Shown here in pieces: positions 1 through 64,000 of a stretch of 64,000 bases of DNA. Every line of letters begins with the position of its first letter. Within the stretch, counting starts at the first letter, position 1. Both the position numbers and the translations under genes were made by a program. The DNA comes from Enterobacteriaceae bacterium 89 (GTDB lineage Bacteria; Pseudomonadota; Gammaproteobacteria; Enterobacterales; Enterobacteriaceae): positions 372,001 to 436,000 of the forward strand of contig RQJH01000001.1 in assembly GCA_014156375.1 (NCBI GenBank), written 5' to 3'. The notes under the pieces were generated by a model, which ran no database searches, had not been told where the DNA came from, and worked only from the letters and a program-made list of their open reading frames with translations.

Positions 1-1451
1 TGCCAGGCATGGCTAACCGCCACGGGCTGATTACCGGGGCTACCGGGACGGGGAAAACGGTCACGCTGCAAAAAATGGCCGAATCGTTTTCAGAGATTGG
101 CGTGCCGGTCTTTATGGCCGACGTCAAAGGCGACCTGACGGGCGTAGCAGAAGAGGGACAGGCTTCTGAAAAGCTGATGGAACGCCTGAAAAAAATCGGC
201 GTGACGGACTGGGAAGCGCACAAAAACCCGGTAGTGGTATGGGATATTTTCGGCGAGAAAGGCCATCCGGTGCGCGCAACGGTGTCAGACCTTGGCCCGC
301 TGCTGCTCTCGCGTCTGCTCAACCTCAACGAAGTCCAGACCGGTGTGCTGAACATCATCTTCCGCATTGCCGACGATCAGGGCCTGCTGCTGCTCGACTT
401 TAAAGATCTGCGCGCCATCACCCAGTACATCGGCGATAACGCCAAATCGTTCCAGAATCAGTACGGCAACATCAGCAGCGCTTCCGTGGGCGCTATCCAG
501 CGCGGTCTGCTGACGCTGGAGCAGCAAGGCGCAGAGCACTTCTTTGGCGAGCCGATGCTCGATATCAAAGACTGGATGCGCACCGACAGCAACGGCAAAG
601 GCGTGATCAACATTCTCAGCGCCGAAAAGCTCTATCAGATGCCAAAACTGTATGCCGCCAGCCTGCTGTGGATGTTGTCTGAGCTGTACGAACAGCTGCC
701 GGAAGCGGGCGATCAGGAAAAACCGAAGCTGGTGTTCTTCTTTGACGAAGCGCATCTGCTGTTCAGCGACGCGCCGCAGGTGCTGCTGGATAAAATCGAG
801 CAGGTGATCCGCCTGATCCGCTCTAAAGCCGTCGGCGTGTATTTTGTCACCCAGAACCCGTCGGACATTCCGGACAAAGTGCTGGGGCAGTTGGGCAACC
901 GCGTGCAGCACGCGCTGCGCGCCTTTACGCCGAAAGATCAGAAAGCGGTGAAAACCGCCGCCCAGACCATGCGAGCTAACCCGGCCTTCGATACCGAACA
1001 AGCCATTCAGGAACTGGGGACCGGCGAAGCGCTGATCTCATTCCTCGATGAGAAAGGCAGCCCTTCTGTCGTGCAACGGGCGATGGTGATTGCGCCCTGC
1101 TCACGCATGGGGCCGGTGACAGACGATGAGCGCAACGGGCTGATTAACAACTCGCCGCTTTACGGCAAATATGAAGATGTTATCGACCGCGAATCGGCAT
1201 TTGAGATGCTGCAAAAAGGCGTTCAGGTCTCGACCGAGGAACAAAACGCGCCGCCAGCCAAAGGCGATGCGGTGGACGTGGACGGCGGTATTCTTGGCGG
1301 GCTGAAGGATATTCTGTTCGGCACCACCGGCCCGCGCGGCGGCAAGCACGACGGCGTGGTGCAGACCATGGCCAAAAGCGCGACGCGGCAAATCACCAAC
1401 CAGATTGTGCGCGGGATGCTGGGCAGTTTGCTCGGTGGTCGTCGCCGCTAA
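1..1451 (+). CDS. yjgR: YjgR, HerA/VirB4-type P-loop ATPase (5' end cut by window)
   Basis: The reading frame is open from the window edge, and about 20 N-terminal residues lie outside (the E. coli protein is about 500 aa; 480 aa are visible from the Met codon at 9). A Walker A motif GATGTGKT is encoded near bases 36-59 and a Walker B segment [10 protein letters not shown] near 726-755. The C-terminus is glycine/arginine rich and ends in GSLLGGRRR. This is the DUF853 family of HerA-like ATPases, whose cellular role is not established; a DNA- or protein-pumping function is only inferred from the fold. The gene lies tail to tail with the AraC-type regulator, 3 bases away. Identity as YjgR is secure; function is not. 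Confidence 0.93.
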
Positions 1452-1454
1452 CGT

Positions 1455-2228
1455 TCAGCGCCGGGTGCCGATGTAGCCACCCGGCGTTTCTCCGGTGTGG
1501 CTGCGAAAGAAGTGAATAAACGCGCTGTCGCTGGCAAAGCCCAGCGCGAAAGCGGCTTCAGTCACTCTGGATCCGGTGGCCAGCATTTCGACGGCTTTCA
1601 TCAGCCGCCACTGCTGTCGCCATGGCTGATAAGCCATCCCCGTCTCACGCTGGAAGATCCGGCTCAGCGTTCTTTCACTCGCCCCGCAGGCTTTTGCCAG
1701 CTCGGACAGCAGCGGCGGCAGGGTGTCTCCCGTCAGTGCGCGTAAGCGTCTGTCTCGCGGCATAATCAGGCTCATCGGCTCATGGTGTGCCACCGACAGC
1801 TCCGCCACGCATAGCGCTGCCATGTGGGCAAAAACACCCTGCTGCCAGTCCGTTTGCCAGCTGCTGGCGGCTATCCGTTCCAGCAACTCTTTCAGCAGCG
1901 GGTTAACGCTGAGGATTGCTGGCTGTTCGGGAAGCAGCGGATACTCAGTCTGATCAAGCCATACCGAGCGATAGGCGACGATACTGCGCATTTCAGCGCG
2001 ATGCGTAATACCTCCGGGGATCCACGCCACGCGGGTCGGCGGCAGCAGGCACAGCAATTCGCCGTCGTTCATCGTCAGCCGAACGCAGCCCTCTTTGCTG
2101 AACAGGATTTGCCCCATCCGGTGGCAGTGCTGGCCGGAATCATGCTCTCCCAGTTCGGACTGAATGCCGATCACCGGACGTTCCAGCCCATCCGGATCAA
2201 ACGCCTCTGTTGCCGCAAGCCACGCCAT
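1455..2228 (-). CDS. AraC-family transcriptional regulator
   Basis: The 257-aa protein has an N-terminal cupin-like sensor part (HCHRMGQILFSKEG, then PGGITHRAE) and a C-terminal pair of helix-turn-helix units, roughly residues 160-255 (LSELAKACGASERTLSRIFQRE, then VTEAAFALGFASDSAFIHFF). This is the usual layout of AraC regulators whose ligand-binding half precedes the DNA-binding half. It is divergent from an MFS exporter with a 95-bp shared control region, so it most likely regulates that exporter in response to an exported compound. The ligand is unknown. The pairing resembles NimR/NimT of E. coli in layout, but the exporter is of a different MFS subfamily, so that name is not used. Confidence 0.85.
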   Translation of the reverse strand: MAWLAATEAFDPDGLERPVIGIQSELGEHDSGQHCHRMGQILFSKEGCVRLTMNDGELLCLLPPTRVAWIPGGITHRAEMRSIVAYRSVWLDQTEYPLLPEQPAILSVNPLLKELLERIAASSWQTDWQQGVFAHMAALCVAELSVAHHEPMSLIMPRDRRLRALTGDTLPPLLSELAKACGASERTLSRIFQRETGMAYQPWRQQWRLMKAVEMLATGSRVTEAAFALGFASDSAFIHFFRSHTGETPGGYIGTRR

Positions 2229-2241
2229 AATGTCCGATTTC

Positions 2242-2318
2242 CGATAGTTATTGTCGTTATCGTTATAATGCGAAAAATCCGCGCCGCCTACAATGCTGCC
2301 TCCTGATTAATTGGAGGT
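2242..2318 (+). promoter_or_regulatory. Divergent control region of the AraC/MFS pair
   Basis: Three direct GTTAT repeats (2247, 2256, 2262) and an inverted CGATA/TATCG pair (2242-2246 and 2258-2262) cluster here. A TATAAT hexamer at 2264-2269 suits the exporter promoter. A strong ribosome binding site GGAGGT at 2313-2318 decides the MFS start at 2324. The repeats are candidate AraC-protein half-sites; this is inference from position only. Confidence 0.45.
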
Positions 2319-2323
2319 ACAGG

Positions 2324-3454
2324 ATGTTGAAGTTATCCATGCTGGCGCTGGCTGTAGCGCTGCTGATGTTCCCGCAGATTGCGGAAACCCTTTACAGCCC
2401 GGTGCTGACCGATATCAGCCATCATTTTCATGCCACAGCAGAGCAGGCTTCGCTGACGCTCTCACTGTACTTTATCGGTTTTGCCGTTGGGGTACTGGTA
2501 TGGGGACGTCTTTGCGACACGCTGGGTCGTCGTCCGGCGCTGCTGCTGGGGCTGGCGGTTTACGCCATCAGCGCGGTTGTCGCACTGCTGACTCATCACT
2601 TCTCAGTGTTGCTGTTAGCGCGGGTGTGCTCTGCATTCGGTGCAGCCGCCTGTTCAGTGGTCGTTCAAACCCTGCTGCGCGATCAAGTCAGCGGAGCGGC
2701 GCTGACCCGACTGTTTAACATCATCGGCATCGCTCTGGCGATTAGCCCGGCCATCGGCGTCTTTTCCGGCGGTCTGCTGGCAACGCTGTGGGGCTATCAG
2801 GGTGTGTTCAGCGCGCTGGCCGTGCTGGCGTTTACTCTGCTGCTGTGGACAGGATTCAGGCTTGAGGAAACTCGTCCTGCGTATCAGAGCCACGCTCCGC
2901 TGCTGACGGTGGGTAGCCGAATGATCCGGGATCAGAAGATCCTGCTCGCCACACTGTTGGTGGCGTTATGGAACGTGAGTCTGTTCAGCTATTACAGCCT
3001 GGCACCGTTTATCTTTGCCACTCTGAAGCTCAGCGCCAGCGCTTTCGGTTTAACCGGTGTGGTGCTGGCAGGTGGTTCGCTTATCGGCGCGCAGTTTAAC
3101 CGCCTGCTGCTGAAAAACGGCGACCGTCAGGCGCTTATCCTGCTGTTAGCCGGTGGGATCAACCTGCTGGGCGGCCTTGGCGTCTGGGTGTGCAGCGCAT
3201 CGCTGTGGTTCCTGCTGCCGATGCTGCTGGTGATGGTCAGTTTTTCCATGGCTATCCCGGTGATCCTGAGCTCCGCGCTCAGTGCGTACGGCGAGTGCCG
3301 TGGCACGGCGGGTGCGCTGTTCGGATTAGGGTATTACGCTCTGATTGGTGCAGGTCTGGCGATGTCCGGTCTGTTCCAGAATCTGGGGGCAACCCTGGTG
3401 TTCTGTGCTGTGCTGGCAGTCATCGCAGCGACGAAATACAGTAAGGAGCTGTGA
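2324..3454 (+). CDS. MFS efflux transporter, Bcr/CflA-like
   Basis: The 376-aa protein is almost wholly hydrophobic with about 12 predicted transmembrane segments. The MFS loop motif GRLCDTLGRRPALL (about residues 61-74) follows TM2, and the TM5 antiporter region reads ISPAIGVFSGG. These features fit drug:H+ antiporters of the Bcr/CflA (DHA1) group in the inner membrane. The start at 2324 is fixed by GGAGGT six bases upstream. The gene is divergent from an AraC-type regulator that probably controls it. The substrate cannot be read from sequence. It ends just before a REP-like element. Confidence 0.85.
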   Translation: MLKLSMLALAVALLMFPQIAETLYSPVLTDISHHFHATAEQASLTLSLYFIGFAVGVLVWGRLCDTLGRRPALLLGLAVYAISAVVALLTHHFSVLLLARVCSAFGAAACSVVVQTLLRDQVSGAALTRLFNIIGIALAISPAIGVFSGGLLATLWGYQGVFSALAVLAFTLLLWTGFRLEETRPAYQSHAPLLTVGSRMIRDQKILLATLLVALWNVSLFSYYSLAPFIFATLKLSASAFGLTGVVLAGGSLIGAQFNRLLLKNGDRQALILLLAGGINLLGGLGVWVCSASLWFLLPMLLVMVSFSMAIPVILSSALSAYGECRGTAGALFGLGYYALIGAGLAMSGLFQNLGATLVFCAVLAVIAATKYSKEL

Positions 3455-3458
3455 TTCA

Positions 3459-3540
3459 TTGCCCGGTGGCGGCTACGCCTTACCGGACCTACAAGTCGGA
3501 AGATTCATGTAGGTCCGGCAAGCAAAGCGCCGCTGGGCAA
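3459..3540. repeat. REP/BIME-like palindromic element
   Basis: Two inverted REP-like units face each other: TTGCCCGGTGGCGGCTACGC...ACCGGACCTAC on the left and GTAGGTCCGGCAAG...GCCGCTGGGCAA on the right. The GTAGGTCCGG head matches enterobacterial REP sequences. A second copy lies at 27168-27240. Confidence 0.85.
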
Positions 3541-3570
3541 TCAGCCGGTCATTCAAACCACCGATAAAAC

Positions 3571-3600
3571 AAAGGCAGCCTTTTGGCTGCCTTTTCTGTT
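3571..3600. terminator. Bidirectional terminator between MFS gene and lptG
   Basis: A 10-bp stem (AAAGGCAGCC / GGCTGCCTTT, 3571-3580 and 3585-3594) with a TTTT loop is followed by a T-rich tract on the plus side and preceded by A-rich sequence. It can end the exporter transcript rightward and lptFG leftward. Confidence 0.8.
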
Positions 3601-3614
3601 TTTAAGCCGTTTAA

Positions 3615-4697
3615 TCAGGCTTTCCGCGACATCAACCACAGGCTGATGAGGAAGAAGCTACCGCTTGGTAGCAGCGCCCCAACCACAGGCGGGATGCCGT
3701 ACACTAATGTGAGCGGGCCGAAGATCTGGTCGAGCACGTAGAATACAAAGCCAAAACTTATCCCCGTCACCACCCTCACGCCCATCGGCACACTTCTGAG
3801 CGGGCCGAAGATAAACGACAGCGCCATCAGCATCATCACCGCCACCGACAGCGGCTGGAATACTTTGCTCCACATATTCAGCTGATAGCGCCCGGCATCC
3901 TGGCCGCTGGACTTCAGGTACTTCACGTAATTATGTAAGCCCCTGATAGACAGCGCATCCGGATCCAGCGCCACTACGCCCAGTTTGTCCGGCGTCAGGT
4001 TGGTTTTCCAGGTGCCGCTGACCGTCTGAGAGCCCGTCACCTGCTTCGGATCGGTCAGGTTAGATTCATCCACCTGTGACAGTTTCCAGGCTTTCGCGTC
4101 TTTATCAAACTTCGCCGAAGCGGCATAGCGCACCGACTGTAGGCGACGATGGTCGTTGAAGCTGTAAATGCTGACGCCGCCGAGCTCGTCGTCACCCTTG
4201 ATGCGTTCGATGTAGATGTAGTTGTCGCCGTCTTTCGCCCACATCCCCTGCTGGGTGGACAGCAGGGAACCGCCGTACATCGCCTGAGCACGCAGGTTAC
4301 GCGCCATCTGTTCGCCCTGCGGAGCCACCCATTCGCCAATGGCCATGGTTAACAGCACCAGCGGAATTGCGGTTTTCATTACCGCCAGCGCCACCTGCAT
4401 ACGGGTGAAGCCGGAAGCCTGCATCACCACCAGCTCGCTGCGCTGAGCCAGCATCCCCAGCCCTAAAAGCGCACCGAGCAGCGCCGCCATCGGGAAGAAG
4501 ATTTGAATGTCTTTCGGCACGCTGAGCAGGGTATACATACCCGCGCCGAGCGCGTCGTAGCTGCCCTGCCCGGCTTTTTTCAGCTGGTCGACAAATTTGA
4601 TGATGCCCGAAAGCGACACCAGCATGAACAGCGTCATCATGATGGTGGTGAATATGGTTTTACCGATATAGCGGTCAAGTACGCCAAATGCCTGCAT
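3615..4697 (-). CDS. lptG: LptG, LPS export ABC transporter permease
   Basis: The 360-aa inner-membrane permease pairs with LptF and the ATPase LptB to pull lipopolysaccharide out of the membrane and push it along LptC-LptA-LptD. The sequence is near-identical to E. coli LptG through the N-terminal GVLDRYIGKTIF and the C-terminal FGPLTLVYGIP regions, with six transmembrane segments (three at each end) flanking a periplasmic jellyroll domain (about residues 135-265). The Met at 4697 gives the family length; an upstream in-frame extension to 4757 lies inside lptF and is rejected. Its ATG overlaps the lptF stop by one base (TAATG), so the two are translationally coupled. Confidence 0.97.
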   Translation of the reverse strand: MQAFGVLDRYIGKTIFTTIMMTLFMLVSLSGIIKFVDQLKKAGQGSYDALGAGMYTLLSVPKDIQIFFPMAALLGALLGLGMLAQRSELVVMQASGFTRMQVALAVMKTAIPLVLLTMAIGEWVAPQGEQMARNLRAQAMYGGSLLSTQQGMWAKDGDNYIYIERIKGDDELGGVSIYSFNDHRRLQSVRYAASAKFDKDAKAWKLSQVDESNLTDPKQVTGSQTVSGTWKTNLTPDKLGVVALDPDALSIRGLHNYVKYLKSSGQDAGRYQLNMWSKVFQPLSVAVMMLMALSFIFGPLRSVPMGVRVVTGISFGFVFYVLDQIFGPLTLVYGIPPVVGALLPSGSFFLISLWLMSRKA

Positions 4698-5797
4698 TAT
4701 ACCGCTCCTTTCCCGCTGATCCGTGCACGAACGCGGCGCATCGGTACGGTATCCCACAAGTTAAGCACCACGGCGATCCCAAAGTAGAGCAGGTTCACGC
4801 CCCAGGTCCACAACATCGGGTCAATCTTGCCTTTCCCCGCGTTGGAGCGGATAGAGGTCTGCACGAGGAAGAACACCAGATACAGCAGCATGGCTGGCAG
4901 CATCGACAGCACGCGGCCCTGACGTGGGTTCACCACGCTTAGCGGAACCACCATCAGCGCCATGATAAACACCGTCGCAATCAGCGTCAGACGCCAGTGC
5001 AGCTCGGCTTTGGCCTGCGGCGTGTCAGTGTGCCACAGAGCGCTCATGCCCATCTGGTCCGTATCGTTAGGATCGAGAGCCACCGCCTGATGGCCGATGA
5101 TCGCCTGGTAGTTGGTAAAATCGGTAATGCGGAAATCACGCAGCATCGCCGTGCCTTCGAAGCGGGTACCTTTGTTGAGGTTTACCACCTGAGAGCCGTC
5201 TTTTTGCTGGGAAAGATGACCGGAATCCGCCACCACAACGGAAGGACGCGCGTTGCCTTTAGTGCGGATTTGCGCCAGGAAGACGTTGTTGAATTTACTG
5301 CCGTTGACGCCTTCGATAAACAACACGGAGTTGCCATCGCTGGCCTGCTGGAACTGCCCCTGGGCCAGTGCGGCCATGCCTGGGTTGGCTTTTGCTTCTG
5401 CCAGCACTTCATCCTGATGGCGCGATGACCACGGCCCGGCCCACATCACGTTGACCGCAGCCACAATGCCGGTAAACAGCGCAAGGATCATTGCCGCTTT
5501 CACCAGCACGGCTTTACTCAGGCCGCAGGCGTGCATCACCGTGATTTCACTTTCGGTGTAAAGTTTGCCCAGCGTCATCAACAGGCCGAGGAACAGGCTG
5601 AGAGGCAGGATGAGTTGCGCCATTTCTGGCACCCCGAGACCTAACAGGGAGAGCACGAGATTCGTGGGGATCTCACCATCGACCGCTGCGCCCAGGATCC
5701 TGACCAGCTTCTGGCAGAAAAAGATCAGCAGCAGGATGAAGAGGATCGCCAACTGGCTTTTCAGCGTCTCCCGCACCAGATATCTTATGATTATCAC
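4697..5797 (-). CDS. lptF: LptF, LPS export ABC transporter permease
   Basis: The 366-aa partner of LptG in the LptB2FG complex. It has six transmembrane segments and a periplasmic domain, with family landmarks LYTESEITVMHACGLSK (coupling helix, contacts LptB) and VPLSVVNPRQGRVLSMLP. The start chosen is GTG at 5797 (V-I-I-I-R-Y-L-V), which reproduces the 366-aa E. coli length; an ATG at 5842 would add 15 residues not seen in relatives, although the Shine-Dalgarno signal before the GTG is weak. First gene of the lptF-lptG unit, divergent from pepA as in E. coli. Confidence 0.96.
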   Translation of the reverse strand: MIIIRYLVRETLKSQLAILFILLLIFFCQKLVRILGAAVDGEIPTNLVLSLLGLGVPEMAQLILPLSLFLGLLMTLGKLYTESEITVMHACGLSKAVLVKAAMILALFTGIVAAVNVMWAGPWSSRHQDEVLAEAKANPGMAALAQGQFQQASDGNSVLFIEGVNGSKFNNVFLAQIRTKGNARPSVVVADSGHLSQQKDGSQVVNLNKGTRFEGTAMLRDFRITDFTNYQAIIGHQAVALDPNDTDQMGMSALWHTDTPQAKAELHWRLTLIATVFIMALMVVPLSVVNPRQGRVLSMLPAMLLYLVFFLVQTSIRSNAGKGKIDPMLWTWGVNLLYFGIAVVLNLWDTVPMRRVRARISGKGAV

Positions 5798-7622
<1,825 letters not shown>

Positions 7623-7634
7623 CGAAGTGTAGTT

Positions 7635-7758
7635 CCCCTCTCCCCGGCCCTCTCCCGTGGGGAGAGGGAGAAAGAATTTCCCTGCTCGCTTCCGCATTAG
7701 TGGAAAATGGCACGCCGAACAAGTTCCCTCTCCCTTTGGGAGAGGGTTAGGGAGAGGG
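7635..7758. repeat. CCCTCTCCC palindromic intergenic repeat, copy 1 (pepA-holC)
   Basis: The left end reads CCCCTCTCCCCGGCCCTCTC and the right end GGGAGAGGGTTAGGGAGAGG, forming an imperfect inverted repeat. Each end also folds into its own hairpin (CCCTCTCCC...GGGAGAGGG). The spacer between the two hairpins is unique sequence. Ten copies of this family are in the window. Confidence 0.9.
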
Positions 7759-7798
7759 TCAGCACCCTTTTGAAATCCACGCAAAGAAGCCCCATATT

Positions 7799-8242
7799 AT
7801 GAAGAATGCGACGTTCTACCTGCTCGACAACGACAACACCGCGGACGGCCTGAGCGCCGTGGAGCAGCTGGTGTGTGAACTGGCGGCGGAAAGGTGGCGA
7901 GCGGGGAAACGCGTTCTGATTGCCTGTGAAGACGAGAAGCAGGCCATTCGCCTTGATGAGGCGCTGTGGTCGCGTCCGCCGGAAAGCTTCGTTCCGCACA
8001 ACCTGTCGGGTGAAGGCCCTCGCGGCGGTGCACCGGTCGAAATTGCCTGGCCGCAAAAACGCAACAGCAGCCCGAGAGACATCCTCATTAGCCTGCGCGT
8101 GGGCTTTGCAGATTTTGCCACCGCTTTCACAGAAGTGATAGACTTCGTACCTCACGAAGATTCCTTAAAACAACTGGCGCGCGACCGCTACAAAGCGTAC
8201 CGCATGGCTGGTTTTAACCTGAATACGGCAACCTGGAAATAA
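7799..8242 (+). CDS. holC: HolC, DNA polymerase III chi subunit
   Basis: The 147-aa protein matches E. coli chi in length and in segments such as TFYLLDNDN near the N-terminus and [15 protein letters not shown]. Chi joins the clamp loader through psi (HolD) and contacts the C-terminal tail of single-stranded DNA-binding protein, aiding primer hand-off at the replication fork. No strong Shine-Dalgarno is visible before 7799. Its TAA overlaps the valS ATG (TAATG), so valS translation is probably coupled to it. Confidence 0.97.
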
Positions 8243-11097
8243 TGGAAAAGACATACAACCCGCAAGATATCGAACAGCCGCTTTACGAGCACTGGGAAAA
8301 GCAGGGCTATTTCAAACCGAATGGTGATGAAAGCCAGGAAAGCTTCTGCATCATGATCCCGCCGCCGAACGTCACCGGCAGTTTGCATATGGGTCATGCC
8401 TTCCAGCAAACCATCATGGACACCATGATCCGCTACCAGCGCATGCAGGGCAAAAATACCCTGTGGCAGGCCGGTACGGACCACGCGGGTATCGCAACCC
8501 AGATGGTGGTGGAACGTAAAATTGCCGCTGAAGAAGGGAAAACCCGCCACGACTACGGTCGCGATGCCTTCATCGACAAAATCTGGCAGTGGAAAGCTGA
8601 ATCCGGCGGCACCATTACCCGCCAGATGCGCCGTCTCGGCAACTCCGTAGACTGGGAGCGCGAGCGTTTCACCATGGACGAAGGGCTTTCCAATGCCGTG
8701 AAAGAAGTCTTCGTTCGCCTGTACAAGGAAGATCTGATTTACCGCGGTAAGCGCCTGGTCAACTGGGACCCGAAACTGCGCACCGCGATTTCCGATCTGG
8801 AAGTGGAAAACCGCGAGTCCAAAGGCTCCATGTGGCACATCCGCTATCCGCTGGCTGACGGCGCAAAAACCGCCGACGGCAAAGATTACCTGGTGGTTGC
8901 CACCACCCGTCCAGAAACCGTACTGGGCGATACCGGTGTAGCCGTTAACCCGGAAGATCCGCGTTACAAAGATCTGATCGGTAAATTCCTGGTTCTGCCG
9001 CTGGTGAACCGCCGCATTCCAATCGTCGGCGACGAACACGCCGACATGGAAAAAGGCACCGGCTGCGTGAAGATCACCCCAGCGCACGACTTTAACGACT
9101 ATGAAGTTGGTAAGCGTCACGCCCTGCCGATGATCAACATCCTGAGTTTCGACGGTGATATCCGCGAAAGCGCGCAGGTGTTCGACACCAAAGGCGAAGA
9201 GTCCGACGTTTATCCATCCGACATCCCGGCAGAGTTCCAGAAGCTGGAGCGTTTTGCCGCGCGTAAAGCCGTGGTTGCTGCCGTTGACGCGCTCGGCCTG
9301 CTCGAAGAAATCAAACCTCACGATCTGACCGTGCCGTACGGCGACCGTGGCGGCGTGGTTATCGAGCCAATGCTGACCGACCAGTGGTACGTGCGTGCCG
9401 ACGTGCTGGCGAAACCAGCGGTTGAAGCCGTAGAAAACGGCGACATCCAGTTCGTGCCGAAGCAGTACGAAAACATGTACTTCTCCTGGATGCGCGATAT
9501 TCAGGACTGGTGTATCTCCCGTCAGCTGTGGTGGGGTCACCGCATCCCGGCGTGGTATGACAATGAAGGTAACGTCTACGTTGGCCGCACCGAAGACGAA
9601 GTGCGTCAGGAAAACAACCTGAGCGCCGACGTGGCTCTGCGTCAGGACGAAGACGTTCTCGATACCTGGTTCTCCTCCGCGCTGTGGACCTTCTCCACCC
9701 TCGGCTGGCCGGAAAACACCGACGCGCTGCGTCAGTTCCACCCAACCAGCGTGATGGTTTCCGGCTTCGACATCATCTTCTTCTGGATTGCCCGCATGAT
9801 CATGATGACCATGCATTTCATCAAAGATGAAAACGGCAAGCCGCAGATCCCGTTCAAGACCATCTACATGACCGGTCTGATCCGCGATGACGAAGGGCAG
9901 AAGATGTCCAAGTCCAAGGGCAACGTTATCGATCCGCTGGACATGGTTGACGGTATTTCTCTGGCAGATCTGCTGGAAAAACGCACCGGCAACATGATGC
10001 AGCCGCAGCTGGCCGAGAAAATCGCCAAACGCACCGAGAAGCAGTTCCCGGACGGCATCGAGCCACACGGCACCGACGCCCTGCGCTTCACCCTGGCGGC
10101 GCTGGCCTCTACCGGTCGCGATATCAACTGGGATATGAAGCGTCTGGAAGGCTACCGCAACTTCTGTAATAAGCTGTGGAACGCCAGCCGTTTCGTGCTG
10201 ATGAACACCGAAGATCAGGATTGTGGCTTCAACGGCGGCGAGAAAGTGCTGTCGCTGGCGGACCGCTGGATCCTCGCGGAATTCAACCAGACCATCAAAG
10301 CATACCGCGAAGCGCTGGATAACTTCCGCTTCGATATCGCTGCGGGCATTCTGTATGAGTTCACCTGGAACCAGTTCTGCGACTGGTATCTGGAGCTGAC
10401 CAAGCCGGTAATGACCGGTGGTTCTGAAGCGGAACTGCGCGGTACCCGTAATACGCTGGTCACCGTGCTGGAAGGTTTGCTGCGCCTGGCGCACCCAATC
10501 ATTCCATTCATCACCGAAGAAATCTGGCAGCGCGTGAAGCTTCTTTGTGGCAACACCGCTGACACCATCATGCTGCAGCCGTTCCCGGCGTTCGATGCCT
10601 CACAGGTGGATGAAACCGCGCTGGCTGATACCGAATGGCTGAAGCAGGCAATCATCGCCGTGCGTAACATCCGTGCGGAAATGAACATCGCTCCAGGCAA
10701 ACCGCTGGAGTTGCTGCTGCGCGGTTGCAGCGCCGATGCCATGCGTCGTGTGAATGACAACAAGAGCTTCCTGCTGAACCTGGCGCGTCTGGAAAGCATC
10801 ACCGTGCTGCCTGCCGATGACAAAGGTCCGGTTTCCGTGACCAAAATCATCGACGGCGCCGAGCTGCTGATCCCGATGGCTGGCCTCATCAACAAAGAAG
10901 ATGAGCTGGCGCGTCTGGCGAAAGAAGTGGCGAAGATCGAAGGCGAAATCAGCCGTATCGAGAACAAGCTGTCTAACGAAGGCTTTGTGGCGCGCGCACC
11001 GGAAGCGGTGATCGCCAAAGAGCGTGAGAAGCTGGACGGCTATGCCGAAGCGAAAGCTAAGCTGATTGAACAGCAGGCTGTCATCGCCGCGCTGTAA
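8242..11097 (+). CDS. valS: ValS, valyl-tRNA synthetase
   Basis: The 951-aa class Ia synthetase charges tRNA-Val with valine and edits misactivated threonine. The HIGH-type motif appears in [15 protein letters not shown] (about residues 42-56) and KMSKS at residues 554-558. The CP1 editing domain lies between about 180 and 390, and the last ~70 residues form the C-terminal tRNA-binding coiled coil (many Glu/Lys/Leu heptads). The start overlaps the holC stop by one base. An internal 768-aa open frame on the opposite strand is a codon-bias shadow. Confidence 0.98.
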
Positions 11098-11102
11098 TCC
11101 CT

Positions 11103-11140
11103 AAACCCCTTACGCGCTCCTGCGTAAGGGGTTTCCTTCC
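11103..11140 (+). terminator. valS terminator
   Basis: A 13-bp perfect stem (AAACCCCTTACGC / GCGTAAGGGGTTT, loop GCTCCT) sits six bases after the valS stop. The trailing tract is only moderately T-rich. Confidence 0.8.
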
Positions 11141-11218
11141 TGAAAACTCCTCGCTTGCACTCACTTTTCTGCGGTGTTATTAACTGCATATCAGTCACTT
11201 TTTGTTATGAGCTATTCC

Positions 11219-11707
11219 ATGAACGCATTGACGCTGCGCCGTATCGCCGCGCAGGACAATCCGACCATCGCCCTGGTGATCCGCCAGGTTTCCGCCGAAT
11301 ATGGCCTGACCGCCGACAAAGGCTACACCGTTGCCGATCCTAATCTGGATGAGCTTTTCCAGCTCTACAGCCAGCCGGGCCACGCCTATTGGGTTCTGGA
11401 ACAGAATGGTGAAGTAGTGGGCGGCGGCGGGATTGCGCCGTTGCAGTGCAGCGAGACGGATATTTGTGAATTACAGAAGATGTATTTTCTGCCTGTGGTT
11501 CGCGGTAAAGGGATGGCGAAAAAGCTGGCGCTAATGGCGATGGAACATGCGCGCGAACAGGGTTTTAAGCGCTGCTATCTGGAAACGACGGCGTTTCTGA
11601 CTGAAGCGATTGCGCTGTATGAGCATTTGGGATTCGAGCATATCGACGGACCGCTGGGCTGTACCGGGCATGTCGATTGCGAAGTGCGGATGCTGAAGGC
11701 GCTTTGA
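11219..11707 (+). CDS. yjgM: YjgM, GNAT-family N-acetyltransferase
   Basis: The 162-aa single-domain GNAT has the acetyl-CoA binding motif A segment [20 protein letters not shown] (an R-x-x-G-x-G/A-type loop) near residues 88-107 and the motif B segment [18 protein letters not shown] further on. E. coli YjgM occupies the same place next to valS. The acetyl acceptor is uncertain. Met at 11219 is chosen because homologous residues begin directly after it; Met at 11207 (adding MSYS) is equally possible since neither has a strong ribosome binding site. The E. coli membrane-protein gene yjgN, normally between valS and yjgM, is absent. Confidence 0.88.
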
Positions 11708-11731
11708 TAATTGCCTGAGGTGCGGCGTTCT

Positions 11732-11829
11732 CCCCCTCTCCCCTGCCCTCTCCCTCAAGGGAGAGGGAGAAAATCAAAGACAACACCGATCGGTTCCCTC
11801 TCCCACCGGGAGAGGGTTAGGGTGAGGGG
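11732..11829. repeat. CCCTCTCCC palindromic intergenic repeat, copy 2 (yjgM-miaE)
   Basis: Same family as 7635-7758: left arm CCCCCTCTCCCCTGCCCTCTCCC-type, right arm GGGAGAGGGTTAGGGTGAGG, with two internal hairpins. It lies between convergent genes, so it may also act as a shared transcript end. Confidence 0.9.
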
Positions 11830-11835
11830 AAAAAG

Positions 11836-12594
11836 CTAAACCGGCACACCGCTGTGAAAACGGAACTCCTCATCGGGCGTCGATATCAGCTCCGCTTCCA
11901 CCTCGCCAAACAGCTTCACCCTCGGCGTAATATCTTCCTCAGACACCTGCTGTGCCAGCGCCAGATAATCCTGATAGTGCCTTGCCTCCGAACGCAGCAG
12001 CGACAGATAGAACTTCTTCAGCTCCTCATCCTGATGCGGTGCCAGCGCGGCAAAACGCTCGCAGGAGCGCGCTTCGATGTACGCCCCGCAAATCAGCTTG
12101 TCGATCAGCGTCAGCGGCTCGTGGGTACGCACCTTGCTCAGCATTCCTTTGGCATAGCGGCTGGCGGTGATCTTCACATACGGGATCTCACGGGCCTGCA
12201 TGATTTCCCGCACCTGCCAGAAGTGATGCAGCTCTTCTTTAATCAGCAGCACCATGCTGTCGATCAGCTTGCGGCCCCACGGATCGTCGGTCTGCGGCAT
12301 GACGCTTTTGCCAATCTGCTTTTGCAGGGCGATAAAGTCCGGCTCCGGCCCGGCGCGAAACGCAAAGGCCTCATAGGGATGCAGCCAGGCAAGCAGCGCA
12401 TCCGCTCCCTCTTTGTCTGCCACGTACTTACGCACCAGCAGCATCGCGGTCTGCGCGGCTTTCAGCTCACACACCAGATGATCGGTTAACAGCAGAGGAA
12501 GGTGCTGCGGGTCACGGGCTTTATCGATCCACGCCTGCGGCGTTGGGCACTGCAGAAAGGTCAAAACGGGGGCAAGAATTTGCGGGTAATCCAT
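11836..12594 (-). CDS. miaE: MiaE, tRNA 2-methylthio-N6-isopentenyladenosine-37 hydroxylase
   Basis: The 252-aa non-haem diiron monooxygenase adds the final hydroxyl to ms2i6A37 of tRNAs, giving ms2io6A. The carboxylate/histidine ligand motifs are visible as EELHHFW, EARSCE and EARHYQD, typical of the ferritin-like diiron fold. The gene is present in Salmonella at this same locus and missing from E. coli K-12, which helps place the organism. The start at 12594 begins MDYPQIL as in Salmonella; the longer frame to 12642 has no support. Ribosome binding signal is weak. It lies downstream of rraB on the same strand. Confidence 0.93.
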   Translation of the reverse strand: MDYPQILAPVLTFLQCPTPQAWIDKARDPQHLPLLLTDHLVCELKAAQTAMLLVRKYVADKEGADALLAWLHPYEAFAFRAGPEPDFIALQKQIGKSVMPQTDDPWGRKLIDSMVLLIKEELHHFWQVREIMQAREIPYVKITASRYAKGMLSKVRTHEPLTLIDKLICGAYIEARSCERFAALAPHQDEELKKFYLSLLRSEARHYQDYLALAQQVSEEDITPRVKLFGEVEAELISTPDEEFRFHSGVPV

Positions 12595-12652
12595 ATCCGG
12601 AACAATCTCGTGATGGAAATGCGGCGGCGGGTGCCACCGCATTCGTCATGGC

Positions 12653-13078
12653 TTAGTGGCGAACGCCGTCGTCATCTTCGTCAACGTAGTCCTCGTCGTC
12701 ACCCTCTTCGCCTTCACCGTTTGGATCTTCGAAGTAGGTGCCCCAACCGTCATACTCGACGCCGAATTTCTCTGCCAGGTTCATCAGCTGTTCAACCTGA
12801 GCGTCAATCAGCTCCGGGTTAAGCGCACATTCGCTGAGTGCGTCGCAGCAGATAACCACTTCGCCGCCCTCTTCCACTTCCAGCTCTTCCGGCTCGGTCA
12901 CTTCATAACCCAGTTTGAACACTTCTACTGCCACTTTCTCGAGGGTTTCAAAATCATCAGCCGAGAAATGGTGCTCGATGGTGTACAGCGCGTCCGGATC
13001 GCTACCATCGTCCAGCAGTTCTTCAATAATCAGACGCGTCTCTTCGCGCTGCTCTTCCAGGTGTTCCGGGTTTGCCAT
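12653..13078 (-). CDS. rraB: RraB, regulator of RNase E activity
   Basis: The 141-aa acidic protein binds the C-terminal scaffold region of RNase E and changes degradosome composition and mRNA decay. The N-terminus [20 protein letters not shown] matches the family, and the C-terminus is extremely acidic ([19 protein letters not shown]). The start at 13078 is set by GAGGAACGAGCT just upstream; the frame continues 38 codons further upstream without homology. It is divergent from argI across about 160 bp containing the ARG boxes. Confidence 0.96.
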
Positions 13079-13175
13079 AGCTCGTTCCTCATGATGTGCG
13101 GCAGATACTTCTATTTTCACATACCACGACCATTGCCTCCACCTTTCCAGCAAAGATTTGTGAAACAGGGTTGCA

Positions 13176-13213
13176 AATGAATATTCATACATATAAATTG
13201 AATTTTAATTCAA
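13176..13213. promoter_or_regulatory. Tandem ARG boxes of argI
   Basis: Two imperfect palindromes, AATGAATATTCATACAT (13176-13192) and AATTGAATTTTAATTCAA (13196-13213), are separated by 3 bp. This is the standard ArgR hexamer arrangement (consensus AATGAATAATTATTCAT-like, 3-bp spacing) and indicates arginine-dependent repression of argI. Confidence 0.92.
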
Positions 13214-13241
13214 TTAGTGGCCTACGCCATGTGAGGGAAAT

Positions 13242-14246
13242 ATGTCCGCGCTTTATCAGCAACACTTTTTGAAACTGCTGGATTTTACGCCTGCCCAACT
13301 GACCCAACTTCTCACGCTCGCCGCACAGCTCAAAGCGGATAAAAAGAGCGGCAACGAAGTGCCAAAACTGACCGGTAAAAACATCGCGCTCATCTTCGAA
13401 AAAGACTCGACCCGTACCCGATGCTCTTTCGAAGTTGCCGCCTACGATCAGGGCGCTCGCGTGACCTACCTCGGCCCAAGCGGCAGCCAGATTGGCCATA
13501 AAGAATCGATCAAAGACACCGCCCGGGTGCTGGGCCGGATGTATGACGGCATCCAGTATCGCGGCTACGGCCAGGAGATCGTCGAAACGCTGGCGGAATT
13601 TGCCGGGGTCCCGGTCTGGAACGGGCTGACCAACGAATTTCACCCGACGCAGCTGCTGGCCGATCTGCTGACCATGCAGGAACATCTGCCGGGCAAAGCG
13701 TTTAACGAAATGACGCTGGTGTATGCGGGCGATGCGCGCAATAACATGGGCAACTCGATGCTGGAAGCCGCCGCGCTGACCGGGCTGGATTTACGTCTGG
13801 TTGCGCCAGAAGCCTGCTGGCCGGAAGCGAGCCTTGTCGCCGAATGCAAAGCGCTGGCGCAGAAGAACGGCGGTAACATCACGCTGACGGAAAATGTGGC
13901 TGTAGGGGTAAAAGGCGCGGACTTTATCTACACCGACGTATGGGTGTCGATGGGCGAGCCGAAAGCGAAGTGGGCCGAGCGCATTGCCCTGCTGCGTGAT
14001 TATCAGGTGAATAAAAACATGCTGGCGCTAACGGGCAATCCACAGGTGAAATTCCTGCACTGCCTGCCAGCATTTCACGACGATCAGACCACGCTCGGTA
14101 AGCAGATGGCCGAAGAGTTTGGCCTGCACGGCGGCATGGAAGTGACGGACGAGGTGTTTGAATCGGCTGCCAGCATCGTGTTCGACCAGGCTGAGAACCG
14201 GATGCACACGATTAAAGCGGTGATGGTGGCGACGCTTTCGAAGTAA
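13242..14246 (+). CDS. argI: ArgI, ornithine carbamoyltransferase
   Basis: The 334-aa enzyme makes citrulline from ornithine and carbamoyl phosphate in arginine synthesis. The carbamoyl-phosphate loop STRTR is at residues 56-60, the second site motif HPTQ lies near 133-136 and the ornithine-side HCLP loop at about 272-275. It acts as a cytosolic trimer. The ATG at 13242 follows GAGGGAAAT. Two ARG boxes overlap the promoter region upstream. A palindromic repeat separates it from the convergent tabA. Confidence 0.98.
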
Positions 14247-14250
14247 TTTT

Positions 14251-14351
14251 CCCCTCACCCTAACCCTCTCCCCAAAGGGGCGAGGGGACTGATTTGTGCG
14301 GGATGTTGGTACGGTATTCCCCTCTCCCCAACCCTCTCCCAAGGGAGAGGG
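14251..14351. repeat. CCCTCTCCC palindromic intergenic repeat, copy 3 (argI-tabA)
   Basis: Inverted orientation relative to copy 1: it begins CCCCTCACCCTAACCCTCTC and ends with GGGAGAGGG, with two internal hairpins. It lies between convergent genes. Confidence 0.9.
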
Positions 14352-14370
14352 AGTCAATCGAGGATTCGTT

Positions 14371-14850
<480 letters not shown>

Positions 14851-14958
14851 TCAATTTTTATACGCTGATTTTTCCTGCCATACCACAGCTTTTTTATGGA
14901 TATTTGCACTGCCGCAAATTTCAGTTAGCAAACGTTTTCCTGTCTGTGCACTAATCGC

Positions 14959-14998
14959 TTGATCCCACAATCAGACTGCGTATAATGCCACCCGTTTT
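14959..14998 (+). promoter_or_regulatory. pyrL-pyrBI promoter
   Basis: A TTGATC hexamer (14959-14964), 16-bp spacer and TATAAT (14981-14986) form a sigma-70 promoter. A TTTT run at 14995-14998 lies within the first few transcribed bases, the position where E. coli pyrBI shows UTP-sensitive reiterative transcription; that behaviour is inferred here. Confidence 0.75.
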
Positions 14999-15011
14999 GC
15001 CGGGAGGAAGC

Positions 15012-15116
15012 ATGGTCAACTTCGTACGACATTCTGTCTTAGCGCGTCTGAAAACAGACGCTGGCCTGCCGTTTTTCTCCCGCTGCATTCCCGAATTCAA
15101 GAAGCCCCTTATTTAA
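15012..15116 (+). CDS. pyrL: PyrL, pyrBI operon leader peptide
   Basis: A 34-codon ORF (MVNFVRHSVLARLKTDAGLP, then FFS and a further 11 residues) preceded by GGGAGGAAGC. It corresponds to E. coli PyrL, sharing VRH, RLK and DAGLPFF. Ribosomes translating it close behind RNA polymerase block formation of the terminator at 15102-15131 when UTP is low and polymerase pauses in the T-rich region (GCCGTTTTTC). It is shorter than E. coli PyrL (44 aa), with its stop in the terminator hairpin rather than near pyrB. Confidence 0.88.
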   Translation: MVNFVRHSVLARLKTDAGLPFFSRCIPEFKKPLI

Positions 15117-15131
15117 GGGGCTTTTTTTTTG
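15102..15131 (+). terminator. pyrBI attenuator
   Basis: The stem AAGCCCCTT / AAGGGGCTT (15102-15110 and 15115-15123) with loop ATTT is followed by a run of T residues. It is a classic intrinsic terminator lying inside the end of the leader ORF, 20 bases before pyrB; it is the UTP-sensing attenuator. Confidence 0.93.
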
Positions 15132-15151
15132 CCCAGGCGTAGGAGATAAAC

Positions 15152-16087
15152 ATGGCTAACCCGCTTTATCAAAAACACATCATTTCCATAAACGATCTCA
15201 GCCGCGAAGACCTTGAACTGGTGCTGGCGACCGCCGCCAAACTGAAAGCGCACCCGCAGCCCGAGCTGCTCAAGCATAAGGTCATTGCCAGCTGTTTCTT
15301 TGAAGCCTCCACCCGTACCCGTCTGTCGTTCGAGACTTCAATGCACCGCCTTGGCGCGAGCGTTGTGGGCTTCTCAGACGGTGCAAACACCTCACTGGGC
15401 AAAAAAGGCGAAACCCTGGCGGATACCATCTCCGTCATCAGCACCTACGTGGACGCCATCGTGATGCGCCATCCGCAGGAAGGTGCGGCGCGGCTGGCGA
15501 CTGAATTTTCCGGCGGTATTCCGGTCCTGAACGCCGGTGACGGTGCGAACCAGCACCCCACGCAGACGCTGCTCGATCTGTTCACCATTCAGGAAACGCA
15601 GGGCCGCCTGGAAAACCTAAATATCGCGATGGTCGGCGACCTGAAATATGGCCGCACCGTGCACTCGCTGACTCAGGCGCTGGCGAAGTTCAACGGCAAC
15701 CGCTTCTACTTCATCGCCCCGGACGCGCTGGCGATGCCGCAGTACATTCTGGATATGCTCGACGAGAAAGGCATTGCCTGGAGCCTGCACAGCACCATCG
15801 AAGAAGTGATGGCCGAAGTGGACATTCTGTATATGACCCGCGTGCAGAAAGAGCGCCTGGATCCTTCAGAGTACGCCAACGTGAAAGCGCAGTTTGTTCT
15901 GCGAGCGGCCGACCTGGAAGGCGCGCGCGACAATATGAAGGTGCTGCACCCGCTGCCGCGCATTGATGAAATCACCACCGATGTCGATAAAACGCCGCAC
16001 GCCTGGTATTTCCAGCAGGCCGGTAACGGCATCTTTGCACGCCAGGCACTGCTGGCACTGGTTCTGAACAGCGATTTGGCTCTGTAA
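15152..16087 (+). CDS. pyrB: PyrB, aspartate carbamoyltransferase catalytic chain
   Basis: The 311-aa catalytic subunit makes carbamoyl-aspartate from carbamoyl phosphate and aspartate, the committed step of pyrimidine synthesis. The phosphate loop STRTR is at about residues 53-57, the motif HPTQTLLDL is near 135 and the HPLPR loop is near 266. In the holoenzyme, six PyrB chains join six regulatory PyrI chains. The ATG follows AGGAGATAAAC. pyrI starts 12 bases after its stop. Confidence 0.98.
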
Positions 16088-16099
16088 GGGGAAATGACG

Positions 16100-16561
16100 A
16101 TGACACACGACAATAAACTTCAGGTAGAAGCCATTAAGCGCGGCACCGTAATCGACCACATCCCGGCGCAAATCGGTTTTAAACTGCTGACGCTGTTCAA
16201 ACTGACCGAAACTGACCAGCGCATCACCATCGGCCTGAACCTGCCATCGGGTGAAATGGGCCGTAAAGACCTGATTAAGATTGAAAATACGTTTCTGACC
16301 GACGAGCAGGTCAACCAGCTGTCGCTGTACGCCCCGCACGCCACGGTCAACCGCATCGACAACTATGAAGTGGTGGGGAAATCCCGTCCAAGCCTGCCGG
16401 AGCGCATCGAGCGCGTGCTGATTTGCCCTAACAGCAACTGCATCAGCCACGCCGAGCCGGTTGACTCCAGCTTTAGCGTAAAACAGCGCGCTGACGACAT
16501 TGCCCTTAAGTGTAAATACTGCGAGAAAGAGTTTTCTCACACTGTGGTGTTGGCCAACTAA
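16100..16561 (+). CDS. pyrI: PyrI, aspartate carbamoyltransferase regulatory chain
   Basis: The 153-aa regulatory subunit binds CTP (inhibitor) and ATP (activator) in its N-terminal allosteric domain and contacts PyrB through a C-terminal zinc domain. The four zinc cysteines are present in CPNSNC and CKYCEK. Two start codons are close (16094 and 16100); the second is chosen because it matches the [15 protein letters not shown] start of E. coli and gives better spacing from AGGGGA. Confidence 0.97.
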
Positions 16562-16567
16562 TTGAGG

Positions 16568-16596
16568 TTGGTATCAGCTGCCCGGCTCCCTATAAT
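16568..16596 (+). promoter_or_regulatory. ridA promoter
   Basis: TTGGTA (16568-16573), a 17-bp spacer and a perfect TATAAT (16591-16596). The -10 lies inside the inverted repeat CCCGGC/GCCGGG (about 16581-16603), which could also act as the pyrI transcript end. Confidence 0.7.
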
Positions 16597-16638
16597 GGCC
16601 GGGAACATCTATTCATGTGCTGAAATTCAGGAGAAAAT

Positions 16639-17025
16639 ATGTCTAAAGTACTCGCGACGGAAAATGCACCAGCAGCAATTGGCCCATACGTACAGGGCGT
16701 TGACCTGGGCAGCATGATCATCACTTCCGGCCAGATCCCAGTGAACCCGAAAACCGGTGAAGTGCCAGCCGACGTAGCCGCTCAGGCGCGTCAGTCTCTG
16801 GAAAACGTGCAGGCGATTGTAGAGTCTGCTGGTCTGAAAGTGGGTGATATCGTGAAAACTACCGTTTTCGTGAAAGATCTGAACGATTTCGCCACCGTTA
16901 ACGCCACCTACGAAGCGTTCTTCAATGAGCATAAAGCGACTTTCCCAGCTCGCTCCTGCGTTGAAGTTGCTCGTCTGCCTAAAGACGTGAAGATCGAGAT
17001 CGAAGCTATCGCGGTTCGTCGCTGA
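16639..17025 (+). CDS. ridA: RidA, 2-iminobutanoate/2-iminopropanoate deaminase
   Basis: The 128-aa trimeric YjgF/YER057c/UK114 protein hydrolyses reactive enamine/imine intermediates released by PLP enzymes such as IlvA, protecting other PLP enzymes. The essential arginine lies in PARSCVEVARLP (R near residue 105), and the N-terminus MSKVLATENAPAAIGPY is typical. The ribosome binding site CAGGAGAAAAT precedes the ATG. It follows pyrBI, as in E. coli, with its own promoter. Confidence 0.98.
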   Translation: MSKVLATENAPAAIGPYVQGVDLGSMIITSGQIPVNPKTGEVPADVAAQARQSLENVQAIVESAGLKVGDIVKTTVFVKDLNDFATVNATYEAFFNEHKATFPARSCVEVARLPKDVKIEIEAIAVRR

Positions 17026-17032
17026 TAGTTTG

Positions 17033-17165
17033 CCCCTCTCCCTAACCCTCTCCCCGAGGGAGAGGGAACTGTTCAGAGTCGGCTTTCTCCCTTTCCCACG
17101 GGAGAAGGCGGGGAGTGGGAACTGGTTTTCTCCCTCTCCCTCCGGGAGAGGACCGGGGAGAGGGA
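17033..17165. repeat. CCCTCTCCC palindromic intergenic repeat, copy 4 (ridA-hexosaminidase)
   Basis: A longer, three-hairpin member of the family: CCCCTCTCCCTAACCCTCTC...GGGAGAGGG, a diverged middle hairpin (TCTCCCTTTCCCACGGGAGA), then CTCCCTCTCCCTCCGGGAGAG with tail CCGGGGAGAGGGAG. It may be two overlapping copies. Confidence 0.85.
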
Positions 17166-17176
17166 GAACGCAACAA

Positions 17177-19570
17177 TCACTCTATCCGCGTTGCCCGAAG
17201 CAGAGTCTCAATCGGATACACCGCTGCAATCACCACTTCGTCCTGCGTTTTCGCCGCTTCATCCAGCTGTGACTGAATCGACGCATACTCTTTATCATCC
17301 AGCGTGCCCTGACGCGCCACCAGATCCGTTAAGCGCAGCCCCAGCGCCGCCAGCTTATCGACCTGCAATGCCACCGGCTTGATCGCCGCCAGTTGATGGT
17401 TGCCGTCGGTCAACACCAGCACGTCGGCGGTGTTGTTCTGCCAGCGGGTGAAGACGTGGCGCAGTGCGTCGGCGCTTTCGTTATCTTCGGCATCGCTCAC
17501 CAGGTTATCCGCCCAGTCATTCAGATGGCGTACGGTATTGCTCTCCGCAGGCAGCGCATCGGCAAATCGGTTAAGCGGCTCGAACTGGTGATAGTTCCCG
17601 GCCTGGAATTTCAGATGCTGGCGGGTGTAATACTGTGCAGGCTCAATAGCCTGAGCCAGAACCTGCAACGGCAGCGTGTCGTTGCCGTTGGCAAGCCGGG
17701 TGAACTGCACCAGCTGCTGCGTATGCTGTTTCAGCCCAACGGATACGGTCGACCAGCCGTCAATCGCCTGCAAACGCTGATACATGTTATCAGTGTCGTT
17801 GACGTCTTTCGCCGACCACAGACGTTCTGCCACCACAAAACCGCGCGGCCACAGGCGAATATCCAGCACCGGTGCCACGATGTTTTCTGCCCACAGCGCA
17901 ACCTCGCCGCCCAGCAGATTTTTTTGCTGTTCGGCGTCAGGCACCGCTGGCTGAATACCGGCTGGCACATTATCCAGACGCTGGCCGCTTATCGGGTAGC
18001 GAACGTTGCCCACCACAAAATAGCCGCTGAGCGTGTCATCATGAATGCTCACCACCGGACGGGTTTCGCCCATCCAGGTATCCACGGTAAACGACACCTG
18101 ATCGGGGCTGATCCACTCGATGTTATCCACCGCGCGACGGGATTTGCCCTGGAAATCAATAAACCCACGCCACTCCTGCTCACCTTTCACCAGCGTGAAC
18201 GAACCTTCCACAGGTTTGCCTTTCAGGCGCGGCATGGTGAAGGACCAGCTTTGCGCGCTGTCGGCATCGCTGATTTTATCCACCCCGTTCAGCCCCTGCG
18301 GTACTGGTTCGTTGCGATAGTGGTAGGCCGCGCTTTGCGGCTGGTCGAGGTAGAAACCGGTAGAGAGAATGCCCTTGTAGCCGTTTTTCGCTACTTCGCC
18401 GAGTGCATCCTGCCCCTGCCAGGACTGGATCAAAATGCTTTTCGGCAGATCCGGATGATAAATTTCGTCCCAGCCCACCATCTGGCGATGATGCTTCTCA
18501 AGGATCAGCTCCAGCTTGCGGTTGAAATAAGCCTGCAGCGCATGGCTGTCCGCCAGCTTGTTATCCTGCATAAATTTCTGGATCGCCGGATTATTTTTCC
18601 ACTGGGTGTCATCCACTTCGTCGCCGCCGATGTGTAGATACGGATCCGGGAAAATCGCCGCCAGTTCACCGACAATCGCGTCAGCAAAGGTATAAGTCGC
18701 ATCTTTTGTCGGATCGAGTACCGGCTTCAGCACGCCCCAGTGACGCTCCATCTCATACGGCCCCGGCGCGCTCATCAGCTCCGGATATGCCACCGCAATG
18801 GCGGAAGCGTGACCCGGCATGTCGATTTCCGGCACCACGCGAATGCCGCGCTCGGCTGCGTAATGCACCACGTCTTTCATCTGCGCAGGCGTGTAGAACA
18901 TGCCATCGCTGGCGAGCTGGGTCAGTTTTGGATAGCGCGTAGAGGAAAAACGCCAGCCCTGATCGTCGGTCAGATGCCAGTGGAAGACGTTGAGCTTCGC
19001 CGCCGCCATACCGTCGATCTGGCGTTTGATGTCTTCAATCGGCAGGAAATGGCGGGCGGAATCGAGCAGCACGCCGCGCCACGGGAAGCGTGGGGAGTCT
19101 TCAATTGTGACGTAAGGAATGGCGGTATTATCCGGGCCGTTCTGGATCAGCTGCAGCAGCGTTTCCATCCCGTGCAGCGCGCCAAAGCGGGTGTTGGCGG
19201 TCAGCTTCGCGCCGCTCTCATCCACCACCAGTTTGTAGCTTTCATCGCTGTCCGGACGCGGCAACTCCGGCACCTTTTTAGCGATGACGATATCGATAGT
19301 TGGGGTTTTCACCGGGCCGGTTTGCGGCATCATTTCCCAGCCGGTTTGCCGGGCGATGCGGCTGCGCAGGCGGCTGACGGCATCGCCAAGGTCGTCGCCC
19401 GTCAGATTAATGGTGAGCTGGTTGTTCAGCACCAGCGCGCCCTGCGAGGCAGGGCGTTCAACCTGGGCAGGCCAGGGCATCAGGGGGAGATCGCCCGCAG
19501 GGGCGGCGAAGGTAAAACCACTCAATAACATGCTGGTCGTCAACAAGCTGTAGCGCACAGTTTTAAGCAT
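17177..19570 (-). CDS. GH20 beta-N-acetylhexosaminidase (chitobiase-like), exported
   Basis: The 797-aa enzyme is predicted to release GlcNAc from chitobiose or other N-acetylhexosaminides in the periplasm. An N-terminal signal peptide (about residues 1-22, ending TFAA) is followed by a GH20b domain (about 28-155) and the (beta/alpha)8 catalytic domain. The catalytic Asp-Glu pair is D317-E318 in HIGGDEVDD; other family landmarks are HWHLTDDQGWR and EIDMPGHA. About 100 residues (SDADSAQSW to YPISGQRLDN) are inserted within the barrel region, followed by the late catalytic-domain segment GGEVALWAENI. The gene is not part of E. coli K-12 and lies between ridA and mgtA, so it is accessory, but its base composition matches neighbours. 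Confidence 0.88.
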   Translation of the reverse strand: MLKTVRYSLLTTSMLLSGFTFAAPAGDLPLMPWPAQVERPASQGALVLNNQLTINLTGDDLGDAVSRLRSRIARQTGWEMMPQTGPVKTPTIDIVIAKKVPELPRPDSDESYKLVVDESGAKLTANTRFGALHGMETLLQLIQNGPDNTAIPYVTIEDSPRFPWRGVLLDSARHFLPIEDIKRQIDGMAAAKLNVFHWHLTDDQGWRFSSTRYPKLTQLASDGMFYTPAQMKDVVHYAAERGIRVVPEIDMPGHASAIAVAYPELMSAPGPYEMERHWGVLKPVLDPTKDATYTFADAIVGELAAIFPDPYLHIGGDEVDDTQWKNNPAIQKFMQDNKLADSHALQAYFNRKLELILEKHHRQMVGWDEIYHPDLPKSILIQSWQGQDALGEVAKNGYKGILSTGFYLDQPQSAAYHYRNEPVPQGLNGVDKISDADSAQSWSFTMPRLKGKPVEGSFTLVKGEQEWRGFIDFQGKSRRAVDNIEWISPDQVSFTVDTWMGETRPVVSIHDDTLSGYFVVGNVRYPISGQRLDNVPAGIQPAVPDAEQQKNLLGGEVALWAENIVAPVLDIRLWPRGFVVAERLWSAKDVNDTDNMYQRLQAIDGWSTVSVGLKQHTQQLVQFTRLANGNDTLPLQVLAQAIEPAQYYTRQHLKFQAGNYHQFEPLNRFADALPAESNTVRHLNDWADNLVSDAEDNESADALRHVFTRWQNNTADVLVLTDGNHQLAAIKPVALQVDKLAALGLRLTDLVARQGTLDDKEYASIQSQLDEAAKTQDEVVIAAVYPIETLLRATRIE

Positions 19571-19612
19571 CAGGGTTTCCTTTTATGACGGGCCAAAAAA
19601 AAGCAAACATTG

Positions 19613-19673
19613 AGTAAACACGGCTCTGTTCAGGGGGTCAACAGCAAGAGGCGAGGCAGGTCACAAGTTGTGA
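19613..19673 (-). promoter_or_regulatory. Hexosaminidase promoter with upstream palindrome
   Basis: On the minus strand, TTGACC (19636-19641) is 17 bp from TTTACT (19613-19618), a good sigma-70 match. A perfect 13-bp palindrome TCACAAGTTGTGA (19661-19673) is centred about 61 bp upstream of the expected start, an activator-type position. It is not a CRP site, because the half-sites are inverted and too close. The binding factor is unknown. Confidence 0.55.
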
Positions 19674-19713
19674 TAATTCAGTGGAATGCCATTCAGGAGC
19701 AGAGGATTGTGCT

Positions 19714-19793
19714 CCCCCTCTCCCCGGCCCTCTCCCAAAGGGAGAGGGAGAATTAAGTTCCCTCTCCCTTTGGGAGAGGGTTAGGGAGAGGGG
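19714..19793. repeat. CCCTCTCCC palindromic intergenic repeat, copy 5 (upstream of hexosaminidase, after mgtA)
   Basis: Compact 80-bp copy: left arm CCCCCTCTCCCCGGCCCTCT, right arm GGGAGAGGGTTAGGGAGAGG. It lies just past the mgtA stop codon. Confidence 0.9.
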
Positions 19794-19808
19794 AACAAGC
19801 AGTTCAGA

Positions 19809-22517
19809 TCACTGCCACCCATAGCGGCGGCTGTAGAACCCTTTCACCATCTGCGTCAGCGTCATATAGCCAACCAGGATCGCCACCAGCCACGGGAAGT
19901 AGGAGAGCGGCAGCGGTTGCAGCGACACGTAAGTCGCCAGCGGTGAGAACGGCAGCGCAACGCCCACGGCCATCACCACCAGCGTCATCACAATCAGCGG
20001 CCAGGCGGCGCGGCTCTGGATGAACGGAATGCGACGGGTACGGATCATGTGCACAATCAGCGTCTGCGACAGCAGGCCCACCACGAACCAGCCGGACTGG
20101 AACAGCGTCTGATGTTCCGGCGTGTTGGCGTGGAACACAAACCACATCAGGCAGAAGGTCAGAATGTCGAAGATCGAACTGATCGGCCCGAAGAACACCA
20201 TAAAGCGTCCCAGATCGGTCGGGTTCCAGCGCTGCGGCTTCTGGATCTGCTCATCGTCCACGTTATCAAACGGGATCGCCACCTGGGATACATCGTAAAG
20301 CAGGTTCTGGATCAGTAAGTGCAGCGGCAACATTGGCAGGAACGGCAGAAACGCGCTGGCCACCAGTACGCTGAAGACGTTACCGAAGTTAGAGCTGGCG
20401 GTCATTTTGATGTACTTCAGCATGTTGGCAAAAGTACGACGCCCTTCGATCACCCCTTCTTCCAGCACCATCAGGCTTTTTTCCAGCAGGATGATGTCGG
20501 CGGCTTCACGCGCGATATCCACCGCACCATCGACGGAAATGCCGATATCGGCGGCGCGCAGCGCTGGCGCATCGTTGATGCCGTCGCCCATAAAGCCCAC
20601 CACGTGACCTTCGCGTTTCAGCAGGGTCACGATGCGCTCTTTGTGCATCGGCGTCAGACGGGCAAACAGCGTGGTACGTTTGGCAAGGTCGGCCAGCTCA
20701 TCGTCACTCATCGCGTCGATGCCGCTGCCCACCACCACATCGCCCACTTCCAGGCCCACTTCGTGACACACTTTGGCCGCCACCAGCTCGCTGTCGCCGG
20801 TGAGGATTTTCACCGTGATGCCGCTGGCCTTCAGCGCTTTCAGCGCCGGAGCGGTGGTCTCTTTTGGCGGATCGAGGAAAGCGATATAGCCTTCCAGGAT
20901 CAGATCCGACTCATCGATACGCTGGTAGTCGCCTTCACGGGCGGTCAGGTATTTGGTCGCCACCGCCACCACGCGCAGGCCCTGACGGTTCAGGTTGTCC
21001 GTGACACGTTTGATGCGGCGCAGCATGGTGTCATCCAGCGGAACGATCTCACCGTTGAAGCGTACCTGAGTACAGACGTTGAGGATTTCCTGCAACGCAC
21101 CTTTGCAGATCAGCTGATGAACGTTTTCCTGTTCGGCGACCACCACCGACATGCGGCGGCGTTCGAAATCAAACGGGATCTCGTCAATTTTCTGCCAGCG
21201 CTCAGACAGGCAGCGCGCCGATTCTTCTTCCACGCCTTCCAGCACCGCCACGTCGAGCAGGTTTTTCAACCCGGTCTGGTAGTGGCTGTTCAGCCACGCG
21301 TTGTGCAGCACGCGATCGCTGGTTTTGCCGGAAACGTCCGTGTGGTTCTCCAGCACGATTTTATCCTGAGTCAGGGTGCCGGTTTTATCGGTGCAGAGAA
21401 TATCCATCGCGCCAAAGTTCTGGATGGCGTCGAGGTGTTTAACGATAACTTTCTGCTTGGACAGCTTCACCGCTCCGCGCGCCAGCGTGGAGGTGACAAT
21501 CATCGGCAGCATTTCCGGAGTCAGGCCGACGGCCACGGAGAGCGCAAACAGCGCCGCTTCCCACCAGTCGCCTTTGGTGTAGCCGTTGATCAGCAGCACG
21601 ACCGGAGCCATCACCAGCATAAAGCGGATTAGCAGCATGCTGACGCGGCTGATGCCTTTCTGGAACGCGTTTGGCTCACTTTCCTGCTCGCTGACGCGCC
21701 CGGCTAACTGACCAAACCAGGTGTTGCCGCCGGTGGCGAAGACAATTGCCTGCGCCGAGCCGCTGACCACGTTGGTGCCCATAAAGCACAGGGTATCGGC
21801 TTCGAGCGGGTTGCTTTGCTGTGGCTCGCGGCTGCGCGCGACTTTTTCAACCGGCAAGGATTCACCGGTCAGCGAGGCCTGAGCGACAAACAGATCGCGC
21901 GCCTGGAACACGCGCAGGTCTGCGGGGATCATGTCACCAGCAGAGAGCTTGACGATATCGCCCTGCACCAGCTGGTCGATAGGAATTTCCACCCAGCGGC
22001 TTTCGCCCTGCTCGTTGATCACGCGCAGCACGGTGGCTGTGTTGCTGACCATCGCCTTCAGCGCATCAGCCGCTTTGGTGGAGCGCGCTTCCTGAATGAA
22101 GTTCAGCAGCGTGGAGATCACCACCATCAGCGCGATCACGCCTGCGGCAAACAGATCTTCCGTAGAATAGGAGATCACGCCAAGCACGGTCAGCAGCAGG
22201 TTAAACGGGTTGCGGTAGCAGAGCCACAGATGCACCCACCACGGCGACGGTTTCTGCGCCGGGATCAGGTTGCTGCCATGCAGCTCGCGAGCATCTTCCA
22301 CTTCCTGCTCGTTCAGCCCTTCCGGGTGGCTGTTGAAGGCGCGCCAGATTTCATTTTCGTCCATCGCGGCGACGTTCAGACACTGCTTGCTCAGCGAATC
22401 CGGCACCGGGCCGCTGGCAATGGTTTTCCCGTCCAGCAGCGGGTCGCGGCTGACGAGACGATGTGGCAGATGGCGGCTGAGCTGTGCGATCAGCTGCCGG
22501 GTGATATTTTTCAGCAT
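19809..22517 (-). CDS. mgtA: MgtA, P-type Mg2+-importing ATPase
   Basis: The 902-aa P3B-type ATPase imports Mg2+ across the inner membrane. The phosphorylated aspartate is D377 in DKTGTLT; the actuator motif LTGES, the hinge motif GDGINDAPAL and about ten transmembrane segments are present. The Met at 22517 (MLKNITRQL) follows AGAGGGA and gives family length; the open frame extends 19 codons upstream into the leader without homology. Expression is expected to be controlled by PhoP and by the Mg2+/proline-sensing leader encoding MgtL (22672-22725). Divergent from treR as in E. coli. Confidence 0.97.
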   Translation of the reverse strand: MLKNITRQLIAQLSRHLPHRLVSRDPLLDGKTIASGPVPDSLSKQCLNVAAMDENEIWRAFNSHPEGLNEQEVEDARELHGSNLIPAQKPSPWWVHLWLCYRNPFNLLLTVLGVISYSTEDLFAAGVIALMVVISTLLNFIQEARSTKAADALKAMVSNTATVLRVINEQGESRWVEIPIDQLVQGDIVKLSAGDMIPADLRVFQARDLFVAQASLTGESLPVEKVARSREPQQSNPLEADTLCFMGTNVVSGSAQAIVFATGGNTWFGQLAGRVSEQESEPNAFQKGISRVSMLLIRFMLVMAPVVLLINGYTKGDWWEAALFALSVAVGLTPEMLPMIVTSTLARGAVKLSKQKVIVKHLDAIQNFGAMDILCTDKTGTLTQDKIVLENHTDVSGKTSDRVLHNAWLNSHYQTGLKNLLDVAVLEGVEEESARCLSERWQKIDEIPFDFERRRMSVVVAEQENVHQLICKGALQEILNVCTQVRFNGEIVPLDDTMLRRIKRVTDNLNRQGLRVVAVATKYLTAREGDYQRIDESDLILEGYIAFLDPPKETTAPALKALKASGITVKILTGDSELVAAKVCHEVGLEVGDVVVGSGIDAMSDDELADLAKRTTLFARLTPMHKERIVTLLKREGHVVGFMGDGINDAPALRAADIGISVDGAVDIAREAADIILLEKSLMVLEEGVIEGRRTFANMLKYIKMTASSNFGNVFSVLVASAFLPFLPMLPLHLLIQNLLYDVSQVAIPFDNVDDEQIQKPQRWNPTDLGRFMVFFGPISSIFDILTFCLMWFVFHANTPEHQTLFQSGWFVVGLLSQTLIVHMIRTRRIPFIQSRAAWPLIVMTLVVMAVGVALPFSPLATYVSLQPLPLSYFPWLVAILVGYMTLTQMVKGFYSRRYGWQ

Positions 22518-22784
22518 AATAAGTCCCTCTGCGCTCGCCGTTCGGCGATCGCGGGTAACTTTCAGACACAGCAAGGCCGTACCTGAATGGCACTCTAATT
22601 TTAAAACAGGGACATCAGAAAGGTGACGTCACTGCCTCACGCACTTCCGGCAAGGCAGTGGAATGACTGGCTTACCGGAAAGAAAGTTTGCTCCATCGAT
22701 GATGGGGAGTGGGATCGGGATCCATGACGCCTCCGGTAAGTGAAAGAATTCGCCGCGCAGTATACTCGTGCGATCCGAGAAAAC
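22518..22784 (-). promoter_or_regulatory. mgtA leader RNA (Mg2+-responsive riboswitch/attenuator region)
   Basis: From the predicted start near 22784 to the mgtA start codon is about 267 nt, matching the ~264-nt leader of Salmonella mgtA. It contains the mgtL ORF and several GC-rich inverted segments. In Salmonella this leader adopts alternative stem-loops in response to Mg2+ and to MgtL translation, controlling Rho-dependent termination. Conservation of the individual stems was not tested. Confidence 0.75.
22672..22725 (-). CDS. mgtL: MgtL, mgtA leader peptide
   Basis: A 17-codon ORF translates to MDPDPTPHHRWSKLSFR, aligning with E. coli MgtL ([17 protein letters not shown]) at both ends and keeping the DPDPTP motif at the N-terminus. 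A strong Shine-Dalgarno GGAGG lies 4 bases upstream. In the E. coli/Salmonella model, poor translation of the acid/proline-rich start in low Mg2+ or low proline lets mgtA transcription continue. Too short for normal ORF calling but well supported by sequence and place. Confidence 0.92.
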   Translation of the reverse strand: MDPDPTPHHRWSKLSFR

Positions 22785-22790
22785 GTAGCG

Positions 22791-22825
22791 ATTATGGCAT
22801 TAATATATGTCAGCATATTTAAACG
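22791..22825 (-). promoter_or_regulatory. Candidate PhoP-dependent mgtA promoter
   Basis: On the minus strand a CATAAT -10 (22791-22796) lies 12 bp downstream of a GTTTA-N5-GCTGA element (22810-22824). PhoP boxes are direct GTTTA repeats 11 bp apart with this 12-bp gap to the -10; the first half is perfect, the second weak. The position predicts a leader of the right length. Confidence 0.55.
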
Positions 22826-22941
22826 GCTCGTATACACAACGTTTTCAGCCCTGAACCGAAACAAGATTTTGCCGATAGCGGTTTGGTTGAGTACGATTAC
22901 GCTCATTGTGACTTTCGCCTTTGCTAACACGGAAAAAACGG

Positions 22942-23889
22942 ATGCAGAACCGGCTGACGATTAAAGACATCGCGCGCTTAAGCGGCGTGGGGAAATCCAC
23001 GGTTTCCCGCGTGCTGAATAATGAAAGCGGCGTCAGCGAGCGCACCCGTGAACGCGTGGAAGCGGTGATGAACCAGCACGGTTTCTCGCCTTCCCGCTCC
23101 GCCAGAGCGATGCGCGGCCAGAGCGACAAAGTAGTCGCCATCATCGTCAGCCGTCTGGACTCGCTGTCCGAAAATCTCGCCGTACAGACGATGCTGCCTG
23201 TGTTTTATGAGCAGGGTTACGATCCGATCATGATGGAAAGCCAGTTCTCGCCGGAGAAAGTGGAAGAACATCTCGGCATGCTGAAGCGGCGCAATATCGA
23301 CGGCGTGGTGCTGTTTGGCTTTACAGGTGTGACCGAAGCGATGCTGACTCCGTGGCGCGACACGCTGGTGATGCTGGCGCGTGACGCCAAAGGCATTGCT
23401 TCCGTCTGCTATGACGACGAAGGAGCCATCACTCTGCTGATGCAGCGCCTGTATGACAAAGGCCATCGCCATATCAGTTTCCTTGGCGTACCGCATAGCG
23501 ACGTCACCACCGGCAAGCGCCGCCACGATGCCTACCTCGCCTTCTGTAAAAAGCACAAACTCCATCCGGTCGCGGCGCTGCCGGGCCTGGCGATGAAGCA
23601 GGGTTATGAAACCGTCGCCAGCGTCACTCACGCCGAAACCACCGCGCTGGTCTGCGCCACGGATACGCTGGCTCTTGGTGCCAGCAAATATTTGCAGGAG
23701 CAGCGCATCGACACTTTACAGCTCGCGAGCGTCGGCAACACGCCGCTGATGAAGTTTCTGCACCCGGAAATTGTCACCGTCGATCCCGGCTACGGTGAAG
23801 CCGGACGCCAGGCTGCACATCAGCTGATCGAGCAGATCAACGGGCGTACTGAGCCGCAGCAGCTGGTGATCCCCGCTACCCTTTCCTGA
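22942..23889 (+). CDS. treR: TreR, trehalose operon repressor
   Basis: The 315-aa LacI/GalR-family repressor equals E. coli TreR in length. The DNA-binding domain reads LTIKDIARLSGVGKSTVSRV (about residues 5-24), with the hinge helix near residues 50-60 and a periplasmic-binding-protein-like core after it. The inducer is trehalose-6-phosphate. The start at 22942 (MQNRLTIKDIA) gives family length; seven extra codons upstream are discarded. It lies directly upstream of treBC and should bind the GGGAACGTTCCC palindrome at 23940-23951. Confidence 0.97.
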   Translation: MQNRLTIKDIARLSGVGKSTVSRVLNNESGVSERTRERVEAVMNQHGFSPSRSARAMRGQSDKVVAIIVSRLDSLSENLAVQTMLPVFYEQGYDPIMMESQFSPEKVEEHLGMLKRRNIDGVVLFGFTGVTEAMLTPWRDTLVMLARDAKGIASVCYDDEGAITLLMQRLYDKGHRHISFLGVPHSDVTTGKRRHDAYLAFCKKHKLHPVAALPGLAMKQGYETVASVTHAETTALVCATDTLALGASKYLQEQRIDTLQLASVGNTPLMKFLHPEIVTVDPGYGEAGRQAAHQLIEQINGRTEPQQLVIPATLS

Positions 23890-23939
23890 TCCGACTTATA
23901 CGCGGAAAAAGCGAATTATTGTGATCCTCACCCAATTTC

Positions 23940-23951
23940 GGGAACGTTCCC
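23940..23951. promoter_or_regulatory. TreR operator of treBC
   Basis: A perfect 12-bp palindrome GGGAACGTTCCC in the treR-treB gap, about 75 bp before treB. It has the central CG and symmetry of LacI-family operators and matches the remembered E. coli tre operator. Confidence 0.85.
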
Positions 23952-24026
23952 ATTTTACCCAAAAAGCGAAACGGCTAGTCTTGCGGCAGGTCATTACACT
24001 TCCCTACCCTACGGTCATGAGGCTTC

Positions 24027-25448
24027 ATGATGAGCAAAGTGAATCAACAGGACATCGATAAACTGATCGTCCTGGTTGGCGGTCGCGACAACATCGCCAC
24101 CGTCAGCCACTGTCTTACCCGCCTGCGTTTCGTGCTGAACGATCCGTCGATTGCCGATCCGAAGGCCATCGACGAGCTGCCGATGGTCAAAGGCTGCTTT
24201 ACCAACGCCGGACAGTTCCAGGTGGTGATCGGCACCGACGTCGGCGACTGGTACAAAGCCCTGCTGGCGAGCACCGGACAGTCTTCCGCCGACAAAGAGC
24301 AGGCCAAAATGGCCGCGCGGCAGAACATGAAATGGCACGAGCGGATGATCTCGCACTTCGCGGAGATCTTCTTCCCGCTGCTGCCAGCGCTGATCAGCGG
24401 TGGCCTGATCCTCGGCTTCCGTAACGTCATCGGCGACGTGCCGATGAGCAACGGCCAGACCTTGGCGCAGATGTATCCGGGTCTGAAAACGCTGTACGAC
24501 TTCCTGTGGCTGATTGGGGAGGCGATCTTCTTCTATTTGCCGGTCGGCATCTGCTGGTCTGCGGTGAAGAAAATGGGCGGCACGCCGATTCTGGGCATCG
24601 TGCTCGGCGTAACGCTGGTGTCACCGCAGCTGATGAACGCCTACGAGCTCGGCAGCAAAATCCCGGAAGTGTGGAACTTCGGCCTGTTTGCGATTGAGAA
24701 AGTCGGCTATCAGGCGCAGGTGATCCCGGCGCTGTTGGCGGGTCTGGCGCTTGGCTGGATTGAAACGCGGATGAAGCGCATCGTGCCGGATTATCTGTAT
24801 CTGGTGATTGTGCCTGTTTGCTCGCTGATCCTCGCAGTGTTCCTCGCGCACGCCTTTATCGGCCCGTTTGGCCGCATGATTGGCGACGGCGTGGCCTTCG
24901 CCGTGCGTCACCTGATGACCGGCAGCTTCGCCCCGATTGGCGCGGCGCTGTTTGGCTTCCTGTACGCGCCGCTGGTTATTACCGGCGTGCATCAGACTAC
25001 GCTCGCCATCGACATGCAGATGATCCAGAGCATGGGCGGCACCCCGGTGTGGCCGCTGATTGCGCTGTCTAACATTGCCCAGGCTTCTGCGGTGGTCGGC
25101 ATCATTATCTGTAGCCGCAAGCACAACGAACGTGAGATTTCCGTCCCGGCCGCCATTTCCGCTTACCTCGGCGTTACCGAACCGGCGATGTACGGCATCA
25201 ACCTGAAATACCGTTTCCCGATGCTCTGCGCGATGGTCGGCTCCGGTCTTGCTGGGCTGCTGTGCGGCCTGAACGGCGTGATGGCAAACGGCATCGGCGT
25301 GGGTGGTCTGCCTGGCATTCTCTCCATCCAGCCGAAGTTCTGGCAGGTCTATTCGCTGGCGATGCTGATTGCGGTAGTCGTGCCAATCATCCTCACCACC
25401 GTGGTGTACCAGCGCAAATTCCGCCAGGGCACATTGCAGATTGTTTAA
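24027..25448 (+). CDS. treB: TreB, trehalose-specific PTS EIIBC
   Basis: The 473-aa inner-membrane permease imports and phosphorylates trehalose to trehalose-6-phosphate, using EIIA-Glc (Crr) as phosphate donor because no EIIA domain is present. The EIIB phosphorylation site is C29 in VSHCLTRLRF; the EIIC part begins near residue 105 (HFAEIFFPLLPALISGG) and spans about ten membrane segments, with the GITEP-like LGVTEPAMYGIN loop near 385. A GC-rich hairpin follows the stop, before treC. Confidence 0.97.
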   Translation: MMSKVNQQDIDKLIVLVGGRDNIATVSHCLTRLRFVLNDPSIADPKAIDELPMVKGCFTNAGQFQVVIGTDVGDWYKALLASTGQSSADKEQAKMAARQNMKWHERMISHFAEIFFPLLPALISGGLILGFRNVIGDVPMSNGQTLAQMYPGLKTLYDFLWLIGEAIFFYLPVGICWSAVKKMGGTPILGIVLGVTLVSPQLMNAYELGSKIPEVWNFGLFAIEKVGYQAQVIPALLAGLALGWIETRMKRIVPDYLYLVIVPVCSLILAVFLAHAFIGPFGRMIGDGVAFAVRHLMTGSFAPIGAALFGFLYAPLVITGVHQTTLAIDMQMIQSMGGTPVWPLIALSNIAQASAVVGIIICSRKHNEREISVPAAISAYLGVTEPAMYGINLKYRFPMLCAMVGSGLAGLLCGLNGVMANGIGVGGLPGILSIQPKFWQVYSLAMLIAVVVPIILTTVVYQRKFRQGTLQIV

Positions 25449-25457
25449 CTCTTTTTG

Positions 25458-25485
25458 GGGCGCGCTTGCGCCCCTCTCCTTTTTG
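25458..25485 (+). terminator. treB-treC intercistronic hairpin
   Basis: The stem GGGGCGC / GCGCCCC (25458-25464 and 25469-25475), with loop GCTT and then CTCCTTTTT, looks like a weak intrinsic terminator or mRNA-stabilising hairpin. It would lower treC output relative to treB. Confidence 0.65.
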
Positions 25486-25499
25486 ACCAGGACAGCTTT

Positions 25500-27158
25500 A
25501 TGAACAACCTTCCCCACTGGTGGCAAAACGGCGTTATCTACCAGATCTATCCAAAAAGTTTTCAGGACACCACCGGCAGCGGCACCGGCGATTTGCGCGG
25601 CGTGACGCTGCGTCTGGACTACCTGAAAACGCTGGGCGTGGACGCCATCTGGCTGACGCCGTTCTACGTCTCACCGCAGATTGATAACGGCTACGACGTG
25701 GCGAACTACACCGCCATCGATCCGGCGTACGGCACGCTGGAAGATTTCGACGAACTGGTGGCCGAAGCCAAAGCGCGCGGCATCCGCATCGTGCTGGATA
25801 TGGTACTGAACCATACCTCCACGCAGCACGCCTGGTTTAAGGAATCGCTCAATCCGCAAAGCCCTTACCGCCAGTTCTATATCTGGCGCGACGGCAAGTC
25901 CGGCGAGGTGCCGAACAACTGGCGCTCGAAATTCGGCGGCAACGCCTGGCAGTGGCACGCCGAAAGCGAGCAGTACTATCTGCACCTTTTCGCTGCCGAG
26001 CAGGCCGATCTTAACTGGGAAAATCCGCAAGTGCGCGCGGAGCTGAAAAAGGTCTGCGAATTCTGGGCCGATCGCGGGGTGGACGGTCTGCGCCTCGACG
26101 TGGTGAATCTGATTTCCAAAGATCAGAGCTTCCCGAGCGATCCGGTCGGCGACGGTCGCTGCTTCTATACCGATGGCCCGCGCGTGCATGAATTTTTGCA
26201 GGAGATGAGCCGCGACGTGTTCACTCCGCGAGACTTAATGACCGTCGGCGAGATGTCCTCAACCACTCTAGATCACTGCCAGCAGTACGCTTCGCTGGAA
26301 GGCAGTGAGCTGTCGATGACCTTCAACTTCCACCACCTGAAGGTCGACTATCCGGGCGGCGAAAAGTGGACGCAGGCGAAGCCGGATTACGTGGCGCTGA
26401 AATCCCTGTTCAGCCACTGGCAGCAGGGCATGCACAACGTGGCGTGGAATGCCCTGTTCTGGTGTAACCACGACCAGCCGCGCATCGTGTCGCGCTTCGG
26501 CGATGAAGGCGAGTACCGCGTGACCGCTGCGAAAATGCTGGCGATGGTGCTGCACGGCATGCAGGGCACACCGTATATTTATCAGGGTGAAGAGATTGGC
26601 ATGACCAATCCGCATTTCGCGAAGATCGCGGATTATCGCGACGTGGAAAGCCACAATATGTATGCCGAACTGCGCGAACAGGGCCGCGATGCCGACGAGT
26701 TGCTGGCGATCCTCGCCAGTAAATCCCGCGACAACAGCCGCACTCCAATGCAGTGGACCAGCGAAACTCACGGCGGTTTCACCACCGGCAAGCCTTGGAT
26801 CGGGCTGGCGGATAACGTTCAGAGTATCAACGTTCAGGCAGCGCTAAAGGATACTGATTCGGTGTTTTACACCTATCAGCAGCTTATCGCCCTGCGCAAA
26901 GACGAGCCGCTGCTGACGTGGGGCAACTATCTGGATCTGCTGCCAGAACATCCGTCATTGTGGTGCTATCGCCGCGAATGGCAGGGACAAACGCTGATAG
27001 TGGCGGCGAACCTCAGCCGCGAGCCTCAGCGCTGGGAAGCAGAGACCAGCGAAGGTGAGTGGGAGGTGGCGATGAGCAACTATCCGGAAACGCAAAGCAA
27101 ACCGGGCGCGATGACGCTGCGCCCGTTTGAAGCGGTATGGTGGATACAAAAACCTTAA
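25500..27158 (+). CDS. treC: TreC, trehalose-6-phosphate hydrolase
   Basis: The 552-aa GH13 enzyme splits trehalose-6-phosphate into glucose and glucose-6-phosphate in the cytoplasm. The catalytic residues are visible as D200 (GLRLDVVNL), E251 (MTVGEMSS) and D325 (CNHDQPRI). The N-terminus WWQNGVIYQIYPKSFQD is typical of alpha,alpha-phosphotrehalases. The ATG at 25500 follows CCAGGACAG; a 15-codon upstream extension overlaps the intercistronic hairpin and is rejected. Cotranscribed with treB under TreR control. Confidence 0.97.
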   Translation: MNNLPHWWQNGVIYQIYPKSFQDTTGSGTGDLRGVTLRLDYLKTLGVDAIWLTPFYVSPQIDNGYDVANYTAIDPAYGTLEDFDELVAEAKARGIRIVLDMVLNHTSTQHAWFKESLNPQSPYRQFYIWRDGKSGEVPNNWRSKFGGNAWQWHAESEQYYLHLFAAEQADLNWENPQVRAELKKVCEFWADRGVDGLRLDVVNLISKDQSFPSDPVGDGRCFYTDGPRVHEFLQEMSRDVFTPRDLMTVGEMSSTTLDHCQQYASLEGSELSMTFNFHHLKVDYPGGEKWTQAKPDYVALKSLFSHWQQGMHNVAWNALFWCNHDQPRIVSRFGDEGEYRVTAAKMLAMVLHGMQGTPYIYQGEEIGMTNPHFAKIADYRDVESHNMYAELREQGRDADELLAILASKSRDNSRTPMQWTSETHGGFTTGKPWIGLADNVQSINVQAALKDTDSVFYTYQQLIALRKDEPLLTWGNYLDLLPEHPSLWCYRREWQGQTLIVAANLSREPQRWEAETSEGEWEVAMSNYPETQSKPGAMTLRPFEAVWWIQKP

Positions 27159-27167
27159 AGCAAAACA

Positions 27168-27240
27168 TTGCCCGGTTGCGCTAACGCTTACCGGACCTAC
27201 CTGGACGTTGTAGGTCCGGCAAACGCAGTGCCGCCGGGCA
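27168..27240. repeat. REP/BIME-like palindromic element, second copy
   Basis: Same layout as 3459-3540: TTGCCCGGTTGCGCTAACGC...ACCGGACCTAC facing GTAGGTCCGGCAAACGC...GCCGCCGGGCA. It lies between the convergent treC and EIIC genes. Confidence 0.85.
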
Positions 27241-27244
27241 CTTG

Positions 27245-28594
27245 TCAGGTATTAGGCACACCTTCCACTGCTGTCGCACTCTGCTGTGCAGAAGCATGTT
27301 CTTCTTTCGCTTTAAGACGATCCCAGGCGCGGAAGAACGGATAGTAAATCACCAGCGAAATCCCCAGGTTCACCACCTGTAACACCGTCCCGGAAACATG
27401 CCCGCCGGTCGCCAGATAGCCGCTGATGAAAATCGGCGTGGTGAACGGCAGCGCAATCCCCGCGGGCGGTGCCACTAACCCGGTCGCCATCGCGGTGTAG
27501 CTGACAATCACCAGCACCACCGGCGTCAGGATAAACGGCAGGAAGAAGTACGGGTTCATCACCAGCGGAATACCAAACACCATCGGCTCACTGATGTTAA
27601 ACAACGCGGCCGGAGCGGCAATTTTCCCGAGCTGGCGCATCTGCGCACTGCGGCTTCTGAGCACCATGAAAATCACCAGCCCCAACAGCGCGCCGGTGCC
27701 GCCTGGCGCTATCCACAGATCGTAAAACTGCTGCGTGATGATGTGAGGAATAGGCAGTCCGTTCTGGAACGCGGTCAGGTTTTCCGCCATATTCGACAGC
27801 CACACCGGCTGGATGAACACCAGAACGATGGCATCGCCGTGCAGGCCCAGCGTCCACAGAATGCCAATCAGAATCACCGAGATGATCATCCCCGGCAGCG
27901 TGCCGCCGACGTGGTGCATCGGAATGCCGATAATGGTGGCGATCATGCTGTTAATATCGCCGAACGGGGAGGCTTCCACCGCCAGACGCAGCGCCAGCAC
28001 CACCGCCAGTACGCAGAAACCTGGAACCAGCGCGAGGAACGATTTGGCCACCGCAGGCGGCACGCCGTCCGGCATGCGGATCACCAGGTTGCGGCTGGCA
28101 ACAAAGCGGTAAATCTCGGTGGAGAGCAGCGAAATCACAATCGCCACGAACAGCCCCTGACTGCCCACCATGCTGACCGGGATCACCCCTTTCACCACTT
28201 CCGCCGCGCCGTGCACCGGCGTGAACAGCGTGTTCTGCGGAATGGTCATCACGAAGGCCACCACCGACATCGCCCCGGCGGTGAGCGGGTCGAGCGTGCG
28301 GTATTTTTCCGCCAGGCGATAGGCGATACCAAAGCTCGAAATCAGCGCCATGATGTCGTAGGTCGCCTTGACCGGATAGAGCATTTTATCGCGCCACAGA
28401 TCGCCAAACAGATGGCTCATCATGTCGGCATAGCCCGGCACCGGCAGGTAAGCAAAAATCAGGAAGAACGAGCCAATCAGCATGAACGGCATATTCAGGA
28501 TGATACCGTCGCGTACCGACAGCACGTGCTTTTGCCCGGCGATTTTCAGCGCGACGGGCATGACATAGCGTTCAATCAACGTTGTTTTTGACAT
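27245..28594 (-). CDS. PTS EIIC, lactose/cellobiose family
   Basis: The 449-aa membrane permease resembles CelB/ChbC, with about ten hydrophobic segments and family landmarks GIILNMPFMLIGSFFLI near the N-terminus and NISEPMVFGIPLVMNPYFF near residue 340. It should translocate a beta-linked disaccharide such as cellobiose, with phosphate delivered by the EIIB encoded at 30003-30311. It is the last gene of the leftward EIIB-GH4-EIIC locus. No EIIA gene is present nearby, so a distant lactose/cellobiose-type EIIA must serve it. Substrate is inferred from family and enzyme partner only. Confidence 0.88.
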   Translation of the reverse strand: MSKTTLIERYVMPVALKIAGQKHVLSVRDGIILNMPFMLIGSFFLIFAYLPVPGYADMMSHLFGDLWRDKMLYPVKATYDIMALISSFGIAYRLAEKYRTLDPLTAGAMSVVAFVMTIPQNTLFTPVHGAAEVVKGVIPVSMVGSQGLFVAIVISLLSTEIYRFVASRNLVIRMPDGVPPAVAKSFLALVPGFCVLAVVLALRLAVEASPFGDINSMIATIIGIPMHHVGGTLPGMIISVILIGILWTLGLHGDAIVLVFIQPVWLSNMAENLTAFQNGLPIPHIITQQFYDLWIAPGGTGALLGLVIFMVLRSRSAQMRQLGKIAAPAALFNISEPMVFGIPLVMNPYFFLPFILTPVVLVIVSYTAMATGLVAPPAGIALPFTTPIFISGYLATGGHVSGTVLQVVNLGISLVIYYPFFRAWDRLKAKEEHASAQQSATAVEGVPNT

Positions 28595-28614
28595 GATAAT
28601 TCCCGTCTTCTTAA

Positions 28615-29922
28615 TTAGTTAAACTGCGGCAGCCACTGACGGTTCAGGGTCAGCACTTCTTCCAGTAACGCCTGCGCGTCGGTCACGTTGCCCACCAGCG
28701 GGTTGGTGACCAGCGCCAGCAGCGCGCTTTCACGACAGCCATGAACCGCCGCTTCAATCGTCAGTTCTTCAAACGCTTTCACCTGCTGCGTCAGGCCATT
28801 CATCGCAGGCGGCAGCGGGCCGAAGGCCAGCGGACGCGCACCCTGCGCATCGATAATACTGTTAGTTTCCACCACCGCATCGTCCGGCAGCCCATGAATA
28901 GCGCCGTTGTTACGGGTGTTGACCACCATCTCTTTGCCGAGGTTGTTGTGGATGGCGTTAATCAGCTCCACCGCCACTTCGGAGTAGTACGCACCGCCGC
29001 GGAAGCTGAGCTGCTCCGGTTTCTCGTCCAGGTTCGGGTCGGCGTACAGCTCAAACAGCTCCTGCTCAACCTTCATCACCTGCTCAGCGCGGGTGCCTTT
29101 ACTTTTCGCTGCTTCAATTTCATCGGCCAGCATCGCCGGCGTCAGCCAGAAATAGCGGTGATACGGGCAGGGCACCGCCTTCAGCGCGCGCAGGAAATCA
29201 GCGGGCCACGGCAGCTCTTTAATGTTGTTCATCGACAGCGCCGTGCCGTCGCACAGCATCTCAATCACTTTCCCGGTCACGTCCTGGTGGTCCTGCATCA
29301 CTTTGTGGATCCAGACCATGTGGTTGAGCCCGGCAAAGCGCAGGTTGAGCGTGGCTTCATCGGCGTTGAGCATTTTGCCAATCATGTGCTGCATATTGAT
29401 CGGCACGTTGCACAGGCCGATGATTTTGGCTTTGCTGTAGCGGCTGACCGCCTCGGTGACGATCCCCGCCGGGTTGGTAAAGTTGAGGATGAATGCGTCC
29501 GGCGCGAGCTCCTCCACTTTGCGCGCCACTTCGAGGATCACCGGAATGGTGCGCAGTGCTTTGGCAAAACCACCCACGCCGGTGGTCTCCTGCCCCAGCA
29601 GGTTGTATTTCAGCCCCAGGCGTTCATCCTGAGCGCGCGCCGCCAGCTGGCCTACGCGCAGCTGCGTCAGCACGAAGTTGGCCCCGCGAATAGCCTCATC
29701 CAGCGCGAAGTGCACGCTGACTTTGACGTGCTCAAGCCCTTTGTGCTTCAGCATCCGCTGGGTTAACGCCGCGATGATGTTGACCTTTTCCCGCCCGGAC
29801 TCCACGTCCACCAGCGCCAGCTCCGTGACCGGCAGCTGGTCATAGCGCACGATGATCCCTTCAATCAGTTCAGGGGTATAGCTGCTTCCGCCGCCGATCA
29901 CGGCGATTTTCAATGGCTGCAT
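28615..29922 (-). CDS. GH4 6-phospho-beta-glucosidase
   Basis: The 435-aa NAD+/Mn2+-dependent GH4 hydrolase is predicted to cleave the phosphorylated disaccharide delivered by the PTS. The Rossmann start is KIAVIGGGSSYTPELIEG (residues 4-21); the metal ligands are the Cys in GLCNVPIN and the His in FAGLNHMVW, and NFTNPAGIVTEA is a family landmark. This group includes LicH/ChbF-type enzymes. Met at 29922 is chosen because homologous sequence starts at once (MQPLKIAVIGG); the frame extends 17 codons further upstream. It starts 80 bases after the EIIB stop. Confidence 0.9.
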   Translation of the reverse strand: MQPLKIAVIGGGSSYTPELIEGIIVRYDQLPVTELALVDVESGREKVNIIAALTQRMLKHKGLEHVKVSVHFALDEAIRGANFVLTQLRVGQLAARAQDERLGLKYNLLGQETTGVGGFAKALRTIPVILEVARKVEELAPDAFILNFTNPAGIVTEAVSRYSKAKIIGLCNVPINMQHMIGKMLNADEATLNLRFAGLNHMVWIHKVMQDHQDVTGKVIEMLCDGTALSMNNIKELPWPADFLRALKAVPCPYHRYFWLTPAMLADEIEAAKSKGTRAEQVMKVEQELFELYADPNLDEKPEQLSFRGGAYYSEVAVELINAIHNNLGKEMVVNTRNNGAIHGLPDDAVVETNSIIDAQGARPLAFGPLPPAMNGLTQQVKAFEELTIEAAVHGCRESALLALVTNPLVGNVTDAQALLEEVLTLNRQWLPQFN

Positions 29923-30002
29923 GATGACCTCGATTTCGGCACGCAAAAGCCCCCGCGCAAGCGAGTACGCCACGCGTTTGTGCCAGGCAGATTAAAGGAA
30001 AA

Positions 30003-30311
30003 TTAGTGGGCGATAAGGGCCAGCGCTTTGTCGAGCACCGCAGCGCCGCGCATCAGGCCGTAGTCCGCCATGTCGATCACCGCCACGGCTTTCCCCTGCG
30101 GGGCAGCCAGCGCCGTCAGACGAGCGGCTTCGTATTTGACCTGCGGGCCAAGCAGCACCACGTCGGCACCCGGCAGTTCACGTTCGAACTCGGCGACGGG
30201 CACCGCGTAAATGTCCAGCGTCAGTGAGCGCTGCTCGGCTTCGGCCTTCATCTTGTTGACCAGCATGCTGGTCGACATCCCTGCGGCACAGCATAAAACG
30301 ATTCGTTGCAT
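30003..30311 (-). CDS. PTS EIIB, lactose/cellobiose family
   Basis: The 102-aa cytoplasmic EIIB carries the phosphocysteine C8 in the loop LCCAAGMSTSML, followed by ADVVLLGPQVKYE, both diagnostic of the family (compare CSAGMSTSLL in ChbB). It passes phosphate from an EIIA to sugar bound at the EIIC. It is first in the leftward locus. The start at 30311 is chosen over 30341 because the ten extra residues have no homologous counterpart. Confidence 0.9.
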   Translation of the reverse strand: MQRIVLCCAAGMSTSMLVNKMKAEAEQRSLTLDIYAVPVAEFERELPGADVVLLGPQVKYEAARLTALAAPQGKAVAVIDMADYGLMRGAAVLDKALALIAH

Positions 30312-30372
30312 GACTCCCCCCTCCCCTTTGATATCCCCCATCGGCGTGGGCGACTATTTTGTTAAGATTATG

Positions 30373-30437
30373 TAATGGTGAAGGCTATATGAAATTTATT
30401 TTCATGAGTGTGATCGGGGCGTAATTTTTCACCATTA
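30373..30437. promoter_or_regulatory. Nested inverted repeats between PTS locus and RpiR-type regulator
   Basis: A perfect 10-bp inverted repeat TAATGGTGAA (30373-30382) / TTCACCATTA (30428-30437), centres 55 bp apart, encloses a tighter palindrome ATGAAATTTATTTTCAT (30389-30405). TGAAA...TTTCA palindromes are typical RpiR/MurR-family operators. Likely operators of the divergent promoters; the assignment is inferred. Confidence 0.6.
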
Positions 30438-30564
30438 TGTGATTACTCTGCGCATCAGGGATTAGCGAAAACGTAGGCGTCATCAGGAATTAGTGGTATA
30501 AGGAGGGTAATCGATAAGTGAAAAATATTTTCAAACCGTGACATCACGCAAAGGACAGAACCGG

Positions 30565-31308
30565 ATGGACATCGTCGGTCAGCTGCAGGAAGGGATGGGG
30601 CGTTTCAGCGCTCAGGAGTCCCGGGTGGCAGCGTTTATTCTGGAAAATATGAGCTTTACCGCCAGCGCCTCCATTGACGAGCTGGCGGCGAAGGCTGGCG
30701 TCAGCCCGGCGACCATCACCCGTTTCGCGCGTTCGGTGGGCTGCGACGATATTCGCGATTTGCGTAAACAGCTGGCGCAGGCCAGCGAGCGCCGCTCCAC
30801 CTGGCTTCAGGGCAACAGCGCTGCCCTGCCCTCAAGCTGGCGTGACTGCTTTGATGTGGTCACCCTGACGCTGACGCATCAGCTACAGCACACCAACGAA
30901 AGCGCACTGGAAAAACTGAAAGACCGCCTTCTTAACGCCCGCGCAGTGCACTGTTTTGCCCTCGGCGAGCAGGATATTCCGCTCGCCACGCTGCTTCAGC
31001 ACCAACTGCTGCCGCTCGGTATTGCGATTAATCTCTGCCAGGACGGCAATATGATGCGGATGATCGCCAGCACGCTCAGCGACGATCACCTGCTGCTGGT
31101 TCTGGCGACGGGTGCTGCCGATAACCTGCTGCAAAGCGCGACGTTGCAGGCCAGAATGCAGGGGGCGACAATCTTTGCCCTCACTCCACAGGGCCATGCG
31201 CTTGGCAATATGGCCGCCGGGGTGATGCCACTGGCGCCGTCACCACAGGCCGCGCGGTATGCTCTGCTGATGCTGGTCGACCTGCTGAACGATACCTTGA
31301 TCGCATGA
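30565..31308 (+). CDS. RpiR/MurR-family transcriptional regulator
   Basis: The 247-aa protein has an N-terminal RpiR helix-turn-helix domain (SIDELAAKAGVSPATITRFA, about residues 35-54) and a C-terminal SIS sugar-phosphate binding domain (about 115-240, with LLLVLATGAADNLLQSATL). Such regulators sense phosphosugars. Divergent from the EIIB-GH4-EIIC genes, it very likely controls them with a 6-phospho-disaccharide as effector. The ATG at 30565 follows AAAGGACAG; a GTG at 30538 would add nine residues and is less likely. Confidence 0.85.
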   Translation: MDIVGQLQEGMGRFSAQESRVAAFILENMSFTASASIDELAAKAGVSPATITRFARSVGCDDIRDLRKQLAQASERRSTWLQGNSAALPSSWRDCFDVVTLTLTHQLQHTNESALEKLKDRLLNARAVHCFALGEQDIPLATLLQHQLLPLGIAINLCQDGNMMRMIASTLSDDHLLLVLATGAADNLLQSATLQARMQGATIFALTPQGHALGNMAAGVMPLAPSPQAARYALLMLVDLLNDTLIA

Positions 31309-31431
31309 ATGTATTCAGCGCAGCGGTTGCGCGATGACCAGCTGATTTTGTTGGTTTTTTGCGCAACCTCACTTATCAGAAATTTCATCAAAAGCCACAT
31401 CGCCCGTCCTCTGCGCCATCCCATTTTTACT

Positions 31432-31518
31432 TTGTCCTGCATCAAAAAAATCGCAAACATGTTTGATGCAAATCACTATATATAGAACTTAGAATGCACC
31501 CCGGCCCTACATATTGTA
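31432..31518 (+). promoter_or_regulatory. nrdDG control region: two FNR-like sites and two NrdR-box-like sites
   Basis: FNR-type palindromes TTGTCCTGCATCAA (31432-31445) and TTGATGCAAATCAC (31463-31476) are exactly 31 bp apart, the spacing of the two E. coli nrdD FNR sites as remembered. An NrdR-like box CACTATATATAG (31474-31485) and a weaker one TACATATTGTA (31508-31518) are about three helical turns apart, overlapping the expected promoter. This predicts anaerobic activation by FNR and repression by NrdR. The rest of the 373-bp gap (31309-31681) holds no gene. Confidence 0.75.
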
Positions 31519-31681
31519 TTAATCGTCTATTCTCTCACCATAGCCAGTTGGATGCTGAAAGGTGAGTTTGTGGATAAAAAGGGCCGGAACCAGAGGAAGT
31601 GATTGACTGGCTTGCCATCTCACTCCTCGGGTTAGCATTCCCCCTCTGTGGATAACCTGTTCTTATAAATATGGAGTGATC

Positions 31682-33820
31682 ATGACACCGCATGTGATGA
31701 AACGAGACGGCTGTAAAGCGCCTTTCAACTCAGCGCGCATACAGGAAGCTATCCTGCGTGCCGCCAAAGCAGCGGGAGTCGATGACGCAGACTATTGCGC
31801 CACCGTCGCAGAAGTCGTCAGCCAGCAGATGCAGGGCCGCGACCAGGTTGATATCAACGAGATCCAGACCGCTGTCGAAAACCAGCTGATGTCCGGGCCG
31901 CACAAGCAGCTGGCGCGCGCCTACATCGAATATCGTCACGACCGTGACGTCCAGCGTGAAAAACGCGGTCGCCTGAACCAGGAAATTCGCGGCCTGGTTG
32001 AGCAGACTAACTCCGCGCTGCTCAACGAAAACGCCAACAAAGACAGTAAAGTGATCCCTACCCAGCGCGACCTGCTGGCCGGTATCGTTGCCAAGCACTA
32101 CGCCCGCCAGCATCTGCTGCCGTACGACGTGGTGCAGGCGCACGAGCGCGGTGAAATTCACTACCACGACCTCGACTACTCGCCGTTCTTCCCGATGTTC
32201 AACTGTATGCTGATCGACCTGAAAGGCATGCTGACCAAAGGCTTCAAGATGGGCAATGCGGAAATTGAGCCGCCGAAATCCATCTCTACCGCCACGGCGG
32301 TAACCGCGCAGATCATCGCTCAAGTCGCAAGCCACATCTATGGCGGCACAACGATTAACCGCATTGATGAAGTGCTGGCGCCGTTCGTCACCGAAAGCTT
32401 TGAGAAACATCGTAAGACAGCGGAAGAGTGGCAAATTCCTGATGCGGAAGGCTATGCTCATTCCCGTACGGAAAAAGAGTGCTACGACGCCTTCCAGTCG
32501 CTGGAATACGAAGTGAACACCCTGCACACTGCCAACGGTCAGACGCCTTTCGTCACCTTTGGCTTTGGTCTGGGCACCAGCTGGCAGTCACGGATGATCC
32601 AGCAGTCTATTCTGCGTAACCGTATTGCCGGGCTGGGTAAAAATCGTAAAACCGCGGTGTTCCCGAAACTGGTATTTGCGATCCGCGACGGTCTGAACCA
32701 CAAAGCGGGTGATGCTAACTACGATATCAAGCAACTGGCGCTGGAATGCGCAAGTAAACGCATGTACCCGGATATTCTTAACTACGATCAGGTGGTTAAG
32801 GTGACTGGCTCGTTCAAAACCCCAATGGGCTGCCGCAGCTTCCTGGGCGTGTGGAAGAACGAGAACGGCGAACAGGTCCACGAAGGCCGTAACAACATCG
32901 GCGTAATCAGCCTCAACCTGCCGCGCATTGCGCTGGAAGCCAAAGGCGACGAAGCCGCGTTCTGGACCCTGCTGGACGAGCGCCTGCAGCTGGCGCGCAA
33001 AGCGCTGATGACCCGCATCGCCCGTCTGGAAGGCGTGAAAGCGCGCGTGGCGCCAATCCTGTATATGGAAGGTGCCTGCGGCGTGCGTCTGAAAGCCGAC
33101 GATGACGTTTCAGAAATCTTCAAAAACGGTCGCGCGTCCATTTCTCTGGGCTACATCGGCATTCACGAAACCATTAATGCGCTGTTTGGTAAAGAGCATA
33201 TGTACGACAGCGAAGCGCTGCGTGCAAAAGGTGTCGCCATCGTCCAGCGTCTGCGCGATGCGGTTGATCTGTGGAAGGACGAAACCGGTTACGGCTTCAG
33301 CCTGTACAGCACCCCAAGCGAAAACCTGTGCGACCGCTTCTGCCGCCTCGACACCGCCGAGTTTGGCCTGGTCAATGGCGTAACCGACAAAGGCTACTAC
33401 ACCAACAGCTTCCACCTCGACGTGGAGAAGAAGGTTAACCCGTACGACAAGATCGACTTCGAAGCGGCGTACCCTCCACTGGCTAACGGCGGTTTCATTT
33501 GCTACGGCGAGTACCCGAACATTCAGCACAACCTGAAGGCGCTGGAAGACGTGTGGGATTACAGCTACAAGCACGTACCGTATTATGGCACCAACACGCC
33601 AATCGACGAGTGCTACGAGTGCGGCTTTACCGGTGAATTCGAATGCACCAGCAAAGGCTTCACCTGCCCGAAATGCGGTAACCACGATGCAGCCCGCGTC
33701 TCTGTCACCCGCCGCGTGTGCGGTTACTTAGGCAGCCCGGACGCGCGTCCGTTCAACGCCGGCAAGCAGGAAGAAGTGAAGCGCCGCGTGAAGCACCTTG
33801 GGAACGGGCAGATCGGCTAA
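31682..33820 (+). CDS. nrdD: NrdD, anaerobic ribonucleoside-triphosphate reductase
   Basis: The 712-aa class III reductase makes deoxynucleotides without oxygen, using formate as reductant and a glycyl radical at G681 in RRVCGYLGSP. The N-terminal ATP-cone allosteric domain covers about residues 3-92 (HVMKRDGCKAPFNSARIQEA). The C-terminal zinc site is CYECGFTGEFEC...CPKC. The ATG at 31682 gives the exact E. coli length; GTG at 31676 is rejected. NrdG activates it; the nrdG gene follows after a palindromic repeat. Confidence 0.98.
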   Translation: MTPHVMKRDGCKAPFNSARIQEAILRAAKAAGVDDADYCATVAEVVSQQMQGRDQVDINEIQTAVENQLMSGPHKQLARAYIEYRHDRDVQREKRGRLNQEIRGLVEQTNSALLNENANKDSKVIPTQRDLLAGIVAKHYARQHLLPYDVVQAHERGEIHYHDLDYSPFFPMFNCMLIDLKGMLTKGFKMGNAEIEPPKSISTATAVTAQIIAQVASHIYGGTTINRIDEVLAPFVTESFEKHRKTAEEWQIPDAEGYAHSRTEKECYDAFQSLEYEVNTLHTANGQTPFVTFGFGLGTSWQSRMIQQSILRNRIAGLGKNRKTAVFPKLVFAIRDGLNHKAGDANYDIKQLALECASKRMYPDILNYDQVVKVTGSFKTPMGCRSFLGVWKNENGEQVHEGRNNIGVISLNLPRIALEAKGDEAAFWTLLDERLQLARKALMTRIARLEGVKARVAPILYMEGACGVRLKADDDVSEIFKNGRASISLGYIGIHETINALFGKEHMYDSEALRAKGVAIVQRLRDAVDLWKDETGYGFSLYSTPSENLCDRFCRLDTAEFGLVNGVTDKGYYTNSFHLDVEKKVNPYDKIDFEAAYPPLANGGFICYGEYPNIQHNLKALEDVWDYSYKHVPYYGTNTPIDECYECGFTGEFECTSKGFTCPKCGNHDAARVSVTRRVCGYLGSPDARPFNAGKQEEVKRRVKHLGNGQIG

Positions 33821-33836
33821 GGTTTCAGTCCGATTT

Positions 33837-33926
33837 CCCCCTCTCCCCGGCCCTCTCCCTCAAGGGAGAGGGAGAACTTCGCGCCGATCCATTCCCTCTC
33901 CCTCAGGGAGAGGGTTAGGGAGAGGG
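33837..33926. repeat. CCCTCTCCC palindromic intergenic repeat, copy 6 (inside nrdD-nrdG)
   Basis: A 90-bp copy with left arm CCCCCTCTCCCCGGCCCTCT and right arm GGGAGAGGGTTAGGGAGAGG. It sits between two genes of one operon and nearly fills the gap, so the mRNA must carry two strong hairpins between the cistrons. Confidence 0.9.
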
Positions 33927-33951
33927 TGAAAAGCATCTACATGAGTCCAAA

Positions 33952-34416
33952 ATGAATTACCACCAGTACTACCCTGTCGACATCGTCAACGGCCCCGGCA
34001 CTCGCTGCACCCTGTTCGTTTCTGGCTGCGTCCACGAATGTCCTGGCTGCTACAACAAGAGCACCTGGCGGCTGAACTCCGGCATGCCGTTTACTCTGGA
34101 AATGGAAGACAAGATCGTCAGCGATCTTAACGATACCCGTATTCCGCGCCAGGGGCTGTCGCTGTCTGGCGGCGATCCGCTGCATCCAAAGAACGTGCCG
34201 CATATCCTGCGCCTGATAAAACGCGTTCACGCTGAATGCAAAGGGAAAGATATATGGCTCTGGACGGGTTATAAAATCGGTGAGCTTACGGCTGAGCAAA
34301 AAGAAGTGGTGGATTTGATTAACGTACTGATTGATGGAAAATTTGTGCAGGATTTAAAAGATCCGGCGCTGATCTGGCGCGGTAGCAGTAATCAGGTGGT
34401 CCATCATCTGCGTTAA
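33952..34416 (+). CDS. nrdG: NrdG, anaerobic RNR-activating radical SAM protein
   Basis: The 154-aa radical SAM enzyme installs the glycyl radical on NrdD. The 4Fe-4S cluster cysteines are in CVHECPGC (CX3CX2C), about residues 26-33, and LSLSGGDPL is the SAM-binding GGE-like motif. The ATG at 33952 is the first Met and gives the E. coli length. No clear Shine-Dalgarno is seen in the 25 bp after the repeat (GAGTCCAAA only). Confidence 0.97.
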   Translation: MNYHQYYPVDIVNGPGTRCTLFVSGCVHECPGCYNKSTWRLNSGMPFTLEMEDKIVSDLNDTRIPRQGLSLSGGDPLHPKNVPHILRLIKRVHAECKGKDIWLWTGYKIGELTAEQKEVVDLINVLIDGKFVQDLKDPALIWRGSSNQVVHHLR

Positions 34417-34432
34417 TCGTTCGCGACTAAAT

Positions 34433-34461
34433 AAAAAAACGCCCGCAGGCGTTTTTTTTAT
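34433..34461. terminator. Bidirectional terminator between nrdG and ymcF-like gene
   Basis: A-run, stem ACGCC / GGCGT extended by A/T pairing (34433-34443 and 34448-34458, loop CGCA), T-run. It ends nrdDG rightward and, on the other strand, the small ymcF-like gene. Confidence 0.9.
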
Positions 34462-34655
34462 TTACGGTAGTCAGCAGGCGTATAACCCGACTGAATAAAC
34501 GTAAAGACGTTATCAAACGGCACCATGGCCGATTTACAAAAAATGCATTTCGCACCATGCGGATTGCTCGCCGTCACGTCGTATGCCGACGTGCGGTACT
34601 GGGAGCCATGGCAGCATGGGCAGCGAAAATGGATAGCATTAGTCATATTTTTCAT
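34458..34655 (-). CDS. YmcF/YnfQ-family small zinc-ribbon protein
   Basis: A 65-aa protein (62 aa from the next Met at 34646) with two CXXC pairs, CPCC and CIFC, around SQYRTSAYDVTASNPHGAK. It closely resembles the small cold-shock proteins YmcF and YnfQ of E. coli (62 aa), which accompany cspG/cspI. Here it stands alone, with no csp gene beside it. AAGGTGA lies 6 bases before the ATG at 34655, which decides that start; a GTG at 34664 is possible. The function is unknown; zinc binding is inferred from the cysteines. Confidence 0.8.
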   Translation of the reverse strand: MKNMTNAIHFRCPCCHGSQYRTSAYDVTASNPHGAKCIFCKSAMVPFDNVFTFIQSGYTPADYRK

Positions 34656-34664
34656 ATCAATCAC

Positions 34665-34944
34665 CTTTATAATTTTTTTGGGTAAATGGTTTGAAACAAA
34701 ATTTGACGAGGTAGAAAAGAAAAAACCACAGGGGAATATCGAGAGATACTACAGATGATGGGAATTGCTTTTTAAATGTTACTTCAGTAAATTTTCACGT
34801 TCAAACCGAACTATCATTAACGCATGAATATTGTCACCCGACAAGCGCTGTTCTACAAAGAATTGTAAATATTATTTCTTTTCCTCATCGTTGACGCTGA
34901 GCAGTCATCACCTTTAATGATGACTGCCGGAAATAACTGGTTGA
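34665..34944. other. AT-rich gap upstream of the ymcF-like gene
   Basis: About 280 bp without an ORF of note. It must contain the ymcF-like promoter and 5' leader. A 10-bp inverted repeat GCAGTCATCA / TGATGACTGC (34901-34910 and 34918-34927) lies just past the stop of the leftward PRD regulator and may be its transcript end, although no T-run follows. Confidence 0.5.
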
Positions 34945-36855
34945 TTAAAAACGACTGACGCACTCCATCGCCACGGTTTTAAACTCGGTGAAATTTTTGC
35001 ACTGGCATAAGCGCGCCATCGCTCTTTCCCGCAGGAAAGTGACAAAAATATCATAAATCGCCATCGCTTCTTCGTATTCGCTTTTGCTGATCGCCAGCAG
35101 GAAAATCACATGGGCCGTTTCATCGCCCCAGGCAATGCCTTTCGGGGCCAGCACGGTGTAGACCACCGTTTTCCGCGCCAGCAGGCCTAAGGCGTGCGGC
35201 AGCGCAATGCCATCACCCAGCATGGTGCTGACAATCGCTTCACGTTCAAGGACAGACCCGACAAACTCAGGATCGACAAAGCCTTCTTCGGTTAGCTGCT
35301 CACACAGCTCGCTAATCAGCGTTTGCTGATCGACTGGCTCATGGATCACGCGGAAATGGCGGGCATCGAAGTATTTTTCCAGCATCCACGGACGGGTTCT
35401 GTCCACCAGCACCAGTTTGCCGATCTGTTCCAGCTGATACTCCGTCGGGAACGGAGACATCACTACCACCGGCTTATCTTTTTCGGTGATGCGTACCGTG
35501 GTAACCACAAAATCTTCGCTGATACTTTCGCGCTGTTCGTAGTCGCGCTGGGTGATGGTTTCGGTCATCACCAGCTGCGGATATTTGCGCTGCAACACGG
35601 CCTCAATCATGCGCACCATCGCGTTGCCTGCATCGCACACCAACAGCACGCGCGGCTGGCGCTGATAGCCGATGTTGTAATGCCGCTCCAGGCCCACGCC
35701 GATATGCAGCACCAGGAATCCGATTTCGTTTTCGCTGATGGTCCACGGCGTGTATTTGCTCCAGCCGGATACCGCCGCCAGGGTCATATCCCAGGCCATC
35801 GGATAGTGCTGCTTGATGTTATCCAGCAGTGGATTGGGGATCATTATCTGGTAGCGCACGCGGGTGATCATGGTGCGAATATGCGTCAGTAAATCCGCGT
35901 GTAGTTGCTCATCGCTGAGCAGATTGTAGTTATAGTGGGTGTTGATGTAGTGCAGGATGTAGTTCACCAGCGCTTCGTCATCGTCGGCGTTGATATGGCC
36001 AGGCTCCATCTCCTGCACCTGACGCGCAGCAATGTGCACCCGCAGCCAGTTCTCTTCTGAGGCCGCCAGCGTTTTTCCGGTGAGCTGTTCAAGCGTGCCC
36101 GCGATAGCCTGCGCCGCCTGCACCACCTTTTCATCCACGTCATCGGCGGTAAATTCCGGCAATGGATAGCCTTCGCTGATACGACGCACCGCCACCGCGC
36201 AGTACAGGCGCACGAACAGCTCGCCTTCGTCCGTCAGGCGGATGTGGTAGCGGTTGAATACTTCCTGCAAAACACCGGCTAATTTTTCTGGCACGCCTTC
36301 GTTCAGCGCTTCTTTGATAACTAATGGATTCGCACTGTCCTGCTGCGCCAGCTGCCACAGCAAGTCCGTCAGACAGGCGCGGATCGCCATTTCGCTGCCG
36401 AACAGCTTCACGCCGTGGCGCGGGCGGGTTTCCAGCGTCAGCTGATAGCGCGCCAGCCATTCGCGCACTTCGGCCATATCGCCCTGAAGTGTGGCACGGC
36501 TGACAAACCATTCATCAGCTAAATCTTCGAGCTTGAGGGAAAAGGCCGAAGTCAGAAAACGCACCATCAGATAGTGCACGCGCTCGCTTCCCGTGCGCGG
36601 GATGCGCAGGGTACGAGGCCGTGAGTCCTGTAGGGATTCAAAGAGGTCTCGATCGTCGATTCTGAGCTGGTAGCCGTTGCCCCGGCTCAGCACAAACTGC
36701 GCGCCGTGCTGAGCCAGCAGTGCATTGAGCGCGGTAATGTCAGCCCGAACGGTACGCGTGGAAACGGACAACCGCTGCGCCAGTTCGTCCTGCGGCAGGG
36801 TTTCGTTTTGCAACAGATCAAACAGTTGCGCTAAGCGTTGGTTCGGGAATCGCAC
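34945..36855 (-). CDS. LicR/MtlR-type PRD transcriptional regulator with EIIB- and EIIA-like domains
   Basis: The 636-aa protein has an N-terminal DeoR-like HTH (RLAQLFDLL...LSVSTRTVRADI, residues 7-45), a second HTH (LEDLADEWFVSRATLQGDM), two PTS regulation domains (about 185-395, with candidate phosphohistidines in VHIAARQ, EQLHADLLTH and VLHIGVGLERH), an EIIB-Gat-like segment (VLLVCDAGNAM, Cys near 408) and a C-terminal EIIA type-2 domain with the active-site His in IALPHAL. Such proteins are DNA-binding activators whose activity follows PTS phosphorylation. It is the last gene of the leftward cluster and the best candidate regulator of it. GTG start at 36855 with AAGAGGA upstream. Confidence 0.88.
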   Translation of the reverse strand: MRFPNQRLAQLFDLLQNETLPQDELAQRLSVSTRTVRADITALNALLAQHGAQFVLSRGNGYQLRIDDRDLFESLQDSRPRTLRIPRTGSERVHYLMVRFLTSAFSLKLEDLADEWFVSRATLQGDMAEVREWLARYQLTLETRPRHGVKLFGSEMAIRACLTDLLWQLAQQDSANPLVIKEALNEGVPEKLAGVLQEVFNRYHIRLTDEGELFVRLYCAVAVRRISEGYPLPEFTADDVDEKVVQAAQAIAGTLEQLTGKTLAASEENWLRVHIAARQVQEMEPGHINADDDEALVNYILHYINTHYNYNLLSDEQLHADLLTHIRTMITRVRYQIMIPNPLLDNIKQHYPMAWDMTLAAVSGWSKYTPWTISENEIGFLVLHIGVGLERHYNIGYQRQPRVLLVCDAGNAMVRMIEAVLQRKYPQLVMTETITQRDYEQRESISEDFVVTTVRITEKDKPVVVMSPFPTEYQLEQIGKLVLVDRTRPWMLEKYFDARHFRVIHEPVDQQTLISELCEQLTEEGFVDPEFVGSVLEREAIVSTMLGDGIALPHALGLLARKTVVYTVLAPKGIAWGDETAHVIFLLAISKSEYEEAMAIYDIFVTFLRERAMARLCQCKNFTEFKTVAMECVSRF

Positions 36856-36905
36856 TCGGTGTCCTCTTGATTCTGTCGGGCGAAGTACGCCCGACCTTTT
36901 GCCTG

Positions 36906-38054
36906 TTATTTTGCTGATATCACCATTTGCGACGGGCTTCCCACCGCAGTGTAGCCCGGTTCAAACGTCAGCTTGCCGGTCTTTGGCGCGACCTTAAAGC
37001 GGGTGATATTGTCGCTACGCTGGTTCATCACGTACAGCCACTGGCCTTTTGGATCCAGCGTCACGGTGCGCGGGTAGTCACCACGGGTCCACATATCATC
37101 CTGATGAATAAGCTCTCCGTCGGCAGATACCGTAAAGTGTGCGACGCTGTTATGCAAACGATTGGCGACATAGAGCTGTTTTCCGTCATGACTCAGCGCC
37201 AGACCAGCAGCAAAGTTGGTGCCTTTAAACTCTTTTGGCAGGGAAGAAACCGTTTTGCCTTCCGTCAGCGTCCCTTTCGCCAGATCCAGACGATAATGGG
37301 TCAGCGTGGAGGCCTCTTCGTTGATTAACCATAGCCCATCGCCTTTTGGCGTAAAGACAAAGTGACGCGGCCCGGCTCCTTTCGAAGAAGCATTGATAAA
37401 CGGCGGATCGTTCGGCGTCAGCTTGCCGCTGGCGTCGTCAAAGGTGTACTGATAGATCCGATCCAGACCCAGATCCGTCGAAAAGACGTATTTGCCCTGA
37501 GGATCGGCGGAGATCATATGCGCATGCGGGCCATTATGATCGCTGATGGCAAAGCTGCCTTCCGCTGCGGCCTCCGGTTTTCCTGCTCCGGCCGGGCCCT
37601 GATCCTGATGAGTGTCAGTAGCTTCGCCCAGTGAACCATCCTCTTTCACCGGCAGCACTGCAATAGTACCGCTGACGTAGTTGGCCACCAGCAGATGACG
37701 GCCATTCGGCGTCAGTGACAGATACACAGGACCCGCACCGCCGGAGGAAACCTGATTCAGCTCCGTCAGAGAACCGTCATCGGCGATCTTCATCGCCTGC
37801 ACCAGCCCTTTTTCCGCTTCGCTGGCGACATACAGCGTGTGACCATCTTTTGAAACCGTCAACTGCGCCGCGTTTGGCAGCGAACTGACCAGGGTTTTAT
37901 TTTGCAGATCGCCAGTGTGGGGATCGACCGTAAAGCGGTACAGCCCTTCACCGTTCGGATTATAGGTGCCAACCCAGGCAAACTGAGTTTGCGCGGTGGC
38001 GGCGGTGGCAAGCAGAGAGAATGAAGCGACAAGCAGGTGACGTGCAGACAGCAT
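36906..38054 (-). CDS. Exported beta-propeller lactonase (6-phosphogluconolactonase/YbhE fold)
   Basis: The 382-aa protein has a clear signal peptide (MLSARHLLVASFSLLATAATA, cleavage about residue 22) and seven-bladed propeller repeats such as TPNGRHLLVANYVSGTI and DPKGQWLYVMNQRSDNI. The fold is that of YbhE/Pgl lactonases and cycloisomerase-2 enzymes, but E. coli Pgl is cytosolic while this one should be periplasmic. It may open a sugar lactone (or cyclic ester) before import. Its place between the DUF4310-type operon and the PRD regulator suggests a linked role; substrate unknown. Start supported by AAGGAGTCATC. Upstream lies a palindromic repeat, so it may have its own promoter. Confidence 0.8.
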   Translation of the reverse strand: MLSARHLLVASFSLLATAATAQTQFAWVGTYNPNGEGLYRFTVDPHTGDLQNKTLVSSLPNAAQLTVSKDGHTLYVASEAEKGLVQAMKIADDGSLTELNQVSSGGAGPVYLSLTPNGRHLLVANYVSGTIAVLPVKEDGSLGEATDTHQDQGPAGAGKPEAAAEGSFAISDHNGPHAHMISADPQGKYVFSTDLGLDRIYQYTFDDASGKLTPNDPPFINASSKGAGPRHFVFTPKGDGLWLINEEASTLTHYRLDLAKGTLTEGKTVSSLPKEFKGTNFAAGLALSHDGKQLYVANRLHNSVAHFTVSADGELIHQDDMWTRGDYPRTVTLDPKGQWLYVMNQRSDNITRFKVAPKTGKLTFEPGYTAVGSPSQMVISAK

Positions 38055-38083
38055 GATGACTCCTTGACGGTTGCGGTTATTTT

Positions 38084-38203
38084 CCCCTCACCCTAACCCT
38101 CTCCCCGGAGGGGCGAGGGAATCGATCGGCGTCGGGGATGGGTACTGAGGTAAGCGGGCGGTTTTCTCCCTCTCCCTTTTGGGGAGAGGGCCGGGGTGAG
38201 GGG
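38084..38203. repeat. CCCTCTCCC palindromic intergenic repeat, copy 7 (aldolase-lactonase)
   Basis: A 120-bp copy in inverted orientation: CCCCTCACCCTAACCCTCTC at the left, GGGGAGAGGGCCGGGGTGAG at the right, with two hairpins. It separates the eight-gene operon from the lactonase gene and may stabilise the upstream mRNA 3' end. Confidence 0.9.
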
Positions 38204-38206
38204 AAA

Positions 38207-38947
38207 TTACCCCACCAATTTTTTAGTCATTTCCAGCAAAGTACGAACATCTTCAGGACGCGTGTCACCGCTGTCTTTATCGATGATAGAGCTGTAGATA
38301 TGCGGGATCACTTTCTTCACGCCGGCATCCAGCGCGATCTTCAGGATTTCGCTGTAGTTCTCCAGATCGATCCCGCCGGTTGGTTCCAGCCAGAAGTCGT
38401 GACGGGCGCAGGCTTCTGCCACCACTTTGTACTCGTCACGGCTTTTCAGACCGCCCATCGGGAAGTATTTCACCGAGCTACAGCCCATGTCTTTCAGCAT
38501 CGCAATCGCGGTTTCAACGGGCACAATCCCGTCCTGCTCTTTGCTGCTCAGCGGACCGGTGGAGATTTTCACCATGCCTGGCGTGCCGGTTGGGGAAACC
38601 AGACCGTTGACTACGGTATCGTTCTGACCGAGCAGCGCGCGGCTGGTCGCTACGCCGGTGAACACCTGGTTCACGTGCTGCGGCTGCACTTCACGGGAGA
38701 TTTCACTCACCATCTGTGACTGGTTTGGATCGCCAGCACCCAGGCCTACGGACAGCGCGTTATCGATAAGCTTCGCGTATTCGCGCATATCGGCCACCGC
38801 CGTTGGCACGTCCGGATAGTTTTTGGAGAGGACGCCTACCAGTACATGACCTTCCGCCGCTTCATAAACGGCGCTGGCGTTAGCTTTGGAGCCTGCCAGT
38901 ACGTTCAGGCATACGCGGTCACGATAGTAATTTGGGGTCAGTTTCAT
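38207..38947 (-). CDS. KDGP-aldolase-like protein (DgaF / EF_0839-AHA_3917 family)
   Basis: The 246-aa TIM-barrel protein belongs to the family that includes DgaF, the 2-keto-3-deoxygluconate-6-phosphate aldolase of Salmonella D-glucosaminate use. A KDPG-aldolase-like active-site segment VKYFPMGGLKS (likely Schiff-base Lys) and a phosphate-binding GGIDLENYSEIL are visible. It should split a 2-keto-3-deoxy sugar-acid phosphate to pyruvate and a triose phosphate. It overlaps the upstream PLP-enzyme gene by 4 bases (ATGA), so the two are translationally coupled and act in sequence. It is the last gene of the eight-gene operon. The exact substrate is not shown. Confidence 0.83.
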   Translation of the reverse strand: MKLTPNYYRDRVCLNVLAGSKANASAVYEAAEGHVLVGVLSKNYPDVPTAVADMREYAKLIDNALSVGLGAGDPNQSQMVSEISREVQPQHVNQVFTGVATSRALLGQNDTVVNGLVSPTGTPGMVKISTGPLSSKEQDGIVPVETAIAMLKDMGCSSVKYFPMGGLKSRDEYKVVAEACARHDFWLEPTGGIDLENYSEILKIALDAGVKKVIPHIYSSIIDKDSGDTRPEDVRTLLEMTKKLVG

Positions 38948-40062
38948 GCGTTTTTCTCCTTGTTCAGCACTTCGGCAATCCGTTGTGCCACGATATCCAG
39001 CTGCTGTGCGTTTACGCTGCGCACATCGGCTTCAATAATGCCTTCATTAGCTTTGTAGCCACGGAAGTAGATGGCGTATTCGCCCTGCTTCAGCGCAGCC
39101 ACCACATCTCCGGTCGGCACGCGGGTCACCGCTTCATCAAATTTGATTTCCGCACGGGCGATATCACGACCGGCAGAGTCCCAAACCACGCGGGCAGTCA
39201 CGCCGTTCAGCTCATTCAGGGCAGCGATAAACGGCGTCATTTTTTCCACCATCTGCGCACCGCTTTCTTTCTCGGCGTGCAAGTAGTATTCGATAGCGCA
39301 GGTCAGGCCAAGAATGCCTTCTTTACCGACTTTCATCGCGCGGCCAATGCCGCCGGTCTGGCGTTTTACCCACTCAACGTACTGAGTTTTGCCGATCACC
39401 AGCCCGCTGGTCGGCCCTTCAATCGCTTTCGCGCCGCTGTAGATAACCAGGTCCGCGCCCATGCGGTAGTAGCACTGCAAATCTTCTTCCGCCGCCGCAT
39501 CTACAATCAGCGGCAGGTTGTGTTTACGCGCGACTTCCGCCGCCTGGGACACGTTCAGCATGCTCTTCTGCACGCAGTGGTGAGATTTGATGTAAAGGAT
39601 CGCAGCAGTTCGCGGGGTTATCGCCGCCGCCAGCTGATCGGCTGAACATTCGTTGGCGTAACCGGCTTCCACCAGTTTGCCGCCGCCCAGCATCACCATG
39701 GTGCCAACCGGCGCGCCAAAGTTAACGTTGTGGCCGCGCGGCAGGACGATTTCGTTGTTCTCAATCGTGGTACCGTGCAGATTCTCCAGCAGCCAGTCGC
39801 TGTCTTTGACCAGCACCGCAGCGATGGACTGAGCGATACCTGCGGAAGCGCAGGACACCACGGTCGCGCCTTCCACATCCAGCAGCTTCGCGATGTATTC
39901 TCCGGTTTTGTTCACCAGGTCTTTCATTTCAAAGTACTGATTCATCCCCGCCATCGCCGCTTCCACCACTTCCGGGCGCGGTGTGGAAACGCCCAGCGCG
40001 GTCATGCGGCCGGAGGTGTTGATCACTTGTTTCAGCTGGTACTTCTCAAAAATCGAAGGCAT
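38944..40062 (-). CDS. SelA/DgaE-like PLP-dependent ammonia-lyase
   Basis: The 372-aa PLP enzyme is of the selenocysteine-synthase-like group (EF_0838/AHA_3916) that includes DgaE, D-glucosaminate-6-phosphate ammonia-lyase. The PLP lysine is K212 in YSGAKAIEGPTSG and the pyridine-contacting Asp is D188 in LIVDAAAEED. It begins MPSIFEKYQLKQVINTSG. It would remove ammonia from a 2-amino sugar-acid phosphate, giving the 2-keto-3-deoxy product for the next enzyme. Start at 40062 (AAGGGAG 8 bases upstream) rather than GTG at 40071; it overlaps the amidohydrolase gene by 17 bases and the aldolase by 4. Confidence 0.85.
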   Translation of the reverse strand: MPSIFEKYQLKQVINTSGRMTALGVSTPRPEVVEAAMAGMNQYFEMKDLVNKTGEYIAKLLDVEGATVVSCASAGIAQSIAAVLVKDSDWLLENLHGTTIENNEIVLPRGHNVNFGAPVGTMVMLGGGKLVEAGYANECSADQLAAAITPRTAAILYIKSHHCVQKSMLNVSQAAEVARKHNLPLIVDAAAEEDLQCYYRMGADLVIYSGAKAIEGPTSGLVIGKTQYVEWVKRQTGGIGRAMKVGKEGILGLTCAIEYYLHAEKESGAQMVEKMTPFIAALNELNGVTARVVWDSAGRDIARAEIKFDEAVTRVPTGDVVAALKQGEYAIYFRGYKANEGIIEADVRSVNAQQLDIVAQRIAEVLNKEKNA

Positions 40063-41179
40063 GTTCTGCACTCCCTTGTTCGGTCATATAGCCCTTGCCC
40101 GCGCGAATCGCAGCCAGCGGTACCAGATCCAGGTCCACTTCGAGGGCGTTGTTTTCGGCATCCACCAGCGTCAGCGGCTGGCGTTTCAGAGTAAAAATGG
40201 TCAGGTCGGCATCAAAGCCCACCGCCAGCTGGCCTTTGTGCTTCAGGCGGATAGCCTCGGCAGCGTTAGCGGTCACGCAGTTGATGACCTGCGGCAGCGA
40301 CAGGCCGATAGCGAGGAATTTCGCCATCACCCGCGCCAGAGAATGCACCGGCCCGTTGATGCGGTTACGGCAGTAAATGTCGGAGCTGATGGTGTGCGGC
40401 AGAATGCCCTGCGCAATCGCCAGCTTCGCGACTTCGAAACTGAAGCTCGCAGTGCCGTGACCGACATCCAGCTTGATCCCGCGCTTGAGCGCGTCGGAAA
40501 CGGAAGCGCGCAGCTCACCCGCAGGCGTCAGAATGCGGTTTGGTTTACCGTTGTAGCAGTGGGTGATGATGTCGCCGGAGGTCAGCAGTTCGGTGATCTC
40601 ATCCAGGTTCGGCGGGTTGTTGCCGATGTGCACCATCAGCGGTAAATCGCCGTTGGCCTTCTGGATCTGCTTCGCTTTTTCCAGCGGGGTAATACCGTTT
40701 TCACCGACCACGCTGCTGCTCATACGCGCTTTCAGGCCAACGATAAAATCCGGATGACGCTTGATGGCAGCACCTGCCGCCTCAGCGTCAATGTTCGCCA
40801 TGTTCGCCAGCTCGTTCTGCGCAATCAGCCCCACTTTGGAGATATTGAGCAGCGCGCGGACGTCGGTGCCGCATTTACGGGTGATGTCGTAGAACTCGTC
40901 CACGTCATCGGCGCCGGTGCTGCCCGCATCGATCACGGTCGTTACGCCCGTTGCCACGCCCACGCTGTCGGGCTCATCGTTGTAAATCGGCGATTTCGGA
41001 TAGCAGTGGACGTGTAAATCAATCCAGCCTGCGCTGACATAGTGCTCCCCGTTCAGGGAGACGACTTTCGTCGCCTCACCGTTCAGGTTGCCCAGGGCCG
41101 CAATCTTTCCGTCTTTAATGGCGATATCCGTTACCGTATCGTCAACCAGGCGTGCGCCCTTAAGCAGTAAATCAAACAT
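40046..41179 (-). CDS. Amidohydrolase/deacetylase (EF_0837/AHA_3915 family)
   Basis: The 377-aa metal-dependent hydrolase is of the dihydroorotase-like superfamily. The HxH metal motif is H56-V-H58 in DLHVHCYPKS; a candidate carboxylated lysine is K150 in FIVGLKARMSSS; later ligands lie in VHIGN, THCYNG and the Asp/His of DVGHGTASF. The family was named only for its place in a conserved uncharacterised cluster. Given the enzymes downstream, removal of an N-acyl group or opening of a cyclic amide is plausible. It follows the DUF4310 gene by 18 bases. The substrate is unknown. Confidence 0.83.
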   Translation of the reverse strand: MFDLLLKGARLVDDTVTDIAIKDGKIAALGNLNGEATKVVSLNGEHYVSAGWIDLHVHCYPKSPIYNDEPDSVGVATGVTTVIDAGSTGADDVDEFYDITRKCGTDVRALLNISKVGLIAQNELANMANIDAEAAGAAIKRHPDFIVGLKARMSSSVVGENGITPLEKAKQIQKANGDLPLMVHIGNNPPNLDEITELLTSGDIITHCYNGKPNRILTPAGELRASVSDALKRGIKLDVGHGTASFSFEVAKLAIAQGILPHTISSDIYCRNRINGPVHSLARVMAKFLAIGLSLPQVINCVTANAAEAIRLKHKGQLAVGFDADLTIFTLKRQPLTLVDAENNALEVDLDLVPLAAIRAGKGYMTEQGSAEHAFDF

Positions 41180-41197
41180 CGCTTTCTCCTTGCAGAC

Positions 41198-41842
41198 TTA
41201 ACCGATAGCCACCGGGAAGATGGAACCGAGGATCATCGCGCCGAGGATAGCGCCACCGGTGATCGGCTTCTGCCAGATGTAGAAAATTAATGCGCCAACC
41301 AGCGAACCAATCCCGATCGGAATGGAAGCCGTCATTGCACTGAGGATAATCAATGGGCCGAGGAAGCGGCCGGAGGCGTTACCCGCGCCCATCATCACGT
41401 CGGCACCGTAGGTGGAATCGCTCTGATTAACGGTGAATTTACGCGCCAGGATGATCACGTAACCAATCGCCAGGCCAATCACCAGCCCCGTCACCAGGGA
41501 AGCGGCAAAGTTCGCCACCGGGAAGACGATGCCCGCGCCCAGCAGCAGCGCCGGAACGCCAAGGCCTACGCCAGTCTGGATCGCGCCGCCGATATCGAGG
41601 ATCCCCACCAGAGAACCTTCAATGATTCGGGCAAACAGGAAGCTCGCGCCGAAAGCCGCTACCGCGCCGTAAACGCCGGTATCCATCCCTGCTTTCAGCA
41701 TCGCCACGAAGGCCACTTCGTTGAAAGCACCAATGCCGTACAGGTAGTACATGTGTGTCCCGGCGAACACGCCGGAGGAGAGCAGGCCAACAAAAATCGG
41801 GAATGACCAGTCTGCGTACCAAAAACCTTTATTCTGTTCCAT
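41198..41842 (-). CDS. DUF4310-family membrane protein (EF_0833/AHA_3914)
   Basis: The 214-aa inner-membrane protein has about six hydrophobic segments, many glycines (GGAIQTGVGLGVPALLLGAGI) and a conserved N-terminus FWYADWSFPIFVGLLSSGVFAGTHMYY. It has no recognised transporter signature. It always appears beside DUF4311, DUF4312 and SFCGS proteins in the remembered family description, so it is probably one of two membrane subunits of a transport complex. AAGGGGATACC precedes the ATG; 11 bases separate it from the DUF4311 gene. Function not established. Confidence 0.85.
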   Translation of the reverse strand: MEQNKGFWYADWSFPIFVGLLSSGVFAGTHMYYLYGIGAFNEVAFVAMLKAGMDTGVYGAVAAFGASFLFARIIEGSLVGILDIGGAIQTGVGLGVPALLLGAGIVFPVANFAASLVTGLVIGLAIGYVIILARKFTVNQSDSTYGADVMMGAGNASGRFLGPLIILSAMTASIPIGIGSLVGALIFYIWQKPITGGAILGAMILGSIFPVAIG

Positions 41843-41853
41843 GTGGTATCCCC

Positions 41854-42630
41854 TTATTTGCCGCTCAGCGAGTTATGCAGCAGATCCAGCCAGTTCGGCA
41901 CGGTCATATGGAAGGATTCGATCATCTTCATGTCGAAGCCGCGGAAGAAGCCGCTCAGGACGAACAGGACAATCACTGCCGCCATCATCACCTTGGTGAT
42001 TTTGTTCCAGCCCGCTTCTTCTACGCCCTTACCAATCAGGATACCCAGCACCAGGCCAGGAACGGCGTTACCCATAATCAGCTGCGCTGCGCCGCCGAAA
42101 ATAGTCGCCCAGAAGCCAGATTTCTTACCGGCGTCAATCGCCGCCAGCCAGAAGATAACCGGCATCACGGTGTTCACCAGCAGGTTGGCCGCAGGGACCA
42201 GCACCTTAACGGCGGTGACCTGAAGCGCTTCCGGCACGGCGGAAGCCGTGGAGTTCAGGAAGGCCACCACGATCATGCCAATCACGCCGCAGGCAATCGC
42301 CATTTTCTTAGGATTGTGCAGCGTTTCACCGACGTTGCGGTTTTTCAGCATCAGGGCAGAAGCACCCCAGTGCGGGATGATGCGGTGGTCAACGTCCTGA
42401 GTGAAGGAACCCGCCGCTACGGACGATGCCCAGGCGTTGAAGAAGAAGCCCAGACCGAAGGAGAAGTGTGAAGCCGGGTCGCCCTCGCAGGAGTTGAGTT
42501 CGCCCAAAGTACGAAATGCACCCATCCCTTGCGTGGTGGGCGCATGAAACATGCGTGCAGCTCCGGCGCCCACACCGACGCCGACCAGGCCACCGATAAT
42601 AAGCGATTTAATAAGGATAATCAGGAACAT
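41854..42630 (-). CDS. DUF4311-family membrane protein (EF_0832/AHA_3913)
   Basis: The 258-aa protein starts with a hydrophobic helix (FLIILIKSLIIGGLVGVGVG) and has about six membrane segments with a glycine-rich, channel-like composition; a longer polar stretch (APTTQGMGAFRTLGELNSCEGD) follows the first helix. It is the second membrane component of the cluster. No domain of known function is recognisable. It is likely to assemble with DUF4310, with DUF4312 and SFCGS proteins on the cytoplasmic side; this is inferred from strict neighbourhood and topology. Confidence 0.85.
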   Translation of the reverse strand: MFLIILIKSLIIGGLVGVGVGAGAARMFHAPTTQGMGAFRTLGELNSCEGDPASHFSFGLGFFFNAWASSVAAGSFTQDVDHRIIPHWGASALMLKNRNVGETLHNPKKMAIACGVIGMIVVAFLNSTASAVPEALQVTAVKVLVPAANLLVNTVMPVIFWLAAIDAGKKSGFWATIFGGAAQLIMGNAVPGLVLGILIGKGVEEAGWNKITKVMMAAVIVLFVLSGFFRGFDMKMIESFHMTVPNWLDLLHNSLSGK

Positions 42631-42651
42631 GAGTCTGTCCTTTTCTAATGG

Positions 42652-42951
42652 TTATGTTGTCGTGACGAAATCCACTTTGTCGAGGTTTAACGCTGTCACG
42701 TTGACGGTGACATCCAGCTCCACGCTGAACGTGCGTCGTTCCCGGCGCAGAAAGAAAAACAGAAAGGCTTCTTTCCGGACCGCTTCCCGCGCCTGAACAA
42801 CCACCACGTCCTGTGGTTCAATGCGCAGCAGAATTTTTGGCGATGACTTCATCACCGCCCCTTGTACCTGGTTGAGCGCATCGGCGAAGGCGCGTGCTTT
42901 GGCCTCGCCTTTGCCCTTCACCCTCACCGTGGTGGTGAATTGTTCTTTCAT
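42652..42951 (-). CDS. DUF4312-family small cytosolic protein (EF_0831/AHA_3912)
   Basis: The 99-aa soluble protein has a beta-rich pattern (TTTVRVKGKGEAKARAFADA, then VELDVTVNVTALNLDKVDFV) and a conserved FLFFFLRRERRTFS segment. Unknown function. The gene starts 2 bases after the SFCGS stop codon, which points to strong coupling and equal production. It could be a soluble subunit or energy-coupling partner for the DUF4310/4311 membrane pair. Confidence 0.83.
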   Translation of the reverse strand: MKEQFTTTVRVKGKGEAKARAFADALNQVQGAVMKSSPKILLRIEPQDVVVVQAREAVRKEAFLFFFLRRERRTFSVELDVTVNVTALNLDKVDFVTTT

Positions 42952-42953
42952 AC

Positions 42954-43316
42954 TTACGCGCCGTACTTTTTCTGCCAGGCCAGCACCAGGCGCTCGCCGA
43001 GCTCTTCTTTGTCCATAAAGCCGAAGCCCAGCACGTTGGCGCCTTCGTTGATAGCGGTAACGCCTTCTTCAACGGAGCGCATGCCGTATTTGGCTTTGTA
43101 GCCGTGCTTGGTCTGTGCGGTAATCGCACCTGCACCGCCGCTGCCGCAGAAAGAGATGCCGAAGGTCGCGTTTTCCGCCTTCATCACATCGCCGAGCTTC
43201 ATATCAGCAGCCACGCCCGGAACCACCACGGCACGTCCACCCGCTTTTTCCACGCCTGCTGCCACTTTCTGGCCTTTGCCCAGACGATCGCCAATCACTA
43301 CGGTAATTTGTTCCAT
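42954..43316 (-). CDS. Glycine-rich SFCGS-family protein (EF_0830/AHA_3911)
   Basis: The 120-aa cytosolic protein begins ITVVIGDRLGKGQKVAAGVE and carries the family signature SFCGSGGAGAITAQ with a single striking cysteine, C57. The loop recalls the phosphocysteine loop of galactitol-type PTS EIIB proteins (CGSG-x-A-T/S) but lies mid-protein instead of near the N-terminus. It is also reminiscent of E. coli YhfU (CNTGAGAAL). Met at 43316 with AAAGGAGAAAC is clearly the start; the longer open frame reaches into the PRD gene. A role as phosphocarrier or sugar-binding subunit is conjecture. Confidence 0.85.
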   Translation of the reverse strand: MEQITVVIGDRLGKGQKVAAGVEKAGGRAVVVPGVAADMKLGDVMKAENATFGISFCGSGGAGAITAQTKHGYKAKYGMRSVEEGVTAINEGANVLGFGFMDKEELGERLVLAWQKKYGA

Positions 43317-43326
43317 GTGTTTCTCC

Positions 43327-43656
43327 TTAAAGGTTTTCTTTTGCCACTTCGAAGTGCACCGACAGCAGCCAGGCTTCTTCATCCGGAAGGTTGCCAAACT
43401 GCGCCACCACTTCACGGGCAAGCGTCATTGATTCGGGTGAAATTTCTTCAAACAGGCTGGCTTCCACTTCCGGTAACGGTTCACCGGTCATTGACCGATG
43501 CGCCATGGCGCGGACGTGTGATGTCAGCATTTGTTCCTGGACGTCGTTGGGGATGATGTCATGACCTTTCAGCAGGCTGTACACCTGGCTCAGCATGCGT
43601 GTCGCAAGCTCTTCTGTCTGACTCCCTACGTCGGTAATGACTGCTCCGTTGTTCAC
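43327..43656 (-). CDS. Small PRD-domain protein (EF_0829/AHA_3910 family)
   Basis: About 109 aa from a GTG at 43656 (VNNGAVITDVGSQTEELATR). It is a single PTS-regulation-domain-like helical protein with candidate phosphohistidines in LTSHVRAMAHRS and LLSVHFEVA. It lacks a DNA- or RNA-binding domain, so it may relay PTS phosphorylation to a partner. A longer frame opens at GTG 43773 but would run through the 20-bp palindrome at 43726-43745 and has no family support for its N-terminus; the start remains uncertain. First gene of the operon; SFCGS follows after 10 bases. Confidence 0.78.
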   Translation of the reverse strand: MNNGAVITDVGSQTEELATRMLSQVYSLLKGHDIIPNDVQEQMLTSHVRAMAHRSMTGEPLPEVEASLFEEISPESMTLAREVVAQFGNLPDEEAWLLSVHFEVAKENL

Positions 43657-43725
43657 TCTTCTGACCCCGTTTGTTGCGTCTGAGTTAAAACTAACGCGCG
43701 GGATTTCCGGTTTGTAGCGAGTTGT

Positions 43726-43745
43726 TTTCCACTTCGAAGTGGAAA
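43726..43745. promoter_or_regulatory. Perfect 20-bp palindrome upstream of the DUF4310-type operon
   Basis: TTTCCACTTCGAAGTGGAAA reads identically on both strands. It lies 70 bp before the first gene. Its 13-bp core CCACTTCGAAGTG recurs at 43344-43356 near the 3' end of the same gene. Candidate operator of the cluster regulator; it could also fold in the mRNA leader. Confidence 0.65.
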
Positions 43746-43809
43746 GGTGAGCGGCAGGAGTGATCTGTCCCACATAATTTGGCTGAATACGGATTTAATG
43801 CTGGATAAG

Positions 43810-43825
43810 CGTGATGAATGTCACG
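43810..43825. promoter_or_regulatory. CRP-like site upstream of the DUF4310-type operon
   Basis: CGTGATGAATGTCACG keeps the GTGA-N6-TCAC core of CRP sites. On the minus strand a TATTCA hexamer at 43784-43789 would place it near -41, a class II activator position for leftward transcription. The promoter hexamer is weak, so this is tentative. Confidence 0.5.
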
Positions 43826-43965
43826 GGAATCTGCTGAGAAAAAGCGGAAGCGCGGCGACGAAACCTTGCGAAGCAACTCGTAGAATTGTGATCCGGATAA
43901 GATTTTTTTATGACGTTACGGAAGAATACCCGCGGGTGCTTGAGGCTTTTCGTCTCAGGCATGGG

Positions 43966-44040
43966 ACGAGAAGAAGAAAGCCCCACATTGACTCTAAATC
44001 AAGATGGGGCCTTGAACCTTCACGTTCCGACACGCGAAGG
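43966..44040 (-). ncRNA. Sok-like antisense RNA (approximate ends)
   Basis: On the minus strand a stem GCCCCA...TGGGGC (43979-44011) is followed by the pyrimidine-rich tail TTTCTTCTTCTC, an intrinsic terminator pointing away from hok. The plus strand here reads GGGTGCTTGAGGCTTTTCGT, then GAAGAAGAAAGCCCC, closely matching the mok/sok region of chromosomal hokC-type loci. The antisense RNA would block translation of the toxin mRNA. The 5' end is a guess. Confidence 0.5.
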
Positions 44041-44077
44041 GATACTGCCTTATCTGCAACGTCGCAAGGAGGCATCC

Positions 44078-44242
44078 GTGAAACGTCCACAACCCATTGT
44101 CCGGGTTATGTTGATAATTGCTGTGACAATTATCGCACTGACTCTGATCATGCAACGAACCGTTTGCGAAATTTACTATCGCAGTGGTTCGCAGGAAGTG
44201 CACGCTCTACTGGATTGCAAGCCGGAGAGGAAGCAACAATAG
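44078..44242 (+). CDS. Hok/Gef-family type I toxin
   Basis: A 54-aa membrane peptide starts at GTG 44078, five bases after a perfect AAGGAGG. It has one hydrophobic helix (VMLIIAVTIIALTLIM) followed by the Hok/Gef signature RTVCEIYYRSGSQEVHALL (compare [20 protein letters not shown] in R1 Hok). Such peptides depolarise the inner membrane. The frame is open upstream to 43910, consistent with an in-frame mok-type overlapping leader as in gef/hokC. With the Sok-like antisense region just upstream it forms a complete type I toxin-antitoxin locus, not part of the E. coli K-12 nrdG-cybC interval. Confidence 0.82.
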   Translation: MKRPQPIVRVMLIIAVTIIALTLIMQRTVCEIYYRSGSQEVHALLDCKPERKQQ

Positions 44243-44249
44243 CATGAAA

Positions 44250-44281
44250 CTGGCGGGCGAAATTCCGAATTTCCCCGCCAG
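44250..44281. terminator. Hairpin at the 3' end of the hok transcript
   Basis: The near-perfect inverted repeat CTGGCGGGCGAAATT / GAATTTCCCCGCCAG (44250-44281) lies 8 bases after the hok stop. No T-run follows, so it may act as a stabilising 3' structure instead of a simple terminator. Confidence 0.6.
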
Positions 44282-44317
44282 CCTTCCGTTAAGAGCGTAG
44301 GGCTCAGGCACCCATTC

Positions 44318-44704
44318 TTAACGATACTTCTGGTGATAGGTATTGCGGGTTCCGGCGAGATCTTTCGCCACGCCCTGCGCTTCCTTGATTTTGCCTTCGT
44401 TAGCAAGCTTTGTGGCGTTATCAATCTGACCAATCAGAATGTCAAAGCCGTGGCGGAAGTCTTTCATTTCCGGGCTGTCAGGCGCTTTGTTTTCCAGCTT
44501 CGGTGGCGTCTGCTTCTGGGCATCCTGTGCCGCGGTGCGCATCTTCGCGAGAGCCGCTTTCATTTCAGCGGCGTCGTCACTTTTCTGCACAATTTTCAGA
44601 TTTTCGGACAGAGTATCCATGTCCTCGCCAAGGTCAGCAAAGGCCGGGGCGACGCCCATTATCAGGGTTGAGGCCGCGACGATGGCCAGCAGGTGTTTAC
44701 GCAT
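44318..44704 (-). CDS. cybC: CybC, soluble cytochrome b562
   Basis: The 128-aa periplasmic four-helix-bundle haem protein has a signal peptide (residues 1-23, ending APAFA). The axial haem ligands M29 (DLGEDMDTL) and H124 (NTYHQKYR) of the precursor are both present, equivalent to M7 and H102 of the mature E. coli protein. It carries electrons; its physiological partner is unknown. It is complete here, with a full signal peptide. It lies downstream of pmbA on the same strand, as in E. coli. Confidence 0.96.
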
Positions 44705-44768
44705 TGCTCACTTCCTTTTTCTTATTGGACAGGTTTGACGCGCTGAGCGCGCCACCATGAGAACACTG

Positions 44769-46121
44769 TTATTGACCGGCGATTTTCATTTCCGGCAGCA
44801 GTACGGATCCGCACTGAATATTGCTACGCGTTTCGATGTCATCGGCCACGGTCACGATGTCACGCCACATCTCTTTCAGGTTTCCGGCGATGGTAATTTC
44901 GCTCACCGGATACTGGATTACGCCATTCTCCACCCAGAAACCTGAAGCGCCGCGCGAGTAATCTCCCGTTACGCCGCTTACACCCTGGCCCATCAGCTCT
45001 GTCACCACAAGGCCGGTGCCCATCTCTTTAAGCAACTTTTCAAAACTCAGGCCGCGACCTTTGATGCGCCAGTTATGAATGCCGCCCGCGTGCCCGGTGC
45101 TTTTCAGCCCCAGTTTCCGCGCGGAGTAGTTAGTCAGCAGCCACTGGGTCAGAATGCCGTCTTTGATGATGTCGCGACGTTCCGTACGCACCCCTTCGCT
45201 GTCGAACGGCGTAGAGGCCAGCCCTTTCAGCAGGTGTGGATGCTCTTCAATGGTCAGCCATTCCGGCAGGATTTGCTTACCGAGAGAATCCAGCAGGAAG
45301 GTGGACTTACGGTAAACCGCGCCGCCCGCAATCGCGCCAACCAGATGGCCGAACAGCCCGGTCGCCACTTCGTTGGCGAAAATCACCGGCGCTTTCATGG
45401 TCGACAGCTTACGCGGCGACAGGCGGGACAGCGTGCGTCTGGCGCAATCAGCACCGACGGATTCGGGGTCATTCAGATCGCCCAGCGCGCGGCCAATGGT
45501 GTACGCATAGTCACGCTCCATATCGCCGTTTTCTTCCGCGATCACGCAGCTGGAAAGCGAATGACGGGTAGAGCAGTAGCTTTGCAGCATGCCGTGGCTG
45601 TTGCCGAAGACTTTAATCCCGTAGTGGCTGTTGAAGCTGCCGCCTTCGGTATTGGTGATACGTTTGTCCGCCTTCAACGCGGCTTGTTCAGCGCGAGCCG
45701 CCATTTCGATGGCTTCGTCCGGGGTTACTTCCGCCGGGTGGAACAGATCAAGATCAGGTGCGTCAAAGGCCAGCAGCTCTTTTTCCGCCACGCCGGCATA
45801 AGGATCCGGCGAAGTGTAGCGCGCGATATCCAGCGCAGCCTGTACGGTGCGGGCAATCGCCTCCGGGCTTAAGTCCGTGGAGGAAGCGCTGCCTTTGCGA
45901 TTCTGATGATAAACGGTGATGCCAAGCGCACCATCGCTGTTGAATTCAACATTTTCCACTTCGCCATAGCGCGTGCTGACGCTGATCCCGGTGGTTTTTG
46001 AGACGCCAACCTCAGCGCCGTCAGACTTGCCTGCGGCCTGCTCCAGCGCGGTGGAGACGGCTTTTTCCAGTGCTTTACGCTGTTCTGCAACCTGTGTGAT
46101 GACTTTCATCGCTAATGCCAT
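44769..46121 (-). CDS. pmbA: PmbA/TldE, metalloprotease TldD partner
   Basis: The 450-aa protein has the E. coli length and is nearly identical in the central region ([20 protein letters not shown]). TldD-TldE is a hetero-oligomeric cytosolic protease that matures microcin B17 and degrades the CcdA antitoxin; TldE lacks the HExxH-type metal site that TldD supplies. C-terminal motifs [15 protein letters not shown] and [11 protein letters not shown] are typical. Divergent from darP. Confidence 0.97.
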
Positions 46122-46215
46122 AATGTAGAAAGGAGTTTATTGAAGTCTAACAGAGAACTGTTTTTCAGTGAGTGTTGAAACTGCTACCATGTGCCTCTTT
46201 TTTTAGGAGCCTGAG

Positions 46216-46770
46216 ATGACAAAGCAGCCCGAAGACTGGCTCGACGACGTGCCCGGTGATGATGAAATTGACGATGAAGATGATGAAATCATCTGGGTCA
46301 GTAAAAGTGAAATTAAACGCGATGCCGAAGAGTTAAAACAACTCGGTGCCGAAATGGTTGAGCTTGGTAAGAATGCGCTGGATAAAATCCCGCTGGATGA
46401 TGACCTGCGTGCCGCCATCGAACTGGCGCAGCGTATCAAGAAAGAAGGCCGCCGCCGCCAGCTGCAGCTGATTGGTAAAATGCTGCGTAACCGCGACGTG
46501 GATCCGATTCGCCAGGCGCTCGACAAGCTGAAAAACCGCCACAACCAGCAGGTTGCACTGTTCCATAAACTGGAACAACTGCGCGATCGTCTGATCGTGG
46601 AAGGGGATGATGCGGTAGCCGAAGTGCTGAAACTGTGGCCGGATGCCGACCGCCAGCAGCTGCGCTCGCTGATCCGCAATGCGAAGAAAGAGAAGGAAGG
46701 CAACAAGCCGCCGAAATCTTCCCGCCTGATTTTCCAGTATCTGCGCGAACTGGCGGAGAGCGAGGGGTAA
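46216..46770 (+). CDS. darP: DarP (YjgA), 50S ribosome maturation factor
   Basis: The 184-aa, strongly charged helical protein matches E. coli YjgA/DarP in length and in segments such as [20 protein letters not shown]. It binds late 50S intermediates and aids maturation of the peptidyl-transferase centre. The N-terminus is acidic ([16 protein letters not shown]), the rest basic. The ATG follows TTTAGGAGCCTGAG. It is convergent with mpl across a palindromic repeat and divergent from pmbA. Confidence 0.96.
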
Positions 46771-46774
46771 ACCA

Positions 46775-46872
46775 CCCTCACCCCGGCCCTCTCCCTGAAA
46801 GGGAGAGGGAGAACGGCAAGCCCGCTCTGTACGGATCCCTCGCCCCTTTGGGGAGAGGGTTAGGGAGAGAGG
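46775..46872. repeat. CCCTCTCCC palindromic intergenic repeat, copy 8 (darP-mpl)
   Basis: A 98-bp copy: CCCTCACCCCGGCCCTCTCC at left, GGGGAGAGGGTTAGGGAGAG at right, with two hairpins. It lies between convergent genes and ends 4 bases before the mpl stop. Confidence 0.9.
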
Positions 46873-46876
46873 AAAA

Positions 46877-48250
46877 CTACGCTGTTGCTTCCGCTTTCTT
46901 CGTCAGCATATCCAGCAGCTTCTGGTGGATGCCACCAAACCCGCCGTTACTCATCACCAGAATATGGTCACCCGGCTGAGCAGATTTACCGATCATCTCG
47001 ACCAGCGTATCCACATCCGCACTCCAGTGAGCAGGCTGAATGCAGGCATCGGCCACTTCTGCCACCTGCCATGGAATATGCTGCGGCTGCAGCAGGAAGA
47101 CTTCGTCAGCGCGGCCTAATGACGGTGCCAGATCGTCTTTGCAGATCCCCATTTTCATGGTGTTAGAGCGAGGTTCCAGCACCGCAAGAATGCGTGCGGT
47201 ACCACCCACTTTGCCACGCAGCGCCTGAAGGGTCGCCAGAATCGCCGTTGGGTGGTGAGCAAAATCGTCATACACGGTCACACCGTTGGCTTCGCCGCGC
47301 AGCTCCAGACGGCGGCGGGCGTTAATGAACGAACCCAGCGCATCGGCGGCATCCGCAGGTTTAACCCCAACATGGCGCGCTGCGGCAATCGCCATCAGGC
47401 CGTTGTGCATGTTGTGCTCGCCCACCAGGCCCCACTTCACCTGACCGACTTTTTCACCGTCCAGCCACACTTCCCACTCGGCGGCATCGGCGGTGATTTT
47501 CTTCGCCTGCCAGTGGCCCTGATCGCCCACCAGCTCCTGCTCACTCCAGCAGCCCATCGCCAGCGTATGCTTCAGATTGATGTCGTTTTCCGGCGCAATG
47601 ATGCGGCCCTGGCCCGGTACGATACGCACCAGGTGATGGAACTGCTTCTGAATGGCTTTCAGATCGTCAAAGATATCCGCGTGGTCGAACTCAAGGTTAT
47701 TGAGGATCAGCGTGCGCGGGCAGTAGTGCACAAACTTGGAACGTTTGTCGAAGAACGCGCAGTCATATTCATCGGCTTCAATCACGAAGAACGGGCTGTC
47801 GCCAAGGCGGGCAGAAACGTCGAAATTGCCCGGCACGCCGCCGATCACGAAACCTGGCTTGTAGCCGCAGGCTTCAAGGATCCAGGTGGCCATTCCGGCG
47901 GTAGTGGTTTTACCGTGCGTTCCCGCTACGGCAACGACCCAGCGGTCGCGCAGCACGAAGTCGTGCAGCCACTGCGGACCGGACATGAACGGAATATTCT
48001 TTTCCAGCACCGCTTCAACACACGGATTGCCGCGGGTCATCGCGTTGCCGATGATCACCAGATCTGGCTGCGGCTCAATCTGGCTCGCGTCGTAGCCCTG
48101 AATCAAATCGATGCCCTGCTCTTCCAGCAGGGTGCTCATTGGCGGGTAAACATTGGCGTCCGAACCGGTCACCTCATGGCCAAGAGAGCGGGCCAGCATC
48201 GCCAGACCGCCCATAAAAGTGCCACAAATTCCCAAAATATGAATGCGCAT
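46877..48250 (-). CDS. mpl: Mpl, UDP-MurNAc:L-Ala-gamma-D-Glu-meso-DAP ligase
   Basis: The 457-aa Mur-ligase-family enzyme recycles murein tripeptide by joining it to UDP-MurNAc with ATP. The ATP loop GTHGKTTT is at residues 110-117; NNLEFDHADIF and the C-terminal HHPTAILAT match Mur-ligase landmarks. It acts in the cytoplasm within the cell-wall recycling pathway (with AmpG, AmpD). Divergent from fbp as in E. coli; the 179-bp gap holds both promoters, with no further feature recognised. Confidence 0.97.
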   Translation of the reverse strand: MRIHILGICGTFMGGLAMLARSLGHEVTGSDANVYPPMSTLLEEQGIDLIQGYDASQIEPQPDLVIIGNAMTRGNPCVEAVLEKNIPFMSGPQWLHDFVLRDRWVVAVAGTHGKTTTAGMATWILEACGYKPGFVIGGVPGNFDVSARLGDSPFFVIEADEYDCAFFDKRSKFVHYCPRTLILNNLEFDHADIFDDLKAIQKQFHHLVRIVPGQGRIIAPENDINLKHTLAMGCWSEQELVGDQGHWQAKKITADAAEWEVWLDGEKVGQVKWGLVGEHNMHNGLMAIAAARHVGVKPADAADALGSFINARRRLELRGEANGVTVYDDFAHHPTAILATLQALRGKVGGTARILAVLEPRSNTMKMGICKDDLAPSLGRADEVFLLQPQHIPWQVAEVADACIQPAHWSADVDTLVEMIGKSAQPGDHILVMSNGGFGGIHQKLLDMLTKKAEATA

Positions 48251-48429
48251 TCGTCACTGTTCCTCTTTCATCAGCCGCGCATTTTACTCTCATGTCGCGC
48301 GAGTTATAAATGCCTTTCGGCGAATTCTGTATTTTGCTGGCGCGATTCACCTGTACGCGGATTTTTGAATGTTTGTTAGGATTGTTACTTCAAACAGCAT
48401 GACTCCATATCAATTGCAGGGAATGTGTT

Positions 48430-49428
48430 ATGAAAACGTTAGGTGAGTTTATTGTCGAAAAGCAGCATGACTTTCCGCATGCCACGGGTGAACTGACTGC
48501 TTTGCTGTCGGCAATAAAGCTGGGCGCCAAGATTATCCACCGTGATGTCAACAAGGCCGGTCTGGTCGACATCCTGGGTGCCAGCGGCGCGGAAAACGTA
48601 CAGGGAGAGGCACAGCAAAAGCTCGATTTGTTCGCCAATGAAAAACTGAAGGCCGCTCTGCGGGCGCGTAACATCGTCGCCGGGATCGCTTCAGAAGAAG
48701 AAGATGAAATCGTGGTGTTCGAAGGCTGTGAACACGCCAAGTACGTGGTGCTGATGGATCCGCTGGATGGCTCCTCCAACATCGACGTCAACGTCACCGT
48801 TGGAACCATTTTCTCTATTTATCACCGCATTACCCCAGTAGGTACCCCCGTCACCGAAGAAGATTTCCTGCAACCAGGCAATAAGCAGGTTGCCGCAGGC
48901 TACGTGGCCTATGGCTCCTCGACGCTGATGGTGTACACCACCGGCTGCGGCGTGCATGCGTTCACCTACGATCCTTCTCTGGGCGTGTTCTGCCTCAGCC
49001 AGGAGCATATGCGCTTCCCGGAGCGCGGCACGACTTACTCCATTAACGAAGGCAACTACATCAAATTCCCGATGGGCGTGAAGAAGTACCTGAAGTTCTG
49101 TCAGGAAGAGGACAAAGAGACTCAGCGTCCTTACACCTCACGCTATATCGGTTCTCTGGTGGCGGATTTCCACCGCAACCTGCTGAAAGGCGGGATCTAT
49201 CTCTACCCAAGCACCGCCAGCCATCCACAGGGCAAGCTGCGCCTGCTGTACGAATGCAACCCGATGGCCTTCCTCGCGGAACAGGCCGGCGGCAAGGCCA
49301 GCGACGGTAAAGAGCGCATTCTGGATATCATGCCGGAAACCCTGCACCAGCGCCGTCCGTTCTTCGTCGGCACCGAGCATATGGTGGATGACGTAGAGCG
49401 TTTTATGCGCGAGTTCCCTGAAGCGTAA
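48430..49428 (+). CDS. fbp: Fbp, fructose-1,6-bisphosphatase class I
   Basis: The 332-aa gluconeogenic enzyme removes the 1-phosphate of fructose-1,6-bisphosphate. The metal-binding loop [20 protein letters not shown] lies near residues 111-130, with earlier acidic ligands in ASEEEDEIV. Length equals that of E. coli Fbp. It is Mg2+-dependent and AMP-inhibited in this family. The ribosome binding site is GCAGGGAATG. A palindromic repeat follows and separates it from the convergent chemoreceptor gene, which is an insertion relative to E. coli. Confidence 0.98.
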
Positions 49429-49443
49429 TCGCGTCGGCGTTTT

Positions 49444-49522
49444 CCCTCTCCCCTGCCCTCTCCCAAAGGGAGAGGGAGAAGTACAGTTCCCTCTCCTTTT
49501 GGGAGAGGGTTAGGGAGAGGGG
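49444..49522. repeat. CCCTCTCCC palindromic intergenic repeat, copy 9 (fbp-chemoreceptor)
   Basis: The most compact copy (79 bp): CCCTCTCCCCTGCCCTCTCC at left and GGGAGAGGGTTAGGGAGAGG at right; the two hairpins are separated by only a few bases. Confidence 0.9.
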
Positions 49523-49534
49523 AGCCGCAAAGCC

Positions 49535-51103
49535 TTAAGCAGCCTGATTCTGCAAACGAAACGAAGCCATCGCCTCCATCAGCTCGCGAGACTGTTCTTC
49601 CAGTGAACGAGTAGCGGCGGAGGACTGCTGTACCAGCGCGGCATTCTGCTGCGCAGTTTCATCCATCTGGATCACCGCAATATTCACCTGTTCGATACCA
49701 CGGCTCTGCTCCTGCGACGCGCTGGCAATCTCACGCATCAGTCGGGTCATGCGCATCACCTCAGAGGCTATTTCATCCATGGTTTCCCCGGCCTGCTGCG
49801 CCAGCTCGCTGCCTTCGCTGACGTGCGTCTGTGAATCGCTAATCAGCGTACGGATCTCTTTCGCGGCATCTGCGCTGCGACTTGCCAGGTTGCGGACTTC
49901 GCCAGCCACCACCGCAAATCCACGGCCCTGTTCGCCCGCGCGAGCGGCTTCCACCGAGGCGTTCAGCGCCAGGATATTAGTCTGGAAGGCAATCCCGTCG
50001 ATCACGCTGAGGATGTCGCCGATGCGGCTTGAACTTCCTGAAATGTCGCGCATTTTTTCAATCACGTAACAGACCATTTCGCTGCCGCGATCGGCAGTAT
50101 CAGACACCGTTTTCGCCAACTGGTGCGCCTGCTCGGCGTTATCGGCGTTCTGCTTCACCGTGGCGGTAATCTGTTCCATGCTGGCAGCGGTTTGCTCCAG
50201 CGAGGTGGCGGTGGATTCGGTGCGCTGCGCCAGATTGTTGTTTCCGGCGGTCAGCTCACGGCTGCCAATATCGATCTGCGAGCTGGCATCACGCACGCGC
50301 AGCACCGAGTTCATCAGCGACTGGCGCATGTTGCCGATCGCCGCATTCAGGCGATTAATTTCCTGGCTAGCCGGTGGATTTTCGCTGTGGGTCAGATTCC
50401 CGGTTGCGACCTGCTCCAGCTGGACAATCGCGGTATTCAGCGGCTTGAGCAGCATATGGCGCAGCGCCAGCCACGCCAGCACGATCACCCCGGCGGTCAG
50501 CAGCACGGCGATAATCATCAGCGTCATCACCCGGTTTTTATTGGCGCGCACCACCTGTACTTCCGTTTGCCCGCGCGCGTCTACCCAGTTCTGGAACGCC
50601 TGCATGTCGTTATCAAATTGGCGCGAAACCGGGATCAGCTTGTTTTCCAGCAGGTCGTAATAGCTGTCGGCGCTTTGCTGTTTCAGCGCGGCCAGCATCG
50701 GCGTGATGCCCTGCTCGTTGTACGCCGCATAGCTTTTTGCCACCTTAGCCAACAGCAGAGCACCCTCTTCATCGTCAATGCCGGAAGACATCACGCTCGC
50801 CAGCGTTTTTTGCGCGGTGGCCACTTCGTTATTGATGTTCTGCACCGACTTCGCCGCATCGTCGAGCATGCCGATTTCCATCTGGCGCACGGCCTGACCC
50901 GCTTCATTACGCGCGCGCAGGATCAGCGTATAGCCTTTATTGAGCTGCACCAGCTGCTCACCCTGGAGGTGGTTAATGCGGGTCAACGAGGAGGAGCTTT
51001 TGGTGAGGGCATAAATACCAATGCCGCTCACAACCAGCAGCAGCAGGGTCATCACGGCCAGTAGAGAAAGCAGGCCGGTACGGATGGAAAGCATTTTCAG
51101 CAT
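49535..51103 (-). CDS. Methyl-accepting chemotaxis protein (TarH-type)
   Basis: The 522-aa inner-membrane chemoreceptor has TM1 (about residues 10-31), a periplasmic four-helix ligand domain, TM2 (about 192-212), a HAMP domain and the highly conserved cytoplasmic hairpin [20 protein letters not shown]. Methylation-helix sequences such as TATSLEQTAASMEQ are visible. It ends SFRLQNQAA and lacks the NWETF pentapeptide that tethers CheR/CheB, so it is a low-abundance type. Met at 51103 (MLKMLSIRTG) is preferred; the frame opens 14 codons earlier. A consensus sigma-28 promoter is just upstream. It lies between fbp and yjfF, unlike E. coli. Ligand unknown. Confidence 0.9.
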   Translation of the reverse strand: MLKMLSIRTGLLSLLAVMTLLLLVVSGIGIYALTKSSSSLTRINHLQGEQLVQLNKGYTLILRARNEAGQAVRQMEIGMLDDAAKSVQNINNEVATAQKTLASVMSSGIDDEEGALLLAKVAKSYAAYNEQGITPMLAALKQQSADSYYDLLENKLIPVSRQFDNDMQAFQNWVDARGQTEVQVVRANKNRVMTLMIIAVLLTAGVIVLAWLALRHMLLKPLNTAIVQLEQVATGNLTHSENPPASQEINRLNAAIGNMRQSLMNSVLRVRDASSQIDIGSRELTAGNNNLAQRTESTATSLEQTAASMEQITATVKQNADNAEQAHQLAKTVSDTADRGSEMVCYVIEKMRDISGSSSRIGDILSVIDGIAFQTNILALNASVEAARAGEQGRGFAVVAGEVRNLASRSADAAKEIRTLISDSQTHVSEGSELAQQAGETMDEIASEVMRMTRLMREIASASQEQSRGIEQVNIAVIQMDETAQQNAALVQQSSAATRSLEEQSRELMEAMASFRLQNQAA

Positions 51104-51148
51104 GATGTCATTCCCGGTAGCAAAGAGACTTTTTGGCGTAAACAAAAA

Positions 51149-51175
51149 GTATCGGCGGCTACCGGAAAGACTTTA
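51149..51175 (-). promoter_or_regulatory. Sigma-28 (FliA) promoter of the first chemoreceptor gene
   Basis: On the minus strand TAAAGTCT (51168-51175), an 11-bp spacer and GCCGATAC (51149-51156) match the FliA consensus TAAAGTTT-N11-GCCGATAA at 14 of 16 positions, about 46 bp before the start codon. This ties the gene to the flagellar regulon. Confidence 0.9.
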
Positions 51176-51198
51176 GGGTTATTAGTAAATTCAGTATG

Positions 51199-52200
51199 TT
51201 ATTGCTTTGTTGCCGCTGGGGCGACGCGCGTCACTGGCGAGCTTTGACGATTTTCCCACAGCACCGTCAGCCCGCGCTGAAGCGCAATAAAAATGAACAG
51301 CAGAATGCCAATGGCGATTTTCGTCCACCACGAGCTGAGCGTGCCGTCGAAGTTGATATAGGTCTGAATCAGCCCCTGAATACCGACGCCAAACAGCGTG
51401 CCCAGCACCGTCCCCACGCCGCCGCTAAGCAGCGTGCCGCCAATCACTACCGAAGCAATCGCATCCAGCTCCACGCCTACGCCTGCCAGCGCGTAGCCCG
51501 CCTGGGTATAAATCGAGAACACGATCCCCGCAAGCGTCGCCAGGCCAGTGGAAAGCATATAGATGCGAATCGTGGTGCTGCGGGTAGAAATCCCCATCAG
51601 ATTTGCCGACACAGCGCTGCCGCCGATGGCATAAACCTGATTACCAAAGCGGGTGCGATGGGCGAGGAACATTCCGGCGACTACCACCAGCAGCATCAGC
51701 ACACCCATGGCGCTCAGACGCCCGCCGCCGGGGATCATCCACGCCATATCGGAAAGCTTATCGTACAGCGGATGATTAATCGGGATCGACTCTTCGGAAA
51801 CCAGATAGCTGACGCCGCGCAGGAAGAACATCCCGGCAAGGGTAATGATAAACGCCGGGATCTTCAGGGCATCAATCAGCAGCCCCATAAAAGCGCCGAA
51901 GGCACAGCCCATCACCAGCACCAGCGGGAATGCCACCAGCGGCGGAATGCCCCAAAAACCGATACATTTGGCAAGGAACACCCCGGTAAAGGCGATCACC
52001 GAACCCACAGACAGATCGATACCGCCGGAGAGGATCACAAACGTCATTCCCACGGCGATGATCCCCAGGAACGCATTGTCCGTCAGAATGTTGCAAATCA
52101 CGCGCGTGGAGGCGAAGCCGGGAAACTGCGTCAGACAGTAGAGATAGCCGAGGATAAACACCCCAAGGGTGATCATCAGCGGCAGGTTACGTTTTATCAT
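51199..52200 (-). CDS. yjfF: YjfF, galactofuranose ABC transporter permease
   Basis: The 333-aa inner-membrane permease is of the RbsC/AraH type, with about ten membrane segments and the conserved VILSGGIDLSVGSVIAFTG loop near residues 55-73. Together with YtfT it forms the channel of the YtfQRT-YjfF galactofuranose importer. It overlaps ytfT by 14 bases, indicating coupled translation. It is the last gene of the leftward operon. Confidence 0.96.
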   Translation of the reverse strand: MIKRNLPLMITLGVFILGYLYCLTQFPGFASTRVICNILTDNAFLGIIAVGMTFVILSGGIDLSVGSVIAFTGVFLAKCIGFWGIPPLVAFPLVLVMGCAFGAFMGLLIDALKIPAFIITLAGMFFLRGVSYLVSEESIPINHPLYDKLSDMAWMIPGGGRLSAMGVLMLLVVVAGMFLAHRTRFGNQVYAIGGSAVSANLMGISTRSTTIRIYMLSTGLATLAGIVFSIYTQAGYALAGVGVELDAIASVVIGGTLLSGGVGTVLGTLFGVGIQGLIQTYINFDGTLSSWWTKIAIGILLFIFIALQRGLTVLWENRQSSPVTRVAPAATKQ

Positions 52201-53209
52201 GGCCGCGCACTCCTTTCAGTAAGCCGATAAAGCGCGGCGACTGGACCACCAGCACGCACAGCACCACCACCGCTTTCACCACCTGGTTCAGCTCTGGCTG
52301 GAAACCGGAAAGTAAGATCCCGGTGTTCATCCCCTGGATAATCAGCGCACCAATCACCGACAGCAGCAGGTTGAAGCGCCCGCCCATCAGCGAACCGCCG
52401 CCGATCACCACCGCCAGAATGGCGTCCAGTTCAAGCCACAGTCCGGCGTTGTTGGCATCCGCACCGCGAATATCTGCCGCGACGATCACCCCGGCAATCG
52501 CCGCACAGACGCCGCTCAGCACGTAGGTCAGCATTACCACGATGCGCGTGTTCACCCCGGCGTTTTTCGCCGCCCGAATGTTGATCCCCACGGCCTCAAT
52601 AAACATTCCCAGCGCGGTTTTGCGGGTGAACAGCCAGAATACGATCAGCGTCACCACCGCGATGATCACCGGCGTCGGGAACAGCAGCAGCTTTCCGCTT
52701 CCGAACCAGGCGAGCGAAGGCGAATCGAAGGTGACGATCTGCCCGGCGGTAATCAACTGCGCCACGCCGCGTCCGGCCACCATCAGGATCAGGGTGGCGA
52801 CAAACGGCTGGATCTTCAGAATGGCGACCAGAATGCCGTTCCATAACCCCGCCAGTACGCCGGTGCCCAGCGCCGCCAGCAGTACGACGGGAAGACTGTG
52901 CCCGGCGACGATCATCGAAGCTGCCGTCGCCCCGGCAATGGCCATCACCGCGCCAACGGAAAGATCGATCCCGCCGGTGGCGATTACCAGCGTCATGCCA
53001 ATTGCCAGCAGCGCAACCGGAGCCGCGCGGTTGAGAATATCAATCGGGCTGCCGAACAGCCGTCCGTCCTGCAGCACCACCTGGAAGAAATGCGGTGCGA
53101 CAAGGCTGTCGACCACCAGCACCAGAATGAGCGCCGTGATTTGCGGCATCCCGACTGGCCAGCGGAACCGGCGCTTTGTCGGTTCCGTTTGAGGAAGAGA
53201 TTGTGGCAT
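52187..53209 (-). CDS. ytfT: YtfT, galactofuranose ABC transporter permease
   Basis: The 340-aa permease has the same fold as YjfF and the matching signature VIATGGIDLSVGAVMAIAG; the N-terminus MPQSLPQTEPTKRRFRWPVG matches E. coli YtfT. About ten membrane segments. Met at 53209 gives the E. coli length within one residue; the extra ten upstream codons overlap the ytfR end. Thirteen bases separate it from ytfR. Confidence 0.96.
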   Translation of the reverse strand: MPQSLPQTEPTKRRFRWPVGMPQITALILVLVVDSLVAPHFFQVVLQDGRLFGSPIDILNRAAPVALLAIGMTLVIATGGIDLSVGAVMAIAGATAASMIVAGHSLPVVLLAALGTGVLAGLWNGILVAILKIQPFVATLILMVAGRGVAQLITAGQIVTFDSPSLAWFGSGKLLLFPTPVIIAVVTLIVFWLFTRKTALGMFIEAVGINIRAAKNAGVNTRIVVMLTYVLSGVCAAIAGVIVAADIRGADANNAGLWLELDAILAVVIGGGSLMGGRFNLLLSVIGALIIQGMNTGILLSGFQPELNQVVKAVVVLCVLVVQSPRFIGLLKGVRGHDKT

Positions 53210-53222
53210 CACTGCATACCCC

Positions 53223-54728
53223 TTATGCCGCAATAGCATTCATGATCGCCGGAACGGAGAGTTCGCCCAGTGGGATCTCTGCCACCTGTTTGCGATCGCG
53301 CAAAATAATCACCCGATCCGCATAGCCCACCAGCTCCTCCAGCTCAGAGGAGATCACCAGCAGCGCCAGACCATCGGCGCACAGCGTTTCGATCAGGCGA
53401 ATGATCTCCGCGTGCGCGCCGACGTCGATGCCGCGCGTCGGTTCGTCGAGGATCAGGAACTGCGGACGAGTCAGCAGCCAGCGCGACAGCAACACTTTTT
53501 GCTGATTGCCGCCGGAAAGAAATTCAATCGGCTGTTCCGCACTCGGAGTGCGAATGCCAAGCTGACGGATAAAGCGTTCGGCTATCTCGTTTTGTTCACG
53601 ACGTGGAATAGGACGCAGCCAGCCGCGCTGAGCCTGCAGCGCCAGGATGATATTTTCACGCACCGAGGCGGCGGCGATAATGCCGTCCGTTTTGCGATCT
53701 TCCGGGCAGAAGCCAATCCCCAGACACGAGGCCTGATGCGGTGAGCGCAGCGTTTGCGGTTTCCCTTTGATTTCCGCGCTGCCGCTGTCGGCAGGTTTAA
53801 TACCGAAAATCACCTCCGCCGTTTCTGTACGCCCTGAACCGAGCAGCCCCGCCAGGCCCACGATTTCGCCCGGACGCACCTGCAAATCAAAGGGTTCAAT
53901 CACGCCTTTTTTGCCGAAGCCTTTGAAAGCCGCCACCGGCTTATCGCTCAGCAGAGTACGGCCCGCACGCTGCAGCGCGTGAGTATCCAGCTCGCGGCCC
54001 AGCATCATTTTGACCAGATCGATCTGCGGCAGCGCTTTGGTTTCCTTACAGCCCACAAAGCTGCCGTTGCGCAGCACGGTGATCCTGTCGCTGACCTGAT
54101 AAACCTGATCGAGGAAATGGGTGACGAAGATCAGGCTGACGCCCTGATCGCGCAGCTGGCGCATCAGGGTGAACAGCATCTCCACTTCCTTAGTGTCGAG
54201 GCTGGCGGTCGGTTCGTCGAGGATCAGTACTTTGGCCGAGAGATCGATAGCACGGCAGATCGCCACAATTTGCTGCATGGCGACGGAAAAGCGGTTCAGC
54301 GGTTCGCGCACGTCGAGCGAAAAGCCGTAGGAGGCCATCAGGTCGGTGGCTCGCTTTTCCATCTCTTTGCGCTGCAACAGGCCGAAGCGACGAGGCTCGC
54401 GGCCAATAAATAAATTATCCGCCACCGACATATTCGGCAGCAGGTTCACTTCCTGATAAACAGTGCCAATTCCCAGCTGCTGAGCATGAGCGGTATTTTT
54501 CGGAGAGATGGCTTTGCCTTCAAGCCAGATAGTGCCGCGTTCGGCGTGATAAACCCCGGTCAGGGCTTTGATGAGGGTTGATTTTCCGGCGCCGTTCTCG
54601 CCGAGCAGGGCCATGATTTCACCACGGCGCAGGCTAAAATCAACGTTATCCAGCGCTTTGACGCCGGGGAAAAATTTGCTCAGGCCTTCCGTGCGCAAAA
54701 TGTCCTGATTGTGAGTGCTGTCAGTCAT
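53223..54728 (-). CDS. ytfR: YtfR, galactofuranose ABC transporter ATPase
   Basis: The 501-aa protein holds two fused ATP-binding cassettes like RbsA/MglA. The first has Walker A GENGAGKST (residues 43-51) and the Walker B VLILDEPTASLD; the second has a degenerate P-loop GLLGSGRTE, the signature LSGGNQQKV and FLILDEPTRGIDVG. It powers galactofuranose uptake with YtfT and YjfF. A palindromic repeat (54749-54846) separates it from ytfQ, the highly expressed binding-protein gene. Confidence 0.96.
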   Translation of the reverse strand: MTDSTHNQDILRTEGLSKFFPGVKALDNVDFSLRRGEIMALLGENGAGKSTLIKALTGVYHAERGTIWLEGKAISPKNTAHAQQLGIGTVYQEVNLLPNMSVADNLFIGREPRRFGLLQRKEMEKRATDLMASYGFSLDVREPLNRFSVAMQQIVAICRAIDLSAKVLILDEPTASLDTKEVEMLFTLMRQLRDQGVSLIFVTHFLDQVYQVSDRITVLRNGSFVGCKETKALPQIDLVKMMLGRELDTHALQRAGRTLLSDKPVAAFKGFGKKGVIEPFDLQVRPGEIVGLAGLLGSGRTETAEVIFGIKPADSGSAEIKGKPQTLRSPHQASCLGIGFCPEDRKTDGIIAAASVRENIILALQAQRGWLRPIPRREQNEIAERFIRQLGIRTPSAEQPIEFLSGGNQQKVLLSRWLLTRPQFLILDEPTRGIDVGAHAEIIRLIETLCADGLALLVISSELEELVGYADRVIILRDRKQVAEIPLGELSVPAIMNAIAA

Positions 54729-54748
54729 TATCGGCCCCTAAAAAATAA

Positions 54749-54846
54749 CCCTCACCCTGACCCTCTCCCTAAAAGGGAGAGAGAAAATCAGACCGTACAG
54801 CCGTCCGATCCCCTCTCCCCTCAGGGGAGAGGGCCAGGGCGAGGGG
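54749..54846. repeat. CCCTCTCCC palindromic intergenic repeat, copy 10 (inside ytfQ-ytfR)
   Basis: A 98-bp copy: CCCTCACCCTGACCCTCTCC at left, GGGGAGAGGGCCAGGGCGAG at right. It lies between the binding-protein gene and the rest of the ABC operon, the place where stabilising hairpins often let the binding protein exceed the membrane parts. Confidence 0.9.
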
Positions 54847-54859
54847 TCACGCAACTCAA

Positions 54860-55816
54860 TCAATAACCCATGTCTTTTTTCTTATCCAGCTGTGCCTGAG
54901 CGCTGTCTGGCAGGTAGAGCTGTGAATGAGTCAGGGTCAGCTTCGGCGGCATGGTGCCGTCTTTCTTGAATTTCTCGAGGGCATCAAACGCCGGGCCAGC
55001 CATGTTTGGCGTCAGCTCAACGTTGGCGTTCGCCTCACCCGCCAGCATCGCTTTGTAGATGTCCGGTACGCCATCGATGGAGCCAGTCAGAATGTCTTTG
55101 CCCGGCTTCAGGCCCGCTTCTTTGATAGCCTGAATGGCACCGATCGCCATGTCATCGTTATGGGCGTAAACCATGCAGATGTTTTTGCCGTTGTTCTCAG
55201 CTTTGATAAAGCTCTCCATGACTTCCTTGCCTTTACTGCGGGTAAAGTCACCGGACTGAGAGCGGATAATTTTGATGTTTGGCGCTTTGGCGATGGCATC
55301 GGCAAAGCCTTTCTTACGGTCAATTGCTACGCTGGCGCCGACGGTGCCCTGTAGCTCAACGACGTTACAAGGCTTGCCCGCTTCGGTTTTCACCAACCAG
55401 TCGCCGATCAGCTGGCCTTCCAGCACGTTGTTAGCGGTGACAGTGGTCATGTACAGAGACTTATCTTTGACATCAATGGAGCGGTCCAGCAGGAATACCG
55501 GGATCTTCGCCTGTTTCGCTTCTTTCAGCACGGGTTCCCAGCCTGTCGCCACCACCGGTGCGATGAAGATAGCGTCGACGCCCTGGGCGATGAAGGAACG
55601 CACGGCTTTGATCTGGTTTTCCTGTTTTTGCTGACCATCGGCGATTTTCAGTGTGATACCGCGTTTTTCGGCCTCACTTTTCGCCACGCTGGTTTCAGCG
55701 GCACGCCAGCCCGACTCTGAGCCGACCTGCGAAAATCCTACGGTTAACGGAGCAGCCATCGCCATAGACGACATGGCTGCACTAACGGTGGAGACAAGAA
55801 GTAAGCGCTTCCACAT
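54860..55816 (-). CDS. ytfQ: YtfQ, galactofuranose-binding periplasmic protein
   Basis: The 318-aa periplasmic binding protein has a signal peptide (residues 1-22, ending SSMAMA) and a mature start APLTVGFSQVGSESGWRAAE. Typical type I sugar-binding core segments follow (IFIAPVVATGWEP, YAHNDDMAIGAIQAIKEAG). In E. coli it prefers the furanose form of galactose. First gene of ytfQ-ytfR-ytfT-yjfF. A GalR/GalS-like operator overlaps its first codons (55801-55816), with another upstream. The start follows a weak AGGATACCC-type site on the minus strand. Confidence 0.97.
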   Translation of the reverse strand: MWKRLLLVSTVSAAMSSMAMAAPLTVGFSQVGSESGWRAAETSVAKSEAEKRGITLKIADGQQKQENQIKAVRSFIAQGVDAIFIAPVVATGWEPVLKEAKQAKIPVFLLDRSIDVKDKSLYMTTVTANNVLEGQLIGDWLVKTEAGKPCNVVELQGTVGASVAIDRKKGFADAIAKAPNIKIIRSQSGDFTRSKGKEVMESFIKAENNGKNICMVYAHNDDMAIGAIQAIKEAGLKPGKDILTGSIDGVPDIYKAMLAGEANANVELTPNMAGPAFDALEKFKKDGTMPPKLTLTHSQLYLPDSAQAQLDKKKDMGY

Positions 55817-55950
55817 AAGGGTATCCTCGTCGGGTTATTGTTGGTAAAAGCGTCATCTGCCGAAAAACTATAGACAATGGTAAATGTAACGGGATGAGTT
55901 ACATCACACTTCCAACAAGAGAAGGCGGGTTTTGTAAGCGCTTCCACAAC
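55801..55950 (-). promoter_or_regulatory. ytfQ control region: two GalR/GalS-like operators, CRP-like site, promoter
   Basis: The 15-mer GTAAGCGCTTCCACA occurs twice (55801-55815 and 55934-55948, centres 133 bp apart). On the minus strand, GTGGAAGCGCTTACAA matches the GalR/GalS consensus GTGKAANCGNTTNCAC at 15 of 16 positions upstream; the copy over the ytfQ start matches at 14. A CRP-like site TGTGATGTAACTCATC (plus-strand 55893-55908) lies near -41 of a TATAGT -10 (55867-55872). The layout mirrors the gal operon: one operator upstream, one near +52. Confidence 0.72.
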
Positions 55951-56110
55951 CTTATTCAGGAAGTGGCTATGTTTATGGATTTTTCACCTGGTAAAAGGCT
56001 CTGAAAAACGCCCTGAACGCGGGCGCTGGCTGAAAAGAAGCGGAGACATTTACTTTGAGTTGGCTATAATACCGGGCACTTGGTTGCCATACATTTTAAA
56101 GGAATCCGAC

Positions 56111-56641
56111 ATGAGCTTACTCAACGTCCCTGCGGGCAAAGAGCTGCCAGAAGACATCTACGTTGTTATCGAAATTCCAGCTAACGCAGATCCTATCAAA
56201 TACGAAATCGACAAAGACACCGGTGCACTATTTGTAGACCGTTTCATGTCTACCGCGATGTTCTATCCGTGCAACTACGGTTACATCAACCACACCCTGT
56301 CTCTGGACGGTGACCCGGTTGACGTACTGGTCCCAACTCCGTACCCACTGCAGCCGGGCTCCGTGATCCGCTGCCGTCCAGTCGGCGTGCTGAAAATGAC
56401 CGACGAAGCCGGTGAAGATGCGAAACTGGTTGCGGTACCGCACACCAAGCTGAGCAAAGAGTACGATCACATTAAAGATGTGAACGACCTGCCAGAACTG
56501 CTGAAAGCTCAGATCGCTCACTTCTTCGAGCACTACAAAGATCTGGAAAAAGGCAAATGGGTGAAAGTTGAAGGTTGGGCAGACGCCGCAGCAGCAAAAG
56601 CTGAAATCGTCGCTTCCTTCGAACGCGCTCAGAAGAAGTAA
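56111..56641 (+). CDS. ppa: Ppa, inorganic pyrophosphatase
   Basis: The 176-aa essential hexameric enzyme hydrolyses pyrophosphate released by biosynthetic reactions. The metal/substrate site is DGDPVDVLV (signature D-G-D-P-x-D), followed by [15 protein letters not shown], both diagnostic for family I. Met at 56111 ([10 protein letters not shown]) after AAAGGAATCC gives the E. coli length. A TATAAT hexamer at 56065-56070 is the likely -10. A strong terminator follows. Confidence 0.98.
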
Positions 56642-56661
56642 TCCTTCTTCCTGCTTTGCAG

Positions 56662-56690
56662 ACACCGCCTTCGGGCGGTGTTTTTGTTTC
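56662..56690 (+). terminator. ppa terminator
   Basis: Perfect 8-bp stem ACACCGCC / GGCGGTGT with a TTCG tetraloop (56662-56681), followed by TTTTG TTT. Classic intrinsic terminator. Confidence 0.93.
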
Positions 56691-56802
56691 TGCGCCAGAA
56701 ACAGGTGATTTATCACGCTGTCATAAAACTGCCATAAAACAAAATTCCCCTCGTTTTTAACGACATAATGCAAACCTTTGCATTCCCCTGTATTTCCTGC
56801 TG

Positions 56803-56829
56803 TAAAGTCCGCGCCGGGCGGGTCGATAT
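56803..56829 (+). promoter_or_regulatory. Sigma-28 (FliA) promoter of the second chemoreceptor gene
   Basis: TAAAGTCC (56803-56810), an 11-bp spacer and GTCGATAT (56822-56829) match the FliA consensus at 12 of 16 positions, 38 bp before the start codon. Confidence 0.85.
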
Positions 56830-56866
56830 TGCTGGCAGTTAATCCATACGAGATGTACTCATCAGC

Positions 56867-58447
56867 ATGAAACTGAACAAACTTACCATCGCCCAGCGTC
56901 TGGGACTGCTGGCTTCCCTGCTGCTCCTGGCAATGCTTTTCATCGGTGCGCGCGGGCTGGCGGTCAACAGCAACAGCTATGCACAAAACCAGACCATGAT
57001 GGACTCCGAAAAACTGCTGGCAGCCAGTATCGATACCGCCCGCAACGCCCAGGTACAGTTCAAAATCCAGGTGCAGGAGTGGAAAAACACGCTCCTGCGC
57101 GGTAATCAGGGCCAGGAGACTTTCGATAAGTACAAAATGGCCTTTATCAGCCAGAGCCAAAAAACCCAGCAGCTGCTACAGCAGTTAAGCGAGCTGCTGC
57201 CAAAACTAGGCCAGGACAACAGCGAAGTGGTTAAAACCCGCCAGCTGCACGCCGAGCTGGAACAGCGTTATCTGTCTGCCTTACAGCAGTATGCGCTGAC
57301 CGATCCTACCAGCGCTCAGCGGGTTGATCACCTGGTGACAGGTATCGATCGTGAACCGACACGCATGATTGACGAGGTGGTTGCACGCACGCTGGCGCAT
57401 GCCGCCTCCGTGCATCAGCAAACCGAAGAGCAAAATCTGGCGCAGTACCAGCAAACGCGCCTGATGCTGCTACTGGCTATGGCCATGACGCTGCTGGCGG
57501 GCGGGCTCATCACCTGGTGGCTGGTGCGCAGCATCACGCACCCGCTGGCTCAGGCCGTCAGTATCGCCCGCACGGTCGCAGCAGGTAACCTGCAAACCCA
57601 GATTACGATTTCAGGCCGCGATGAAACCGCCGAGCTGATGCAGGCGCTGCACGACATGAACGGCAACCTGACGCGCATCGTGACCGGCGTTCGCAGCGGC
57701 ACCGAGTCCATTGCCACCGCTTCTGCGCAGATAGCCGCGGGCAGTCGTGAGCTCTCTTCCCGCAATGAAGCGCAGGCCAGCGCGCTGGAAGAGACGGCGG
57801 CGTCGATGGAACAGCTCACCTCAGTGGTGAAAAGCAACGCGGATAACTCACGCTTTGCCAGCGACATTGCCCGCGACGCCTGCAAAATTGCCGATCGGGG
57901 CGGCCAGGCAGTTGAGCGAGTGGTCCACACCATGAGCGAAATCCATCAGCTTTCCAGCGAAATCAATAACATCATTGGCGTGATCGACAGCATCGCTTTC
58001 CAGACTAATATTCTGGCACTGAACGCCGCCGTGGAGGCTGCACGAGCGGGCGCGGAAGGCCGTGGTTTTGCGGTGGTCGCGGCTGAGGTTCGCGCGCTGG
58101 CCCAGCGTTCAGCTTCTGCCGCGCGGGATATTCGTAATCTGATTGATAACTCGGTGAACCGCATCGCTGAAGGCAACACTCAGGTCCAGAATGCCGGGTC
58201 GGCAATGGGGGAAATCCTGCAGAGCGTCCAGCGCGTCAACGAGCTAGTGGAAACCATTTCCCACGCCAGCCGGGAACAAAGCACGGGGATCGATCAGGTC
58301 AACGTAGCGGTCACGCATATGGATGCTGCGACTCAGCAAAACGCCACGCTTTCACAGGAGTCTTCCTCCGCGGCACAGGCGATGCACCGCCAGGCCGAAA
58401 CGCTGCTGGAAACCGTCAGCGTGTTTAAGCTGCGCGAAGCGGTGTAA
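56867..58447 (+). CDS. Methyl-accepting chemotaxis protein
   Basis: The 526-aa inner-membrane chemoreceptor has TM1 (about residues 12-32), a periplasmic sensor with [22 protein letters not shown]2 (about 198-218), a HAMP domain ([20 protein letters not shown]) and the conserved hairpin [20 protein letters not shown]. Like the receptor at 49535-51103 it lacks the C-terminal NWETF tether (it ends SVFKLREAV). A sigma-28 promoter precedes it. Inserted between ppa and chpB relative to E. coli. Ligand unknown. Confidence 0.9.
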
Positions 58448-58474
58448 GGCGCACTAAACGCCACTTCGGTGGCG

Positions 58475-58825
58475 TTACTCCACCAAAGCCTGAAACCGCA
58501 GCAGAGCATCTTCCACCACTTCTTCCGTGGCGATATCGACCTTGATCGCACCGCGTTGCTGTAAATCCATCATCCGTACCTGATTTAACAGCACCACTCC
58601 GTGAACTCTGGCTTCCTGGGTGCTCAGGGTTACTGTAAAACCTGCGCTGCGGGCGAAGTTGCCCCCTTGCGTAATGGGTGCCACCAGCGTGGTGCCAAGC
58701 TGATTAAACAGACGCGGAGTTAACACCAGGCCAGGACGGCCATTTCCCTGTTGCTCATGCCCCAATGCCGGGTCGAACCCCACCAGCACGATATCACCGC
58801 GCTCGAAACAGCTCGCTTTTACCAT
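58475..58825 (-). CDS. chpB: ChpB, MazF-family endoribonuclease toxin
   Basis: The 116-aa protein has the exact E. coli ChpB length. It is a type II toxin that cuts mRNA at short motifs. Family landmarks are FERGDIVLVGFDPALGHEQQ near the N-terminus (the conserved GDI and QQG-x-GRP loop), the TLVAPITQGGNFAR strand and HGVVLLNQVRMMDL. It overlaps the antitoxin gene chpS by 7 bases, which keeps the antitoxin first and translation coupled. No disruption seen, so the pair appears functional. Confidence 0.95.
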   Translation of the reverse strand: MVKASCFERGDIVLVGFDPALGHEQQGNGRPGLVLTPRLFNQLGTTLVAPITQGGNFARSAGFTVTLSTQEARVHGVVLLNQVRMMDLQQRGAIKVDIATEEVVEDALLRFQALVE

Positions 58826-59073
58826 AGCTCCTGTCCTGCAGGCTTATTGCTGTCACCCCAAACGTCTTCTTCCGTCATTGCCGGCGCATTGACATCGCAC
58901 TCTGCCAGCAGCTCATCCAGGCTGTACTTCTTACGCCCGGGTGTCAGGATCCATTGATTATTCTTCACTTCGCTCTCCATACTTTGGCCTGGCTGCAGGC
59001 CAAGCGTTCTCATCACCACACCAGGAATCACCATACCGGCGCTATTTCCCCATTTTTTAATCACAATTTTCAT
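58819..59073 (-). CDS. chpS: ChpS, MazE-family antitoxin
   Basis: The 84-aa antitoxin has an N-terminal SpoVT/AbrB-like swapped-hairpin DNA-binding domain (IKKWGNSAGMVIPGVV, residues 4-19) and a disordered acidic C-terminal part (EEDVWGDSNKPAGQELW) that wraps the toxin. Met at 59073 (MKIVIKKWGN) follows GGAGGGCGC; the frame is open for 32 more codons without homology. It should repress its own promoter at 59087-59103. Located between ppa and ytfP as in E. coli. Confidence 0.95.
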   Translation of the reverse strand: MKIVIKKWGNSAGMVIPGVVMRTLGLQPGQSMESEVKNNQWILTPGRKKYSLDELLAECDVNAPAMTEEDVWGDSNKPAGQELW

Positions 59074-59086
59074 GCGCCCTCCGAAA

Positions 59087-59103
59087 GTTATACAAAGTAT
59101 AAC
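59087..59103. promoter_or_regulatory. chpSB operator/promoter palindrome
   Basis: GTTATACAAAGTATAAC is a perfect inverted repeat (7-bp arms, AAA centre) just 13 bp before chpS, overlapping TATACT/TATAAC -10-like hexamers. It is the likely autoregulatory site. The remaining gap to 59391 (about 290 bp) shows no other feature beyond the ribosome binding site of the next rightward gene (GTGGAGAAGC). Confidence 0.7.
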
Positions 59104-59391
59104 CCTCGAAATGACAATGTCATGTTCTACGCTCATAAAAAAAGCAATGCCAGAAATGTTTAGTGTCAATTATCAAAATTGCGAGGTGCCTTCAGGGACC
59201 CAAATTCAGACAAAGTTTATTGCCAGATTTTCTGCGATAAACTTCAAAAAGGCTGATGTAGCCTGGCCTGCGGGGCCGTAACAAACGCCCTACAAACCGT
59301 TACAACACGTCCGTTTTTTGCGGCCCATACTCATTTCATCAGGCGCGTTAAACGCGCTCTTCAAAAACGAGAAGTCAGGTGGAGAAGCAAC

Positions 59392-59727
59392 ATGGGTATC
59401 GCAAAAAACGTACTGGCCATTACGATGATTGGGCTGTTTGTAGTCAGTGCCAGCAGCTTTGCTAAAGAATCCGAATGGCAGAAACATCATCCGCGTCGCG
59501 ACGAAGTGAACAACCGTCTGGAGCATCAGGACCAGCGCATCAAACATGATGTGAAAGACGGTTCCATGAGCCGGGATGAGGCGAAAAACCTGCACGAGCA
59601 GGACAGAGGGATCCGTGATCAGGAGCGTGCCGATGCCAAAGCCGACCACGGGCACATCACCAAGCAGGAAAAGAAACAGCTGAATCAGGAAGAGAATAAC
59701 GTCAGCCACGAAATCAGCACTAACTAA
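59392..59727 (+). CDS. Small secreted/periplasmic charged protein, function unknown
   Basis: The 111-aa protein has a signal peptide (about residues 1-24, VLAITMIGLFVVSASSFA) and a very hydrophilic, helix-rich mature part with alternating His/Asp/Glu/Arg/Gln (HHPRRDEVNNRLEHQDQRI, KADHGHITKQEKKQLNQEE). Similar small proteins occur in many proteobacteria without known function. The two D/E-x-x-x-I-(T/S)-x-x-E patterns (DGSMSRDEAKNL, HGHITKQEKKQL) look like EF-hand-like loops, so metal binding is possible. Ribosome binding site GTGGAGAAGC. It stands alone with a terminator behind it. Confidence 0.82.
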   Translation: MGIAKNVLAITMIGLFVVSASSFAKESEWQKHHPRRDEVNNRLEHQDQRIKHDVKDGSMSRDEAKNLHEQDRGIRDQERADAKADHGHITKQEKKQLNQEENNVSHEISTN

Positions 59728-59740
59728 CGCCTTTCAGCAC

Positions 59741-59773
59741 AAAAAATGACGCCACCCGAAGGTGGCGTCATTC
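59741..59773. terminator. Bidirectional terminator between the small periplasmic gene and ytfP
   Basis: Perfect 12-bp stem AATGACGCCACC / GGTGGCGTCATT with CGAA loop (59745-59772). A-run on the left side gives a T-run for the leftward tamA-tamB-ytfP operon. Confidence 0.92.
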
Positions 59774-59776
59774 CTG

Positions 59777-60121
59777 TCAGAACTGGTCTTTATCAAGCCA
59801 GTTGCCGGTATCAATACGAGTAAAGCCTTCCACCGGACGCTGGTAGACGTACATCCACGCGCTACCGTACGGTGTTTGAATCAGATGGCGAGCATACTCG
59901 CCGCCCTTAGTACGCAGCGCATCCAGTTCGGCCAGCGTCGAAGCATCGATTCGATAAACCTCACCCACTACCGTGCCTGCACCGGGCACCGCGCCTGGAT
60001 AGTGGCCCAGGCTGTAGAGTTGATAGTTATCGACGCTATGAGCGCCCAGCCACTGAGCGTTGGTCATCCAGTGGCTGTTGCCTTGTTTGCGCCGTAAACT
60101 GCCGTAAACAAATATTCGCAT
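59777..60121 (-). CDS. ytfP: YtfP, gamma-glutamylcyclotransferase-fold protein
   Basis: The 114-aa AIG2/GGCT-like protein starts with the family motif FVYGSLRR (residues 4-11), which binds the substrate backbone, and carries the likely catalytic Glu in TKGGEYARH. The exact substrate in bacteria is unknown; the fold suggests gamma-glutamyl amine or dipeptide cyclotransfer. It starts 2 bases after the tamB stop, so it belongs to the tamA-tamB-ytfP operon as in E. coli. Confidence 0.94.
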   Translation of the reverse strand: MRIFVYGSLRRKQGNSHWMTNAQWLGAHSVDNYQLYSLGHYPGAVPGAGTVVGEVYRIDASTLAELDALRTKGGEYARHLIQTPYGSAWMYVYQRPVEGFTRIDTGNWLDKDQF

Positions 60122-60123
60122 TG

Positions 60124-63100
60124 CTAAAACTCAAACTGATAGAGCAGATCTAGTGCCTGGTCTATGCCAGACACCGCTTCCAGATAAAGCTTGGGCATCA
60201 GGCGATAGCGTAACGTGAGTGTTGCCAGCGAGTCAAAGATACCCACGCCATATTTCACCTGCAGACCTGGCATAATATATCCGCTGACCACCACCTGAGA
60301 AGAGTCTCCTACTCCTGCGGTGTCCAGCGCCAGATTGCTTACGCCAAACGTCTCGCCAATTTTACCCACAATCTGCCCACTTTGTGCAACCCCTAGTCCG
60401 ACCAGTGCCGATGTCATCGCCGCACCGTCGCCCTGTTGGCTGTCGAGCCCCTGCCCGCGCAGCAGGTAGGAAAGCGCTTCCTGCTGGGACATTGCCGGAT
60501 CTGAGAAGATTTCCGCCTTCGGCTGATCGGCCATGCCGGTCACGCGAACGCCAGCAATGACGTTGTTTTCCGTGGCATCCGGGTTACGAATAGCTTCAAT
60601 ATTCAGCAGCGGCTGATCCGGCGGACCGGAGAACAGCAGGATCCCTTTACGCACAATCAAATCCTGACCGTAGGCGTGGAAACGTCCCTGCGGGATATTG
60701 ATCTGCCCGTTAAGACCCAGACCGTGCTTATCCTGCGCGACTTTCAAATCCCCCGTCAGACGAGCCTTCAGGCCAAACGCATCCAGACGCACGTTATTGC
60801 CGACGTGAATGGTGAGATTGCTGTTGATCGGGATCGCCGTGCTCGGCGGATTGATCGGTTTGAGATCTTTATCCAGCATCACTTCATCGCTGGAGACGCC
60901 AACCGCGCTTTCCGGCACGTCATGCACGGTTATACGTGCCCATGGCACATCTACGTTGCCGTCCAGGGTGAACAGGCTCGGCGTGGCGGTGAAGACCACA
61001 TCCGGCGACACATCCAGGCGCACCATCGGCGGCACGGTAATGCGCACCCGGCTGCCTTTCGCCGCCACCTGCGCGCGCCAGTTATCGATTTGCGTCCAGT
61101 CAGCGTTGCCGCTGAGGCTAATCTGCCCCTGCTTCGTCGCCACTACGCCATCGAGCGTTGAACGCGTGCCGTTGAAGTTCATCACGATGCGGCTCGGCTG
61201 CATATCAAACGGCATAAAGTTGCCGTCAATATCCAGACCCGTCAGCGCCAGCTGTCCGAACAGCTGCGGGCTTTGCAGATTGCCGCCCAGTCGCAGGTTG
61301 GCGTTCAGGCTACCTGCGGCTTTTTCACCGCGCGAGAAGATCGGATTCACCATCGCCAGCGAGAAGTTGCGAATATTGACGTTACCGCCAAGATTACGCC
61401 GCCCCTGCGGATCGGTGACTTCCACCTGCCCGTCAAGCTGGCCGTTGTTGGTCAGACGGATGGTCCAGCCAAGCAGCGCACGGTTGTTATGCAAATCCGC
61501 GTTGAGATTCAGCGTATCAAACGCCACCGGCAGCGCCGCATTGTTCACGGTCTGCGTCACCTTCACGTTGCGCCCGGAAAGAGTGACCTTACCCTGCGGC
61601 AGGCCGGGCTTGGTGGTATCCCAGCTGACATCTGCGTTACCGCTGAACACACCGCTCGCCTGAGTGGCTTCCGGCATAAACGGCTTCAGCATCGCCAGAT
61701 CGAAACGATTGAGATTGACCAGCGCATGCCCGCTCGCCCCGGCGTCAATCGCCTGCGGTACGCAGAGCTCGGCGTTCGGGTTGGTCCAGCAGTGCGGGCC
61801 GATATTTATTTTTTGCTCTTTATTGCGATAGTCGAGAGCGATGGCGCGCGACAGCGTCACCGAGCCCACCGGCGTCTGGAAGCGGGTGTTGCTCAGAGTC
61901 CCTTTCCAGCGCTCTTCTTTGCGGTCAAAGCTTCCTGCCAGATCCAACTGACCGGAAACCGGTTCACCCTGCACCCGCAATTCCAGTTTGTGCTGCTTTT
62001 CATCACCTTTGGCTGACAGCAGCAATTGGCTGATGTTGAGGCCTGGCTGGGCGATACGATCGACGCGCACGTCGAGGTTGCCGCTGATCTGGTCGCTGGA
62101 TTTAACGTCGCCTTTAATGCTCGCCTGAGCAACGGACAGCTCCTGCCAGCGCAGGCCGCGGGCGGTGATGTCCGCCAGCAGCTGCGGAGCATCCACGGTG
62201 CCGCGCACCTTCAGCAGACCTTTCGCCGTGCCGCCGAGACCCGGCAGCGCGTTGTCGAGCCCTGGCGCATCAATTGTGGCATCCAGATCCAAATCTTTGA
62301 CGCCCAGCTCGCCCTTCACATCGGCGCTGTTACGCCCCAGCTCCAGATGCAGACCCGGGATTTTCCATTGCAGATAGCTGTTGCCGGAAAGCTTGCCTTC
62401 AACGTTGACCTTGTTCTGCTTCACGTTGCCGGTCAGCTTCAGCTCAGGCACATCCACCTGCCAGCTGCCGCCGTACAGGCTGCCGGTGGTTTTGATGCTG
62501 CCGTTGAGCCTGGCGGGCCAGTCCGGGGTCTCTTTGGCGGTATTGATCCCGGTTAGCGTCAGCGCTCCGCGCCAACTGATGGCCTGCTGCCAGTCGAGCA
62601 GCGCTTTCAGCTCAGTCTTGCCTTCCAGCGCCGCAATGGTCAGCTTGTCGAGATTGACCTGCTGCTCGTTGCCTTTCGCGTCGAGGGTAATCGTAGCTGG
62701 CGGCACGCCCTGCCCTTTCACCGCCGTACGGAACGACAGCGTATAGTCCGTCATTTTGCCGCTGAGTTTGAGTTTCACGTCATCGGCCTGGAACTGCTTT
62801 TCGCCGGTAAACGGCCAGTACACCTGTTTACTCAACACTTCCAGATTCAGCGGCAGCCCGGCTTCCGCCAGCTGTGCCTGCGCGCGAAGGTCAACGTCTA
62901 CCGGGCCGGAGAGGTTAATGCCCACGTCGAGCTGTTTACGCACCTCGCCGCCGATCTTCATCTTGATCTTCTCGCCCTTCACCGGGTCGATATTCAGGGT
63001 GCTGTTGAGGGTCAGATCCACCGGCCAGCTGTCCTGAAGCTTCGCGGTCCCGGTGGCGTTCACCGTGCCCTGGCTGGAATCCACGTCCAGCGCGTCAAGC

Positions 63101-63900
63101 TTCATGTCGCCGTCGATGCTGCTGACTTTCAGCAGCATTTTGTAGACGGTCAGGTCAGTATCCCCGGTCAGGCGCAGCTGCTCACCGCGAAACTCCTGAA
63201 TATTCAGGTTAAGCGGCAGATGAACGTCGGTCATCTCAGGCAGTACCGGCTTCGAGAACAGATCTTTCATCGTCTCGCCGAGCGGTTTTTCATCCGGCTT
63301 AGGCTTGTCGATTTTCGGCTCTACCACCTGCTCCTGAGCCACTTTGGCGACTTTCGGCAGCGCGATAAGCAGGCCCTGTAGCGACGTTGGCGTCAGGGTC
63401 AGGTTTTTCTCCTGCCAGTTGAGGCCGGAGGTAAAATCCATCAGCGACACGGTGGTATCGTCGATTTTGATGTTGATGTGATCCAGCGCGACCCGGCTCA
63501 GGGTGATCGGATACGGCATGGAGAGATTCAGCGGCCCGCTGTCTTTCTCCTCCACCGGCGCAGAAGGCGGCATCTTTTTACTGTCGATAGCGACGTTAAC
63601 GTTGCTGAGCGAAATATCATTCACGCACAGGCTGCTGTGCCACAGACATTGGGTGTTAACCGCCAGATGGAACTGGCCCGCATCGACCGCCACGCCGGGC
63701 TGTTCATAGCGCAGATTTTTAACGGTCAGATCTTTCCAGCCGCCTGTGACCTGCCCGACAGAGAGACCCGGCACCCAGCGGTCCGCAGCCTTAAACAACA
63801 GATGCAAACCAGTGGTGGTCCCCACCAGAAACGCCACGGTGCCCAACAGCAGGATAATAAACGCGAGTACGCCGAGGCTTATCTTCTTCCATAAACTCAT
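60124..63900 (-). CDS. tamB: TamB, translocation and assembly module inner-membrane protein
   Basis: The 1258-aa AsmA-like protein has a single N-terminal membrane anchor (about residues 7-29, [19 protein letters not shown]) and a very long beta-taco/groove periplasmic domain. The C-terminal DUF490 (about residues 920-1258, ending [12 protein letters not shown]) contacts the outer-membrane barrel TamA. It takes part in autotransporter assembly and in phospholipid transport to the outer membrane. The ATG overlaps the tamA stop (ATGA). Length is within one residue of E. coli TamB. Confidence 0.97.
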
Positions 63901-64000
63901 AATTCAGGCCCCAGACCGATATAGAACTGTATTCCGTGCTCTTCTTTGTCGCCCACCGGGGCGGCAATATCGAGTTTGACCGGGCCCACCGGCGACTGCC
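63897..64000 (-). CDS. tamA: TamA, outer-membrane Omp85-family protein (3' end only)
   Basis: The last 33 codons are inside the window and translate to a C-terminal beta-barrel strand set: [17 protein letters not shown], then the terminal strand [10 protein letters not shown] before TGA. This is the typical final strand of an Omp85 barrel and matches E. coli TamA. The stop overlaps the tamB start by 3 bases (63898-63899 plus neighbours in ATGA). The rest lies beyond the window edge. Confidence 0.93.

Follow-up and report, generated by a model that had tools for sequence, protein, structure and literature searches.

Salmonella takes up and degrades D-glucosaminate by means of the dga operon, which encodes a mannose-type phosphotransferase system (PTS; DgaABCD), the lyase DgaE and the aldolase DgaF. 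The locus described here, from a window of 64,000 nt (the whole stretch of DNA that was analysed), is similar in carrying a DgaE-family lyase and DgaF, with the same end products proposed. It differs in having an additional deacylase, in carrying PRD, SFCGS, DUF4312, DUF4311 and DUF4310 proteins in place of the EII proteins, and in a lyase that falls below the DgaE equivalog level. In the ong pathway of Pseudoalteromonas, which acts on oxidised chitin, N-acetylglucosaminate (GlcNAc1A) is deacetylated and then deaminated by a PLP enzyme to KDG; the same chemistry as proposed here, with entry as KDG-6-phosphate, is thereby proven with other enzymes (PMC9537276). That pathway differs in employing OngB, OngC, an SSS symporter and KdgK; the window deacylase gives a weak match to the solved PpOngB (9kb1; E 9e-4 over 71 residues). 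Clusters in C. difficile, Niallia and Priestia have deacylase, DgaE and DgaF in the same order as the window, but they carry either a lactose-type PTS with MupG or a gluconate symporter, plus a PfkB kinase, and lack the DUF set. The yhf operon of E. coli and Cetobacterium (YhfY, PRD; YhfU, DUF2620; YhfT, membrane protein) shares a stand-alone PRD protein (homologous, E 5e-6), a small Gly-rich Cys protein (a suggestive likeness of SFCGS to YhfU, 2 of 100 shuffles as good), a multi-TM protein and catabolic enzymes. However, the second PRD histidine is absent from YhfY, and the membrane proteins show no detectable homology.

The features of the locus, with bit scores and cut-offs of family models, are as follows.

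43810–43825, minus strand: putative CRP-like palindrome 1, CGTGA-N6-TCACG (consensus scan, 2 mismatches)
43759–43774, minus strand: putative CRP-like palindrome 2, TGTGG-N6-TCACT (consensus scan), 51 bp from palindrome 1
43327–43656, minus strand: stand-alone PRD protein, EF_0829/AHA_3910 family (TIGR03582, 138.4 bits, cut-off 69.35)
42954–43316, minus strand: SFCGS glycine-rich protein, probably RpiB-like, with invariant Cys57 (TIGR03577, 218.5, cut-off 141.1)
42652–42951, minus strand: DUF4312 small protein, apparently soluble (TIGR03578, 136.4, cut-off 89.65)
41854–42630, minus strand: DUF4311 membrane protein with hydropathy peaks, candidate permease subunit (TIGR03580, 515.1, cut-off 301.1)
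41198–41842, minus strand: DUF4310 membrane protein with hydropathy peaks, candidate permease subunit (TIGR03579, 396.5, cut-off 215.45)
40046–41179, minus strand: amidohydrolase/deacylase, EF_0837 family, solved relatives 8wzy and 2ics (TIGR03583, 561.3, cut-off 432.15)
38944–40062, minus strand: DgaE-family PLP ammonia-lyase, aligned to DGL 7lc0 (TIGR01437, 603.9, cut-off 385.3)
38207–38947, minus strand: KDGP aldolase DgaF (NF047796 DgaF equivalog, 398.5, cut-off 300; TIGR03581, 411.7, cut-off 222.4)
38071–38135, no strand assigned: intergenic repeat between aldolase and lactonase (matches to E. coli records)
36906–38054, minus strand: 7-bladed beta-propeller lactonase (PF10282, E 9e-100)
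34945–36855, minus strand: HTH-Mga-PRD-EIIB-like-EIIA transcriptional regulator (PF08279, PF05043, PF00874, PF00359)

The eight genes from PRD to DgaF span 43656–38207 and are followed by the lactonase and regulator genes. Every gene named in the original prediction was recovered on the minus strand, and all eight proteins score above the curated threshold set for an NCBIfam family (TIGR03577–TIGR03583 and TIGR01437 among the models). With the lyase start taken as the ATG at 40062, the spacings are, in order, 10, 2, 21, 11, 18, −17 and −4 bp, exactly the predicted gaps of 2–21 and overlaps of 4–17 bases. The PRD gene (330 bp, 109 aa) starts with GTG at 43656. Gaps of 152 bp and 50 bp separate aldolase from lactonase and lactonase from regulator. 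Among 80 genome contig loci found through DUF4311, all 80 carry the eight genes in one order on one strand, and the DUF set with all three enzymes also occurs on both Bartonella plasmids and in E. faecalis. The family names include the Aeromonas genes AHA_3910–3917; among the loci analysed, the one Aeromonas copy of the cluster, from A. caviae, is partly deleted.

The deacylase sequences retain a metal-site-like pattern, HxH (85/85), Lys (73/85), H (84/85), H (84/85) and D (85/85), which we take to be the metal-binding residues. The lyase is a DgaE-family member whose 367.6 bits fall short of the 600 required for the DgaE equivalog; a true DgaE (673.9 bits) is encoded by another gene of this genome. 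Aligned to DGL 7lc0, the window lyase keeps the His-His pair and the PLP-lysine motifs. Across the family, SHH is found in 82 of 83 sequences (SAH in one) and SGAKA in 82 of 83; a mechanism for DGL is given in PMC9529869. Since a DgaF-equivalog aldolase ends the operon, a C6 sugar acid is indicated, and it is fairly likely that the substrate class is an N-acylated 2-amino-2-deoxy-aldonate (N-acetyl-D-glucosaminate or a near relative). That the natural substrate is some other N-acyl-D-beta-hydroxy-alpha-amino acid seems very doubtful given this aldolase. In Phyllobacterium and Sagittula, distant relatives of the deacylase and lyase (34–38% identity) do group with RidA and ABC transporter genes, with no DgaF match there. 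In 2013 Ornelas reportedly found activity on acetyl-(R)-mandelate and N-acetyl-D-serine among cog3964 relatives, which would fit such a substrate.

Related enzymes occur elsewhere with varied transporters. The dga operon of the same genome combines a mannose-type PTS (IIA, IIB, IIC and IID all matched) with lyase and aldolase, without PfkB, and L. paracasei has a mannose-type PTS with lyase and aldolase. C. difficile has a lactose-type PTS, MupG, deacylase, lyase, aldolase and PfkB; Niallia has the same set, with EIIC and part of an EIIB found for its PTS; and Priestia has a gluconate:H+ symporter with deacylase, lyase, aldolase and PfkB. Four related clusters with close enzymes and no DUF set each carry an adjoining transporter, while no transporter lies beside the Bartonella DUF cluster. 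The DUF set therefore fills the transporter slot, and the symporter in that slot points to a gluconate-like acid. It is chiefly this swapping that supports the original prediction on three points: the DUF proteins as the best transporter candidates, a sequence of steps running from deacylation through ammonia elimination to aldol cleavage, and an amino-sugar acid as substrate. The claim that EIIC, ABC and MFS genes are missing holds for the cluster in the window but not for every relative, as E. faecalis has a lactose-type PTS EIIC, together with MupG and a KDG-kinase-like PfkB, besides the DUF set.

In Pfam searches the DUF proteins matched their own families only, with no EIIA, EIIB, EIIC or EIID domain. 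When DUF4310 and DUF4311 were compared by hhalign with ManY, ManZ, lac EIIC and ascorbate EIIC, no score exceeded the top one among 40 shuffles (the closest pair, DUF4311–ManY, was equalled by 1 of 40), and no sequence link to GntP or YhfT was seen. Sequence comparison thus placed the pair in no known transporter family, the outcome that would have refuted the original prediction. The best PDB profile match of DUF4312 (E 0.015) was to the unrelated RecA, and the AF2 model of DUF4310 was unusable (pLDDT 44). A literature search found no paper assigning a function to these DUF proteins. The PRD, SFCGS, DUF4312, DUF4311 and DUF4310 proteins are likely to form a new, so far unrecognised uptake system, in which DUF4310 and DUF4311 would, with good probability, transport the substrate.

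This lack of transporter homology, and the RpiB-like appearance of SFCGS, would also suit a membrane-bound sensor or enzyme complex of DUF4310/4311 with SFCGS, the acid being imported by an unlinked permease. E. faecalis carries its EIIC besides the DUF set, and in the window a lactose-type EIIC gene is found 6 kb past the regulator (27278–28582, 36% identity to its C. difficile counterpart), with an EIIB gene at 30003–30341, beyond the nrd genes and also outside the cluster; such an EIIC was present within the fetched flanks of only one of the 80 genome loci. Such a complex is nevertheless unlikely, given the adjoining transporters of the four DUF-less clusters, the Bartonella cluster with none, and the conservation of the membrane proteins: DUF4310 and DUF4311 are 68–74% identical to their Bartonella and E. 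faecalis counterparts, against 48–61% for deacylase and lyase and 66–74% for the aldolase. PRD and DUF4312 are poorly conserved (36–49% identity to the same counterparts), a point against the proposed uptake system.

SFCGS is probably a soluble RpiB-like protein, which the original prediction had missed. Three methods rank RpiB first, none significant alone: profile search (E 0.5), Foldseek (E 0.035) and VIA-align of the SFCGS model, in which the ten best rows are all RpiB (Z 8.1–9.2, 107–113 residues aligned, rmsd 3.1–3.5) and unrelated proteins appear from Z 7.9 down. The model has a pLDDT of 70, with residues 58–77 under 50. Cys57 is the same in all distinct sequences (67/67) and lines up with the cysteine of CGTG, a motif of E. 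coli RpiB; the likeness to RpiB/LacA isomerases consists of this Cys-Gly-[ST]-Gly motif and the probable fold. These similarities would be expected if SFCGS were a working sugar or sugar-phosphate isomerase or epimerase, converting a substrate stereoisomer ahead of deacylation. However, Asn90 occupies the position of RpiB His99, and the protein ends before the arginines that bind phosphate near the C-terminus of RpiB. In addition, in every locus (80/80) the SFCGS gene is grouped with those of the DUF proteins and not with those of the enzymes, making such an activity improbable.

Signs of a link to the PTS had also escaped the original prediction. His49 and His103 of the stand-alone PRD protein (numbered from an alignment start two codons upstream of GTG 43656) are invariant in 93 of 93 distinct sequences, and an HPr-EI fusion with the motifs GLHARP and GGATSH adjoins the cluster on both Bartonella plasmids. 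The annotation of the Bartonella HY406 plasmid shows no other PTS gene apart from PRD genes and no sugar kinase, and a PfkB tblastn search of that plasmid found none. Because the Bartonella copies carry their own HPr-EI, a phosphotransferase link of either transport or regulation is indicated; that transport itself is coupled has, in our judgement, slightly less than an even chance. It is rather unlikely, though conceivable, that PRD, SFCGS, DUF4312, DUF4311 and DUF4310 form an unrecognised class of PTS permease, with the yhf operon (YhfY, YhfU, YhfT) as a second branch; phosphate would then pass from HPr to a PRD histidine (PRD being IIA-like), perhaps on to Cys57 of SFCGS (IIB-like), and to the sugar acid carried by DUF4310/4311. 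Against coupling to the PTS, the Bartonella HPr-EI could serve only the regulator, SFCGS resembles a soluble isomerase and not a PTS EIIB, and E. faecalis has both the DUF set and a kinase.

On balance, the locus appears to be a catabolic operon for an N-acyl-2-amino-2-deoxy-aldonate, taken up by a new transporter, perhaps PTS-linked, and then broken down. PRD, SFCGS and DUF4312 would act with DUF4311 and DUF4310, which would import the acid, coupled to the PTS via PRD, so that it arrives as the 6-phosphate. Deacylation by the TIGR03583 amidohydrolase would follow, then elimination of water and release of ammonia by the PLP enzyme of the DgaE family, giving 2-keto-3-deoxy-6-phosphogluconate, which DgaF would cleave to pyruvate and glyceraldehyde-3-phosphate. 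Where a lactonase is present, it could act beforehand, on a sugar lactone that it would open outside the cytoplasm.

Alternatively, the free acid could enter by ion-coupled uptake and be deacylated and deaminated to KDG, which chromosomal KdgK would phosphorylate before DgaF acts, with PRD and, in Bartonella, HPr-EI serving regulation only. The ong pathway runs in this way and requires KdgK (PMC9537276). KdgK is encoded outside the operon in this genome (530 bits, cut-off 400), and therefore an operon without a kinase does not force phosphorylation on entry. Both E. faecalis (DUF set) and Priestia (symporter) add a kinase. Four lyase positions distinguish the clusters fed by a PTS (two) from those that bear a kinase (three); of these, the window lyase has the kinase-group residue at two and the PTS-group residue at none; its identity is 55% to the C. 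difficile lyase, 50% to that of L. paracasei and 42% to its own genome's DgaE. Against this, both Bartonella copies bring HPr-EI, the HY406 plasmid has no detected kinase, and the dga operon of this genome has a PTS but no PfkB. PfkB lies beside the enzymes in none of the DUF-set loci that lack MupG (0/85) and in all clusters that have MupG or a symporter (4/4), a rule behind which we count few independent lineages (three with, four without). Ion-coupled uptake is the main rival reading, of less than even likelihood.

Few bacterial proteins are as well catalogued as uptake systems. One that is common to Enterobacterales, E. faecalis and certain Bartonella plasmids and falls outside all recognised families would, if confirmed, be a genuine addition, and a PTS-linked system without recognisable EIIC would change the definition of the PTS. 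The proposed route would also allow bacteria lacking ong genes to use N-acetylglucosaminate, which oxidative cleavage of chitin produces. This genome has no LPMO, which weighs against the proposed substrate reading here. For two Aeromonas species, homologues of LPMO, KdgK and KdgA are reported, with OngB/OngC matches that are distant or missing (PMC11653859).

The operon would be switched on by CRP and the PRD/EIIB/EIIA regulator, which has EIIA and EIIB-like motifs (CDAG and LPH). Of 96 loci, 86 have consensus matches to CRP-like sites upstream of PRD, compared with 13.5 expected from shuffles. The lactonase N-terminus resembles a signal peptide, judged by eye, and the protein has a tblastn match in 49 of the 80 genome contig loci. 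Searched alone, the eight-gene part gave no match, unlike the intergenic repeat: the five records listed, out of 3122 matching E. coli records, each match only 38071–38135, over 50–56 bp.

The operon is real and conserved, its chemistry is known, and its uncharacterised uptake system is probably new. The features of the region are as follows.

43656-38207, minus strand: eight genes, encoding in order a stand-alone PRD protein, SFCGS, DUF4312, DUF4311, DUF4310 (together, the DUF set), a TIGR03583 amidohydrolase, a DgaE-family PLP lyase and a DgaF aldolase
Downstream of the DgaF aldolase gene, minus strand: a lactonase, then an HTH-PRD-EIIB-EIIA regulator
Upstream of the PRD gene: two CRP-like palindromes, spaced 51 bp apart and recognised by match to the consensus

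The gene identities of the original prediction were confirmed, all eight products passing the curated NCBIfam cut-off, and the tight packing it had described was borne out by intergenic distances of 10, 2, 21, 11, 18, -17 and -4 bp. The lactonase follows the aldolase after 152 bp, with a further 50 bp before the regulator, and may be transcribed apart from the eight genes. The 152 bp spacer contains a short repeat that was matched in E. coli genomes (all five listed of 3122 records), and the eight-gene part had no match in 5,426 E. coli genomes. CRP-like sites (up to 2 mismatches) lie upstream in 86 of 96 loci, which are related to each other, against 13.5 expected from mononucleotide shuffles. 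Rfam models gave no match at the gathering threshold between 34400 and 45000. The host genome is 4.7 Mb and the gene order around the cluster is Klebsiella-like (fbp, mpl, yjgA, pmbA, cybC, cluster, nrdG). Directly upstream of the operon, on the opposite strand, is an ORF (43910-44242, plus strand) with a C-terminal part matching Hok/Gef toxins (PF01848, 30.5 vs 22 bits). A further PTS locus, which includes an RpiR-family regulator, occupies 27278-31308 and has matches to a lactose-type EIIC (27278-28582) and a lactose/cellobiose-type EIIB (30003-30341).

A genome-wide scan confirmed at least 498 relatives. In the best 80 of these, which were analysed, the eight genes are always in a single order and on one strand; the regulator is present in 79 and the lactonase in 49, and by title 79 are Enterobacterales and one (L035) is Chryseobacterium. 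Among 398 sampled genomes of the phylum, 12 carry TIGR03580 (DUF4311); they all belong to the family of the window (12 of the 18 listed there), and no match came from 385 genomes of a different class of this phylum. Spread beyond Enterobacterales is indicated by few records of a plasmid collection, where six carry DUF4311 matches: Klebsiella (2), Bartonella (2), Aeromonas and E. faecalis. Second DUF4311 matches in L014 and L015 were weak and were discarded, the one in L014 overlying a reading frame that is DjlA-like by eye. No relative was found among viral contigs. In A. caviae KAM479 (L017) the central part of the operon is missing: a single ORF (8663-9274) runs in frame from the beginning of DUF4310 into the final part of the KDGP aldolase, and the locus retains neither a deacylase nor a lyase match. 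In E. faecalis IDRL-9065 (L019, 15501-16225) the KDGP aldolase is split over two frames and is unannotated.

Across clusters, differing uptake systems adjoin the lyase and aldolase, which may or may not be joined by the deacylase. A mannose-type PTS is found beside them in L. paracasei, a lactose-type PTS with MupG in C. difficile, EIIC, MupG and part of EIIB (lactose-type PTS) in Niallia, and a gluconate:H+ symporter in Priestia. The dga operon of the window's own genome (L157), in which a deacylase match is absent, carries a mannose-type PTS beside DgaE (673.9 bits) that is 66% (IIC), 62% (IID), 40% (IIA) and 57% (IIB) identical to that of L. paracasei. In Phyllobacterium and Sagittula, distant deacylase and lyase relatives (34-38%) occur together, accompanied by RidA and ABC transporter genes. 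The DUF set takes the transporter's place in Enterobacterales and Bartonella, and E. faecalis has the DUF set plus a lactose-type EIIC and MupG; no DUF set member was matched in the C. difficile, Niallia, L. paracasei or Priestia loci. This swapping of uptake systems around the same enzymes is the main reason for regarding the DUF set as a transporter, which we consider quite likely. The gluconate symporter filling the same slot in Priestia supports a gluconate-like substrate, and an N-acylated 2-amino-2-deoxy-aldonate is the class we favour.

A distant deacylase relative (31%) in Pantoea sp. Nvir (L142, 6833-7996) adjoins a DASS anion symporter, a further transporter type for this enzyme family. 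Two distant relatives of the KDGP aldolase (30 and 34%), in L148 (892-8431) and L147 (552-7708), are accompanied by phosphotriesterase and creatininase genes; the Listeria version of these clusters adjoins an ascorbate-type PTS and the Alicyclobacillus version a sugar ABC transporter.

The window deacylase is a close relative of 8wzy and of EF0837 (2ics). In Pseudoalteromonas, deacetylation, PLP-dependent deamination and entry at KDG-6-phosphate have been demonstrated experimentally for N-acetylglucosaminate, by proteins that differ from those of the cluster in the window (PMC9537276; PMC12017989). No LPMO was found in the window's own genome. For E. faecalis, published studies suggest a role of EF0839 in amino-sugar metabolism, list EF0838 as potentially critical and give Tn-seq hints of a fitness role (PMC7701990), include a dgaF gene (either copy) among urinary-isolate enrichments (PMC10746210), and list EF_0838 in biofilm proteomics (PMC11135667). 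A published function for DUF4310, DUF4311, DUF4312 or SFCGS was not encountered in the accessible part of the open full-text literature on these families, EF0829-EF0838, yhf and N-acetylglucosaminate.

Kinase genes were sought by tblastn in the window and in 92 loci with flanks of about 10 kb at most, the queries being the C. difficile, E. faecalis and Priestia PfkB proteins. PfkB matches came from C. difficile, E. faecalis, Priestia and Niallia alone, and MupG matches were confined to C. difficile, E. faecalis and Niallia. PfkB was found in neither mannose-PTS cluster (L. paracasei and L157), nor in any of the 85 DUF-set loci without MupG (the 80 genome loci, loci L016, L017, L018 and L136, and the window). 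We read this as a kinase being required where the acid enters free, by symport, or is released from a disaccharide (MupG), and dispensable where a PTS phosphorylates it. The distribution, which covers few lineages and the PfkB family alone, fits a DUF system that phosphorylates the acid on entry. Against phosphorylation on entry, the host has KdgK elsewhere in its genome, and two PTS-fed clusters can be told from three kinase-bearing ones by four lyase positions, the window having the kinase residue at two and the PTS residue at none, in a comparison of small sets uncorrected for phylogeny. Because of these positions we slightly lowered our estimates: coupling of transport to the PTS is somewhat doubtful, the DUF set is unlikely to be an unrecognised class of PTS permease, and we lean only slightly towards the overall reading as the best explanation.

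A phosphotransferase link is suggested by the two Bartonella plasmids, where the cluster is followed by a PRD regulator and a 671 aa HPr-EI fusion, both copies of which keep the HPr and EI active-site motifs. Its nearest relatives among those listed are Caballeronia and Paraburkholderia proteins (54-55% identity), one of which adjoins a PTS glucose IIBC gene. HPr-EI aside, the annotation of one plasmid (HY406; plasmid only, not chromosome) includes no PTS gene other than PRD genes and no sugar kinase, and tblastn found no PfkB on it. The fusion may serve the transporter, the regulator or the PRD protein alone, or all three.

The best solved relative of a profile of five SFCGS sequences was E. 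coli RpiB (E 0.5, not significant alone), and the hhalign score against an RpiB profile was 24.95, whereas none of 60 column shuffles exceeded 20.9. With the AF2 model of SFCGS (pLDDT 70, pTM 0.73; residues 58-77 poor), Foldseek placed RpiB first (E 0.035), and the ten best VIA-align rows were all RpiB (Z 8.1-9.2), a small gap above unrelated proteins from Z 7.9 down. Individually weak, these sequence and model comparisons together make an RpiB-like fold likely, a reading tempered by the small Z gap; they favour the fold and not the activity. An EIIB identity was rejected, as lactose EIIB 3nbm came only fifth in Foldseek (TM 0.40), below RpiB. Family alignments excluded rows of strongly deviant length and, PRD excepted, those below 45% identity. 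SFCGS Cys57, occupying the place of the RpiB Cys, is invariant (67/67 distinct sequences), as are PRD His49 and His103 (93/93). Two functional features of RpiB are missing from SFCGS: His99, whose position holds Asn, and the C-terminal phosphate site.

The original prediction had proposed a new type of uptake system; by sequence, DUF4310 and DUF4311 gave no match that we would claim to ManY, ManZ, lactose EIIC, ascorbate EIIC or GntP profiles. The predicted DUF4310 structure (from 66 sequences, 85-98% identical to the window; pLDDT 44, pTM 0.30) was too poor for fold searching. A DUF4310-DgaF hhalign score of 33.2 was an artefact, the DgaF set having contained the A. caviae fusion ORF, which had been removed from the DUF4310 set only.

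A second system of similar kind is the yhf operon, in which E. coli has the same families as Cetobacterium, where the order is YhfZ, PRD, DUF2620 (YhfU), YhfT, enzymes. The PRD proteins of the two systems are homologous (E 5e-6, 0/100 shuffles as good), and the likeness of SFCGS to YhfU is suggestive (2/100). Their membrane proteins, on the other hand, have no detectable likeness; against YhfT profiles, 29 (DUF4310) and 56 (DUF4311) of 100 shuffles were as good. A relationship of YhfU to RpiB (3/100 shuffles as good) is not claimed. In the Cetobacterium locus (L158, 5294-13657), adjacent PRD, DUF2620 and YhfT genes precede genes for an amidase, a phosphotriesterase-related protein, two PLP enzymes and a phosphopentomutase.
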